Origin: Cloeon dipterum | Taxonomy: Eukaryota; Arthropoda; Insecta; Ephemeroptera; Baetidae | Assembly: GCF_949628265.1 (NCBI RefSeq) | Contig: NC_088786.1 | Location: forward strand, 26,061,681-26,125,680 | Direction: 5' to 3' | DNA: 64,000 bases | Shown: positions 1-64,000 of the stretch, in pieces | Position numbering within the stretch: position 1 is the first letter of the stretch | Layout of the letters: each line of letters starts with the position of its first letter | Notes under the pieces: model-generated | Databases searched by the model: none | Told to the model about the DNA's origin: nothing | Seen by the model: only the letters and a program-made list of their open reading frames with translations | Position numbers and translations under genes: made by a program

Positions 1-3000
1 CTCTTCCTCCTCTGGCTCGACGTGCTTGTGAAAAAGTCGCAGGCCAATAATAACTGCGCTTGAATTCCAATAACGTATAAAACGGCTCAAAATAAATAAG
101 GCCGTGAGTGATGTTGCGACTCAACTGATAACGCCAGGATTCAGGAGAACACACAAGACGTTTTTTGTCAATGTTTTCTTATTTAATATTTCAGTGGCGG
201 GTTAGTAAAATAGTCTTTTGAATTTATTCCAAGAATTAAAATTTGCATTTACCAGTGTAATAGCTATATTGTTTACAAAAATTTAGCTTGTTAAAATCTC
301 CGAAGCTAACACAAACCAAAATTGGAAGGGAGCTTTCTTTTACAACATACAAATGCTCACGAGTCTCGCTTGTCACGGTTTTCATAAATTAATTTGCAAA
401 AAGTGACCTTTCACTTCTGATGCGAGTTAGGACTGTGTTTGCAAACGCTGTGACAAGCAAATCAATTCCTACCATTTTCTCAGCTGCTATAAAAACTTAC
501 CCTCAAGCAGCATAATTAAGTGAATTCGTTTGTGGTTTAATTAAATTCCGTATTTTGCTTTGCATGTTGCACGCTGTTTTCATAAATCAATTTTTGATCA
601 ATCAATTTTCTAGTTAATTTAAAAGAAGTAATATAAACGTCAAATTAAATTCTGCATGATCCCCAGTTCTCTCAGTGAATGGATTGACGGTTACAACTTC
701 AAGTTCTGATTTGAAATGCCATTATTCCAACGTACATAAATGGAAGAGTAATAAATTAAATATTTTGCACTTTTAAGGGCATGGTGGGTGTTGGAGATAA
801 ATTTCCTTAATATATTTGCATCATAAGTGAGCCAAAATAAACAATTTTTCACTTTGGCCATCATTTTCCAGCAACAAAACAAGGGGTTCGACATCTGGTG
901 AGCTATAATTTTCTCCTTTTACGGCTTCGATTCCTTCGGCCGTGTCAAAAATTGTTTTATGGAGCATTGGAGCGCACAGCATCCCGACGCAGTTATGCAA
1001 AGAAGCCCCAGATTCGGTCGCAGGCGTGCTTCATTAAAAACGGAGAGGCTTTGCTGGCGGCGCGACATGATTGGCTTATTACCTCGGATAACGCACTAAC
1101 CCAGATCGTGAAAATTGCGGCACAATGCATGCAAATCGCTCGCTTTTCTGTCGCAACCTGAGCCAAAGCAGCGAACACCGAGAGAGGATGTTGCACTTTT
1201 CGAAAATGCAAATAAGCGCGCTTAATCGCATCTCCTGTGTGCTGGTCGAGCACACACAACAATGCACTCATACTCGATCCCGTCGACACACACACACGTT
1301 TGTCTGAGAAACAATAAAGAAATCCGATCCGCTGCCTTATCGCGGCGTAATATCTTAATTCATGGCGAGGTGCATCAATCTCGGCGCGCCGCGGTTGCAG
1401 CATCTGACCAGTCTCCATTTCACAGGCCATTCTTCTCAATTTGGATTGCTCTCGGAGGTGAGGGTCCGATGCCCTGCTTCAGATTAATGACAATGCCTCC
1501 GCGTGAAATATTATGCAGCACAGAGGCTGGCTGGATGTGTTAGGAGCCCAGCATGAAATAAAAGCGTCGGGACGAAGCCGAGGAGCCGAGTCGAAGAGCA
1601 AGAAATTCTCGGAAATTCAGTAGCCGGGCGACTCTAATTACATGGATTTAATTAGTGCCAGTATCACGACAACGAATGAAGACTGGAGATAACTTCTTGA
1701 GGACGGTTGTTTTAATTAGCAGCAGCAGCGTAAGAAAAACTTTCAAACGTTATGCAAATTAAGAGGACAGGCTCGGCTTTTATTACCACCAACCTTTGGC
1801 CTTTTCGAGTAAAGAGTGCTGGTGCCTGGTGCACGGATCATCTATAAATCTTGCGCTGAGCGCGTAAAATAATTTAATGCAATTCCATGAGATTCGAGGA
1901 GGGGCATGAATTAATGGCTTCACCAAAAAGTGAGTCGGCCAAATTAGCTAGAGTTGCAGGCCCCCCGGCATCAAACGCCCAATTTCTGAGGAGAAACGAG
2001 CGTGTGCTAGTGACTGGTGTTGGATTTTGAAAACGAGTCCTCGAGGCACACAGTGCGTCACCATTATTTCGCCTTTAACATCGACCGGTCGGAGCAGCTC
2101 TATATCTTTAAAGAAAAGGTCTCGTGTGAATATGTTTGTTTTCTGAGCATTCACTTCAAGAGCCGCATAATTTAATTAAAAGACAATAGCTCAGTTTCGC
2201 AATCGGCGTCGGAGAAAAGTGAGGAAGCGTGTAAATTATGAATGCCCGCCTCAGTCAGATTAGATGCAATTTGGATTTTCGTACTTGAAACCCCTCTGAC
2301 CTTTGAAGATAAATAAATTCACGTTGGGCAACTCGCGCAAACACTGTCTACTGGCGTGCAGAAAGGCATATTATACGGCCGTGACCGAGTGCATTCATTG
2401 TGCATACACCAACCGCCGATTCTCATGATAGCACAAAGCAGACAGAATAGATGCGTTTCAATGCGTGGAATTAAGGACGGACGCGTATCATGAGAAGTGT
2501 TATATCTGCGGCTTTTTTCACGCACCAGGACAGGCCGAGTCATAAATTGGAGTGATTTTACATGCTCCTGAGTGCTGAGCCGTGTGGCGCGCGTGCGACT
2601 TTGATTATTTATAACGCGAGAGCGCAAAATGAGGAAGATCACACGAGTGGAGCATCAGCCCGAGAAAATGTCGCAGAAAGTTCTCAGAAGCAAGTTTAAA
2701 CGCTCTATAAATGTCAGGATGTGATGTTACATGCAATATCAAGTTTGCCAATGCATCAAGGAATAACGTCATCCAAGAGTGGAGGCAAATCCATTTTTCT
2801 TCAGCAATTCTCAGGACAGGATTCAAACGTTTTCTTGCTTTGCTGAGGAATAAAAAAGTAATTTTCATTGGAACAAAGCTATCTGTAAAGCACCGGTTGA
2901 AAGTTTTACCCGGTTAATGCCTCAACTTCTGGAAATGAAATGCAACGAGAGAATCATTATAATTACCGCGTTTAAAGTTAATTGCCGTGTTTCAGGAGGC

Positions 3001-6000
3001 AAGTAAAAAATGAGGGCGGTTTCAGTCACGATTATTCTCTCTTTCAGCAAAAATTCACCTGGCGCGTTCGTCTGACTAAAGTGACTGTATTATCTGCAAA
3101 GTGTGTGCATCTTCATTTGACTCGCATTGTTCTCTTCTCTTTCTCCCATAATTCTTCCGCCGTGTTGGAAACATAAAAGTAAATTGGGCAAAAGTAGCTC
3201 ACAAAACGAGCCGGCAAATTCAGGCCGAAACGCGTGTGTTTTGCATCCGAGTGGCGTAATTGGCGCAATAAAAAATGTATTTCACGGTCCACCGGCGCAA
3301 TCGGCGGAAACGGAAGATAATCGAGAGCATCTGAAGCTTTTCGGTGGCGAAAAATCCATTCTGTCCGCTCGGCAGGTGGATTCGATCGTAAGCTCTCATT
3401 ACGAGAGACGAGTTTGGCCGCGCACACATAAACACTTTACACACTGGCCTACTTTCTCGCCACTCGCACGGCAACTTAAGAACTTGATTCGCCTGCTTGC
3501 CGTCTTTTGCCTGCCTTTTCCATTGCGCGCGCCTCTCTCGCGCTTCCTGTTCTTATACTGACCTAGTCCATTGGCCAGATGCCGCGACTTGAAATTGTCT
3601 TGTTGCTGACGAGGCCGATCCATTTAGTTTTTAGATAAGTATCAGCCTACGCTTGGTTTTAGCTTTTGACACCTGCTGCTCGAAAGTCGAATTTTTTTGC
3701 CAAGATGGTTCCTATATATTATAGAGAGTGAATTTAGGTTTAGAAATGTCACTCGACTGTATGTTCTCCTTTTCAATCAGCGGAGCAGCTGACATTTGGC
3801 ACAGAGCACGGCGAGAAGAATGTTAAAGCGTCAACTGAAGGAATTCTGCTCATATAGAGTGACACACCCTGAAAGTATTGAAGGTTCTCCACCAAGAATT
3901 TCCCCCTTCGGAAACAGTTTCACGAGCATTTTCCTTTTGCAAAGGTCAAATACGATTACCTGGATTTTACAGCGCGGTTAACCTCTCTCATCAAAGTACA
4001 GATCGCATTTCGTGCAACAATGTTGGCTCCTTTTCCTTCCCGAGTTGCCCATGATGCAACTTAAGTGAATGCTGGGGAATTTGAATGAAAAAAGCAGACG
4101 TCGTTTCATTTCAAAGGTTTCCTCTACTGTTTTAGTACCGATTTCAGAAAAGAGCTATCTGCAAAAGAAGGTGAATAATCAGCATTTTAGTCCTTTTCAC
4201 CAGTTCATACCAAATTAGCAATGAACGTTTTTCTTAGTAAGAGCCCCGTTAACATTCTTCTTTGAATGTAATGAACCCTGCTTTTGAGGCACACGCTAAT
4301 TTAAATAAACAACAAAAACAAAGCAATATATAAATTTTTATGCATGATAATCTTTTCAAAGTCAGATTTTTAATGATTTTGATGAGTTCAATAACCATGG
4401 AATTTTTAAAATTTCAGTAGAGATCTTCAAGCTCTCCAATATTCGGTAAGCCAGATTTCCTCACAGCTCTTCATCAAATAACATTTTTTGCTTTCTTTGC
4501 AGCTTCGAATCTGTTGTAAATAATCCCATAAGTCAAATTTAAAAATGAAACCCCTCTATATAAAATTGTGAAATTATTGTTCAAAAGATAGTTACTCATA
4601 AAGATAATTCATAGTTTTTAATTGACCATCTCAATATTTTTGCTAATTAAAAGAGAAAGGAAACACACATTCAGATGCGCTTTGCAGGACAGGAAAAGCG
4701 CAATCAACGAATTTAATTTTTCGTCGGGCGGAGTAACGAGCAATTAACTGTAATTTGCAGAGTCGGTTTTGCATGTAGTGAAAGGGACACGTTTAGCCGT
4801 TCATTCGCGCGCAGGTATATCAGCCTCTGGCCGAGGGAGACCGTGTTCCTTCGCAGACTTCATGCTGCGCTCGCTCACTTTCTTCGCTGAAAGTAGCGCC
4901 GTGGCGAGGTGTTGTGACGCAATGGCCGGCAATTCTGCTCTCTTGACCCTAAACCCACTCTTGACATTTTTACTCTCGTTGAGCTGATACGATATTGCCT
5001 AGTCCGCTCATTTTGAGACTGCTCACAGGTCAGCTTCGGTTTTTTAACAAATTAACTCCACTAATGACGATGAACTCAAATTGCTATCCACGCGGTGGGA
5101 TCCAGCTTCGGAGTCCTGTAATTCTGTCTACGCGCTTTAACGCTTTTCTCACGAATTTCAATTCTTCATCGTACACCGCGGTCACTATTATTTATAGCTT
5201 CATTTCGGGAGAAAGGAGCAGTGTGTGTTTGGAATGCGAAACCACTTGGAATGCTTTTAAAAGCATAATTTTGTAGAAATAATTGAATAAAATTTGACGA
5301 GCGTGTGTTTGGCCCCTATGGCATACACAAGAACAGGTTCGATTTTCGAATGAAAACTACACCTCGAAATGTCTAATTATTCACCAGGTCCTGTTCGTTC
5401 AGAAACGAGAAGATAGTTATTCCAAGAAAGACAAAACCCAAACATTGTTTAGCTTGGGATATAATAACAGAGACTCACGCGGTTTATTGACTCTGGACAC
5501 ACATGCAGTGTGAAATGCGAGCGTCGAAGTCTCTGCCGTTCGTGTGCAGCATCCTATCTCAAACACAATCAAAAGTGCTAAATCGCTGGCCAAACAAAAT
5601 GCACCTCAAGGTGCACACAATTTATGGATGGAAAAGCAGCCCTAGTATTATTAAATCAGGCGCTCTTGACGTGCATAATAACGGAGAATTAAATCTCTCA
5701 TTGCACGTTCATGCACTCTGTCATTATTTCTGACTTCTCTGACATCGGTGCTGCCGCGCGCCGCAGCTTTTGTTGTGCGCGCAACATGGGTGAAATTGTT
5801 TTCTCACTCACACGCGGCCAACTCTGTGTTTGGTGTGCAAAAATTTGCAATCGAACAGGTTTTATTCTGCCGCCGCAATTGATTGTTGTTGCGCTGCTCG
5901 GTATAGGCAGTGAGGTGTGATTTTTATCGACTTTCACTGCCGCTGTGTGAAAAGACTTAGGCTGCATTATTATTATTTTTTGCCCTTCGCGACTGGTTAG

Positions 6001-8270
6001 GAAACGCACGAGGAAAAGATGCGAGAGCAGATCGAGATCCTAAGCAGGAAATTTTTCATAAATTTAACCACTATGCTTGCAGCGCAGTTTGGGTGTGTGG
6101 ATTCAGCGACTAAAAAGGAGAGGCGAGATATTTGTTGCGAGTCCAAAACGCACGTGGGTTTGAGTCGAGACGGGTTACTGCAGGCCGAAACTGAGAGTGT
6201 GCGAGATGTAAAATGGGTAAATAATAAATCAAAAAAGGTGACACGGAAAGTCTGAACACTAAATCTTCAAGCAATCATTTTTCTTGTACAAATAATATTT
6301 CTCAGATTTTAATATACCGATGACTTAAGTGCAAAAAGTTAAAAAATATTTATCAAAAGTTTTTCCACGAACATTGATATTCTACTTTTTTAAAAATGAA
6401 ATGTTTTTGAACGGATCGTTGAAATAAGAAATAGAAAAGAAGAGCTATTTTAATTTCCTAGCAAAAAATCTCTTGTAGTTGGTAGCATTTTTCCCAGGAC
6501 AACTCTTGTTGATTAAAAGTGTTTTTAATATTTTATCAACTCGCGGAAAGTATTGCAAAAAATATAAATGACCGAGCGTGCAATAGGCAATTTTTCTGTT
6601 GATTGTATTTTTTATTTGACTCTCTCTTTTCTCATTTAGGATTGAAAAAATAAATAAGTCCAGCTGGGGTTATCGCTAAGTAAGATAAAACAGCTCCAAA
6701 ATCACGAGTGTGCCTACCTTGTATCTGTGCGGTGCAGAAAAGATGATGACGATGTTGCACTCAATAAATCCTAGTGCCGACCAGCATGCTGCACTTCGCG
6801 CGATTCGGGTAAACTGGCACACGCACCGCTCACTCCGCCGAGCCGAGGACCCAATTAAACCGCCGTGCTGCTCAGCGAGGCACTGTGTGCGATCTCTCGA
6901 AGGCTCACTTCTCTCGGCGCACTCGCGCCTTCCACCTCGAGAGATCAGCCGGTCGGTCGCCCCTCTCTCCTTTCCCCGGCCACGAGAAATTGGCCGCGGA
7001 TAGTTTGTCGGTTACTGTTCGTACCACTCCTCTATTCTGCCATTCGAATTATAAATTCATGCAAAGAATAGGAAGTGGCGAGCACGGAAATCGAACAAGA
7101 AGTTTTATTAGCAAAAGTGCAAAGACCTTCGTTTGAGTAACGCCTGCTCGTGCGATGAAACAACAATATTGCATATTGTGAAATTACATTTAAGTTACTT
7201 TTTGCTTCTGATCTTGAACATCAGATGAACGAGCTGACTGACTCTTTTCTTGATAAGTTTGCTGTATTTTTGTTGTTTCCTTATAAATATTTTTCTTCCT
7301 TTTTAAATTGATTGAACCTCCAGAAAAAAATCAGCATTGATGCAGCATTAACTAAACATAATATTTCACTAAACTTTTAATTCGATTGTGTCATTTTATC
7401 ATCATTTCTTTAATTTAAATTAATTATTTTAATTTCCTAATTTTTGGGGTCATTTGAGTTGATAGAAATTTCATATAATCTTTTGCCATATTAAATTGAC
7501 CAAATTAGTTTGCATTGTTGAGCGCATGCTTTGCGTGCAATTTGCTATGTGAGAATCGAAGCGATGTTTGGGGGGTCGCATGCGGGCTGGTTTTCGCCAG
7601 CGCTTGATTCTCATGCTTAGAAATGACAATTCCATTTGGATTGAAAAAGCTTTCCGTCTCGCTACTTGCTGGTTTGCACCTTCCCTGCAAGCGTGAATTT
7701 ATTTCTAGCCTGTCCAGCGTTTCAATAGAAAGACCCTCATGTGGGGGCAGTAGCATGAGCTGGTCCTTTTCTGGATAATAAACTGCCTTTTCCAGACCAG
7801 CTCCAATGAGGCCCGTGCGCCATGTTATTCATTCTCGCGATGTTATTGGGACCTGGAGTTTACGTGAGTTTTTCGCTGTTACGGGGTAGCCCATCTCATA
7901 AGAGGTAAAACGATAAAAATTTGTTCCATTTTCACTGGCACATTAAAGGAAACAGTAAGTATTATAAATATATGTTACGTCTTGAAATATAAATTTTTAT
8001 CTTAACTTCGATATTTTGTGTTTGGCTTTCAGCGGGTTATCTTAGTAAAAAAAGAGATCAACAAAAAAATTATGTGCATTTTTTTTATTTTTTAGATAGT
8101 GTATACTCTATCTAATTTTACCTACAAGAAACATGTACAGGTTTTTACACAGCTATACACAGATGGTCTAATTTACAAATGCGTCCGGGAAATGCATTAA
8201 AAAAATCCTTTTCTAAATCAAACCTGAATCCAAATTGGATTAATCCATCATAAATTACGCCCAAATATAG
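1..8270. other. Gene-free left flank with GC-richer patches
   Basis: I see no coding model here. Open frames are short, overlap on both strands, show no family motifs and do not join through splice sites. AT-rich sequence alternates with CpG-richer patches at about 0.9-1.6, 2.3-3.6, 4.7-5.2, 5.5-6.2 and 6.7-7.1 kb. These may be regulatory DNA, untranslated exons or the far intron of a gene lying to the left. A short CA run sits near 1285-1300. Runs of T/A near 8.08 kb belong to the 3' flank of the MPND-like gene. Confidence 0.6.
8084..8089 (-). terminator. Candidate polyadenylation signal of the MPND-like gene
   Basis: The plus strand reads TTTATT, which is AATAAA on the minus strand, about 265 bp downstream of the MPND-like stop codon. 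Position and orientation fit a polyadenylation signal. This is a short motif in AT-rich DNA, so chance occurrence is possible. Confidence 0.4.
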
Positions 8271-8353
8271 GCCCTTTGTCTTTGAACATTTGCACAGCAA
8301 TACATAAATACATTGATGTTAAGTTCCCAAGAAAGTCTAATTCAACTCTCATT

Positions 8354-11295
8354 TTACTTATTTTCTGCCTCCTCATTGGCTTGCTCTCCCTCGTTTACCT
8401 CTGGTTTATCACCAGGCGGACTTGGCGTCGGTCTCGTTTCTGCAGACTCCACATCCTCATTTGTGGCATGCAGTGGAGCGGACTCGGCAGACTCGACTTG
8501 CAGGTTCTCTGGCTCGTGATTTGTAGCGTCGTGCCCATTCTCAACTTTTGGCGCTTCAACTGCAGTTTGATTGTCTTCCTCAACACTGCTGACCAACTCC
8601 AGCACAAAAGACCAGACTAGTTCTTCGCTTTGATCTCGAGGGAATTTTGGAGCCAAGGACGCCTAAATTTACGTGTAAGATAGGTACTTTAAATGACAAT
8701 TAACAAGTGATATTTACCTTCAACTTGTCCAAATAAGTTACAGAGCCGGCAAAAGAATCACTGAACTTTATTGCGTCTGGTTCTCCTTTGTAAAATTCTG
8801 CACACTTTTTCTGTACAAGCATTTTAATTATTTTTACAGGATAATTAAAGATTCAAAGTAATACCATCTCATTAAGAGCGTCTTGCGACAAAAAGTGCTC
8901 CTGGTTGACTGCATAGCTCATCAACATGGGTCTCCCGTATTCCATCGGCCTGTTTTCAGGGGGTGGCATAACCCAATAACAAACAATTGACGATTCCAAA
9001 CTTTGGTCTCTTGTCATGTCTGTATCAGGCTGGTAGTATGGAGCTGCAAGATGAAATAGGCACAGGATAAAATGTCTGGTCCAGTTTTTGGCATATTCAA
9101 AGAAAGCTCTAAATTAAGAAATATTGCGTAACTCGCTCTATCCTTTAATAAACTGGAACTATAAAATATTTTATTATTTAAAATATATATGAGCAATGCT
9201 ACCATATAACATGCGGCAAGAAAGGGGACTAATTGTTAGTCAATTCAAGTAGCTAATAGTTGCCAATTTTGTTCTGCGTGATATCAAATGGACGTTTTAA
9301 GAAAAGTAACTTTTTGAGACAAGGCCATACAAGCAATGATATTTATGAGTATTTGGCATATGTATCTCCTTTTGAACTTAGCTTCTACCGGGACCAAAAA
9401 AGTTTTCATACATTTAGTAGTATGATCCTATCTCCAAAAGAATATAATCCCTACAAGAACTTACAGCAAATGACGCCAACGCAAGGAGTGTAAGAGGCGT
9501 CACTTGGTCCTTTCATTTTGATTTCATAATCAAGTTGCGTGTCCAAATCTTTAATTGAGGGCGTTGCTGGAGATCGAGGATGGCTGTGGTACCAGCCAAC
9601 CAGGGTCAGCCTCCTCTGCTCAATGGCACGGTAAATGTCAGCCTCAACATGAGGAGCCAGTTCACGGTCAGCGAGCCGGCATCGGCAGGGAAACGCGTGT
9701 GTAATTGCAAGATCTAATAAACCACTGTAAAGGATCTAGTGTTCCAGCGAAATATAGCTCTTACTGTGTGCGTTGACGTCCCAGTGTCCTGCCAGATAAC
9801 CAACAACTTCGGAATTTGTCAGGTGGCAGTGGAAATCCATCACCATGCAGGCATTGGTGCTCATTGAGACCAGAAAGGGCTGAATTTTGCCAATGGTGGA
9901 AAAAGGGACGCTTTCCACCAAGACGTTTTGGTCCCTGCGTAACAATTTAGTCTCAATTCAATGGGAAGAGTGCAGGTAACTTACTGGTTGGCTGTCCGGC
10001 AGCCAAGGAGGTTGTGCTTGACTATTGTTTTTGGTCCAGTTGGAGGAATCATCATAGGTAACGGTTTATCAACTTCCTCCTCTGTCAAATTAGCAAAATA
10101 TGTTATATTTTATTGAAAGCGCTGAAATGGAACTTTTACCGTCCGAATGTGTGTTTTCCTTGCTCATATCTAGCCTCTTCTTCTTGAAATATGCGTTTTT
10201 GTACGCGTCAAGTTTCCTCCCACGGTATTTAACCTATACAAACATGTATTCAAACTTCAAAGCAAATAAAAATAAACTTAATATGTTTACCGATGCCCAG
10301 CCACAGCCTGATTTTTTTTCCGGATTTATGATCTTCTTGCAATGGATTGCCCAAGCACTCGGCGAACTGAAGATCAGGTCAGTTTCTTGCGATTTTATTT
10401 TTCCGTTTGGCAGCAAATCACCAACAAATGTTTGCCCCTGCGCAGATATTATGTTAATAGGGCGAAATGCACAGGCGCAAGTAAACACGCGTGATTGTTA
10501 TAAAGAGCCTCAGAGGAATTTTTGATGTCATTCTGCACAAGAACTTAAGCTCAAAATTGTCACTTTTGGAGTGGCTCAAGAGCGCCCAAGCAGCCGCATT
10601 ACCATTGACATCATAGCTTAACTATGGTGCCAATGGTTTCCAGCTGATATAAGCAACCTTGATGTTTCATGTAGCCTTAATTTGCAAATAAAGTAATTTT
10701 AGTTCCTCCAAAAATTACTTTGAGACTTTGGTAAAGGCTTGCGTTTAATGTCCAGTGGTTTGAAAAGGCAGATATTTATCTATATCAATAAACCTTGAAT
10801 AACCATCAAACCCACTCTCCAAGTCCAAGTAACATTCTGGCTCAGCTCAAATGCATCAAACCTTTTACTTAGTCATCATGGGCAAAGAAAAAAGAAACTG
10901 TGGACAACAGTTCTCACCAGGTAATGTATGGACATAGCCCCCTCGCCGGGGGTCAAGAGTCTCTCCCTCAATAGGGTTAAAAGAGTGACAGAGGATCTAC
11001 AAGGAGACGATACTTGGGTACCGCCGTCGCTCTCCTCGCCTGATGTACAACCGGCTGGAGAACTCAAAGAGTCCTCTAATTCCTGAAAGTTGAATAGAAT
11101 TTTAGGCGACTCTTTTCGACTTTGGAAAAACGACATGCATTTTAAAATTATTGTTCTCATGCTAGCACACTAAAACACAGACGACAAGACACAAAACATG
11201 AAGGAGCAGCACACCTCATCAAAGTCATCCTCCTCCATTAATTCAGCGCAGTCCTCACTTAAATCCAGGTTAAAATTTCTTCTGCCAAGGTGCAT
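8354..11295 (-). CDS. MPND: MPND-like RAMA and MPN/JAMM domain protein
   Basis: Predicted zinc metalloprotease of the JAMM family, about 527 residues (human MPND is similar in size). Exons in transcript order: 11215-11295, 10918-11082, 10291-10437, 10140-10233, 9985-10081, 9765-9934, 9465-9713, 8865-9043, 8718-8810, 8354-8662; all phases agree. Residues about 50-160 form a RAMA domain, with the typical FSSPSAWAIHCKK and KKSGCGWASVKYRG blocks. Residues about 195-350 are the MPN domain. The JAMM ligands are all present: Glu237 in SEVVGYLAG, then HSHPRSPATPSIKD giving His294, His296, Ser304 and Asp307. A glutamate-rich tail ends the protein. The start is the first in-frame ATG of the first supported exon; an upstream exon near 11.64-11.87 kb may add 5' UTR. 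The RAMA-JAMM order is that of MPND, for which a methyl-adenine DNA link has been proposed. Confidence 0.88.
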
Positions 11296-11639
11296 TAGTT
11301 CTTAATGCAGGCCCATTTTATCAAACCACCACCATCCTACTTAATTATGGAAATTAACTACATACGCATGGATAAGAAGTAATAAAACCAGCACCAAATA
11401 ATTTTCTGAACAAGATTTCTACAGTCTTCTTGTCTAAAAGAGTCTATTGTTAAAAATGTATGTCAGAAAAAATTATCGGCAAAGCTCGCTCGCATTTTTT
11501 GCCGGGCTTCTTTCTTTGAAGTGAAAATTCCCTTTCAAAGTGTTAATTTACTCGAAATGTCGATCAAAAATTGATTGATTGGACGGATATGTTACTTACG
11601 CGGCACTCAGACAGCTAATTACCAAGTAAAATATAAATA

Positions 11640-12380
11640 TTGTTCAGTATAGAGGCAGAATTTTGGTTAAAATATAATTTAATTCTGACAGGCGTCCTTT
11701 TCGATCAGCTACAGCTAGTAAACAAAAGATAGACAATGCTGCCAACCTTCGTGATACCGCGACCAAGAGGAGGGAGTAGGGGGACAGCACTGATCCGTCA
11801 AAGAAAGTTTTGGCTCGTTGTTGTGAGGGTTGGCTAGCACTGCCAGCAGCAGTGGTGGTGAGCGCCTGCAAAGTCCGAAACTATGCAATCCGTCTGTCGT
11901 TCATGCGGTCAGTGGAGAGAATTATCTGATGTCAATCAGTATGTGTGTAGTTTTTCTCTAGTACTTTGCAAGAGAAGAAATTTGAATTCGCTCTCTTTCA
12001 GTGCTCTTACGAAATGAATCGAAAAAATTAAATATATAAAAATGTTAATTTATTTTTTACCTTTTAAATACCTTTATTTTATTCTGCTGCATGTCCCCAT
12101 TTTTACTCATTGACTTAGATCTGCTGTTGCTGCAATTCAACTGTATTGCCATAAAGGAAGACAAGACTTCTCCTTAGCATTTTTAGAAAAACCTCTGTTG
12201 GTGTTTTTTGCTGCTGAATTTTTCCACTCGCATGAAGGTTTAGCAGCGCCGCGACTGGTCCCTTACTGATATACTGGCTCACGCTGGGCATGTCGTAATG
12301 CTACACAAACGCATTATAATAAGCCGCGTGCAATCGACGGGCGCGCATTATAATTGTAATTAAGGCTTGCTTCCGTTCGC
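11640..12380. promoter_or_regulatory. Divergent intergenic region between MPND-like and PHLPP genes
   Basis: The MPND-like gene runs left and PHLPP runs right from this interval. It holds GC-richer patches (about 11.74-11.90 and 12.2-12.4 kb) within AT-rich DNA, as expected for a bidirectional promoter area. No TATA box or initiator can be assigned with confidence. The open frame on the minus strand at 11644-11871 does not join to the MPND exons in phase, so I treat it as possible 5' UTR only. Confidence 0.35.
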
Positions 12381-12384
12381 ATGA

Positions 12385-15300
12385 ATGCCCTGGTGCTCGT
12401 TTCCGTCCACCTGTTCCAAATATGCGGCTCTATCTCGCAGCATGAAAGAAGCATATGACGAGGGGGTGAGTCTTATTATTACTGTGCCGAGACTCCCACA
12501 CGCAGGCAGCTCCCGGCGCGCGGCAGTGTTTTATCGCGGCTCGGCGTGTGAACCACGCCGGCCGCCGAACGCATCGCAGCTAACTTAGTTAAAGCTCGCC
12601 GTCTGCGCGGCTATTATTATTTTCTCTCTCGCCGCAGATTCGTTTGCGCGATTTACGAGCCAGCGAATGACGAGGCCCGCGACCTGAATGCTGATTCGCG
12701 CCGATCACGCCCTGGTCACATAGACGCTTATTATTATTGTGCGGCCGTGCTCGGTGGCGTCCGTGGGACCCTTGCCAGAATTCACTCCTGGCCACGATAC
12801 CATCGGAAAGGAGGTGCAAGGCGCGCGGCCAGTTTCTTTCTGAAGACGCAATTGAAAAGTAGTGCTTATTTTGTGCGTGCGTGATGAAAGCTTTGGGTTT
12901 GATGTCGTCCGTCTGACTTAATTCACTTAAAAACACACACTCAGGTTTTCCAAGATGAAGACCCTGACACCTGAAGAGGTAAATTGAAAATACTGAGCAA
13001 ATATTTTTTGATGTGAAAAAATTATATGTTTTCATTTAAATAATTTCAAATTAATTCAAGCCTATTTTCAACTAACAAAAAATTTAAAATTTTCTCCGTG
13101 TTCTAAATCTTCTCAACTACGATTACCATTAAATTTATCAGAGTGTTTTTGTGCCATGGAAACCAGTAAGTATTGTGAAATAAATTACAATTTACATACA
13201 GCTGCTCAGCTCGGCTCGATGCCATAATTGTGAATCACAATATTTTAGCATTTGTTCACTTTCCCACGTAAATTTATGTGCTACGAGCGCTCTGCTTGCG
13301 ATATAAAACGACGTCTCAAAATACATTTTACGAAATAAATGCGTTCAGGAAATAAAGATTGTAAAGCATTATATTCTTCTTTGTGATTTGCTGAAAATTT
13401 TTCTCTTGAAATAAATCATGCTTAATAATCACTGAAAAAATGACAACAAAACTAGCAGAAATAATTTACACGAAGAGTAATATCCATTAATCTCTTGCTG
13501 TACTGATTTTTTAACCAAAATATTTTAATATAATTATGTCAAGTTGAAGCTAATATTCCAATTCTACTCGTCGCGCGAGAATTTTCGGATAAAATTCCCC
13601 ATAAAGAAAGATTTTATCATATTTTTAAATTGTTTTCGGCATTTATATTTTTGTTTGGCATTTTGCATTCGTGGTTATTTCTTTTTGTAAATATGTCAAA
13701 ATTACTAGCAATGAAAGAGCATAATTATGTCCAAAAACTTAAAATAACAACTATAATGGCGATATTTTTTAAGCATAAACCAAATTGAAATTTATTTTAT
13801 CTGTGAGACGAGTTGCGATTTTCCACAACAGTCATTTAAATCAATGAATAGTTTTAAATTCCCTTTTGAAATAGATTGGTTGTTCATGAATTTCTGTATA
13901 TTCAACAAAAAATTTATAACTTGAACCATTAGGTAAATTTTACTGTTTTACAATATCGAAAATGAAAATTTCTTGCAGAAAATCGGTGACGTTGAGGGTT
14001 GGGTGCGCGTTTTCGCGGGGCCCGAGTGCTCCAAATCGTTAGCTGAGGACGACCACGGCACCCTGGTGTCCGTGCAGACGCTGACCACGAGCGGCGACAT
14101 CTGCAGACGCTTCCTCGGCATGTCTCCTGACGCGACCCTGTGGGCGCAGTACGGTGCGGGGCCCAGCTGGAGACTCACCTCGTCCGAGGCTCCGCTGCTG
14201 CTGCAGGAGCTTTTCCTGCGAGCGCTTGGATACGACGACCCAGAGCGCAGGAAACGCATGGGAATTGACCCTGAACTCAGGCACCTTCTCAGATTCCACA
14301 CGGGTAATGTGGAAAACTTTATAAGGAATTCCACTTGTGAAGAGAGAGATAAATTTATGTTAAATTCAAATTAATAAATTAACTTGATTTATTTCTTGGG
14401 GAATGCATGAAAAGTTGTTCATCTTTGTTTAATTAACAAATTAAAATTTTGTCTTTAACATCTTTTACAGGGCCTGCTGAGCCTCAGGGTCCCATGCCTT
14501 CGTTGCTTGGCTTTCCCAGAGCAGCTCGGTTATTCGTGTTGAAAGGTCTCGTGGTGCCTCGGTGGAGAAGACGCGCAATCGCCCTCCTCGGTTCGCGACT
14601 CCTCCTTTTCCCAGGTGAATATCATATGATTAATTCAGAGGACGGTGCTTGCTTCCTCTTATCCATTCATAAACTCGAGTTTGATTGCTGGCTATAATGC
14701 TCTGAACCGTGCTGGCAGTGCGCAATGAGGCCGAAAATTGTGCGTAGTTTCCGAGGCGTGCTTCCCCCTTTCACAGTGAGGGGGATGATAATTTTAACCG
14801 CTTCCGCTCTTTTCACCTCGCGTCACGTTTATCTCCTCGAGCACAGGACGCAAGATGTTTGCACAGGGTGAAAGATTGTGCCGCGGACGGATGCGTGCAT
14901 ATGGTGAGAAAAAACGGAAAGCACGACTTGAAACCACTCGAAACTTATTTGGTCACACAGCCGGAACACTTTTTATCTGACTGTGTGTTAGCTTCAAAAT
15001 TAGAACTAGTTTTTCTATATAATTAACAGTATTCATTTTAATAAATGATTCCATAGTAGGATTTAAAGAAAATGAGGTGGGTGAAAAACAAAGAAGTAGA
15101 AATACTTTGTTACGAGGTTGAATGAAGGAACAAACCCAATAAATTTTAAATGGGTTGATGAAATTTTTCCCATCCTGTCTATTTGTTTCGTTACCTTTTA
15201 CAAAAGTTTTATTTCACCATCAGAACAAATTGGCATTCCTTTTTGCGTCGTAAATATCCGTTCAAGGAGAAACCAAGCATAATTAATTATAAGGACGTGT

Positions 15301-18300
15301 GTGAGTTTACATAAAATTAAAATAAATAAACGACTTTTTTAATAAGTAAAAATTATATAATTAGGATTTATTAAACTGCAAAATTGAAAGACCAGCATTA
15401 AATACAGTGACACATATATACGATTTAGGTATTCTAATCGAGCGAGCAAAACCTAAACGTAAAATATGCAACTTGCGTTTCACCCACAACAAGCAATTGC
15501 CTACATTCAAACTTTGATGTTCATTTTATATCAACCGCTATTTTCTATCGGTTCTGTTTGCACTAAAATTTCGATCGAACCTCATTTATTGTCCTTAAAA
15601 AATTTTTCAAAAAGAGGACGACAAAAATAGGAAATTTCTTGTAATGTAAAACAGATGCTGGAGCGGATCCAGAATTGGAACTGGAGTTGACAGGCGGACG
15701 TGTGGAGGCGCAGGTGCCGCGGGGAGGGTGCCTAGTGCTCAGGGTCGTCCCCTGCGAGCAGGAGATTGGTACCAACAACCTCTCTGGAGCCGCGGCAAAC
15801 AACAAGGTCGCTGCCGGCAACAAGCAGCAGCAGCAGGCGCTCTTCCTTGGCTTCCAGGGCGAAACCGAGCGTGACCTGTGGCTGGCTTGGCTGACCAAGG
15901 TAATTATACCACAAGAATTTTTACAGAAGCACCATCATCGATCGCTTATCTAATAATTAACGCATAATGGGGTATGGGGTGTACTGTTATAGAAGAGTTA
16001 CTGATGCAAGAAATTTTCAACATTTTTTGGAACATTTTATAAAGAACAACCCAAAATGGTTTGTAAAAATTCTTTAAGTAATGCAATGGAAGATCAAGAC
16101 AGGAGGGAGATAAAAAAAATAGATTTGGGAGTTCTTAATTGTCATCCTAAATGTGCATAATTTGGTCATCTTTCGCCATCTGGTGAATCATCTTTTCCCC
16201 TTTCTTCTAAATATTTTAAAGAAATTATACCGTCCATATTTGACAATATCTTCAAAATCTTCTTTGTGGATAAAAATGAGTATCCTAAACTGGGTTTGCA
16301 AAAATCTGCATTTTCTGGAAACCCCCGACTGCATTGCAAAAAAATGGCGGGGTTTCCTGCAATGTTGGAAATATTCCGATGCACGTATGATTTTTAGTAA
16401 ATTTATGAATATTTCGTGATGGACAGCAAAAAAATAATTAAAAAAATCAACATGTGGTTAGGGAATTAAAAAAATCAACGGAGAAAATTACATTTAAAAG
16501 AATTTTCAGCCTCGCTGTCATATTTGGTTACAAAATAAAAACGCGGAAACCCCCGGATTGGAAGGGTTTTTTTTCTGGCCGGTGCTTTTTCCGCAAAATC
16601 CATTTGTGCATTTTAGCACATTTCAAAAATTGGCGAATCATGCATAGAGGAATAAAATGGCATTTGTATTGTTTTTATTCCCGCTAGCATTTATAAACAA
16701 CTGTCAAAATGAGATTGTTTCACAGCAAATCCATAGTTGGAAAAACGCATTAATTTTTTGTTTAATTTTTAATTACTATTGTTTATCTAAATAAAAACAT
16801 CTCAATAATATTTTTCGCATGGTAAAAACAACCGTGAAACTCGAATCAGCGGTCAAAAGGCGTCTCGGACACTCCCAAGGAAAGCTGTTAACACTTAATT
16901 TTTTCATTTCGTGGCAACAAAGCTGCCGTTGTTAGACAACAATGGTTCCTCGCCTCGTGATTGCTACTTCCCTCTCGTTATGAGTCGTCCGCTGGCAGAT
17001 AATGAAGCGTGTGTGCACGGCGCGCGGTAGACATGCCGCGGTGAGCACGGAAAAGACAGCCAAGCCAGACAGTGCGGCTGCTGGGGATGAATGCACTGCC
17101 TTGCATAAAATAAATGTAAATAACGCACGCGATGCACGCTCGCTCCTCACACTAAACTTGGCCATTGGTCGGAGAGCCGCGCGGGCCGACTCGAGCGTGA
17201 CACTAGTTTATTTTTCGAGGCCCATCATCCAACGCACGGCGACCGGGGGAAGCGAGCGAGCGAGCTAGCAAGCAGCACCAACCAACTTCCTCTCGCGCGT
17301 GCTCGCGCACCGGAGCAGAAGAGAGTTCTCTCGCGGGTGACTCAATTCAATTTGGACGAGTCGCCGTCGTGACTTGGTGCTCGTAAGTGCGCTTGGGGCT
17401 CATGCTCCCGTGTTGTTTCGCCTCTTGGGTGTTTCCCGTGTGTCCCACGATGTGCTGTTGAAACAAACCGAAGGGTTGCGTCCATTCCATTGGTTCGGTG
17501 CCAGCGAGATATGGAGATGGATTCTTTGGAGGTGCACGTCGTCGACACCTTCGACGAGGAGGAAGAAGAGGAAGAAGACACCTCACGCTACAACGACGAT
17601 GTGATATATATTTTTATTTAAAATTTTTGTATTCTTTCTATCAAATTTAGAGAAAAGTTAAAAATTTAGACCGGAATTCGCTGTGGATGGAAAGCTAGCG
17701 TAATCCTCCCTAATCCGAATGAATTCGTCGTTGCAACGCAAGAGAATCAAATGAAGGCGCAAATCTGCCCGCACTCAACCCCAAATATTGCTCGGATTCT
17801 CCCATAGGAACTGTAATGCGAGCCAATGGCTTGGTTAGAAAATTAAAGAACAAAAACAATATATGTAAAAATAAGATTACCAGAAGGGATTTATTTTTTT
17901 GTTTCCTCAGGGCATACGAGTTTTGAAAAATCAATTTTAAAAGAGATTTTTTATGGCAATCGTTTTAAAATCGAATTTTATAGCTATCATAAGATCAATT
18001 ATGATGAGCTTTTAATTGGTAGCCTGTATTTGACGAGACGAATCAACCCATGCTGCCAAGTATGAAGAAATTGTTCCTATATAATGGATTATGGCTGAAA
18101 AAATCTCAATCAGATCATTAATTTAGCTTTATGAATTTCCTGATGAAATACAAACATATCAAATTTCATTTTTAGCTTGTACAATGTGTGCAGTTTTCAC
18201 ATTTACAATAAGTTTTACAAAACCTGATGGACAAATTTTGGATTTTTTAAAAAATATTTTCGAAAAATCTATTCATCTTATCAATTATCTAACAAAATTA

Positions 18301-21300
18301 ATTAAAATACAATATTCACAAATTTCTCGTAATTAGGGGCTTCCCATCTGAGAAAAAGAAAAATGACAATTTTTTTAAAGATGTTGACTTATTTGCAACC
18401 CTAATTGAGGCTCTGTAAATCACTAATAATTTTTAAACTGAAAAGTTTTAACCACTTCAATTTGAGTTCATGCCAGAGGCTACACGAATCCAATCAGATC
18501 GCTAAAGTTAGTAGAGCTCTTAAGAGTTTGCTTGTTCTTAAAATTAGGTTATTTATGGGAAATGTGGATTTTCTACTGAAAAATAGATGTATTCATAAAT
18601 GCACGATTTATGAGGTGTAAAACGTAACTTTAAATCGATGCTACCGTTGAATTTACAGTAAGAAAACGTCTATAATTTCGAGAGAACATGTTCAATTATT
18701 ACTCTATATCAATTTGTGTATCGTTATCTTGGCAAGACGTTCCAGATGAGATAACTTTTATCCTCCAGCCACTTAGCAAGCAGAAGAAAGGCAGGCTAAA
18801 GGAATTAATTAAATATTTCGGTTGCAAAATCAATTATTATAAAGAAATGTTAGAAACAATGCAATTAGACAGAGTTGGATGATGTTAGGTAATTTGCCGG
18901 ACATGACGTTGAAATATCATAAGATTTTCGAAACGCTCTATTGTTTCACTCAGGCCGCGATGCTATATGAGAGAAAGGCATAAGTAATTTACATGATTTT
19001 TCTCTTCACGCCCGGTTTGTCATCCGAATCGAAAAATCCTCTCGCTTGTTCGCTCGCTCACATTTGAATGAGTGCCTTTTGCGTGTGCAGGCGTGCGACC
19101 CGCAGCAGCAGCAGCAGCAACAGCAGGATCTGTCTGCCGAGGACATCTCTCCGCAGGATTTGACCGCAGAGTCGCGTTTGTGCCTCGCCCGCAGCGGCCT
19201 CCGCAGCCTGCCGGCGCAGCTGCTCTGCGGACCGCGGCTCACGGTGCTCGACATCAGGGATAACCTGCTCACCGAACTGCCCAATGACATTTGGAGGCTC
19301 AAAGGGTGAGTTTCTCTCTGCATTTTCGCATGAAACTTTTAAACCTTTATTTGAACAATTGAAACCCATGGAAAATAAAATTCATACCAGTTACTGTTGC
19401 TTTAAAAACGAATCTGCGTGAAGCTCCTGGAGAGTGCTAAAAATGGTATAAAGTTGTGTATCTGCGTTTTGAACAAAATGAACGTTAAAAATATTTGTGA
19501 ATTTAAAAATGTTAAATATTTAATAATTATTCATTTAACGCTTATTTTGTCACATGTATATATTTTATTATCAATCAAAATTGCCTTGACAAACAAGTAG
19601 TGCTGATGATCGTTCTTGATTTTTGCTCGCCCTTTTGCTCTGGCTAATTCACGCATCCTCTTCCAATTATTTCTGCTTAATGCACAACAATTAAGCGAGC
19701 GTGTAGGAAAATGCCACCGTCGCGTCTCCATGAAAGGCATCCGCTTCGCTTTCAAAGTTTTGCCTCACCTGTTCTGAAGGTCGCGCCCCTAATTCATATT
19801 TTCCTTCTGCTTAAACATGCTGTTCACTCATTGTGTGCCGAGAGTGTTAGGTTATTTGATACAGTTCATGGTTCTCGGCGACGCGCTGCCATTGCCCAAC
19901 ACAATTACGAGTTTCTTTCGCAGCCCACTTTCGCTCGACAAATTAAACTATAGCCGCACACAATTACTTCTATTGGCTTGAATTTTTTTGCTAAACGGTT
20001 AAGTAAAATGCATTTTTTTCTATTTGAAATTAAAAGAATACACTTTTTTCTTGCAACCGATCAAATTCATCTGTGTTTTTCGTATCAGCAAAAAGATACG
20101 CCAATTTGATCCGTGTATTGTCTCGTGTCAAGATCGCACTCTACTCCTTTCAGCATACGAAATCGAGCACAGGGCTACTGACTATTAACAGTTGGCGTCC
20201 AAAAATGCTGTGCATGTGGAATAAATGATATCCGCTGTGCACAGTCAGTGCACACCATAATAGTGGCCTCAGCTGTATTTTTTCATTTCGACTAGCAGAG
20301 AAAGCACAATAAAAGCGGATGAATTAATTATGAGGCTTTTTAGAATTACTCTAGCGTCAGTACAACAATCGCTTTAATTGCAACTCCAGCGACTGTGAAC
20401 TTGGCGAAAATGCTTATCGCCTGCGATCTTTTTTAAGCTCTGTTTTGGCTTTGGCCGTCAATCTTTATTATGATTTCGAAAAATGACTTTTCAGTTTGCA
20501 AGAAATGCGATTGGATAGAAACGCCCTGCGGGAATTGCCAGATGGCCTGGTGCAGCTGCACGATTTGCACACCCTTTCGGCTGCGCAAAACCGGATCACC
20601 ACCCTTCCAGCCGGACTCTTGGGCCACATGGAAGCGCTCAGATCACTCGTGAGTGAGAGAAAGCACACTTTATGCGTCAGTGGATGCAGAAAATGCCTTC
20701 ATATACGTATTATTTCCATCGTTTCGCAAGAAAGGAAATTCAAATAAGTACAGCGTGAAATTTTTGACAGGTCTATTTTACATCTATTATTCGTAATAGA
20801 GAAACTCAATTATAGCGATAGTTTTTTTCTGGTGGTAAACAGTCTGATAGCTTGATTTTTCGATTCAAATAATTTAAAAACATTTTATTCTCCAAATTAA
20901 TTTAAATTTGTTCGTTAGTCACATAAATTTTGTGGTTTTAAAACCCAACGAATTACTCTTGATCTTAATTCAAAATTTGTTTATTTTATTTCAAATAATG
21001 TTTGTTTTTATTTTTTATTCGTAGCTAAATATAAAAAATGTTTCGGGTGATAGCAAATTTTATTTGGATTGATGCAGAAACTTTATGAATATTGGTGTAA
21101 AAGTAACACCAAGTCCTGTTGACCTATTGCAAAATTTTTTTATTTGAGTAAGCTTACACCCATTCGTGCAACCACATAAGCACATCGAATATTTTAACGC
21201 ACGACACTGTAACGCGTTGTGATTAACAATTTACTATTCTCTCTCAAAATTTAAATCCGTGGAAAAGTTTTGGGCTGTTAAAGCACTAACAAACTTTAAA

Positions 21301-24300
21301 AATTGTTTCACCACCTCAGACGCCTGTATAATTGTCCAGTCAGCTGTCACTGAAAATCGTGGAAAAGCCAGCAACCGACTTAATAATCTCGCGGCTTGGA
21401 CCTCAATAAAAACATATTAAGGCCCAACAAGAGAAATCGATATTGTGAAAATATACTTTGATTTAAAAATTACCCTAGTAGCTCAAAATAATTTATGTGC
21501 GTATTTAAACTTTTTCCCAACAGACTCTCAACAGCAATTTGCTTGAAGCCGCCGCTGTGAGTGCAGCGGCCCAAAAGCCCATCCGCGAAAATGGCCATGC
21601 GAATGAAGGGGATGGAGTAGAATCGTTGGGGCCCCTCAGTCACGTCGATCTGAGGGGCAACTCGCTGTGCGGCTCGATTGTTTTGGCGGACTATGGAGTA
21701 TGTCATTATTTGTATTTTTCTCTTTTATTTTGAGCTTATGTCGGACCTTTTAAAGGCGTTGACCTCTCTAGACGTAAGTTTCAACAAAGTACAAAGCCTG
21801 GACTTGGCTGCCCTGGAGCAACTGCGGCGGTTGCATTGTGCCAGCAATGAGTTGCGGCACTTGGCTCTTAGCGGCAGGAGCTTGGAAGTGTTGGTTGCGC
21901 CAAATAACAGTGAGCTTTATTTAGAATGAGTGTGATTGTTAATTTTAACTGAATATTGCAATTGTGATAGAATTGCAGATGGTTCAAGTCGAGCCGCCAC
22001 CATCAAGACTGCAAGAGCTTGATCTTTCAAGGTGAGGATAATTATAATTTAAAATCACAAAACACTCGGGAATTTATTTGCAAAGTTTCTTAAAAATGAA
22101 GATGGTCATCAGTGAGAGTGAGAACCGCTTGCAAGCACGACGAATGTTTTTATTTCTAATTTAATAAAGAAAACGAAACGTTGCAGAAACGAGCTGACGA
22201 TGATGCCGTCATGGTTAGTTGAGTGCCGCGGCTTATCTAGCATTGATGTCTCTCACAACCAACTTACATCACTGCCAGAAGTCGTGTTTCTCTTGCCGCA
22301 TTTGCACACGATGCAGGTACGTACAAAAATGAAAGTCGCGACTTCACTTGTTTTTTTAATACCGATTTCACGCCTCTTTGCAGGCAGGGCACAATTCCCT
22401 ACGGAGTCTGCCCACGATTCAGAACGCAAATCTTTCCCTGCAAATTCTGCGCCTCCAGAGCAATGCTCTCACTGCTCTTCCTCCGCACCTGCTCAACTGT
22501 TGCAATAGGTAAATTTGATCGTCTAATTTAGAGAAATAATTCGAAAAGGTTGAATAATTGCGGCTTCCAGGTTAGTTGAGCTGAACTTAAGTAGCAACAG
22601 ACTGATGGTGATTTTCGACGACACTGGCAGCCAGTTGAAAGCTCTCCGCCGCCTGATGGCCTCCTACAACCAACTCGGCGACGCTGCGCTCCGTCAAATC
22701 GCGCGTTTGCCCAATCTGAAAGCTCTTCACCTGGCTTATAACAGAATCACGCAAATCCCTGCCATGTACGCATAACAATCACCGATCGTAATCTTCTGTA
22801 AAATACACGTGCTTTCTATTTTCCCAGATGCATCGATTCTTGGTCAGAGATTCAGGAATTGGTGCTCTCCGGCAATCACTTGATCTCGCTGCCAGAGAGC
22901 ATTACGAGCTTGAGGAAGCTGCAAGTTCTGCGCATGCACTCGAATCAAATAAGGAGTTGTCCTACCGTGAATCAAATGCTTTCGCTTAAGGTACGCGATT
23001 TTTGAATCTCATTTGGGGGCATGAAGTGCTAACGAAATTTATTTACCAGGTTTTAGATTTATCGCACAACAAATTGGAACAAATAGATCTGGCCCGCTTG
23101 GCTCCACCAGGTCTGCAATGCCTCGATATCAGCTGCAACCACAGACTCCACGTCGATCCTAGCCACTTCAATCAGTACAGGTGCGGAGATTTATTTTTTA
23201 ATTATTTGTTGGTCTCAGTGGTCGATTAAAAACTTTTATATAGGTCGAAACGCGCTATGAGTTTGGTAGACACGAGCGGCCAAAACAGGAGCTGCCTCCC
23301 AATGTCCCCGTACCACGAGGCCGCTGCCCTCGAGCTTCCCTGGACACTAGGGTTTGCAGACGGAGGCGCCTGGTCTAGGTCCGAAATTAAATAACTCTCA
23401 AATCGCAAGGGATACAAACTGTCACGCTTCATAGATTTCCAATATGCCAACTGCGCCTGCCAGCCTTCTGCAACACAGAAGCTCTGCTAGGAATTTTTGA
23501 AGGGAGTGGCGCGTCCGGGCCGGAAGTTGCGAAACTGCTGGCACAATCCGTGCCCAGGCTGCTGTTGGAAGAGAGGACCCTGCCCGATACAGCGCACGAA
23601 TACATGAAGTACACGATTCTGTCGGCCCACAGGTGAGTGAGGCAGTCGTGCAAAGCAGGTTGCATAATACGTCCAACGGGCAGGCGCTGATACCGTCCCA
23701 TATTTTCAAATTTAATTTAATTTTTCCTTCCTTTATACACAATTTTCCGGCACGTCATTATTATTATTTACATTAAATTTAGAGGTCTCAGCCGTGAGAT
23801 TTAAGGCGGCTGCGGGACCAGCGTAGTCGAATTTTTTGTGGTGCTGGTGCGGCTGACAATAGTTTTAACGTGAAGTTTAATAGTGCTTAACGGCACAAAG
23901 GGCCAGGAGACATTATTTTTTCCTGCATTTTTTAAATTTTTGACCCATTTTCACCGGCGGCTGGCGCAGCTTAGCCAGATTCACGGCGGCTGCCCACGTG
24001 ACTCAAAATTTTCTGGCTGGCGCGGCTGGCTGAGACTTCTATTTCAATTATATTTCAGAGAGTTGCGTCAAAAGGGCCAGCTGAGCGGTGCAAACGCGGT
24101 CATGTGCCACATCTCGCGGCCGTCGCCTGCCAAGCCGTACATCTTGCGGGTGGCAAGCGTCGGCCCGCAGGGCGTACTCCTCGCCCGAATCGGCGGCTCG
24201 TGCGCGCGCCTTACCAAGTCGGCGCCTCACTCGGAGCCAAACAGGGTGCTTGGCCAGTCGGCCGAATTTCCACTCGTCATTCCTGACCCCTTCGTCACCG

Positions 24301-25564
24301 AGGTCATCCTCGGAGAGACCGATCAGTTTATCATCGGCGCCTCTGAGAGGTCGGTGATCGCTTTTTTTCGTTCCGAGATGGTGGCTTATTTTATGTTTTG
24401 ATAAAAAGGTTTTGGGAGTATGTGCCAGAAGAAGAGGCAGTCCGAGAAGTGGCAGCTTCGCTTGGAACTTCTCGCGGCAGCAAAGAGGCTAACACTGCCG
24501 CCAAAAGATTGGTGGACCTGGCCCAAGGTTACGGCTGCACCAACTCGATCAGCGTGATGGTTTTGAGTTTGCTCGGTGAGGGTCTCAGACCATCAAGCCA
24601 AAGCGTCAGAGTAAGTTAATAGTTAAAATTTGTCTCATTAATATACTGTATTTAGAATTCATTCTCTTTCAAAACATAATGTTTCTTGTTCTTCTCTATT
24701 CTAAAACGTAATAGTTTTTTTATCGTTTCTCCTTGGTAGATTTGCTGACTGATCCCTCTCCTTTTTTTAAAATTAAAACGCAGGTTGTTACTCCAGGCGA
24801 AGCATTCCTAGCCCAAGCGAGATCATCGCCGAGCGGTCAGAGTGCAGAGGACGACCCTCATTTGGAGCACCTAAGCAGTGCAAGCAGTTCACACAGGTTT
24901 GCAATTCTAGTGCTTACCTTAATAATACTAAAAAGTGAACCTGAACGGTTTTAAGTTTGAGCATATTTTTTTAGTTTTTTGTCAATCTCCAATCAAGATG
25001 CACTTCATAAGGCAATTTAATATTCATCTTGCTAGCGTGCCCTTGTCGAGATTCGCCACGCTGCCAGGATTTTCTGACATGGGCGGAGACGCCGAGGACG
25101 AGTGGACAGACACAGGATCTTGCGCGGCAACCTCCGCAGGACCGGAGCAGCTCAGGTGCTGGGAATACATGCTGGAGAAAAACAGCCGGGTGCTCTTCGA
25201 CAGAGACTTGCAGGCCCTGCGGCCCACTCTACCAAGGGTGGGGAAAGGCGGATCGGACATTTCAAGCGTAAGGCTCATTTTGACGCACACGAGGAGAAAA
25301 CTAATTGAAGTCCATTTTTCATAGCTGAAAGGATCTCTGCGCAACAGGGTGATGTATACCGGCCACAACGCCGCGTACTTTGGCTCATTGCAACGCCTAC
25401 TGCCAACGTTGACGAAGGAAACGGCAAGAAAGTCACCTGGGTTTATAAGAGCCCCTTCAGCCGAGATGCTGCAGTATGTGCCAGAGGAGGACTTTGGGGA
25501 GATGGACCCTTTGCAGTGCGGCAGAATGCAGCGATATTGGGGGGTTGCCACGACTGAACTGTGA
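12385..25564 (+). CDS. Phlpp: PHLPP: PH domain leucine-rich repeat protein phosphatase
   Basis: In other animals PHLPP dephosphorylates AGC kinases such as Akt and PKC. Exons: 12385-12465, 13979-14303, 14471-14614, 15655-15899, 19091-19305, 20495-20648, 21524-21697, 21756-21909, 21971-22031, 22187-22316, 22384-22508, 22571-22765, 22828-22990, 23050-23180, 23244-23378, 23435-23632, 24059-24349, 24409-24610, 24784-24896, 25036-25267, 25325-25564; in frame, about 1,235 residues. Domains: Ras-association-like N terminus (28-135), PH domain (about 145-265, ending DLWLAWLTK), polyQ (near 270), LRRs (about 290-765), PP2C-like domain (about 770-1040), and a low-complexity tail. The first exon is chosen because its ATG frame and strong GTGAGT donor match phase 0; Met at 12442 is an alternative start. 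Three PP2C metal-ligand positions are substituted (Glu833, Glu977, Asn1019), so activity is uncertain. The donor at 23379 (GTCCGA) is weak. Confidence 0.88.
12466..13978 (+). other. PHLPP intron 1
   Basis: This is the intron between the candidate first exon and the Ras-association-like exon. Its first 550 bp are CpG-richer and contain open frames on both strands, including a 148-codon one on the minus strand at 12589-13035 that has no family signature. The rest is AT-rich and without signal. Confidence 0.5.
16317..16358. repeat. Small GC-core inverted repeat in PHLPP intron 4
   Basis: GGAAACCCCCG at 16317 is mirrored by CGGGGTTTCC about 20 bp further on, giving a 10-bp stem. The same GGAAACCCCCG word recurs near 16548. 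The surrounding 400 bp are unusual for this AT-rich intron and may be a decayed short element. It is noncoding. Confidence 0.35.
17511..17600 (+). CDS. Candidate alternative first exon of PHLPP
   Basis: An ATG at 17511 opens 30 codons starting MEMDSLEVHVVDTF and continuing into a run of seven acidic residues. The frame ends exactly at a GT (GAT|GTGATA) in phase 0, which matches the phase-0 acceptor of the LRR exon at 19091. Splicing would give a PHLPP without the Ras-association-like and PH regions. The donor is only moderate and no transcript evidence is available, so this is an inference from phase and the surrounding CpG-rich DNA. Confidence 0.3.
19103..19128 (+). repeat. CAG/CAA microsatellite encoding polyglutamine in PHLPP
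   Basis: A CAG-rich run with one CAA encodes eight glutamines at the start of the first LRR exon. It lies just after the splice junction with the PH exon. Length polymorphism between alleles is plausible. Confidence 0.8.
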
Positions 25565-26072
25565 TGTACAATAGTGGACTATTAATTATAATATTATTTT
25601 TTTCCTCGTCAAGGAAATAGCAATTGCTGGCCCACAATTCCCAAGCAATTTTCTTCCGGTAGTTTGATATCAAAATAAAGATGACAGAATTAAAAAAATT
25701 GAAAATATTCATTTTGAAAGACTTTTAATTATCCTGATTAGCCCATGCTTAAATAGTAGGAAAACGGTGAATCACTGAATTTCTCAGCATTGCTGCTGAA
25801 TGATTAATACATTTATGAAATAAGTCGTTAAAGATGAGCAATTTTTGTCTGATAGCTAAATACTGGGAAGATTTATCAAGTTGGTTGAGCTCTGATTTTA
25901 GAACCCCATTGGTGGCTGTTGGGAATTAATATTTTAGTTATAAGCCAATGTAGGTCAGAAAATATAAACATGATAATCTTTTTAAGTAAAACGCATGTTT
26001 AATTTGTATTAAATTATGTACACTGAAAAGATTCCATTTGACCACAACCCTATTTCGGATTTGGAAATGCGA
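25565..26072. other. Spacer between convergent PHLPP and ASCC3
   Basis: About 500 bp of AT-rich DNA separate the two stop codons. It must hold both 3' UTRs. An AATAAA at about 25673 lies 110 bp after the PHLPP stop and is a reasonable polyadenylation signal. No gene is visible. Confidence 0.5.
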
Positions 26073-29000
26073 TTATTCGAAAAACCTAACCTTCTCTGGT
26101 CCATCCTTAAAAGCTTGCAGCAGGGTGTTGCTTGGGAGGGTCATGGACCTAGGCGGCTCATCTGTCTCTTCTTCAATTTTATCCTTGACGACAGCAATAG
26201 GAATCTGGTACTGATGGTCTAGCCCCATGTAACAGTTGGAAATAATGTAGAGTGAAAGGATGCCAAGACACGCCTTTTGAGGGGTGTTAAACTCAATGGT
26301 GGTCTTCCTGTCAGATGCAGAAATCCTGTAATGTTAATTTATATTTGCATGAGGAACAAAGACCAACTTAAAAGCATCACTCAACCTTTTCAGTCCGAGC
26401 AGTGTTCCTGGCTTTGCTCCATCCACATCATTCATTCCAAGAACCAAAAACCAGCCAACGTCCTTTTTGCGAGGGAAATCAGGTGCGTAAGCATAGACGA
26501 CTCTCGGCGTTCCTCGCGGACACAAACTGATGACGTATGTTTGGCCCGCAGTCAGTTGGATGTAACTGTTGCAAGGCAGCATCACAGGGATGCAGGCTTG
26601 TCTCGACTGCGACTCTCGGTTGTATCCAGTGATTGTAAGCCGGATGGAAGGAACAGGCAGGGTCTTCAGCACCTGCTGGTACTAAAAAGAATTTTGTTAT
26701 CATGAGATTTAACCGCCCACTCTTGCTAAAACTTACAATTGCCACATCCTCCTCTCGTAGGCAACTCTTCAAGACTTTCTTCAAACCGTCCGCCTGTTGT
26801 GAGCCCTTGACACATAGCGTTGGCAAATCAGGGGCGAAGTTAACCGCGATCTCTCGGAAGAGCTGCTCATTCATGAACGGCATCTGCCACAGGGGATCAC
26901 TTTCTGGCCACTTGGCTTGAATTACGCACTGCAGCACCATCTGGATGGTGAGGGTGGTGCTAAGAAGAGCTTTCTCGGCACTCACGTCCATCATGGCTTG
27001 CAAAATACGGATGCATTGGTCTAGCACTGATTTCAGGTCAGTGTTGTAGTCGGCAGAAGGCAGCTGCAAGTGCAGCAAGTAAGACTGAATGAGGATGTTT
27101 GTCTTCAAATGGGGGTCGTCCAGCTCGCCTTCTACCTTGACGCGGACAAGCTTATTAAGTTCCCTGTAAGCAACAATAATTTATAATTAATATAAAAACG
27201 AATAGAGTTACATTGAGTTTATCTTATTTTTAAAAGTCTGACAGAAAGTTTTGTATCATGTCGGGTGTACAGAAAAATAGACTAAAAGTAGAGCAGTACC
27301 TTCTGAACTGCCATAAGGGCACAAACCAACAATACATTGTTTATGTCTGACCAAAAAGGATTTTATTTCACGTGTCAGACAGCATTTGTGTACTCTCATA
27401 TTGCCCAAAAGAAAACAGAGCGATTCAGACAAAAAACCTGTCACGCATTTTGGCGATAGAGGAAAATCATGCTAACGAAAAGCAAAATTTCACACCCATT
27501 AATGTTGTCTTCATTGTGCCGAACGGGCAACTCATCATATTCGGTGGCACTACTAAGCAGCTGGATGATTTCATAGGGTGTGCAATCGGGGTGAAGCCTG
27601 GTGTCAAAAAGGGCAATGGTTTTGTGACTTATGTAGTAGTAGGACGAGATTCGGCCAAGGGAAGTGGATATGATACCACGACCATCCTCAGCAACTGTGA
27701 CGCAACCAGTATTCACCAGCTCGTTCAAAGTTTTCTCGATGAGACCGGAGAGGAAATTGTTGATTTCACTTGCTTCAACTGAAGCCAGTCCATAGAATGT
27801 GGGGTTCTTTAACAGTCTGCGGAAGAAGAATGTCCACGTCAAGTAGTCCATTGCGTCCTGCTTGCTCTGAATTGTGCCAGCAACAATCTATGATGAATGA
27901 TGGATGAGGTTTGTCAAAAAGTAGAACACAACAAAAATCTTACTTCTGCATTTAAGTGATCTGGCAGAACTGCCAGCAGTTTTGACTCAACAGGGAATGG
28001 TTCGTGTAGGAATCTTTTGTAGAAAGCTTTCTTGATATCATGCACCAATAAAACTGCCACAGCTTGGTGATCGTACTGTGGCCGACCAGCTCGTCCAATC
28101 ATCTGGAGAACATCCGTGATAGGCATGTCCTCGTAGCGCTTTTTCTTTCCGTCAAAGTATTCTGTGCCTTTCACAACTACCAAATGGGCAGGGAAGTTGA
28201 CACCCCACGCAAGAGTTGCAGTAGTGACCAGAACCTGACGGTGAACGCGTAAATGCATATAACAATTAAAGATTATCAGCACAAACCATGATTTTTCTGT
28301 TGACAAAAAGTTCCTCGATAATATTTCTGTCTCTGTCTGGCAAACCTGCGTGATGGATTCCAATCCCAAATGGAATGAGAAGTTTTAAATTAGGATCTGT
28401 CAGTGAGTCAACAATGTTGTAAGCATCTTCCTCTGACATTCCTAGCCAATCCTTTGAATTATCAGGATCAGACGCTTGACACTGGAGAAGGGCCATAGCT
28501 GTCAATCGTGTTTGCCGGCGAGAGGCGACAAAAACCAAAGCCGGTTGGTTTGGAGAATGAGTTTTGATGGCCTAAAATAGAGCAAATTTACTGCGCAAAG
28601 TTTTCAAGAAAGTTCTAAACAATTTTTAAACTGTGATAAAAAGAAATAAAAAATATAAGTTCTCTTCCTTGCCCTCGCTCGTTGCTCATTAGCTCTTGAG
28701 AGATTGTGATAAGAAATTCTCACCTGGAAGGTTGGCTTGTTCATGGTGGCCATTCTTGGGCAGAAGTGTTTACCAGGGAATCCAGAGATATGAATCTGAA
28801 CAGGCACAGGTCGTACACTGGGTCTGAAGTTGTATAAACCTCTCTGAGTGCTAATGCCAAGCCAAGCTGCCAAATCGTCTATAAGTTTAGATTAAATATT
28901 ATGTTTGCTGTGGATCAATACGGTAACTTAACCCCAATCATTCCAACATACAAAAGAAAACAATAAGAAAAAAATAATACCAACTTAAAGTCATCCAACA

Positions 29001-32000
29001 TGAAAACCGTTCACTCTATTAAAAGCGCTGTCAAGCAAGAATGGGCTCGTCAAATTTAACTCGGACTAACCTGCATTAGCGAGGGCAGTGGAAAGACCAA
29101 CGACTCTGCAGTTGGTTGCGCCTCCTTGGGAGTGAGCCGCGATGTAGCTCGCTCTTGACACAATCACCTCCAATACAGGACCACGATCTTCACCAAGTAG
29201 GTGAATTTCGTCAATGATGAGCAATGAAACCTGTCTAACGTAATTCCTCGTTTGCCAGCTTCGGCTCACACCGTCCCATTTTTCTGGCGTTGTCACCTGG
29301 CATGCGCAATTACGCGATTTATTTCATTTTCAAAGTTAATGATCAATTTAACAAACCACAACGTCCGCAGAGGCGATAGCAGCCGCATCAGGACTTGAAT
29401 CCCCAGTCAGCTCAATTACTTTCTTCCCGAGTTTCTTCACAAACTTTTCATTCCAGTCCTTGATTCTCTCTCGGACCAAGGCCTTCAAGGGAGCTATGTA
29501 CACGATCTACAAAGCAAGAAATGAAAGTCATGGCTAGACGTTAAAATTGTTACCTTGGTCCCAGGATGTTCTCTGAAAACGCGGAAGATAGCGAGCTCCG
29601 CTACAACAGTTTTGCCGGAGCCAGTGGCAGCTCCAAGAACTACATTTTCATCAGTGTGGTATAGACAGTGGAAAACTTGGGTTTGGATCGCATTGAATGC
29701 AAGAATGTTGTCGCCAAATAAACTCTCCAGCTTAGGGTCGTTCAGAGCGCTGATAGGCAGTGGGTCCAAATCCAAAAGATCTGTTACAATGTATTTTGAA
29801 ATTGACATATTTTGCTTTAAGAGTAGAATCATTACTTAGAGAGAGGATTTAAATTGAAAGAGTGCCATACCTGTATGTGCAGAGTAGCCATCTGGGAAGG
29901 TGACGTCTTTGAAACTGAAAGATTGTGAGTAGTCTGCGTTAAGCCAACGGTCGCTCACAACTCTCACAATGCAAGTGTGGGAAGAGTAGTTGGTCTCTTG
30001 CAAATTGAGTGGGATCATGATGGTAGTTTTGATTGGTTCTTGAAATCGCACCTGTTTAATTTCACAAGAAAAAAATGAATGGGATATTGGAGAAATGGTT
30101 AGAATACTAACTTGTTTCTTGTTGATGAGGATTGATTCATAGTGATGAATTCTGCTTGTTGTGCAATCTTCAATCCACAGCCAGAAAATTTCAGCAGTCT
30201 TGTGAATGCGGTCACACCACCTAATAAATTGTTGTAAAAATGCATGAAAATAACAAACGTTGGTTAATTACTTGAATTTTGGCGTGATGGTCGCTGTAAT
30301 TTTTACAACTGTGGCTGTGATAGGCTGGACAACAGTATCAATGACAACTGTCGGGAATGCCTCAACATGATACTTCAGTTCTGGCCCCAGTCTTGTATTC
30401 CTCACCATGGCACCTGGGATTCAACAATTATTGTTACATTTCTAGCTGGCACTGCAGCAAAATTATGTGACGTACCAATATCAGATGCAGACATATCCCT
30501 CATTCTGTCCAGAGTCAGGTGGCTCTTCTTCAACTTTTCCAGCACATCCATTCCAAATCTATCCATTTGCGCTAAAGGGTGTTCAGTGTCCCACAGCTGT
30601 TTTTCCATCATCTTGGCAATCTTCAAAGTACGGTTGGACAAAATCGCATCGCCATGCTTCAGAGCCAAGTCAAACAAAGCCCTTGCAATTCTTGCTGCAT
30701 TCTATTCAAAACCTTCAAATTTAGCAAATTTAACTATGAGAACTTAGCACACTCACGTCTGTCACATAGCATTTGTCAGAAATCAGAGAGAACGACTTGA
30801 TGAATCCTTTGGAAAGGTGAGCCTGTAAAAGAACGTTCACCTTTCCATGAATGTTGTCTGGTCCACCTTTGACTGGAAGATAGCAGTAGTTTTCATAAAG
30901 TTCATCAAGCTCATCCATTTCTTCATCTCGAAGCTGCACAGAGGGAAAAATGTTAAAAAAACATACAAAACACCCAGCAAAATTTACCTTGAGCTGCTCA
31001 AATTCTTGAGCATGTGACATCACAGTCAAAATATCAGCATCACTCAACGCATTCATATTATTGTCGCTCCCTGCATTCATTTCCTCGACAAACATTTGCA
31101 TTGTGTCATATTTGATGTAGAAATAACTGGCTGTTCTGCCAATATCTGATGAGACAGTTCAGTATCGATAGATTTGTTAAGAAAATATTATTTACCTGTG
31201 GCATCCAAACTTCCTGTAGGATGATGGAATCGCACCATTCGAGCTTGCTGGAGCTTGTCAGCGCATAGGACTATCAATTCATTGCACCTTTCATTTAGCT
31301 CAGGATCATCCTAATCATAAGTTTTTAACAAAAAGCCTCAAATAAAAAATAATTTACCTTCAGCATCTGAACTGTAGCTCCATAGCACAACGGGTTCTTC
31401 CTCATGCGCACATAGAGATAGGTGTACTTGAGCCACTCAATCGCGTCTTGGACATTTGAGATTGTTCCCAAAACGATCTAAGTTTCACAACTTAATTTAA
31501 ACCACAGAAAATACTACAAAGTTACCTCTGCATTGAGATTATCCGCAAGGCAATTGATAAACTGGCTTTCAATTGGATACTGATTTGTCAAGAGTGACAA
31601 GTAATGGTTCAACTTTTCGTGTGACGTGATGATGCATCCGTGGCCCGACTTGTCAAACTGAGGGCGACCAGCTCGGCCGAAAATTTGCAGAACGTCTAAA
31701 ATGCCCAAGTCGACAAAGGATCCGTGCTTGGCATCGTAGATTTCAGTGCCTTTGATGATGACGGCATGCGCAGGCAAGTTTACACCCCACGCCAAGGTTG
31801 CCGTGCACACCAAAACTGAAATAATCATTTTTACAAAGATGCAAAAATTTCAATCCGAAAATGAACATAGCATTTATTTATAAGAGCTGCTGAAAACGGA
31901 ATAAATAAATACACACAATGTAAATTAATGAATTTTAAACGTTCAAGAATTATACCATCCTATTTACCTGAAATGTATCCTTCAGCAAAGTATTGCTCGA

Positions 32001-34909
32001 CCAGATTCCTGTCTTTCCTCAGCATTCCAGCATGGTGAACTCCAAATCCGTTGGGCATGAGTTCAGCAAGTTGCTTGTTTTGCAGTTTGCCTGACGCCCG
32101 GAGAGCCTGGCCCTGCAAGGACCCCGACTTAGGCTCAAAAGACGCCGTTTTCCCATTCATCTGGGCCTTGTTTAGCAGCATTTGAGCCGTGCGGACAGTG
32201 GCATTCCGTGCGTGCACGAATACCATCACTTGGTGACCCTTTTCAACCATTTCTAACACCTTGTCATAGCAGACGTCATCCATGTCGTTCATTTGCTGGA
32301 GAGCTTTGCGCGCCTTGATTCCAACAAAAGACATACTGAGGGGCACAGGCCTGAATCTGTGGTCAAAGTAGAATAGGCCTTTGTACAGATTGACTCGCAA
32401 GAACTGCGCAACGTCCAAGTAGTTTGGTAGTGTAGCTGACAAACCGACAATGCGGACCATTCTTTGGGTTGTCTCAACCTGAATTTGCAAAATTTTAGCG
32501 TCAACTAATATATTGCATAGAAAAGTCTTTACCATGCGCAAGGTACGAGCTACGATGGCCTCAAGGACAGGACCTCGATCACCATGAAGAAGGTGAACTT
32601 CGTCAATGATAATCAACCTCACTATCTCAGTGAGTTCCACATCTGAGCTAGGGTTGGCCTTTCTCGAGACCACATCCCACTTTTCAGGCGTGGTTACCAA
32701 CATCTGGGTCTCTTCCATCTCTTTCTTTGTCAGGTTCATGTCACCAGTTAACTCTCGCACTTGCATTCCAAATGCAGACAGCCGCTTTTGAAAGCTTCTA
32801 GCCATTTCAGCCGCCAAGGCTTTCATTGGCGCAATATACACAATCTGCGGAAAATTTTGGAAATTATTTTTTGCCCCACTTGACACGGATTGCAGCAAAC
32901 CTTAAATTTCCTCAAATCGATCTTGCCATTAATATAATACTGTTTGACCACGTTCATCACTGTGAGCAAAGCGACATTGGTCTTTCCAGCACCAGTGGGG
33001 GCACAAATCAAAAGGTTCTCATTGGAATTGTAAGCGGTTTCAAATACAACACTTTGGATTCTGTTAAGCGATTCAATTCCAGCAAATGCAGCTTGGCCCA
33101 ATTCATCTAGATAGGAAATTTTGACCCGATCCTCACCAACAGTTAATGGAGCTGGTTTCGAAATTGGTATGTCAACTTGCTCATATTCTTTAGTGTCCTT
33201 CCTTGTCACGTTTTCAGGGAGCAACATTTTCATATTTGAAATGAAGCCTAAATTGAAATAGTTAATAAGTTTCAAGAGTAAAATTAATGCTTCATTAAAT
33301 TCTTTCACCTGCCGATTGACGTATTTCATTTTGACTATCATAGACATTGGGCAAATCCATCCAGGCTGGCCTGTTGGGCAACACCACTTTCTTTGGGCCA
33401 AAGAGTCCCTTTTTCTGGACAGCGGTTAACTGCGCGATTCTTGCTGCACGCAATTTCTCTGGATCGAACAGCTCCTCATCGTCGGAATCAGAGTCAGCTG
33501 CATTCTTCAGAGCAGCCTTTGTCATCTTTTTCTCCTCTTTGCGGATTTGCTTCATCAATAGTACCTCATCCTCCCTCTGGACTGTCACTTGACAAGCAAG
33601 CTGGGGTCCTCGGGGTGCAGAATCTGCTGACAATGAGTTATTTTTTGGAATTATCTTCCAACCAAATATTACATTTAGGTTCTCTAAGAGGCTTGTTCTT
33701 CTTTTCCGGGGCAGCTTCGAACAGAGCTGCATTCTTCAGGTCTTCATTGATCAAAGTCCTTTTCTCAAGCAGAACCTGAGCCAGCTCTATCTTCTCATAT
33801 CCCAGCATGTCCAAGAGCTTTAGGAAGACTGTATAGAAGGAAAATGTACTAACTTTAAAGTAATACTTCCTCCTGTAGTTCATCATTGCTACGGTGCGAC
33901 CTTAGCATTTCAGCAAGAGAGTTGGCCACTTCAGCGCTTGGCAAACCCCCCATGAAGTCTTTTCCACACCAGCACTCCACTTGTTCAATCATCCAATGCA
34001 TGCCATACTGATATATATTTTTTCATGTGAAATTTAATTGAATTTCATTTAAAAATCGTGGCCCTACATTTTGGCGCTGCTCTATTGCCGAAGTTTTGTA
34101 CTGCATAGAAAAGTTGTCTACTACTTGAATGGTCTGCCTTTTAACAGTCATATCGAGCAACCTGCTAAAATCTGGAATTGGCCAAGGCTCTGGAGGAGAC
34201 ACTTTGATGTTGTTGCCAAAGGTGGACGTGTTTTCCTTTATCTTGAAAAAGGAGCCATCGCAGATTTCTTTCAGTTGATCCACGTGTTCCGAGCTCAAGT
34301 TTGCTATTACATCTTTTACAGTCTGCAAACCAAGTTTACGTATGTATATTTTGTACTATGCAACTATTTCAAATTAAATATTAAACCTGAAATGCTTTCT
34401 TCGCTTGCGCAGGAGTTATTTGACCAAATGAGAGAGACAACGACTTCTGCAAACTTACAGTCAACACTTCTTGACCAACTAAGATCTGCAAAATCATAAT
34501 CACAGACTCTTCCAACAAATCATCACCGCTCTCAGGTCCTAAAATTATATCAGATTTTTATGTTAACAAAAAGAACAATTTTAATTTGAAAAAAAAAATC
34601 CAAGTCGTATACTTGCCAACAATATCTTTAGCGACATCTTTAAGCTTTTGTAGTGTTTTAATGGAATCTGGAGATAATTTTTTCAGAAATTTCTGCAGCT
34701 CTCGCTGCGTTAAACTGAAATATATTTTGGTGAGATTAAAATTACATTTGGGGCTTTAAGGAAATGATATACGTCTTTCGCCTGTTTTCTTTCCATGTTC
34801 TTCGAGCCTGAAGAGCCTGCGAAAGATCGGTTTCGGGCACAACAGGTCCCAGTTGCGCAAAGGTCCGCAAATATCTTGAAAAACTTGGTTTTTCGTATGT
34901 TGGTGCCAT
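26073..34909 (-). CDS. ASCC3: ASCC3, activating signal cointegrator 1 complex helicase
   Basis: Ski2-like 3'-5' helicase of the ASCC complex, which in other animals acts in alkylation repair and in splitting collided ribosomes. Twenty-nine exons give about 2,210 residues (human 2,202): 34773-34909, 34617-34714, 34387-34538, 34068-34322, 33867-34007, 33673-33817, 33309-33623, 32901-33247, 32533-32844, 31968-32478, 31526-31815, 31358-31477, 31196-31310, 30988-31145, 30757-30933, 30476-30701, 30272-30413, 30112-30220, 29871-30051, 29554-29780, 29357-29506, 29071-29296, 28724-28878, 28287-28571, 27944-28234, 27496-27887, 26737-27163, 26386-26681, 26073-26325. Cassette 1 has Walker A APTGAGKT (about 497-504), DEVH (611-614) and a Sec63 domain. 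Cassette 2 has AATGSGKT (1361-1368), DEIH (1465-1468) and a second Sec63 domain. Both motor cores look intact. Intron 2 appears to be GC-AG. Brr2 was considered, but the motifs and C terminus follow ASCC3. Confidence 0.93.
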
Positions 34910-36670
34910 TTTCACAACTTGCTGAAAACAGTAATGAGAAATTAAACCCATGAATGGACACAACAAATCATGAATTGTTATTCTTAAGCTTTCAATTTGA
35001 TTTGCTAAACTTAAGGGTATACGAGTAGTAGGGATTTGGATCAGACAATAAGCCAAAAATCATGTTACCCTACTACAAAAGAATTACTTAGGGGGTAACA
35101 GGATTGTCGGATCCTGATATTACTATCCTTAATAGCAATCAAGAATATTTTTATCATATAAAATTTATGATGATAATATGTATGTATGAATGGTATGAAT
35201 GGAAAATTTTCACTTTTAGTTTTCGCCACCCCTACTTTTATATTAGATTTATAAAAACTGGCGATAAGTTATTTAACCCGACAGAAACAGTTATTTTGCC
35301 ATAGAAGGATATGCATAAGCAGTTGACAGGCGTTGATACTTAATTTTGCATTTTGTGTATTATTTATGTGCATCATATCTCCTTTAACCCAGTGTCTTTT
35401 ATTCTAGACAAATTTAAATTGTCAACTAAATTCTGTAAATTATGTATAACATTACATACATTATGCTAAAACCCGTTTCTGTGGATTTTTGACGAGAGTG
35501 ATTACGTATGTACCAAAAATTTAAGTTTTACGTCATAGATTAAGGACCAAATAATCTACCTTGCGCCAGTACAATAACGTCTAACAACAACTAACTATGC
35601 TCATCAGGCAGAGGAACGAGTTTCAAGACCCTCCTTTCTCCAGTCTTGCTTTCCGTGTTTTTGCTGTTGTTGCTGCTCTGCGTTTCGCTATAACTTTTTA
35701 CTTCATCGCTGCCGTCATCCAGCTGCGTGTGATCGTGCCGTGCAGCCCAGCCCGTGTCTGAATTGAAAGAATGCTGACTGTCACAAGAGGGGTGTACCGT
35801 TGTTTACTTGTGTGCGCACCAATGGAGCAAAGTGGTGCAAGCACTGCAAGCAGCGCGCGAACCAGCGCGAACGCGAGTGATGAACTGAACTTACATGAAA
35901 TTAATGATTTATTTTAATTATCTTATTTAAAAAAAACTTACAATCATTCGATAAGTTTGTAAAATTAACAGTGAGCTTTGAGTAAAATGATAGTAAAAAT
36001 CAACAGGAAATAAGGGCGCTTTAAATTGTTTAGAAATTCTAAATAGAAAATATTTTCAACTCAAAATAATTTCTTTTGTTTCTTTTATTTAAAATAAACA
36101 TTTTGTTTGGAAAAAATTAATTGTGGTTACACATGTAACATTTCCAATTTTTTTGTTCTCTAAAATTTTACGTTGATCAAATTAAGAATTGGTAACACAA
36201 AGGAGGAATTGTTATTGAAAATTAAAAAAAATATCAATAACTTACTAGGCAGTTAAGCATATTTAAAAAATTATTTTCATGGTCAATTGATGCTGATCTT
36301 ACCACACTTTTCCATTTGGGATATTTTGGCATAAATTACTGCGTTCATGGTTTAAAGCCCCTGCATTTATTTTGTTCCTGACAAAAATTTGAAAACCTTT
36401 TCAAGTGAGGACGTGACAAAAAATAATAATTTTGTTTGAGGAAGAATCTACTTCAGGTATATTTCTTGGGTAAGCAGAAACAAAAAATTAAAATTTTTAT
36501 AAAAATGCCTCAAATTTATATTATTTGGCAGGAGTAGAAATTTACAAAGATCAGAAAATGGAGATAACTATAAATAGAACTTTCAGTTACAAAATTGCTA
36601 TTTCAAAGATAGATTACATTCCCAATTTTATGAATCTTTTTGTTTCGCACAGTTCTTTTCGGAGTTTCTC
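34910..36670. other. Spacer between ASCC3 and ATRIP-like gene
   Basis: No coding model is supported. A GC-richer block at about 35.58-35.88 kb is the likely ASCC3 promoter or first untranslated exon. Short inverted repeats occur at 35022-35099 (GTAGTAGGG against CCCTACTAC, and TGTTACCC against GGGTAACA). The rest is very AT-rich and includes the ATRIP-like 3' UTR. Confidence 0.5.
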
Positions 36671-38884
36671 TCAAAGTAGAGACATTTTCTCGGAAGATTT
36701 TGGAGTGCTTATCTCTGCAACTGATGACAGCCGGCGCAGTTTTGCCACCTCTTGTGTATCCCACAATTCGGTTCGCCAGGTTGAATAAGTGGAAATAAGT
36801 TTTTTAATGACGACTCCTACATTGCAATTTTCAGATATTTTTGCGGATTACAGTATATAAACACTTACCAACAAGCGAATCGTGAGGTACTTTAGCTTGC
36901 TTGGCCAAAAAACAGTAAAGCTCTGCGTGCATATCGCAGACAAGGAGTTTGAAGTGAGCTCGGTTTGCAGACATCCAACTCATAACCAAGGCAAACTTCC
37001 TGAACAAGTCTTCACAGTCATAATCTAAAATCAAAACCTGTCATTTATTCAAATATTCGATTGACTTATGCAAAATCATACCTGTATTCCTTAGTGTGGA
37101 AAAATAAATGACGATTTTAGATGTTAGCCGAAAAATGCTTCTCATGCACTCTGCAGAGTGAGCTGGAGAAATGCACCCAGGAAGATTGACCGATGATGCA
37201 AAATGCAGACTAGTCATGACATCACAGAGTTTCAGAGCCACCTGGATCTTGTAAACTTCTTTCTGTGGACCATGCTCCTTCAATTCTTTGGCAAACTGGT
37301 CTGTCTGTTGGCCCTTGACAGTTTCTTCAGGGTGGATGATGGCAGCAAGCTTTCGGCATATTTTTGCCAGATGGCATTCAGGGCCATCATGGTAGCCGTG
37401 GAGGCAAATGCCTTTCAGCAGCTTGGGCTTTGACGCCAATATTCTATGCATCGCTTCCAGCAACGATAGAAGCACACAAGGCACAGTTTTCATGTCAGCA
37501 CATTTTTGCAATATCCAGTGGCTTATGTGTCTAAAAAAATAATAGGTTAAATTTGTATCAAGCTAAGGACAAGGGCTTAGTTACAAATAGTTGTTGTCTG
37601 GAAAGAGAAGAACACTGGTGATAAAATTGACTGATGCACACACAACAGGGCCTAATGTGAAATAATCGTGTCTGATAGCAGCAGTATCACAGATTTGAGC
37701 TATTTGTTGCAGCACCAGAGGAAGACCGTGCATGTTTGGAGAATCCTTTTGATAGCTCAAATCTATAGGCTCATTTAAGTTTCGGCTCAGATTCAACAAG
37801 TCGGCATTGCAAGTCGATTCGAGTAAAACGAGTTGAAGTCGGAGGCTAGGCGCCTGTTCTTCGGGAAACCATCTGCAAAAAACTTCTTATCAACCAGCCC
37901 AAGACTTAAGCCTGGTTATTACTTCTCTGCGCTATCTAAACTTCTTAACTCCCAATGTTGATGTATATTTTTAGATGTGTAAAGCCTAGGACTGTATGTT
38001 GGAACATTCATTAATTCAGCATATGTCGCACTGAGAAGAGCTTCAGTTTTTTCAAGTTCCCTAGAGTTGGACATATATTAAGAACATAATGCAAATAATT
38101 TTTTAACTTACTCTTTGCTTTTGATATCCTGATCACATTTCTTCCTGGAAGTACGTTAGAAGATAAGAAATTTATAGTCAACAGACAAGACACCTCTTAC
38201 TTTTCAGTCTTCAATGTCAATATCACATCAAATATGGGATCAACACAATCAACAGTAGGTGTATTTGAGCTGTTGCTTTCAGCGCTGCGTTTGGCTCTCC
38301 TTTTTTCAGCATTTGGTGCTCTTTTAAGTGCTGCGACCACTTGAGAGCTGGCTTGCTTCTCAAGCTCCTAAATTTCATACATTTTAATCAGATGATTAGA
38401 TGCATCCAAAGGTGAACAGTACAATACTCACATCTTTTTTCAGATTTGAAGAGCTTGGTTTTGGGTCTACCTGCTTGGTCATTGTTTTTTCAATAATGAT
38501 GTCTTGACGAGGCAGATTTATTTTGGAGTCCGGCTTAATCATTTCACAGTCTTCCATTTGTGGTGCAGGATTACAATTAGCCTCAGCTTGGGCCGCAGAC
38601 TCACGAGGAACGTCATACTGGGATAGGATTGCATCCAATTCCACGCCATCTATTTCTTCATCAGACCACTCAAACTCATTATTTTGGACTGGTTTTACAG
38701 CATTTTCTGCATTCCCAGTTAAGCATTTGTTTGTTGAGTTTGAAACGTCAACGCTCTGCACGTCCAGTTGAGAGTATTGAGCTTTTATTTTTTGTCGCTG
38801 TTTTTTAGGAGGCGGTGGTTTGTAAGGTCCATTTCCACTAGAAAACTGGGACATCATATCTGAGAACTTGGCTTGTGAAGCCAT
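36671..38884 (-). CDS. ATRIP: ATRIP-like (mus304-type) checkpoint protein
   Basis: Probable partner of the ATR kinase that recruits it to RPA-coated DNA. Exons: 38432-38884, 38201-38367, 38112-38144, 37923-38060, 37585-37872, 37082-37530, 36869-37024, 36671-36816; all in phase, about 609 residues. The N terminus has a proline/lysine patch (PPPPKKQRQK) and an acidic element (FEWSDEEIDGVELDAILSQ) like the RPA-binding checkpoint recruitment motif of ATRIP. A short Lys/Arg-rich helical segment follows at about 150-190. The rest is leucine-rich helical sequence like the ATRIP repeat region. The long coiled coil of vertebrate ATRIP is not obvious. Identity rests on overall layout and short matches, so another helical-repeat protein is possible. 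An alternative start upstream is in frame but lacks an ATG. Confidence 0.55.
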
Positions 38885-40123
38885 GCTGGCGCTGATGTTA
38901 TTAGAAGGCAAATTTTGTCCAGTCAAAAGCACACATTGAACCAACAACCCAATGTTGCAATGAGGATTTTACTTCATGTTCAACAGCGGTATTTTAGGTG
39001 TGTGTTTCAATACTTTCAGCTCAAGTTGAATACTCTGCGCATCAGCAAACCTGAAATTGAAGAAAAGAATCGTGAAAACATTTAATGATTCAAATTAATG
39101 GAAAATTAGCATGAATAAAATAATGCTTTTAATTTGATGCAATGAATGGATTGGATATATGTATACATTTTAGGGGCAGAGGGTGAAAAAATAATCAGTC
39201 GTTTATGACTAACAGGACACAAGGGACCTTAAACAAAATTTTAAATCGAATTTAGGATAAGATCCTTGACAGCAGTAAACAATCTTTAACTAAATTAACA
39301 TTTTAAGAGAATTGACTTTGATAAATCATTCCGAATTAAATTAAGAACAAATTAAAATAAGGAAAGAATTTACCCGATTGAGTTGGGTCCTTCACCATTA
39401 AGAACACTAAACTTCTTGGAAATAAAAATGCGACTTGATTGCTCGGTTAAATCTGATTATCATTCTCTCTCTCTCTGTTGCCTTTACAAATTTCTAACAA
39501 ATATAAGGTTTGAACTCACGAAATTTGTATGTACTTAAACACGAAAAAATAAGAAAGGAACATAGAGTTGGCAAAACAACACAAAGGGGGCTAGCCAAAC
39601 TTTTATCAGCCCTCTGTTGAAAAGACTAAAGCATTCTGCAACAAATTGGCATCTCTTTTCTTTAAAATGAAAATTTACAACAGACAAAATCGTTCCCAGC
39701 AAAGGAAAAAGCACTTACTTTTTTATTCTCGATCTCACCGGCGTTGACACTTTACTGTTCTCAAGCCCTGCTGTGCACTGCCTGTGCCTGGTGCCTGCTG
39801 CCTGCTTGTTTGTTTCGTTTTGTTGTTATCCGAGCAGACAAGGCCTGGGCAGCGCTGCCAACATACGTGGGTGAAAAAATTTGACCAATCAGACGCTCAT
39901 GAAGTAGTCACGTGAGATGTTAAAAGAGCGGGATTGTAAGGCTTATTCACAATAATAATTCCGTTAACGCAATGGAATGAACATAGATTTTGTTGTCATT
40001 CGACTGATTGGCACAACCGAAGGGTTTCTATAGCTTTTGAATTGGTATAATTTCAAAATAATTTAACATGTAGGCATAATCTAGTAAAATTATTCGAACA
40101 GGTCGAAGAAGTCCGTCAATGCA
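38885..40123. promoter_or_regulatory. Divergent promoter region between ATRIP-like and SPC25-like genes
   Basis: The two genes diverge from this interval. A GC-richer block at about 39.72-39.92 kb contains repeated CTGCC/GCCTG motifs and probably holds the transcription starts of both. A CT dinucleotide run lies near 39466-39477. No coding sequence is supported; 39.0-39.7 kb probably contains the ATRIP-like 5' UTR introns. Confidence 0.4.
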
Positions 40124-40912
40124 ATGTTTCAGGAGCTACCCAAGAGTGTTGAAAGAGCTGAAGAGTTTTTCAGAAATTACAAGGAAAATTTCCACATGAG
40201 ACAAATCATACAGGCTGAGGAAAATGCCTACAATTTTGCAGATTCAATTCAGCAAGCACTCGCGACACTTTCATCGCAATTGAACGAGAAAAATGTTGAA
40301 CTTGAGGTTTGTTACAGACAAGTATGTCAGGAAGTATTAAATCATCAACATTGATGATTGCAGGAGACAGTGTCTGCTATTCAGGATGCAAAAAGAAGAA
40401 GGAAAATACTAACTGAACAGTTGAAGGAAGCAAGCCTTGAGGACAGGAGAGCATTAGAGAATAAATTGTGTGCTGTTGAAGAAGTGCGCAAGGACCTCGA
40501 AAAGGAAAAACAAGCCCTTGTGATGCACTTTGAAGACAAAAAGATGTGCATTAAAAACAGGAATGTCATTGTAAGTCTACTCTATAAAGTTCATTCCAGT
40601 ATCTTCTAATTATGCTCTTCATTCAAGGATCAAATTGATGCTCTGCGAGTTCCAAAATCTCTGTTTTCTCACTATCTCCAGCTGAGTATTTCCACTACAG
40701 ATCATAACCATCAAGTTCTTTTGAAGTTTCCCTACAGAGATGGCCAGCAATCATTGCAGATTATATTTGACACTGAGAAGCGGATTGTGTGTGAGCCGCA
40801 AACTGAAATATCGAAATTTTCGAAAGAGTTGAACAAAGAGGGTAATGTCACAATGTTCTTGTTCAAAGTTTGGAAATATTTGAGATCGAAAGAGAAATCT
40901 CAGCTCAACTAA
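40124..40912 (+). CDS. SPC25: Spc25-like kinetochore protein
   Basis: Likely subunit of the NDC80 kinetochore complex, which ties microtubules to centromeres. Three exons with phase-0 introns (40124-40306, 40364-40570, 40628-40912) encode 224 residues, the length of human SPC25. Residues about 20-135 are strongly coiled-coil (runs such as LEKEKQALVMHFEDKK). The C-terminal 80 residues look like the small RWD-like globular domain: a beta-rich stretch (VLLKFPYRDGQQSLQIIFD), then an acidic/polar loop, then the helix FLFKVWKYLR at the place of the conserved F-L-x-x-V-R-K helix. Sequence identity is low, as is usual for the family, so the call depends on length, layout and the C-terminal pattern. 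Confidence 0.6.
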
Positions 40913-41274
40913 TTCTCATGTGTACATGATATAATTAAAGCCTTAAATCTCTATCAGCTCTGATCTTGGTGTACCTAGGTCTACTTCTGGTCCTTTTTAA
41001 CAACTCTTATGTAAATAGATAAATAGAGGAATTAAAAATATTATTTAGTTATGTATACCAAGCAATTTGAAGCGTTTATTTCTCTTTGGACAGCAAGCAT
41101 GTTAAAAATGATTAAAATTTGAGACAAAATTCTCATATGTTCACAATTCCAATAGAAATTAATTTGTTTCAAGGCAACCATAGGATTAAATGCAAACTAA
41201 TACAGCAGGTTGATGATTGTGCTAATTTCTGCTAGCATGAAAACTTATGATATACACAGGACAAATAAGACACG
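40913..41274. other. Spacer between convergent SPC25-like and ZDHHC23-like genes
   Basis: A 362 bp AT-rich interval holds the two 3' UTRs. An ATTAAA-type signal near 41030 could serve the SPC25-like gene. Nothing else is visible. Confidence 0.45.
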
Positions 41275-42628
41275 TTAAACATGTAAATTCAACCTTTTGC
41301 TTTTCGATGACCCAGGGAAACAACACTTTTTCTCATGTGACGGTATCTGCGACCATTCATAAAGCGAGTACCCAAGGAGAGCCAAAAAGAGGTGACGCAC
41401 TATCGCAATGGACAAAATTACAGCCACTATGAAGCTGTAAGCACCTCCAACAAAGCAAAGTGCAATACTGTAAAATAAAAAGGGTCAACTTAATCGCCAT
41501 TATCAAAATTTAGGAGCATGACTCACTAAAAGTCGTAAAATACATCACTGCAGTCATCAGGGACTAGAATGGAGTCCATCAAGAGGAAGGGGTGGCAGGC
41601 AGTAGTCAACACTAAGTACGAGTACAGGAACAACGCGCATGTAGTCAACACACTTCCAGTCAAGAATTTCCGCACGTTTTTACTACCAATGCAACAGTCA
41701 AGCCTACAACATGAAAACTTAGGAATTTTGTTGCTTCTATTGAACTATTCGACAGCTCACCAATAACAGTGGTAGTCAGCTCTCAGCACACAGTGATCAC
41801 AAATGCTGCAGTGCATTGTGTCCTGTGGACACTTGATCCTGCAAACCTTGCAGGCTTGGTTGCTTCCTTCTTCGTCACCCATCGCTTGGGTAGAGGTGAA
41901 TCGGGCGGCGCACAGAAGTGAAATACCCAACATCAGAAGAACAATGAATACAAAGTTCTCAGATGGAAGGATTTCTAGGCGGGGGATTACGATGAACTCA
42001 AATATAAGGAGCAAACTTATAGCTGAGGTCACCGACCAGGAGAGGAAAAATTTGGATCTAGGATTTATTTCGCCGTAAAATTTCTTGGCGTAAAAAATAA
42101 TGAAAGGGATGAGAAGGAATGTGATGAATGTACACCACACATTCACTGATGCAACTAAAGCAAACAGTGGAAGCAAAACTGTGGGAAGGACAACGTCTAA
42201 AGGGACAGTCTTTGCTCCACCGCGCCATGGGATACGACATCTGTCTTGAATCACGCGGTACATGTTCAAGTGTATGTCAGCAGGCATAGATCTCCCCGTC
42301 ATAGTTCTGTAAAAAATTATAATTTTTTAGTGCTTTACATTGCAATGCGCGCTGAGCTAGAAATTTACTAGGTCTCGCACACATTTTCTTGCAAATAGGT
42401 GGCTTATGTATCCAATTCTTAAATAATATAAACCTGTACTACAATTATAATTAAATATGTATTTACCACTAAATAATACACAACCTACCGATCAAAATAT
42501 TCGTCAACATGTTCGCAATCACATAAACACCCAAGCAAGTGACTCCTTTGATTTTTCAAATTAACATATTCACAGCAGCATAAAAAATTGTTGCTGTCGT
42601 CCTCTTCAATGATAAAATATTGGTTCAT
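41275..42628 (-). CDS. ZDHHC23: ZDHHC23-like palmitoyltransferase with DYHC motif
   Basis: Membrane S-acyltransferase family protein, about 351 residues in four exons: 42489-42628, 41761-42306, 41527-41703, 41275-41467. The N terminus carries the cysteine-rich element CCCEYVNLKNQRSHLLGCLC, which matches the start of vertebrate ZDHHC23. Several hydrophobic segments follow, then the cysteine-rich domain (CKVCRIKCPQDTMHCSICDHC) and the active site. That site reads RADYHCYW: the catalytic cysteine (Cys227) and Asp224 are present, but the first histidine of DHHC is tyrosine (Tyr225). Two further membrane helices and a basic tail (SKSKRLNLHV) end the protein. The start is the ATG just before the cysteine element. 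The exon begins at an acceptor, so a 5' UTR exon lies upstream. Confidence 0.8.
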
Positions 42629-42745
42629 CACCCTCTCAGAGTCACATGAAGAATGAACTGGCAGCTGCTGCAATTATTACAATACGTACATACTTAGGAA
42701 ATTAATAGTGTCGGTCATAAGGAAAATTAGAAACTAGACAAAAAA

Positions 42746-42869
42746 TCGTCCTGGTATGTAGCGGTAAAATTGCCCAGAAAAGGCAAAAGCTATTCACCAG
42801 TGAAAATTTAGGTCTTTGTTGAGCGATGCGCAAATATCTAATTGCGCAATTTTACCGCTAACAGGACGA
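42746..42869. mobile_element. MITE-like element with imperfect terminal inverted repeats
   Basis: The left arm (42746-42773) starts TCGTCCTG and continues TAGCGGTAAAATTGC after a 5-base gap. The right arm (42846-42869) is its reverse complement, ending CCGCTAACAGGACGA, with a 1-base gap at the same place. About 72 bp of unique sequence separate them, so the whole element is about 124 bp and noncoding. Size and structure fit a miniature inverted-repeat element. A clear target-site duplication is not visible in the A-rich flanks. It sits upstream of the ZDHHC23-like gene, in the region shared with U2AF1. Confidence 0.55.
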
Positions 42870-43473
42870 AATATATACGTAATTGGCATACATACCTTAA
42901 TACTAGATAATAATAGTTAAACATAAAATATACATAAAACAAATATTATTTAATAAACAAAGTAGCAGATCACAACAACACTGAACCACTGATGACTACA
43001 ATTAATTGGGTGTGTCTCAATAATATGTTATACATATCAGTGTTTTGTTTAAGAAATTCGTTTTACCAACTGAAATAAAGTTTTACTTAACCCATCGCCC
43101 TCAATGACTCTGAGATTGTTGTTTATGTATCTTATAGATTTTTAATTTCGAAAAAAGTTTAAAAATATCAAAATAAATCAATTCTTAAATAAATAATATT
43201 GTATTTAACCAGAGAAATTTTCATCGATTAAATTTTAATTCCAATTTACCTCGATGGAGTTTAGTGATCGAATTTTAGAGATAACTCACAGCTCGCAAAA
43301 TAGTTATTAAGTTTTGTTGGTGAAACTGACAAGAACGGCTGAACGCCTGTACTGTACTGCGCCTGTGCCTGTGTACGCCTCTAATGCTGTTGTTGTTGAT
43401 CGTGCTTCATTGACGGTGGTAGAAGATCGGCTTTTTCCACAATTTCTCTGGTTTAAGCCGATATTCCTGAAGG
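42870..43473. promoter_or_regulatory. Divergent region between ZDHHC23-like and U2AF1 genes
   Basis: The first 400 bp are AT-rich and featureless. From about 43.30 to 43.45 kb the sequence becomes GC-richer, with a GTT/TGT triplet run, and leads into the U2AF1 start. This is the likely U2AF1 promoter and 5' UTR. No TATA element is obvious. Confidence 0.4.
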
Positions 43474-45165
43474 ATGGCTGAATATTTGGCCTCTATTTTC
43501 GGTACCGAAAAGGACAAGTAAGGAAAATAATGTTTGAACTTTATTAGTTCAGTAGCGTGCAATATTTTTTGCTTCAATTTCGTTGCATTGGAACCCCCGC
43601 TCCGTGAAAAGCGTGTTTTAGTTAAGAAACTTACGAAACCAATTCGTGATCATCTTTTTCTAATTATCTCAACCATTATTCGACAGGCACATTTATGCCT
43701 GTGGAGGTTCAAGTTAATTGAACACTAAAATGTTCTTATTTTCAGAGTAAACTGTTCTTTTTACTTCAAAATTGGAGCTTGCCGGCATGGAGATCGATGC
43801 TCTCGTATTCATAATAAACCAACATTCAGTCAGGTATGTTTTTAATTTTTATTTTGAGTTTGTGTAACCAATAAAGAGCTGTTTACAGACCGTGCTGCTG
43901 CAAAATTTGTACGTCAATCCTCAAAATTCAGCCAAATCTGCAGATGGGTCTCACTGTAAGTATTATCGAGTTGTGTTCCACATGAACCTAATTTTTACTA
44001 ATTTGTGACCAGTTAAAACTATTAAAATCACTTGGACTTCCTCCAAAATGCTCAAACAGTAATTTATATATTTTTTATACTTAGTTTCCCCTTTGCAATA
44101 TTTTTTCACGTTGTTACTACATGATATTGATGTGAGATTGAAGCAATCAAAGCAAATTTATCATTTAGTGTAAGTTTGAAGAAGGCCTCTGCTACTGTTT
44201 AGATGTACTAATGCGCAATTTGTTCTCCAGTGATTGCAAATGTGTCTGATGAAGAAATGCAGGAGCATTACGACAATTTCTTCGAAGACGTCTTTGTGGA
44301 ATGCGAAGATAAGGTATGTTTTCTAACATGAAACTTAATCGTCTTTAATTCAATGTTTAAATAAACGTCATTAGTATGGGGAGATTGAAGAGATGAACGT
44401 CTGTGACAATCTTGGTGACCACCTTGTCGGAAACGTGTACATCAAGTTCCGCAGAGAAGAAGATGCCGAAAGAGCGGTATCTGATCTAAACAATCGCTGG
44501 TTCGGTGGTCGACCAGTCTATGCCGAACTCAGCCCAGTAACGGATTTTCGCGAAGCATGTTGCCGTCAGTATGAGATGGGGTGAGCAATATTTATTTTCA
44601 ATTTACGTCAAGTGTATTGGGTCAGAAATAAAAGCCAATGAACACTTCATTGGTGAATCAAAAAGTTTACTTATCAAAGTTGCAAAGAAGGTCTTTTATG
44701 CTAAATCCATCATTTTCAATAATTTTTATTGAGTGCTTAATATGTTATTAATATTTTATTTTAGGGAGTGTACTCGCAGCGGCTTCTGCAACTTCATGCA
44801 TTTAAAGCCTATCTCCCGTGACTTGAGGCGCTACTTGTACAGTCGCAAGCGTAAGGGCGGTCGCAGGTAATTATCCAATATATTATTGTGTTCAAATTGT
44901 ATCTAAATTTTATCTCATTTTCATTGGACTGAAATCAATAACCAACACCTGAGTGACCTTATATATTTAATTGTGAGTTAAACTGCTATACTTCAATCAC
45001 ACCTTAAACTACCATATTTTTACATGCAAAACTGATTCATTTCCGATTTCCAGATCTCGCTCTCCTCACCGCAGATCTCGCTCCAGAGAAAAACGCTCCC
45101 GCTCAAAGGAACGTCGTCGCAGGAGTCGCTCCCGTGACAGAGAGGGAAGGTCTGGACGCTATTAA
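43474..45165 (+). CDS. U2af38: U2AF1, splicing factor U2AF small subunit
   Basis: Recognises the AG at the 3' splice site as a heterodimer with U2AF2. Exons 43474-43517, 43746-43833, 43889-43955, 44231-44313, 44375-44580, 44765-44866 and 45054-45165 give 233 residues. The N terminus [15 protein letters not shown] is nearly invariant in animals. The first CCCH zinc finger uses Cys18, Cys27, Cys33 and His37, with Ser34 conserved. The UHM domain follows ([35 protein letters not shown]), then the second CCCH finger ([13 protein letters not shown]). A compact Arg-Ser tail of about 40 residues ends RSGRY and lacks the glycine run of the human protein. It is convergent with the dynein gene; the stops are only 144 bp apart. 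Confidence 0.97.
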
Positions 45166-45309
45166 GAAACCGGTATGTGCATCGCGCGCTCGAACATTTT
45201 CCATTTTTAATCCATGTATTAGAATAATTGAGTGTAATTTGATTAACATAAACGATATCTTGTGAAGTGGAGTAACTCCTCGCGTTTCGAATTACGCCTG
45301 TAAAACCTA
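45166..45309. other. Very short spacer between convergent U2AF1 and dynein stops
   Basis: Only 144 bp separate the two stop codons. The 3' UTR of each transcript probably runs into the other gene, so the mature mRNAs may overlap tail to tail. No canonical AATAAA is visible in either direction within the spacer. Confidence 0.5.
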
Positions 45310-48300
45310 TTAATCTGGTAGTTGGCAAAGTAGGGCGACTCCGCGGAGAATCCAGTGTTTGGGGTCTGTGTTTGTATTAAGTTGAACCGAAAATAGGAAA
45401 TTTGAGGAAAGACCAGACGAGTTGATAACGCCGCGCCGCTCTGACGTTTGGTAAACTGGGCAAGTGTATTTTTTTCCATCGTGATGATTCGATGGAAGGA
45501 ACGACTTCAACCAAATCTAGAAGCAATCATTAGTCAATTAAATTAAAAGCTTGCTAAAGATTGCCTTGGGAAACTCGCTGTATGGACCGTTTTTCACTAT
45601 CTCGGCTAGGCAGTTATTTTCTGCATCCCAACTTGCACCATTGAGATACAATCCAGACACAACAACGCCTTTGTCGATCAATATGTCATCTCGCAAAATC
45701 TTTGCGTTTCAATTTGTTAATTCAAGTAGTAAATTGACGAAACTGATATTTACCTCGCACTCAATTATAACCTTTTCCGCGTCCAATCCGTCAAAAGTTT
45801 CAGGGCTACAATTTTCCAATAAAATTGACAAAAAGCTGTTGGGCGCAAAAAATCCTGGAAGCCAAAACACGTTCAGCTGACCAGATTGCAACCAATTCTA
45901 GAATTAAAGAATATCAGATATACATGCTTTGACTTTCAATTCAAATGTACCCGAAAGAACTGAACTCGTTTATTTAAATCAGAGATGAATGCTTTTAGCG
46001 ATTTAATGCACGCGTAGCACTTTGGTTTCCAACACTCAGGAATTCGGTTTGCGGTCAAGCTCGCTGCGAGTTCTTCCAATTCAGAATGCATTTTTTCTTT
46101 CCCTTTAAATATCATGGCTGTATTATATATAACAATAATAATACAATTATACCTTGCATGGCCTTAACGAAATGTTCAAGTGAACACCACATGACATTTA
46201 ATAACTCGTTGTACTGGATTAAATCCTGCATTAAAACTGCTTTCAGTGGTCCTGCTACTGTATCCGTCGCTTCACCTAGATCAAATTTGCTTGGCAGGGC
46301 GCTTATTATCCCTTTTGCATTTTCAACCAATTCTTGCTCATATTTTGAGGCAGAAACTTTGGCAATAACCTAGAGACCGCTCTTGTTAAGTGTTAAACAA
46401 TAAAAATAATTAAATTACGCACCTTAAAAATGAACTCCTCCTGTTTCACCACGGGATAATTATCAATTTCAAAGAAAATTTTAAAAATATGATTTTTACC
46501 TGGGACAGATGCAGGTCTGAAATGAATTTTATTGCTAGGCTCTCGTCAGTCTTTTTACCAACGCTGTTGCTAATACCACAGAGCTCTGGCTCGTTTCTAT
46601 TAGGGAGCTTTTTTATGTGGTTAACCTGCTCGTCATATTGAAAGTTCACGGGATACTTGAACAGTTCTAAAAAAACAATTCTACAATTGTAGTCGGTCCT
46701 AAGCTCGCGTGAAATACCTAGTTTGTCGCAGAAAAAGTTGCAATTCTCAACGCTCGGTCGACAGCACTCAGCAAGTAGATTCTCGAGACATCTCTGGTCC
46801 CAGGGATCAAACATAAGTCCGCCGTAATAGCACTCACTCGCGACATAGTAAACGAAATGCAGGGAGAGCTCCTATACGATGAATTAATTATTGACACTCA
46901 GCAGATTAAATAATTTTTGTATAACCGTTGAATTTATTAAAATCGATTGGAGTTGCACTAAACTCGATCTGAGATCCGACTCGGTAAACTTGTAAGGTTC
47001 TGTCCAACCGAGGGGCCTGAACATGGTACGCTGCATAGTCAGGGCGTGGAAGAAGCAAAAACTATACAGTAATTTTCTAAATTCCGAACTCAGTTTGCCA
47101 CAACTTTCGTAAAAATCAAGGTCCGAGATAGGGTCGCTGGTGAAAGTCCTGAAACACGTTTCAACAGTCGCATTATTTTTGAACGGACTCTTACTCAACT
47201 CACATCAGCATATTATTTTTCACTGAGATGGGTGGATCAAATACAATCTTGATGCCTGTTTGCAAAAGTGCTTCTGGAAAGTGATCGGTGGACACTGACG
47301 AAAGCCACAATCTAAACTCGGGATGCGTTGATTCCGCTCCCAATCCGTCGCAAATCTAATATAAAAAATGTTTAGTTGTGGGTTGGCTAGCCTTTTGCTC
47401 TCGACCTTTTCCAAATGGATCATCCAATCAGGTTCATAGTGGCAATTTTGCAACAAAACCCATGACCCAAGTTTCACTGCTTCCTCAATAACCAATGCCG
47501 CTGCTTGACCCTGGTTTTCGCCCAAAGATATGATTTGCATCTTTTGGGTCACTCGCTAGAATTCGCAAATATTAGAGTGAAATTTTCACTACGGTTTGCA
47601 CTCACCATGTCGGTGGCAAACTTTAGAAGGGTCGACGTAGGATCAGAGCCTGGCTGGTGCATAAAAATCAAGGCGTTTTTGCACGAAGAAGCAGAAAACG
47701 ATGAGGGCAGATTGAACAATGGCGGGTTAACGTAATCTGCTCCAAGAATTTCTGGGAAAATCGGTTTTAATTTTGACGCTTGAAACTAGGGTTAGGACAA
47801 CCTTGAATTAAGTTGGTTGCAGTTTCTACTAACATGTCAGGTCGGATGCATTTTAGAATCAGTAAAACTTTAAACTCTTCTACTTTAACTGGGCACATAT
47901 CTAGACTTTTGGTTTTTGTTTCATAGAACTCCTTCCATTGATTTTCATTTTCTTTTAAATTATCTCTCAAATGCTGAAATTCATTAAACGAAATCGTCGT
48001 GTCCTTTGCATTTACATAATATGTCCTTACTTCATATCCAGATAACTGAAAAAGAGCATTTAACCTTTGCCAACAGGACAAAGACAACCATTCAAAGCAG
48101 CTCTCATTCGATTCATCTCTTTGGAATTCGTTTTCGAGCAGAAACTCCCACTCTTCCTCGTCGAGATTAATTTTTTTCGTAGCCTTCGCAATCAATACTG
48201 CGAATATTATTTTATCCTAAGGGAAAAATCAAAAGTGTATTTTTTGGATTGTTTGTTCAGTAAATTTGAAACCAACCTTTTCAAAAACACATGGCATAAC

Positions 48301-49374
48301 GCTTTGATATAGAGTGAGTGACAACTGCGTTCCCAAGTCTTGCATGCGTTTTTGCAAGTCCTCCACCCGTTCGGTTGTATCAATCACATTGATGAATAAA
48401 TCTGTATACCAGGCAAGAGAAAATTTGTACATAGGCTCTAGAGCAGCCAGCTGGACGAGGCTGAAGTACAAATTGCTGGCGTTCTCCGCCACCGGTTCAT
48501 ATAGTAAACGGGACTTGTCGATTGACACCTCGGTCTGGTCGTTGTTAACTTTTTTCTCGATGACCTCGTTGATCAACGTTTTGGCCAGGCAGACGGCTTG
48601 CACTGCCATATCGTCCTCCAAAATGTCGCCGCTAGATGCCCAGATTTCGTCCAAGATTTTTAAGTCTAGCTCTCGTAGTTGTCTGTAGAAGATGAAATTC
48701 CAGTAATTGGACATTCTTTTTAAAAAATTATAAATACCGTAAATTATCTGCTCCTGTGGTCATGATTTGCGACTTTTCTGACTCGAGGTCTGGCCTTTCC
48801 CTCTGTACAGTTACTGATAGCAGCTGTTCTTGCAAACCGAGCGGGGTCAACGCTAAGTTGATCAAAGTAACCTTTGAAGCGAATTCGGGCGACATCTTAA
48901 AGCTTCTTTTGCGTGTGGTGATGTAAAGTCTGCTCACGATATATTTTCATAAAAGCAACGACATATTTTTAAAAAGTTTACCTGAAATTTGGATTGTATT
49001 CAATCACTGAATCACCAATCTTGACGGCGACCATGGTTCCTTGTTTAAAAGTCTGCTTCATCAGCAGTGGGTCCAGTATGGGATCTAGCTCCCCACTTAT
49101 ATTTTCTAACAGCACCTAACAGAAACATGAACTAGTATTTCTTCATTTTAACACCTTCACTACTTACAGCTTTTCCGTTTTGAATGCACGAATCCAAGTT
49201 TCTAATGTAGTCAGAATCGCACAACCGCAAAACCTGTAACTGATTTTGCCCTTCGATGGCTCTAATCCACCTGCAATTTACATATATTTAAAGTTAGCTT
49301 ATCGCAAAGTGAACAAAACTCACTTATTCGCTTGTCCCTCAGGATCAATAATAAGGGGCCATTTTTCCGAATGC
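45310..49374 (-). other. Dynein heavy chain segment 4: AAA5, AAA6 and C-terminal cap
   Basis: Exons 47-65: 49324-49374, 49168-49270, 48982-49115, 48738-48932, 48277-48682, 48031-48216, 47802-47973, 47606-47751, 47406-47555, 47204-47355, 46926-47148, 46718-46871, 46500-46666, 46423-46440, 46153-46369, 45951-46102, 45754-45897, 45598-45699, 45310-45516. Landmarks: [13 protein letters not shown] (AAA5), [30 protein letters not shown] with [10 protein letters not shown] (AAA6), and [17 protein letters not shown]. Exon 46423-46440 encodes only six residues. The last intron (45517-45597) removes in-frame stops and joins in phase. Confidence 0.8.
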
Positions 49375-52300
49375 CTAGTTATGTTTTAAAATATTAAGAG
49401 TTAAATTAATTTTTTTAATATACTTGATAATCACAGCGCTTCCCATTACGAAAGAATCGCTCAAAGGGAGACCGATATTGTTCCAATCCAGCAGCTCTAC
49501 TTTGTCCCCTAAGACAGTGCTCAAATTGAAGTGCTCAGGCTGCGCAGAGCACACCAGACCCTTAGCATTGACCGCCTGGACCCATTTGGTGGTTTGCTGG
49601 CTCCGTAAATTAGGGCCAAACGGACCCAAATACGCAACCGATGCCGCGCACACGAGCATGTCCCCTTTTAAAATAAAAAATTAAATAAAATTATGCTTGG
49701 ATTATAATTTTAGTTTGCCTGTAATAGACTGAAAGCTTTGTGCTAGCTCTTTTGCCCTGGCTTGCCATTTGCCAGTCTCGCCAAGAAGTGCCGCGAGGAG
49801 TTCTTCAGAACGCTTGATTTTTTTCTGGCACAACTCCAGCCTCGAGTGTAGCTCTTCCCTTTGTGCCTGGGCTTGCACGAGGTCAGCCTTCGCGTCAGTC
49901 AATTTACTTTCAGCCTCTCTCAGAGCCGTTTCTTTTTCCTTTAAAGTTAAAATTTATTTTGGTTATTTCAAATAGTGGCTAGGAATTTTTTTACTTCTAA
50001 AACGGTGCTCGCGTTTTGCAGTTCCTCCGTCGCCTCGGCCAGAAGCTGCCGCTTCGGAGCTGCAGTTTTGACTGCCACGTCGTAGTTGTACAGGGCAATG
50101 ACCCACCGGCATAAAACTAAGTTTTTGTTAAATTCAATTAATTGAGCAAGCGGGTTTTAATTAATTTAATTTGCCTTCCGTCACTGGAGCAACGGCTTTT
50201 AGTTTATCTGGATCGAATGTGTCATCTGAAATAACTCGCTCTTGGATCTGTTTTGAGGCCTTTGATGGAATATTTTCCTTGTCGATTTGCATCAGGCCTT
50301 CAACAAATTTAGGGTCAGCCAGTAATTTCTTTCCTGGGCCCCAATAGTCGTCCATCGTTTTGCCGGGCGCATTTGGATTCGCGACCTTTTCTGATTTTGC
50401 GTCCTATATATGATAGCATTTTACACAGTTCAACATCATATAAATAATAATTTACTTTCATCAAGCAAATCGCTTCCATCAGCAACTTGAGATTCTTTGG
50501 CGGACTTTTCATTCCCCTTAGCGCTGATAAATCCGAGAGGGACAAATTCTCCAAATTAGCAGTTGCCTCGTCAAGTGGTGCCAGCATTTCGCAAACACAC
50601 GATTCGCACTCCTCTTGCAGAACTTTCACCCTCTCTCTTTTTTCTTGGACCAGCTCACGCTCAACTAGCACCTTTTGCTCGGTCTTTTTAATGAAGAAGA
50701 ATGCTTGTGAGAAATTGATATTTTTAGTTTTTCATTTCTTACTTCCGTGACGTCTCTAGTTTCATTTTCAACCGCCACTGATCCCTGCTCGACAAGTTCA
50801 GCCGATTTTCTCAGTTTCGGCATTAGATTTTGAATTTCCTCTTGCATCTCAGGAACTTCTTTTTCTGCCCCTAATATTTTGTCCGCTGCTGTATTACATT
50901 TCTCTTGGGCTTCCATTACGTATCTTTCGATTCCAATTTGATTTTAAATATTTTTATTTCATACTTGAGTACCTTCTTTTATCAATCAGAATTTTCTTGA
51001 ATATCTTCAGAAAATCAATGTAGGTCGTGGGCGTGATTAAGCTAAAGAAATGATTTTTGGCTTTTTTAGATAAAGCCTGAGCGTCGGCGTGGAAACATTT
51101 GCACAAATCGATGCACGTTTGCAATTCATTGCCCTCCAGACCGCAGTAATTCAAAACGTTCTCTGCTACATCTTGCAATGCGTCATCAGGCCAGTCCTTG
51201 AGGGGTTTTTTTTATCACAAAATACCACAATAAATTTAAATTTACCAAAAACCAATTGATGGTGCAATTATTTATTAGAGCTGGAAACTTTTGTAATCTT
51301 CTCTTGAAGTTTTTTGAGTCTGGGTTGAGACAAATTATGATATGCAGCTGATCTCGCAGCTTTTGCAAGAAAAAGTTCAGCAAAGCTGGGTTGCTGCCAT
51401 CCGTCTGTGTAGTTTGATAATTGGTTTGATATGATGATAAAAATTTTCTGTTTGCTCGCATACTTGCACTGATTTGTCCCTTTGTTTGTCAATTTCTCCC
51501 ATCTTCTCCACAATTTCCGCTTTTTCGTCAGGAGTTATTAAGTTCGCTATCTCTCCAGCACAAAGCAAGTGATTTACATCCTCTAAATAAATTTCGCTCT
51601 TTTCCTATAAATATCGTTTTTAGCGACATAACATACCTGTAAAAATAATTTATAAATACCTGCTCATCCGAAAAGAGTAAAACTACGTTCTGATCTGAAG
51701 TTCCGCTCCTAATCAGCAGTTCTTTAATGTCTTCACGCCATTTGGTTGTTGAATAATTTTTGTTTATGTCGGGCTGGAAAATATAAGGTTCCAATTAATG
51801 CGAGAGAAGCACGCTGGCTCTACCTGGTACAGTTCGTAATAGCATATTGACGCTGCCAATCGCGCCAGTGATTGTTTCCCCAGGCCCACTGGGCCGACTA
51901 GAAGGCCGTGGCTCCTTGGTTGCTTCAGTAGCCGACAAATTCGGGATAAGTGCTCCATTGCGTATCTGTAACGTCAGTTGAAAGAACTAAATTTAATGTA
52001 TTGACAAACTGGCAAACCTGAACATGACCAGTTCGCCGGGCTTCTTCGACATGCTGTTGTATTCACCGAGACACCTCTCGACAACACTTCTCAAATTGTC
52101 GATTTCGTGCACTTCACTATAATTTCGGGCGTCTGCTTTGGGATTAGCGAAGTCGCAAAACAGTAGCTGCCGTAGTTCCAGCTCCGTGATTCGCTACAAA
52201 CACTCGTGCGAGGAACTGTCTTGCTACAGTTAATTAATTTAAATACCGGATTTTCCTTCGTGGCCAAGTGCTTGAACATTTGATCCATGTCGTTGCCCAG

Positions 52301-55300
52301 TTTCTCGGAACAAGTTTCCCTGACGACCTGCAAGAGCCAGTCTCTGTCCTCTATGTCGGGCATTCGATCCGCAAAAACTCGCAAAACCTCGTGCACCCAC
52401 AGCCTCTTCATGGCTGCTAAATCCTCGATTGCCTCAGGTACAGACAAAAGCACGCCCTATTTCAACATAAGCTAAGCGCGTTACACGTTTTAATCGAATT
52501 TTTCCACCAAACCTGAATCACTCGTGAAAAGTCGCGCAGGTTGAAAATGTAATGACACTTCGAAGGCGTCGGCATCAGGAATGATTTCGTAGTTGCGTAC
52601 ACTTTAAGGGTGGCCGCCACCAATTCATCGATTGAAGGGTCGAATTCTTTGCTGAATCCGCTGTGAGCACACTTAAATTTTAGCAATATATATCGTCGCT
52701 GTGTAATTATTACCGCGTGTCTAAATGCCAAAGCATCAGTCTGCTGAAAATAGCGACGAGAGTTGTCTCCTCAAACTCGTTAATGGAAATTGCCGAAAAA
52801 TGCCTCAAAAACCTTTTAGAGGTTTTAAGCAAACCAAATGGTGCCGATCCCATAGCACACAAAATCTGCAAATCTGTGATTTTTTGTGGAGATCCGGTAG
52901 AGATTTCAAACCACGTCTCGTGGTCTAGCAACTGTCGCAGAAGCTCTACCGGGGGCTGGCATTTGTTAACAACCTCGGACAAGTTGACATCGTCGACAAA
53001 AACGAGACATTTTTTGCCCAGAGGAGGACCGTAGACACCTACAGAAAAATAACATCTCTATTGGAATCCCTCTAAAATCACTATTCCACAACCTTTTCTA
53101 CGCTTGTCAACATTGCTCATGACCAAATCTTGGATATCTTGAGCTGACGTTCGATTGGAAAAAAGAATTAGCAGGGGCTTGTAAACATTTTTATCCACTT
53201 TGTTCTCCAAAAAATCCTACACAAAAATATTAATGAAACGCTTAAATTGCTTGAAAATTCAAACTTACAGACATGTATATCGATTTTCCGACACCTGAAG
53301 GGCCGACCAAGATCAAGGGTTTATTGTGGCTTACAAGCTGGTTTAAAAGAGCTGAGCACCGCACCGTCTCCAATGTTGGAACAATTATTTGATTGACAGG
53401 AATTTCCCGTGGAATCGGCGGGGAACCTTTCAAGTCTTCTTCCCAGGGTCTCCATTTTCCTTTTCCCTGTTTTAAATCTCTACATAAGGAACTGAAATTT
53501 TTATTCTTATTTTTACCTCTTTGAAGAAGCGATAATTGTACACGGTGAAATTATCAGGGATTGGAAAAATGTATGGTTTTACAGGAGGCGCAATTTCATC
53601 TGTGATTTGAAACTCGCTTTTGAGCTCAGACGGGAATTCGTTTGCCATAAGCCCCCTGAAGATTTTGTTGAATTTAACTCTGCTCGCGGCGTCTAGTGCT
53701 CCACCAATGGACCAAATGCATGCATAGAAGAAAATTCCCTAAATTATTTTACAGTAGAATAAATTTAAGGAAAAAAGCCGACTGCAAACCTCAAGTTGCG
53801 CCCTCATATCTATGCTTGATATTTCATCCTTTCCGTCATCTATTGTGTATTGAGTCACAAAACAGTCATATATATTCGTTGTTGACCGGAGCAAATTGCA
53901 CTCCATTAAAGGAAACTCGGACTGTAATGAATTAATTTGAACTGCACAAAATAAATCACACATCGAACATTACCTTAAAAATGCCTTTCCTGTGCATGTT
54001 GATCAATGGGGGACAGAATCTTTCAAACAAATCGGTAATTATTTGCAAATGATCTTTCAAGACACCCGGCAAATTTTGTATCCATGATTTTAAAAGTGAC
54101 CTCCAACCAACCGCTTCAGTGCTGATGTACGATATTCCGCACCTAGACACCTTTTTGATATCGATTAAAAATAAATTTTTAGTCGCGTACTCCATTGTAC
54201 TTACGAAAGCAGGGGAAACATTTGTGAGTTCGTCGGTCTCAAACATAAGATTCATTCCTGATGGAAGAAAACAATTTTCTCCGGACATAAGGAACAGGCG
54301 CCTACTGTCGTCAAGTACGGTATTCAAACTTTCTGCCCAGGAAGAATCGATTGGGCCGTCAAATATTAACCATTTTCTGCAAAAAGATTCACGAAACTAT
54401 ATTTTTATCCAAATTGTATAAAAACCTGTTTTGAGAATTTGACAATGCCATTTGACGATAGCATTTTGGCAAAACCCCGTCTGTCCACTCGTGAGTCATT
54501 GGATCAAACGCGCCGTAGAGCTGCTCAAGCGTCAGCGACTTGGGGTTAATCACTGTCATTTGCACCTTTTTATTTTCCTTTAAAATGAGGTAATTTAAAT
54601 ATTAATTTCAGAGGGAAGAAAAATACGTACGAGCTCATTAAGTGCAGCGGCGAGCACTTGGTACGCAGTCGTTTTCCCCGCAAGAGGCTGTCCGAGAACA
54701 ATGACCCCTTGCTTGACTCTGAGTGCACTGCACATTTTCGCGATGCTCTCCACAAAACTCTCAGTGGGCTGCAAGTTTTTGCTTGAGCAAACTTTCCTGA
54801 CACACTCCATCAATTGCTGCCTGGCTTGTTTTGCTTCCAATCCGCATTCATTGATAGAAAATGTTCTAGCCAAAATTTCCTAACAAATGAAATAACAATC
54901 AGTTCATCATATTTATCTGTGTGAAATGTATGTTACCTGAAATACGATTAAATCGTAACTTGTATATTTAGAGCTGTTCACGCTCTCTATTGCGTCTAAG
55001 ATAATTTCTTCCTCGGGTGCATCTTTTCTCAAAAATCTTTGTGCAATGGCACAGTCGAGAACCGATTTCACAGCTCGCAAACCTAGTAAATTATTAGCGT
55101 GCAATCGTAAATTATATCATGTAATGAGAAGTACCATGGTCGTAATGCGTTTGCAGTGACAATTTTCTTGCACAATGACTGAAGACTTGTACTATCTTGT
55201 TAGCAAGGGTTTTAGCTTCACGGAATCCATTTGCGACCAAAACCACCTCAGAAAGGATCCTGATCGAAGGAATTTTCATAGCAACTGGTCGCAGAAGTGA

Positions 55301-58300
55301 CTAAAATTTTGGTCCCGCTATATTTTCGACCTCTTATTAGATTTACAAATTAACGATACTCTTAGATTAGCTGGCAACTTCGCAGACCCGGCATTTCCAA
55401 GCGTTGCCAAAATCAGGCTAGACGAGTCGAGCTGGACTTTCACGTTGTCCAGTATAACAAATCCTTTTTTCGCTTTCACTGCTCTTTGAATGGCCAAAAT
55501 TTGATGCGACATCGAAGAGAGCGTTTTGACTCCCAAGCTGTCGAGCTCGTCGAGACAAATCCATGCTCCAGACGAAGCCACCCCCTTTTGATAAAAAAGT
55601 CAGCTGCAAACGTGAATTTCCAGTAACTTAATTCAACCTTGAACAGCTTCACAAGAGTAGTGCAGTCCATTTCTGACGAGCAACTTACGAAAACGCACTG
55701 TTTAGCCACGATGTTTGCTAAATCTTTTATGCTCTCCGTTTTCCCCGAACTAACAGGACCGTCAATTACGACCCCTGTGGATTGTTTCAATTCTACCAAG
55801 ATCATTGAATTAAATTTTCTTTTCACCTAGGCTCAACTTCAAAGCTGCAAAAATTGCTTGATAGCATTGGATTGTTTGCGAAGTCAAAACCAAGCGCACG
55901 ACGTCACCCAAATATTCATATCCGTATGATGTGCTCGCATTCAGCATTTTAATCAAAATCTCCTTCTCCTATACAATAATAAAAATTCAAACAGGGTCTT
56001 GAACATCCAAATACCAAACTTTTACCTCACAGTAATAGCGAAGTTGAGTTATCCAATGAAAATCTTCAACCTTCTGCACCCCGTTATTAATCAAAGTCAT
56101 AATTACGTTTCTACAGTAAATATTTTGACTTAAAAGTACACCTAAAGTTATTGGTGCTATTTAAAACCTTTTTAGAATTTACAGTAAAAAATGTACCAAG
56201 CATTGATCGATTACTGGAGGAAATGTTCTGGTTCAGCAGCTCTGTCTCTTCTTCAATGTGCTTTGCAAAAACATTCAACAGCTCATTTAGCGTGCCCTCC
56301 TCAATTGCTTTCTCGGTGTCTTGGGTCCACTTAATATGAAATAGAGTGAGCACCGCCTGGCCCGCACTCTCCAAAAGCCATTTATTATCGCCTTTAAAGT
56401 CCACATCACGTTGACAGTCGAGAATAATCTTTAAAAAATTTCAAAGCATATAAACTTACAAATATTTGTTTGAAAGCTAATATTTCAAATTTCGATTGAA
56501 TGTAATTTTTGAGCGTTTCACGTGGTTGAAATAATACCTTTTTAACGCTACTTTTCATTCCAACTTCCAACTGCTGCATCCACTGTTCGACCTGTCCCCT
56601 CGCGGACGCTGTATCGATCACCTCGACCAACTCAACATCCTCTCCCTGAGCAGAAATAATGGAGGAAATTGCCATATCTTCCGTGAAAGAAAGTCTAGCA
56701 ATCCCGCGGAAACACTTTTTCAGATTTGGCTGAACCCTAAAATTTAGATTAATGATGATTAAGATAACGCTTTGCATGTTTCTCATGCCTGGAGGGATCT
56801 TTGGTCTCTGAAAGAATCTCGAGCAGTTCGTCGTTGGAGAGGAAGAAAAAGCGAGGAAAGAAAATCCTTTTCTTGTCCAAATAGTCGTTCAAGCCTCTTT
56901 GGATGGCGTCCAGAAGGTCACTCGATTTGTGCAAGCGCTCGAGCATTTTGTCGATTTTTGAAACGACCAGCACATGCAGATCGGTCACGACTACTTTCAT
57001 TATATCTCTCCACATCTTTCAAAAATTAACTTCACTTTTAAATTTCTGCACAAAATTGAACAAAAACCTTGTCGACAGCTCCAAATCGTCGGCCTTCTTC
57101 TGGCATTTGAGCATTTATGTCCGGCGACGAGAAGATCGGTTCCAAATACATCCACGTTCCTTGAACTTTCATCCAACTGTCGAGAATTTCCTGCAGAAGC
57201 ATTAGATTCGTTTCCCACTCCCTGAAAGATTTATTAGCGCGTTCTGAAAAACTAAAGTTATAACAAGGTTTACGTAATGTCCTTTTCAAAGGGCTTTATA
57301 TATGGTGACCCTCTCATTGTTTGCGTTTTTACTATATGGTCGTCCAGGAGGAGTTGAATGTCATCTATTGACGAAAGAAAATACGTCCCGCTTTCCCTGA
57401 TGAATTCACATTTAAAAATTTATATTTATCAAGAGCAAATTGAGCAGCACCTGTATGGTACGACTGAAAATTCCATTGTGACCCACTCTTCGATCATTGT
57501 GTTGAGCGCCTTTTCCAAATTATTTTCCTTCGTGGCGGACTCGCTGATCACCTGAAATTTGCTGTTGTAGTCGCCTAAACCAAAGTCGATTATGCGAGCT
57601 AGAGTGAGTGATGTGTCCGCTTTCAAGGGGAACCCCACGATTTCAGACACTTTCTCCCAGTGCCGCTCCTTCATGTCTGGATTTCCCAAAGTCTGAATCA
57701 CTGGCAAATTGTCGCGGAATTCTTCGATACAGTGATGTACCTAGCAATTCAAAAATTCAAACTGTACCATAAAACTCCATAGAGCGCGGCTATTTCTTTT
57801 ACTTTGCTTATAAGTTGCTTCACCACAGGCACGTCTGTGAAAGTTTTCTCAAGCTGCTGCACGGTTTGCCAAAAATGTTCGGCTTCAGCCTCTATTTCGA
57901 CGGGATGAAATGCTCCGACCTGACTGCTCATCCACAGTTCGTGTTTAGTAATAAAACCGTTCGCCGTCTCGTAAAGCTCAAGGTACGGCCCCAACTGCTC
58001 CGATATCTAAGAAAATTTTAATAATTAAATTTTATAATTAATCTTGATTGCGCTGTCTGAAACAAACTTGTTCGCGAAGTGGATACTGCGAGGTTTCCCA
58101 TCCAAAGGCAGCCTCTTCGGCGTTGAACTGCTTGATGTCCGTCATGGCAGCGTTCAGCCGCGATTGCAAAGTCCGCGCTCGTTGCAAATACCTCGGCAAC
58201 TCATTTATGTCGCCCAATGTTTGGAATTCAGCTACCAGCCTCTCTTGCTGGGCAAGGGACTCGACAAAATTCTGCGTTCTCACCTGTAAAACAAAAACAA

Positions 58301-61300
58301 AAATTTAAATATTGCAAAAAATACTGCTCACTTAACAGAAGTAATGATTCAATCAGAAGTTAAATCATTTTTTGAAGTTAGAAATTCAATACCTTGAGCG
58401 CTTGTTGATATTCAGCAGTTTTCTTGTGCACAATTTCTTCGTGTTCAGCGAGTACATCGGGCATTTTACCGTACCATTTGAACGGGGCAGCATTCTGCTT
58501 GACCTCAGAAGGTGCAACAGTCATGTGGTCTACCAAGAAAAGCATCGACTGACACACTTGCCGCAGTCGGTCTTCCAACTGAGCCAAGGTGCTCGATTCG
58601 ACCTGATGCACATATTCCTTCAGGGTCATCAGCTCGGCCGTGTTTGCTGGCGGGGCCAAGGCGCGTGTCGCGATTTCTTCGTATTCCTCACTTAGCCTTG
58701 TTAAATATTCTAATTAGCTTGGAAACACACGTTTATCGAGAAAAAAACACCAAAATGAAGGAAAACTAAATTAATTTCAATTTATCAATTATGATCCGCA
58801 GACAACAAAACTCCACTATTTACAACTGTGCGCGCCTTTACTAAAATTCCAATTTTTTTGTAATCTGCTTTCACTGGTGTTATTTTCCCTGATATTTTAA
58901 TTCACGGATAGATTGATAACTTACTATAATAATAGCACGCTCCTTTTAATCAGTAAGCGGAATATTTTACCGAATAAAACAAAACAGTAAAATAAAATAG
59001 TTAAGGACAACAAATTATACATATAGTAAAATCATTGGTTTCTAACAATAAGAGTTTTAACTGTATTCAACAATTTCCAAAGGGCAGGAATCGCAATAAT
59101 TTTTCTAGACTTATTAACCAAATAAAATAAAATTAAAACATTAAATTGGTCAGGAAGACCTGTAAAAATCAATTCGATTGAATTCACTCACTTTGAGGAG
59201 AGTGCTAGATGGTCGGCCCTCATGTGAGCCAGTAGTTGGTCTCTAAGGGCAATGGCCGCCTGCACGAGGGCGACCACCAAAGGGCCGCGGTGGACCTCAA
59301 AGAGGCCGGCGTCCACGACGAGCCACGTGTCGCAAGGGATGGTCTGACTCAGCTCGTGCAGCTCGGTTACCCTGGACACGAGCTCGTCGTATGACTGCTT
59401 GCTGCGCAGGAAACGGTCCACCTCCTCTTGCCACTGCAGCGATACATTTTATTAAAATTCATTCAAACTATGAGCGTGGCAAATAATGTGTACTTCTCCG
59501 TTGATGAGGCTGATGTAGCAGTCAAAATCTTGGATTCGCATTTCAGGCAGAATGCGTTGTTCGTCGAGATTTGCAATCAGCGTCTCCTTCGCTTCTCTCA
59601 AAATTTTATTCGGAATCGCCGGCTTCAATGACAGAAATTCACAATGAACGCCTGCAGTGAGTTGTGTATGCAATGCGCTCGCCGCGAATGACGCGCGGGT
59701 TGCATACCTTCAAGAGGCGCTTTTCCTGCGGAAGGGGCTGCAGTCCGAGTTTCTCCACCAGCACCGTCTCGATTCGCGGTATTCTCGAAACGGCGTCTTT
59801 GAATTTATCGATCAAGTTCAATATTTCCAATTTGAATGTCGGGAAAGACGGATCGAAGGCAATCACCTTACTTCTGTAGGCTACCTCCAAAACGAATCCC
59901 TTGTTGCGCCGCGACTGCAGGTTGTTATTTAATAATTTTAGCATTTTTCTATTACTTATTATGACTTACTTTCGTGTCACAAATGAAGTTTGTGAAGTCT
60001 CTAATGGACAAAATGCAGAGCTGCTGCATTTGAGTTGTCATTATCGTGGCGACACACTCAAAGAAATCTTTTCGCTGCTTCTCTGCAGTCGCCGGCGGCA
60101 GCATTCGTTTTCTGCAACCCTATATTAGCATAGCAGAAATATTCATCCGCGTTTGATAAAAAGTATAATCTCCACCTGCAGAAATACTGTCTCCAACGCA
60201 GGAAACCAGTTGTTCTTCAAATACAAAACAGCGGTAACAATTTGCTGGCCAATTAAGTCCATAAAGGATTTCAGCTCAATGGCCTTTTCCAGCGAGCTCA
60301 ACTGCTTCAGATCAACTAATCTTAGTTCACTGAATTCATTAAATTTATTGTTTTAACCCATTTTTTATAAATCATAAACAGTCCTGACCTGAAGCACTTA
60401 TGCCAAATGTCGAGCACAAGCAGTATGCAGTGATTGACGGTGTGCAAGTTTTTCCTAATGTAGACTCTGGTTCGGCCCATAGTCTCTTTTCGCTTTTTGT
60501 CGGCAATAGCCTGTCTCGTGCGCTCCACAGAGTTGAGGCGCGGACGTGCGTCGAGTCCTTTTAGTGGCGCACTGTCATCGTGGTGCAGCACGTACTCCAC
60601 CACCGACACTTTTACTTCTTGGATGAATTCTTTTTGCACTTCAGACAGCAGTGTTTGCAGCTCATCTTTGAAATTCTTCTTCAATCTTAAATGAAAAAAA
60701 ATAGAAGGCCACAGATTTTTTAAGATTTTTACAATTGTATATCATATTTAATGTAAAAATATTAAAAACCTAATTGGTATCAAGCTTAGAATCCTGTTGA
60801 TAAAGCTTTGCTGGAGAGGCGCAATGTGCTCAGTCCCGATTCCGTGCTGGACGTATCGTCTGTACCGTTGCATCCTCCGCTCCAATTTTTTTTCGTCATC
60901 TTCGCCCTCCTCACTACCCTCATTCAAATAAGCCAATAATTTTTTTCTATATTCCACCCGTTGCTGCATCATTTCTGTGTATGGTCTGCTAATTTTCTGT
61001 AATATCGTTAATATTGAAAATTCCGTTTATCTCATCTCAAAATCCTAAAAATGATTCTCACCTTTATTGCTCTCTTTTTGTGACTGCTTTTAATTGGAGG
61101 CAACAGCTCCTTTCTTTTAGGAACTGATCCACGACTGATCTGCCGAGGGGGCTCTTGGTTCACTTGCAAGCGCTTCAGCAACTCTGCCTTTAGCTGATGA
61201 TATTCTTGTACAATGTTAAATTGCTCTGGTTGGGACGAACTCTCTCCATCACCTCGGAGAACCTCCTGGAGGAAGGCCAGCTGCTTTTTTGTCGGTCCTT

Positions 61301-61340
61301 CGTCCTTGCATTTTTCTCCAAGTTTTTTCCTTTTCAACAT
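45310..61340 (-). CDS. Axonemal dynein heavy chain, DNAH7/DNAH3-type inner arm
   Basis: Single-headed inner-arm dynein motor that drives cilia or sperm flagella. I traced 65 exons that stay in frame for 4,019 codons plus stop; human DNAH7 is about 4,024. Order: tail (about 1-900), linker (about 900-1320), AAA1 to AAA6 with the stalk between AAA4 and AAA5, and the C-terminal cap. P-loops: AAA1 GPVSSGKT (about 1346-1353), AAA2 GQPLAGKT (about 1628), AAA3 GPSGVGKS (about 1988), AAA4 GPVGLGKQ (about 2351, as usual for AAA4). The AAA1 Walker B is CLDEL instead of CFDEF. The C terminus keeps [11 protein letters not shown] and [13 protein letters not shown]. The start is the first ATG of the [11 protein letters not shown] exon. 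DNAH7, DNAH3 and DNAH12 cannot be told apart here. Exons are listed in the segment entries. Confidence 0.92.
49424..51965 (-). other. Dynein heavy chain segment 3: AAA4, stalk and microtubule-binding domain
   Basis: Exons 36-46: 51824-51965, 51660-51773, 51464-51604, 51246-51404, 50973-51196, 50743-50923, 50456-50683, 50175-50403, 49995-50116, 49719-49938, 49424-49664. The charged coiled coil from 50923 is stalk helix CC1. The [16 protein letters not shown] to [12 protein letters not shown] region is the microtubule-binding tip, and exons 44-45 form CC2. Introns 50117-50174 and 49665-49718 need GC donors to keep the frame and the conserved joins. Confidence 0.78.
52018..56428 (-). other. Dynein heavy chain segment 2: linker end and AAA1-AAA3
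   Basis: Exons 17-35: 56142-56428, 56026-56110, 55827-55968, 55638-55774, 55360-55584, 55135-55300, 54937-55082, 54631-54879, 54426-54577, 54205-54376, 53974-54150, 53790-53921, 53517-53738, 53269-53466, 53093-53216, 52714-53038, 52513-52660, 52247-52456, 52018-52193. AAA1 spans the exons from 55774; its Walker A and B are intact but divergent. AAA2 keeps [10 protein letters not shown] and the [22 protein letters not shown] junction. AAA3 keeps [16 protein letters not shown] and FVDDVN. Confidence 0.8.
56460..61340 (-). other. Dynein heavy chain segment 1: tail and start of linker
   Basis: Exons 1-16: 61062-61340, 60770-60996, 60389-60685, 60176-60329, 59970-60119, 59708-59914, 59494-59622, 59192-59433, 58393-58696, 58068-58283, 57776-58006, 57451-57740, 57274-57396, 57068-57221, 56789-57015, 56460-56736. 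The linker is recognisable from [30 protein letters not shown] and [20 protein letters not shown], all hallmark dynein phrases. The intron at 58697-59191 (495 bp) is the only one above 100 bp. The junction at 59623 uses an acceptor inside what looks like coding sequence. Intron 56737-56788 appears to be GC-AG. Confidence 0.8.
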
Positions 61341-61725
61341 CTTTATCTTCTCAACCCACAAGATAGAAATTTAAGCTACTTTTTTAATGCTACCGTGGCA
61401 ACGCCAGTGATGTTTTGATTTGATGGATTTAGTGCTTTACCATGGCAACACAGTAGCAGTTCTTGCGCTCAAGATACCCAGGAACTCCATTAAAACGCAT
61501 GTTGTCATAGGGAATGTAAGTTCGTTTTATTACACATCATTTTGAGTAACATTTTAATGATTTTATAATTCAACACGTGTGAATACAGACGTGTTTTTTT
61601 TTAATTCTAACATGGCAAGGACTTGAGAGGAATTATAATTCCATGAAATAGGAGGTTATTTAATAGATTCATTATACATTGCACCCGCATTATCACTCTC
61701 GTGTTCATTTGTTTTCTGTCAGGAT
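61341..61725. other. Spacer between dynein start and FAM89-like stop
   Basis: This 385 bp AT-rich interval must hold the dynein promoter and the FAM89-like 3' UTR. Two near-repeats of CATGGCAACAC / CGTGGCAACGC at about 61394 and 61441 resemble RFX (X-box) half sites (GTTGCC/GGCAAC), which drive ciliary genes. They lie 55 and 100 bp upstream of the dynein ATG. This is suggestive only. Confidence 0.35.
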
Positions 61726-62977
61726 TCACACGTTACCAAATTCGACACTTGACTCTGAAGAGCTGCTCGAAAGTATATATTGCTCAGGTACTGCTGTGAG
61801 GGTTGTCCCCCCTGGGAATCGGATGCCGGCAGAGGGGGCCAGGCGGAACATTTCGTCGTTTTCGTCGGCCGACGGTGGCGACAGCGTTGCTTCATCTTGC
61901 TCCTGCAGCATCGCACGGAACTCCTGAATGTTTTCATTCAGCGCCCAAAGCTGCGATAGAAGTGAAAGATCCAGCTGCCGCAGTCCAACCTACAGTCATG
62001 TAAATTAATATTAAATTTTCCAACCAACTGATAAACTTCTCAAAAGAGGCATCAACAGGTATTTTAAAGATAGTAAACAAAGTATATTTTGCACTGTTCA
62101 GTGATCCAATTGATCTGATTAATTATCAATAGTAAATTTATAGATAACTACATAGGTCCATTTATAGAATACCAGGTGTATCCATGAGGTTATTTGAAAA
62201 CCCAGAGCTTGGTTACTATTACATAGTTATATCTAAATCCACACCTGCTCCAAGATTACGAGTTTTTGGCTCTTGTGATTTTACCCTGAAATTATGGTAT
62301 CAAATAATTAAATAAGATAAAAACTATCAGTTATAATTTTAGATTTATCAATCCTTTCTGCATTTTAGTGTTTGAATTGCAAAACAGGGTTGCGAAGTAG
62401 CCATAGTTTAAATAAGTTAAATACAGCAGCCTAATACAGACATTCTAATGCAATAATATCAAATAATAATCTGTCCTAAAATCAAAATTTAATGCGTTTT
62501 AGTGTGATGATTTGACCATGTGGTACAAATTTTGTAATTCAGGTGCTGAATTTGGGATTAGGTTTTGTTCCAAAAATGCTAGCCATGCAGAGCTTTAATT
62601 TTTACAACTTTTAATCTTCCAATAAAATTACAAACCATTTCCTGTCTGAGAACTGCCAGTTGAGCATCAAGGGAGGACGTCACCCTGATTGGATTGACTT
62701 GCAGGCGAGAGGAAGAGCTTTGGTGCTGAAGGCCGATTGGGGGTGGTGGTACAGGAGGAGCAGGAGCGTGCCTCTTCTGACTCGGTCTCGGAGGAGGAGG
62801 ATTTCGAGGGGGTGCAGGAGGAGGATTCCTTGGCGGAGGAATGGGACGCTGCCGGGCTGGCTGCTGCTGCTTCACCATCTCTTCCTGCAAGAGTACGAGA
62901 TTGTCCTTGTCCAAGGCTCCACTCAAACTCTTCGGCAAGGGAGGCAAGGTGAATGGCAATGAAGGAGGAGACGACAT
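61726..62977 (-). CDS. FAM89: FAM89/LRAP25-like leucine repeat adapter with proline-rich insert
   Basis: Small adapter of the FAM89 (LRAP25) family; the mammalian protein links kinases such as MRCK and LIMK1 to actin regulation. Two exons (62636-62977 and 61726-61989) joined in phase 0 encode 201 residues. The N terminus LPPLPKSLSGALDKDN and the block [36 protein letters not shown] match the family's two conserved parts. Between them lies a proline-rich stretch (about residues 42-76, with repeats of PPPRNPP and PPPPRPSQK), which is longer than in mammals and rich in SH3-type PxxP motifs. The C terminus is acidic and serine-rich. The start ATG lies 97 bp from the APC11 stop on the same strand. 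Confidence 0.82.
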
Positions 62978-63073
62978 TTTTCACCTTGGAAAAGATATTT
63001 AATATAATGCTCTTGTTTTGCTATCACTGCGGGAGAAACATACCTTAATTTGAGTACTAGATATAAAATCAAT

Positions 63074-63451
63074 TTATTCCTTGAATTTCCACTCTTGGCG
63101 GCACATCGGGCAAAGACTGTGTACTTGATTGGAATTGAGCCACTTCATGATGCAGTGGATGTGGAAGCAGTGAGAGCACTGGCCCCAAACTGCAAGTTAA
63201 ATTTTTAATTAATTCTCATTGAATCGCAAATCGGTATTACTTACCCAGAGGACAATCATCTCCAGGCAATTTGCACTCAGGGCAGCATCCATCAAATGGC
63301 ATTCGGCAAATTCCGCAGTTGTCATCATTGGCAACCCAGCGCCAAGTCGCCACACCAGCCCAGCCTGGAGCGAACACGTAAAATGTGGTTGTAGAAAAAG
63401 TATAGAAATTCGAAAGAGCGCAGTCAACTCACATTTGATGGTCACTTTCAT
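63074..63451 (-). CDS. ANAPC11: ANAPC11, RING-H2 subunit of the anaphase-promoting complex
   Basis: Catalytic RING subunit of the APC/C ubiquitin ligase. Three exons (63433-63451, 63245-63364, 63074-63189) encode 84 residues, the same length as human ANAPC11. The protein begins [19 protein letters not shown] and ends [12 protein letters not shown]. The zinc ligands are all visible: [25 protein letters not shown] and CPMC. An open frame runs further upstream on the minus strand, but homology stops at this Met. It is first in a tight same-strand run with FAM89 and the dynein gene. Confidence 0.96.
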
Positions 63452-64000
63452 TTCGTCCGCATGCAGATTGTGCGAAAAACCATAAATCAAGAAAGACAGC
63501 CGCAAGGCGCTGGTGAAAGTGACTTCGATTCGGCACGCCCTTCGTTTGCTACAAAATAAGAAGAGATGGTCAACGAGAACCTTCCAAATTGGAAATTTCA
63601 TTCAATAGTTGGACGAAGAAAATGCTTGTGTTAATTACCTCTAAAATTGCACAGATATTTGCATATCATACATATTCATATTCTGTCAATCTTTGGAGTC
63701 CTCCCACCGCAAATTTTTGCTGCGGCTGCACAAGCACAACAAACACAGCGACAGCGCCATGCAAAACAAAGAGCGCGATTTATTTGAAAGTTTTATGTAT
63801 TGTATTATTTCTTGCTAGTAATTTATGAGTTTATCAATACATATAAATATATGACCCTGGATTTTCACTTATTAAGTTCAAATTCTTACAATTTAATTGA
63901 TACTGTAATTATATAAGCTATTTTTATTAAGCTATTTAAATTTATTCAAGTTCATGGCGTGTATGATTTTAAGGACTAAAACTGTTGAGCAGCGTAATAA
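63452..64000. other. Right edge: ANAPC11 5' flank
   Basis: GC-richer sequence up to about 63.78 kb probably contains the ANAPC11 promoter and 5' UTR. The last 200 bp are AT-rich. I see no further gene before the window ends. Confidence 0.45.

What the first reader, a model, noticed from the sequence alone, without database searches (positions are those of the whole stretch)
23435..24610. PHLPP with all three recognisable PP2C metal-ligand aspartates replaced
In PHLPP of other animals the phosphatase domain has Asp in FDG, Asp in GLWD and Asp in GCxDS. Here these read GIFEG (Glu833, 23499-23501), FWEY (Glu977, 24416-24418) and GCTNS (Asn1019, 24542-24544). The rest of the domain and the LRR/PH scaffold are well kept. 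Conservative but complete replacement suggests a pseudophosphatase or changed metal use, with the scaffold role retained. The first sits in an exon with a weak upstream donor, but the reading frame there is supported by LRLPAFCNTEAL.
Basis: partly seen in the sequence, partly recalled or inferred. Interest (0 to 1): 0.7.

Follow-up and report, generated by a model that had tools for sequence, protein, structure and literature searches.

The report
PHLPP pseudophosphatase with eroded metal site
The phosphatase domain of this animal's PHLPP gene lacks the residues that usually hold metal; since animal PHLPPs are already argued to have lost phosphatase activity, this looks like a further-eroded version of a known pseudoenzyme rather than a surprise.

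Summary
They lie in an intact 21-exon PHLPP gene (1216 aa in my model), with no second copy found in the held assembly. 'All three Asp replaced' is wrong for one: PHLPP2 itself has Glu989 at the FWE position. The other two match Asp820 and Asp1024, two of four proposed ligands of the one zinc ion in human PHLPP2. In the favoured alignment the other two are gone as well (Cys799 to Pro794, Asp822 to Ser816), so 0 of 4 remain; 1 of 4 if nearby Cys796 serves.

The pseudophosphatase reading is probably right but not special: PMC12002173 found purified human PHLPP2 inactive and places the loss in the metazoan ancestor. The residue is modest: a PHLPP that apparently also lost the chordate zinc site and most of FLAP. 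No other invertebrate PHLPP was available, so whether this is unique or clade-wide is open. Human sequences in the alignments were recalled; PHLPP2 agreed with eight published positions.

The parts
12955..25564 (+). PHLPP gene, 21 coding exons, 1216 aa plus stop TGA 25562-25564; N-terminus provisional
   Evidence: exon joins keep frame over 20 of 20 introns, placed by hand at GT-AG sites, no internal stop; PF23010 'PHLPP protein RA domain' E 3.9e-15, LRR_8 E 2.6e-42, PP2C E 2.1e-12
13979..14303 (+). exon 2, RA domain
   Evidence: PF23010, protein 18-115; the one match in the held genome, C1:26075686-26075979
14471..15899 (+). exons 3-4 (14471-14614, 15655-15899), probable PH domain
   Evidence: position in the gene; PF00169 E 0.045, 14.7 bits, below cut-off 25.1; no PDB match by sequence at E up to 10
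19091..23180 (+). exons 5-14, leucine-rich repeats
   Evidence: LRR_8, nine stretches
23244..23378 (+). exon 15, LRR-PP2C junction and start of PP2C
   Evidence: frame and GT-AG
23435..23632 (+). exon 16, N-terminal part of PP2C; holds Pro794, Cys796, Glu814, Ser816
23439..23441 (+). Pro794, aligned with zinc ligand Cys799 of human PHLPP2 (alternative: Cys796, 23445-23447)
   Evidence: 111 of 120 alignments give Pro794, 9 of 120 give Cys796
23499..23501 (+). Glu814 (GAA), aligned with Asp820 of PHLPP2 (PPM1A Asp60, recalled)
   Evidence: 120 of 120 alignments
23505..23507 (+). Ser816 (AGT), aligned with Asp822 of PHLPP2
   Evidence: 90 of 120 alignments; Ala818 in the other 30
24059..24349 (+). 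exon 17, middle of PP2C with shortened FLAP region; ends at Glu954 and the first two bases of Arg955
   Evidence: 8 residues between anchors against 34 and 33 in recalled human PHLPP2 and PHLPP1
24345..24347 (+). Glu954 (GAG), at the first Asp of DGIWD in PPM1A/B; Lys in recalled human PHLPP1/2
   Evidence: PDB alignments; 120 of 120 alignments to recalled PHLPP
24409..24610 (+). exon 18, C-terminal part of PP2C
24416..24418 (+). Glu958 (GAG), equals Glu989 of PHLPP2; not a replacement relative to PHLPP2
   Evidence: for Glu989
24542..24544 (+). Asn1000 (AAC), aligned with Asp1024 of PHLPP2 (PPM1A Asp282, recalled)
   Evidence: 120 of 120 alignments; PDB alignments put it at the Asp of RDN in PPM1A/B
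25550..25561 (+). C-terminal TTEL, a possible PDZ ligand (human PHLPP: DTxL)
   Evidence: human motif in PMC13358185

Best explanation
This is the animal's one PHLPP found in the held assembly, an intact gene whose PP2C domain is catalytically dead, as shown for human PHLPP2 and argued for animal PHLPPs in general. In this lineage the vestigial site has decayed further: the four residues proposed to hold the one zinc ion in human PHLPP2 read Pro, Glu, Ser and Asn, and most of the FLAP insertion is missing. The protein most likely works as a non-catalytic scaffold, with the PP2C fold packed on the LRR/RA cradle, a diverged PH domain for membranes, and a C-terminal T-x-L PDZ ligand. Shown: intact frame, no second copy found, the residues, the shorter FLAP region. 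Inferred: no activity, no zinc, the scaffold role.
For: 21 exons join in frame over 20 introns at GT-AG sites. PHLPP RA domain, LRR and PP2C score above Pfam cut-offs. One RA_3 match in the genome; the PP2C domain gives four matches at E up to 1, all in this gene. Mapping of Glu814, Glu954, Glu958 and Asn1000 is the same in 120 of 120 alignments. Of eight own-genome PP2C loci scanned by motif patterns, four showed motifs, all canonical: VFDGHA (L004) with DGVWD and GSRDNMS (L001), and VFDGHG, DGLWD, GSLDNIT (L005, overlapping L007); the other four showed none, which says nothing. Two of the eight (L001, L003) show a 35-36 residue H.P-to-RxxG stretch over FLAP. Human PHLPP2: no activity, one zinc, ligands C799/D820/D822/D1024, active site lost in metazoans (PMC12002173). 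That group's intended dead control was D1024N, and Asn is what this gene carries.
Against: No structure model, transcript or assay. Three Glu residues (814, 954, 958) at aligned acidic positions leave possible ligands. Cys796 could stand in for Cys799 by a two-residue shift (9 of 120 alignments), which would leave 1 of 4 ligands. PH is weak, and TTEL lacks the acid at -3 of human DTxL. The human sequences aligned were recalled, not fetched; the PHLPP1 one is unchecked.
Confidence: 0.8

Rival explanations
1. Remodelled metal centre: Glu at the aligned Asp60, Asp239 and Asp243 positions of PPM1A, with Asn at Asp282, forms a new site that binds another metal and may keep some activity.
For: Glu814, Glu954 and Glu958 lie at those aligned positions (PPM1A numbers recalled). 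Recalled human PHLPPs have Lys at the Asp239 position, so Glu954 adds an acid there.
Against: The Cys799 position is Pro (or a shifted Cys) and the Asp822 position is Ser; by eye the M3 Asp146 position (recalled) reads Pro. PMC13358185 states that mutation of any metal-coordinating residue is sufficient to abrogate PP2C activity.
Confidence: 0.06
2. Ordinary invertebrate PHLPP: the same residues and short FLAP occur widely in its clade, so nothing is special to this animal. Compatible with the best explanation; it concerns only how special the case is.
For: PMC12002173 claims invariance of the zinc ligands only for chordates and says metazoan PHLPP lost its active site.
Against: Not tested: no other invertebrate PHLPP was on hand. 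The two papers describe FLAP as highly conserved across vertebrates and found in all kingdoms of life.
Confidence: 0.5
3. Gene-model or assembly artefact hides a canonical exon.
For: Intron 15 has a weak donor; no transcript data; exons were placed by hand.
Against: tblastn of recalled human PP2C segments finds the called exons, and elsewhere in the window only E 1.5 or worse; the window's own PP2C gives one further weak hit, E 0.069 at 25346-25540 in the last PHLPP exon. A motif scan of the three + frames over 22991-24800 finds no FDG at all and no W[DE] or GCx[DN]S other than FWE and GCTNS. The two substitutions lie in different exons, and FLAP is short inside one continuous exon.
Confidence: 0.05
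4. Decaying pseudogene.
For: Loss of functional residues.
Against: No stop or frameshift in 1216 codons; RA and LRR domains score well; C-terminal T-x-L present.
Confidence: 0.03

Closest known systems
Human PHLPP2 (and PHLPP1), PMC12002173
   Same: RA-PH-LRR-PP2C order, PP2C reported inactive (PHLPP2), Glu at position 989 (PHLPP2), C-terminal T-x-L PDZ ligand
   Different: Human keeps C799/D820/D822/D1024 with one zinc ion and 33-34 residues in the FLAP stretch (recalled sequence); here Pro/Glu/Ser/Asn and 8 residues
TAB1, PP2C-family pseudophosphatase
   Same: PP2C fold with an incomplete metal site and a non-catalytic role (PMC12002173, PMC13358185)
   Different: TAB1 holds one Mn in the M2 site and uses its FLAP to bind XIAP; no LRR (recalled)
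Amoebozoan LRR-PP2C (Stenamoeba), PMC12002173
   Same: LRR-PP2C architecture
   Different: It encodes the full active site and has measured, chelator-sensitive, okadaic-acid-insensitive activity
Fungal Cyr1, PMC12002173
   Same: RA-LRR-PP2C with PP2C catalytic residues lost
   Different: Carries an adenylate cyclase domain; the PH domain was gained on the PHLPP side

Membership tests
PHLPP family | PHLPP-type RA domain | tested here: met
   PF23010 56.4 bits, cut-off 27
PHLPP family | PH domain | tested here: inconclusive
   PF00169 14.7 bits, below cut-off 25.1; no PDB match
PHLPP family | LRR array before PP2C | tested here: met
   LRR_8 nine stretches, E 2.6e-42
PHLPP family | PP2C domain after the LRRs | tested here: met
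   PF00481 47.7 bits in the whole protein, 54.7 bits for the domain alone, cut-off 20.3
PHLPP family | C-terminal PDZ ligand (DTxL in human) | tested here: inconclusive
   TTEL: Thr at -2 and Leu at 0 as in human, acid at -3 absent; binding not tested
PHLPP family (chordate type) | zinc ligands C799, D820, D822, D1024 | tested here: not met
   favoured alignment 0 of 4: Pro794, Glu814, Ser816, Asn1000; 1 of 4 if Cys796 is counted; human sequence recalled
PHLPP family (chordate type) | full FLAP insertion | tested here: not met
   8 residues against 34 and 33 between anchors
Active PP2C phosphatases | Asp ligands of M1/M2 (DG, DGxWD, RDN) | tested here: not met
   Glu814, Glu954 and Asn1000
Active PP2C phosphatases | metal-dependent activity | not testable with these tools
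   needs purified protein

The most novel reading that the evidence does not exclude
A natural PHLPP that dispenses with both the zinc site and the FLAP surface while the rest of the gene stays intact. PHLPP's conserved function in animals would then rest on the LRR/RA cradle, membrane binding and the PDZ ligand rather than on the pseudo-active site or FLAP, contrary to the proposal in PMC12002173 that FLAP most likely mediates its interactions.
Probability: 0.35. Interest if true: 0.45.

Novelty: new variant of a known kind. Interest (0 to 1): 0.3.

Why it matters
Whether PHLPP is an Akt phosphatase or a pseudoenzyme is a live dispute (PMC12002173, PMC13358185). An orthologue that naturally carries Asn at the Asp1024 position, no recognisable zinc site and little FLAP is a ready-made test: if it does in its host what other PHLPPs do, neither catalysis, zinc nor FLAP is needed.

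Tried and rejected
A second PHLPP that might keep activity: none found in the held assembly. A hidden canonical exon: none found. Splice alternatives round the weak donor: one, with the same residues from PICQLRL on. The idea that FWE is a replacement: rejected because PHLPP2 has Glu989. PDB sequence search aligned only the C-terminal half of PP2C in the alignments shown, so the N-terminal mapping rests on the PHLPP alignment. TTAGG x5 in the genome: none; the animal was not identified. PH fragment against PDB: no match. No structure prediction was run: single-sequence quality would probably be poor, and the tool takes proteins that the window DNA gives letter for letter, which a spliced protein may not meet. 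Figures and supplements of PMC12002173 could not be seen, so its invertebrate residues were not seen. Sierecki and Newton 2014 (D806, E989, D1024) is recalled, not read; Glu989 and Asp1024 appear in a passage of PMC4633887.

Full report
Gene. The finding sits in an intact PHLPP gene on the + strand, 12955-25564, 21 coding exons, 1216 aa. I placed the exons by hand from open frames and GT-AG sites; over 20 introns the phases agree and there is no internal stop. Pfam gives the PHLPP-specific RA domain (PF23010, E 3.9e-15), LRRs (LRR_8, E 2.6e-42) and PP2C (E 2.1e-12) on the full protein. PH is only a weak match (E 0.045, under cut-off). The held genome (190 Mb, 10 contigs, possibly incomplete) has one RA_3 match, this gene, and the PP2C domain gives four matches at E up to 1, all in this gene. 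The animal was not identified.

Observation. The three codons are as reported: Glu814 (reader 833), Glu958 (977), Asn1000 (1019). The donor of intron 15 is weak, but the one other in-frame splice found keeps everything from PICQLRL onward, so Glu814 stands.

Comparison. PHLPP2 carries Glu989 and Asp1024 (one passage of PMC4633887 on a docking model; species not named there). Human PHLPP2's proposed zinc ligands are C799, D820, D822 and D1024, which PMC12002173 calls invariant in chordate PHLPP1 and PHLPP2 (section read). Over 120 pairwise alignments (4 matrices, 5 gap openings, 3 gap extensions, 2 human segments), Asp820 maps to Glu814, Lys985 to Glu954, Glu989 to Glu958 and Asp1024 to Asn1000 in 120 of 120; Cys799 maps to Pro794 in 111 and to Cys796 in 9; Asp822 maps to Ser816 in 90 and to Ala818 in 30. 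In the favoured alignment 0 of 4 proposed ligands remain, 1 of 4 if Cys796 is counted.

FLAP. Between the LSK/LTK and RxLG anchors the window protein has 8 residues against 34 (recalled PHLPP2) and 33 (recalled PHLPP1). This lies inside one continuous exon (24059-24349), so splicing is unlikely to hide it. That this stretch is the FLAP is my placement from recalled PPM1A topology; the papers give it as an insertion of about 50 residues between strands beta7 and beta8. In the same genome, 2 of 8 PP2C loci scanned (L001, L003) show a 35-36 residue H.P-to-RxxG stretch there (anchors differ from those used for PHLPP); the other six gave no pattern match. PMC12002173 and PMC13358185 describe FLAP as one of two highly conserved PHLPP surfaces in vertebrates, and the former proposes that it most likely mediates interactions.

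Control. Among eight PP2C loci of the own genome scanned with strict motif patterns, four showed motifs and four (L002, L003, L006, L008) showed none, which is uninformative because exons are scattered. The four are two places (L001 with L004 about 2 kb apart; L005 overlapping L007). Both keep DGH, DGxWD and the Asp of xDN. The PDB alignments put Glu954 at the first Asp of DGIWD, Glu958 at the Asp after Trp, and Asn1000 at the Asp of RDN in PPM1A/B.

Interpretation. PMC12002173 (abstract, sections 6, 7, 10, 11, 15 and found passages read; [quoted passage not shown] it did not test PHLPP1. PMC13358185 (section 4 and found passages read) argues the same for PHLPP at large. A dead PP2C in an animal PHLPP is therefore expected. 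The present gene goes further: it naturally has Asn where that group put Asn for a dead control (D1024N; the mutant showed the same low activity as wild type, which they trace to contaminating PP2A), lacks the zinc ligand set in the favoured alignment and has little FLAP, yet keeps an open frame and a C-terminal TTEL that resembles the human DTxL PDZ ligand without its acid. The most likely role is a non-catalytic scaffold; this is inference.

Limits. No invertebrate orthologue was on hand, so lineage-specific erosion cannot be told from a clade-wide state. Five paper searches listed no study that I recognised as describing invertebrate PHLPP zinc-site or FLAP loss; they cover an open-licence library, and I saw 20 of 24, 20 of 95, 1 of 1, 3 of 3 and 20 of 33 hits. 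No structure model, transcript or assay was available.

Noticed in passing
window 17500-17620 (+), in PHLPP intron 4: An ATG-initiated open stretch (MEMDSLEVHVVDTFDEEEEEEEDTSRYNDD) follows a C+G-rich-looking stretch; it could be an alternative first exon of PHLPP or a separate small gene.
   Followed up: no
window 19103-19126 (+): A short poly-glutamine tract (eight Gln) at the start of the LRR part of PHLPP.
   Followed up: no
window 27444-27887 and 31963-32901 (-): Open frames of a Ski2-like helicase, perhaps ASCC3 or SNRNP200/Brr2 (Pfam SNRNP200_wHTH and Sec63 in the first, DEAD in the second).
   Followed up: partly
window 41760-42326 (-): Open frame with a DHHC palmitoyltransferase match.
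   Followed up: partly
window 55479-55826 (-): Dynein heavy chain motor match (Pfam AAA_6). Neighbouring minus-strand frames may belong to it, but the two others of that stretch that were scanned (47770-48216, 60325-60741) had no Pfam match.
   Followed up: partly
own genome G000: No exact TTAGG x5 repeat in 190 Mb; this would be unusual for an arthropod if telomeres are assembled, but the animal is not identified.
   Followed up: no
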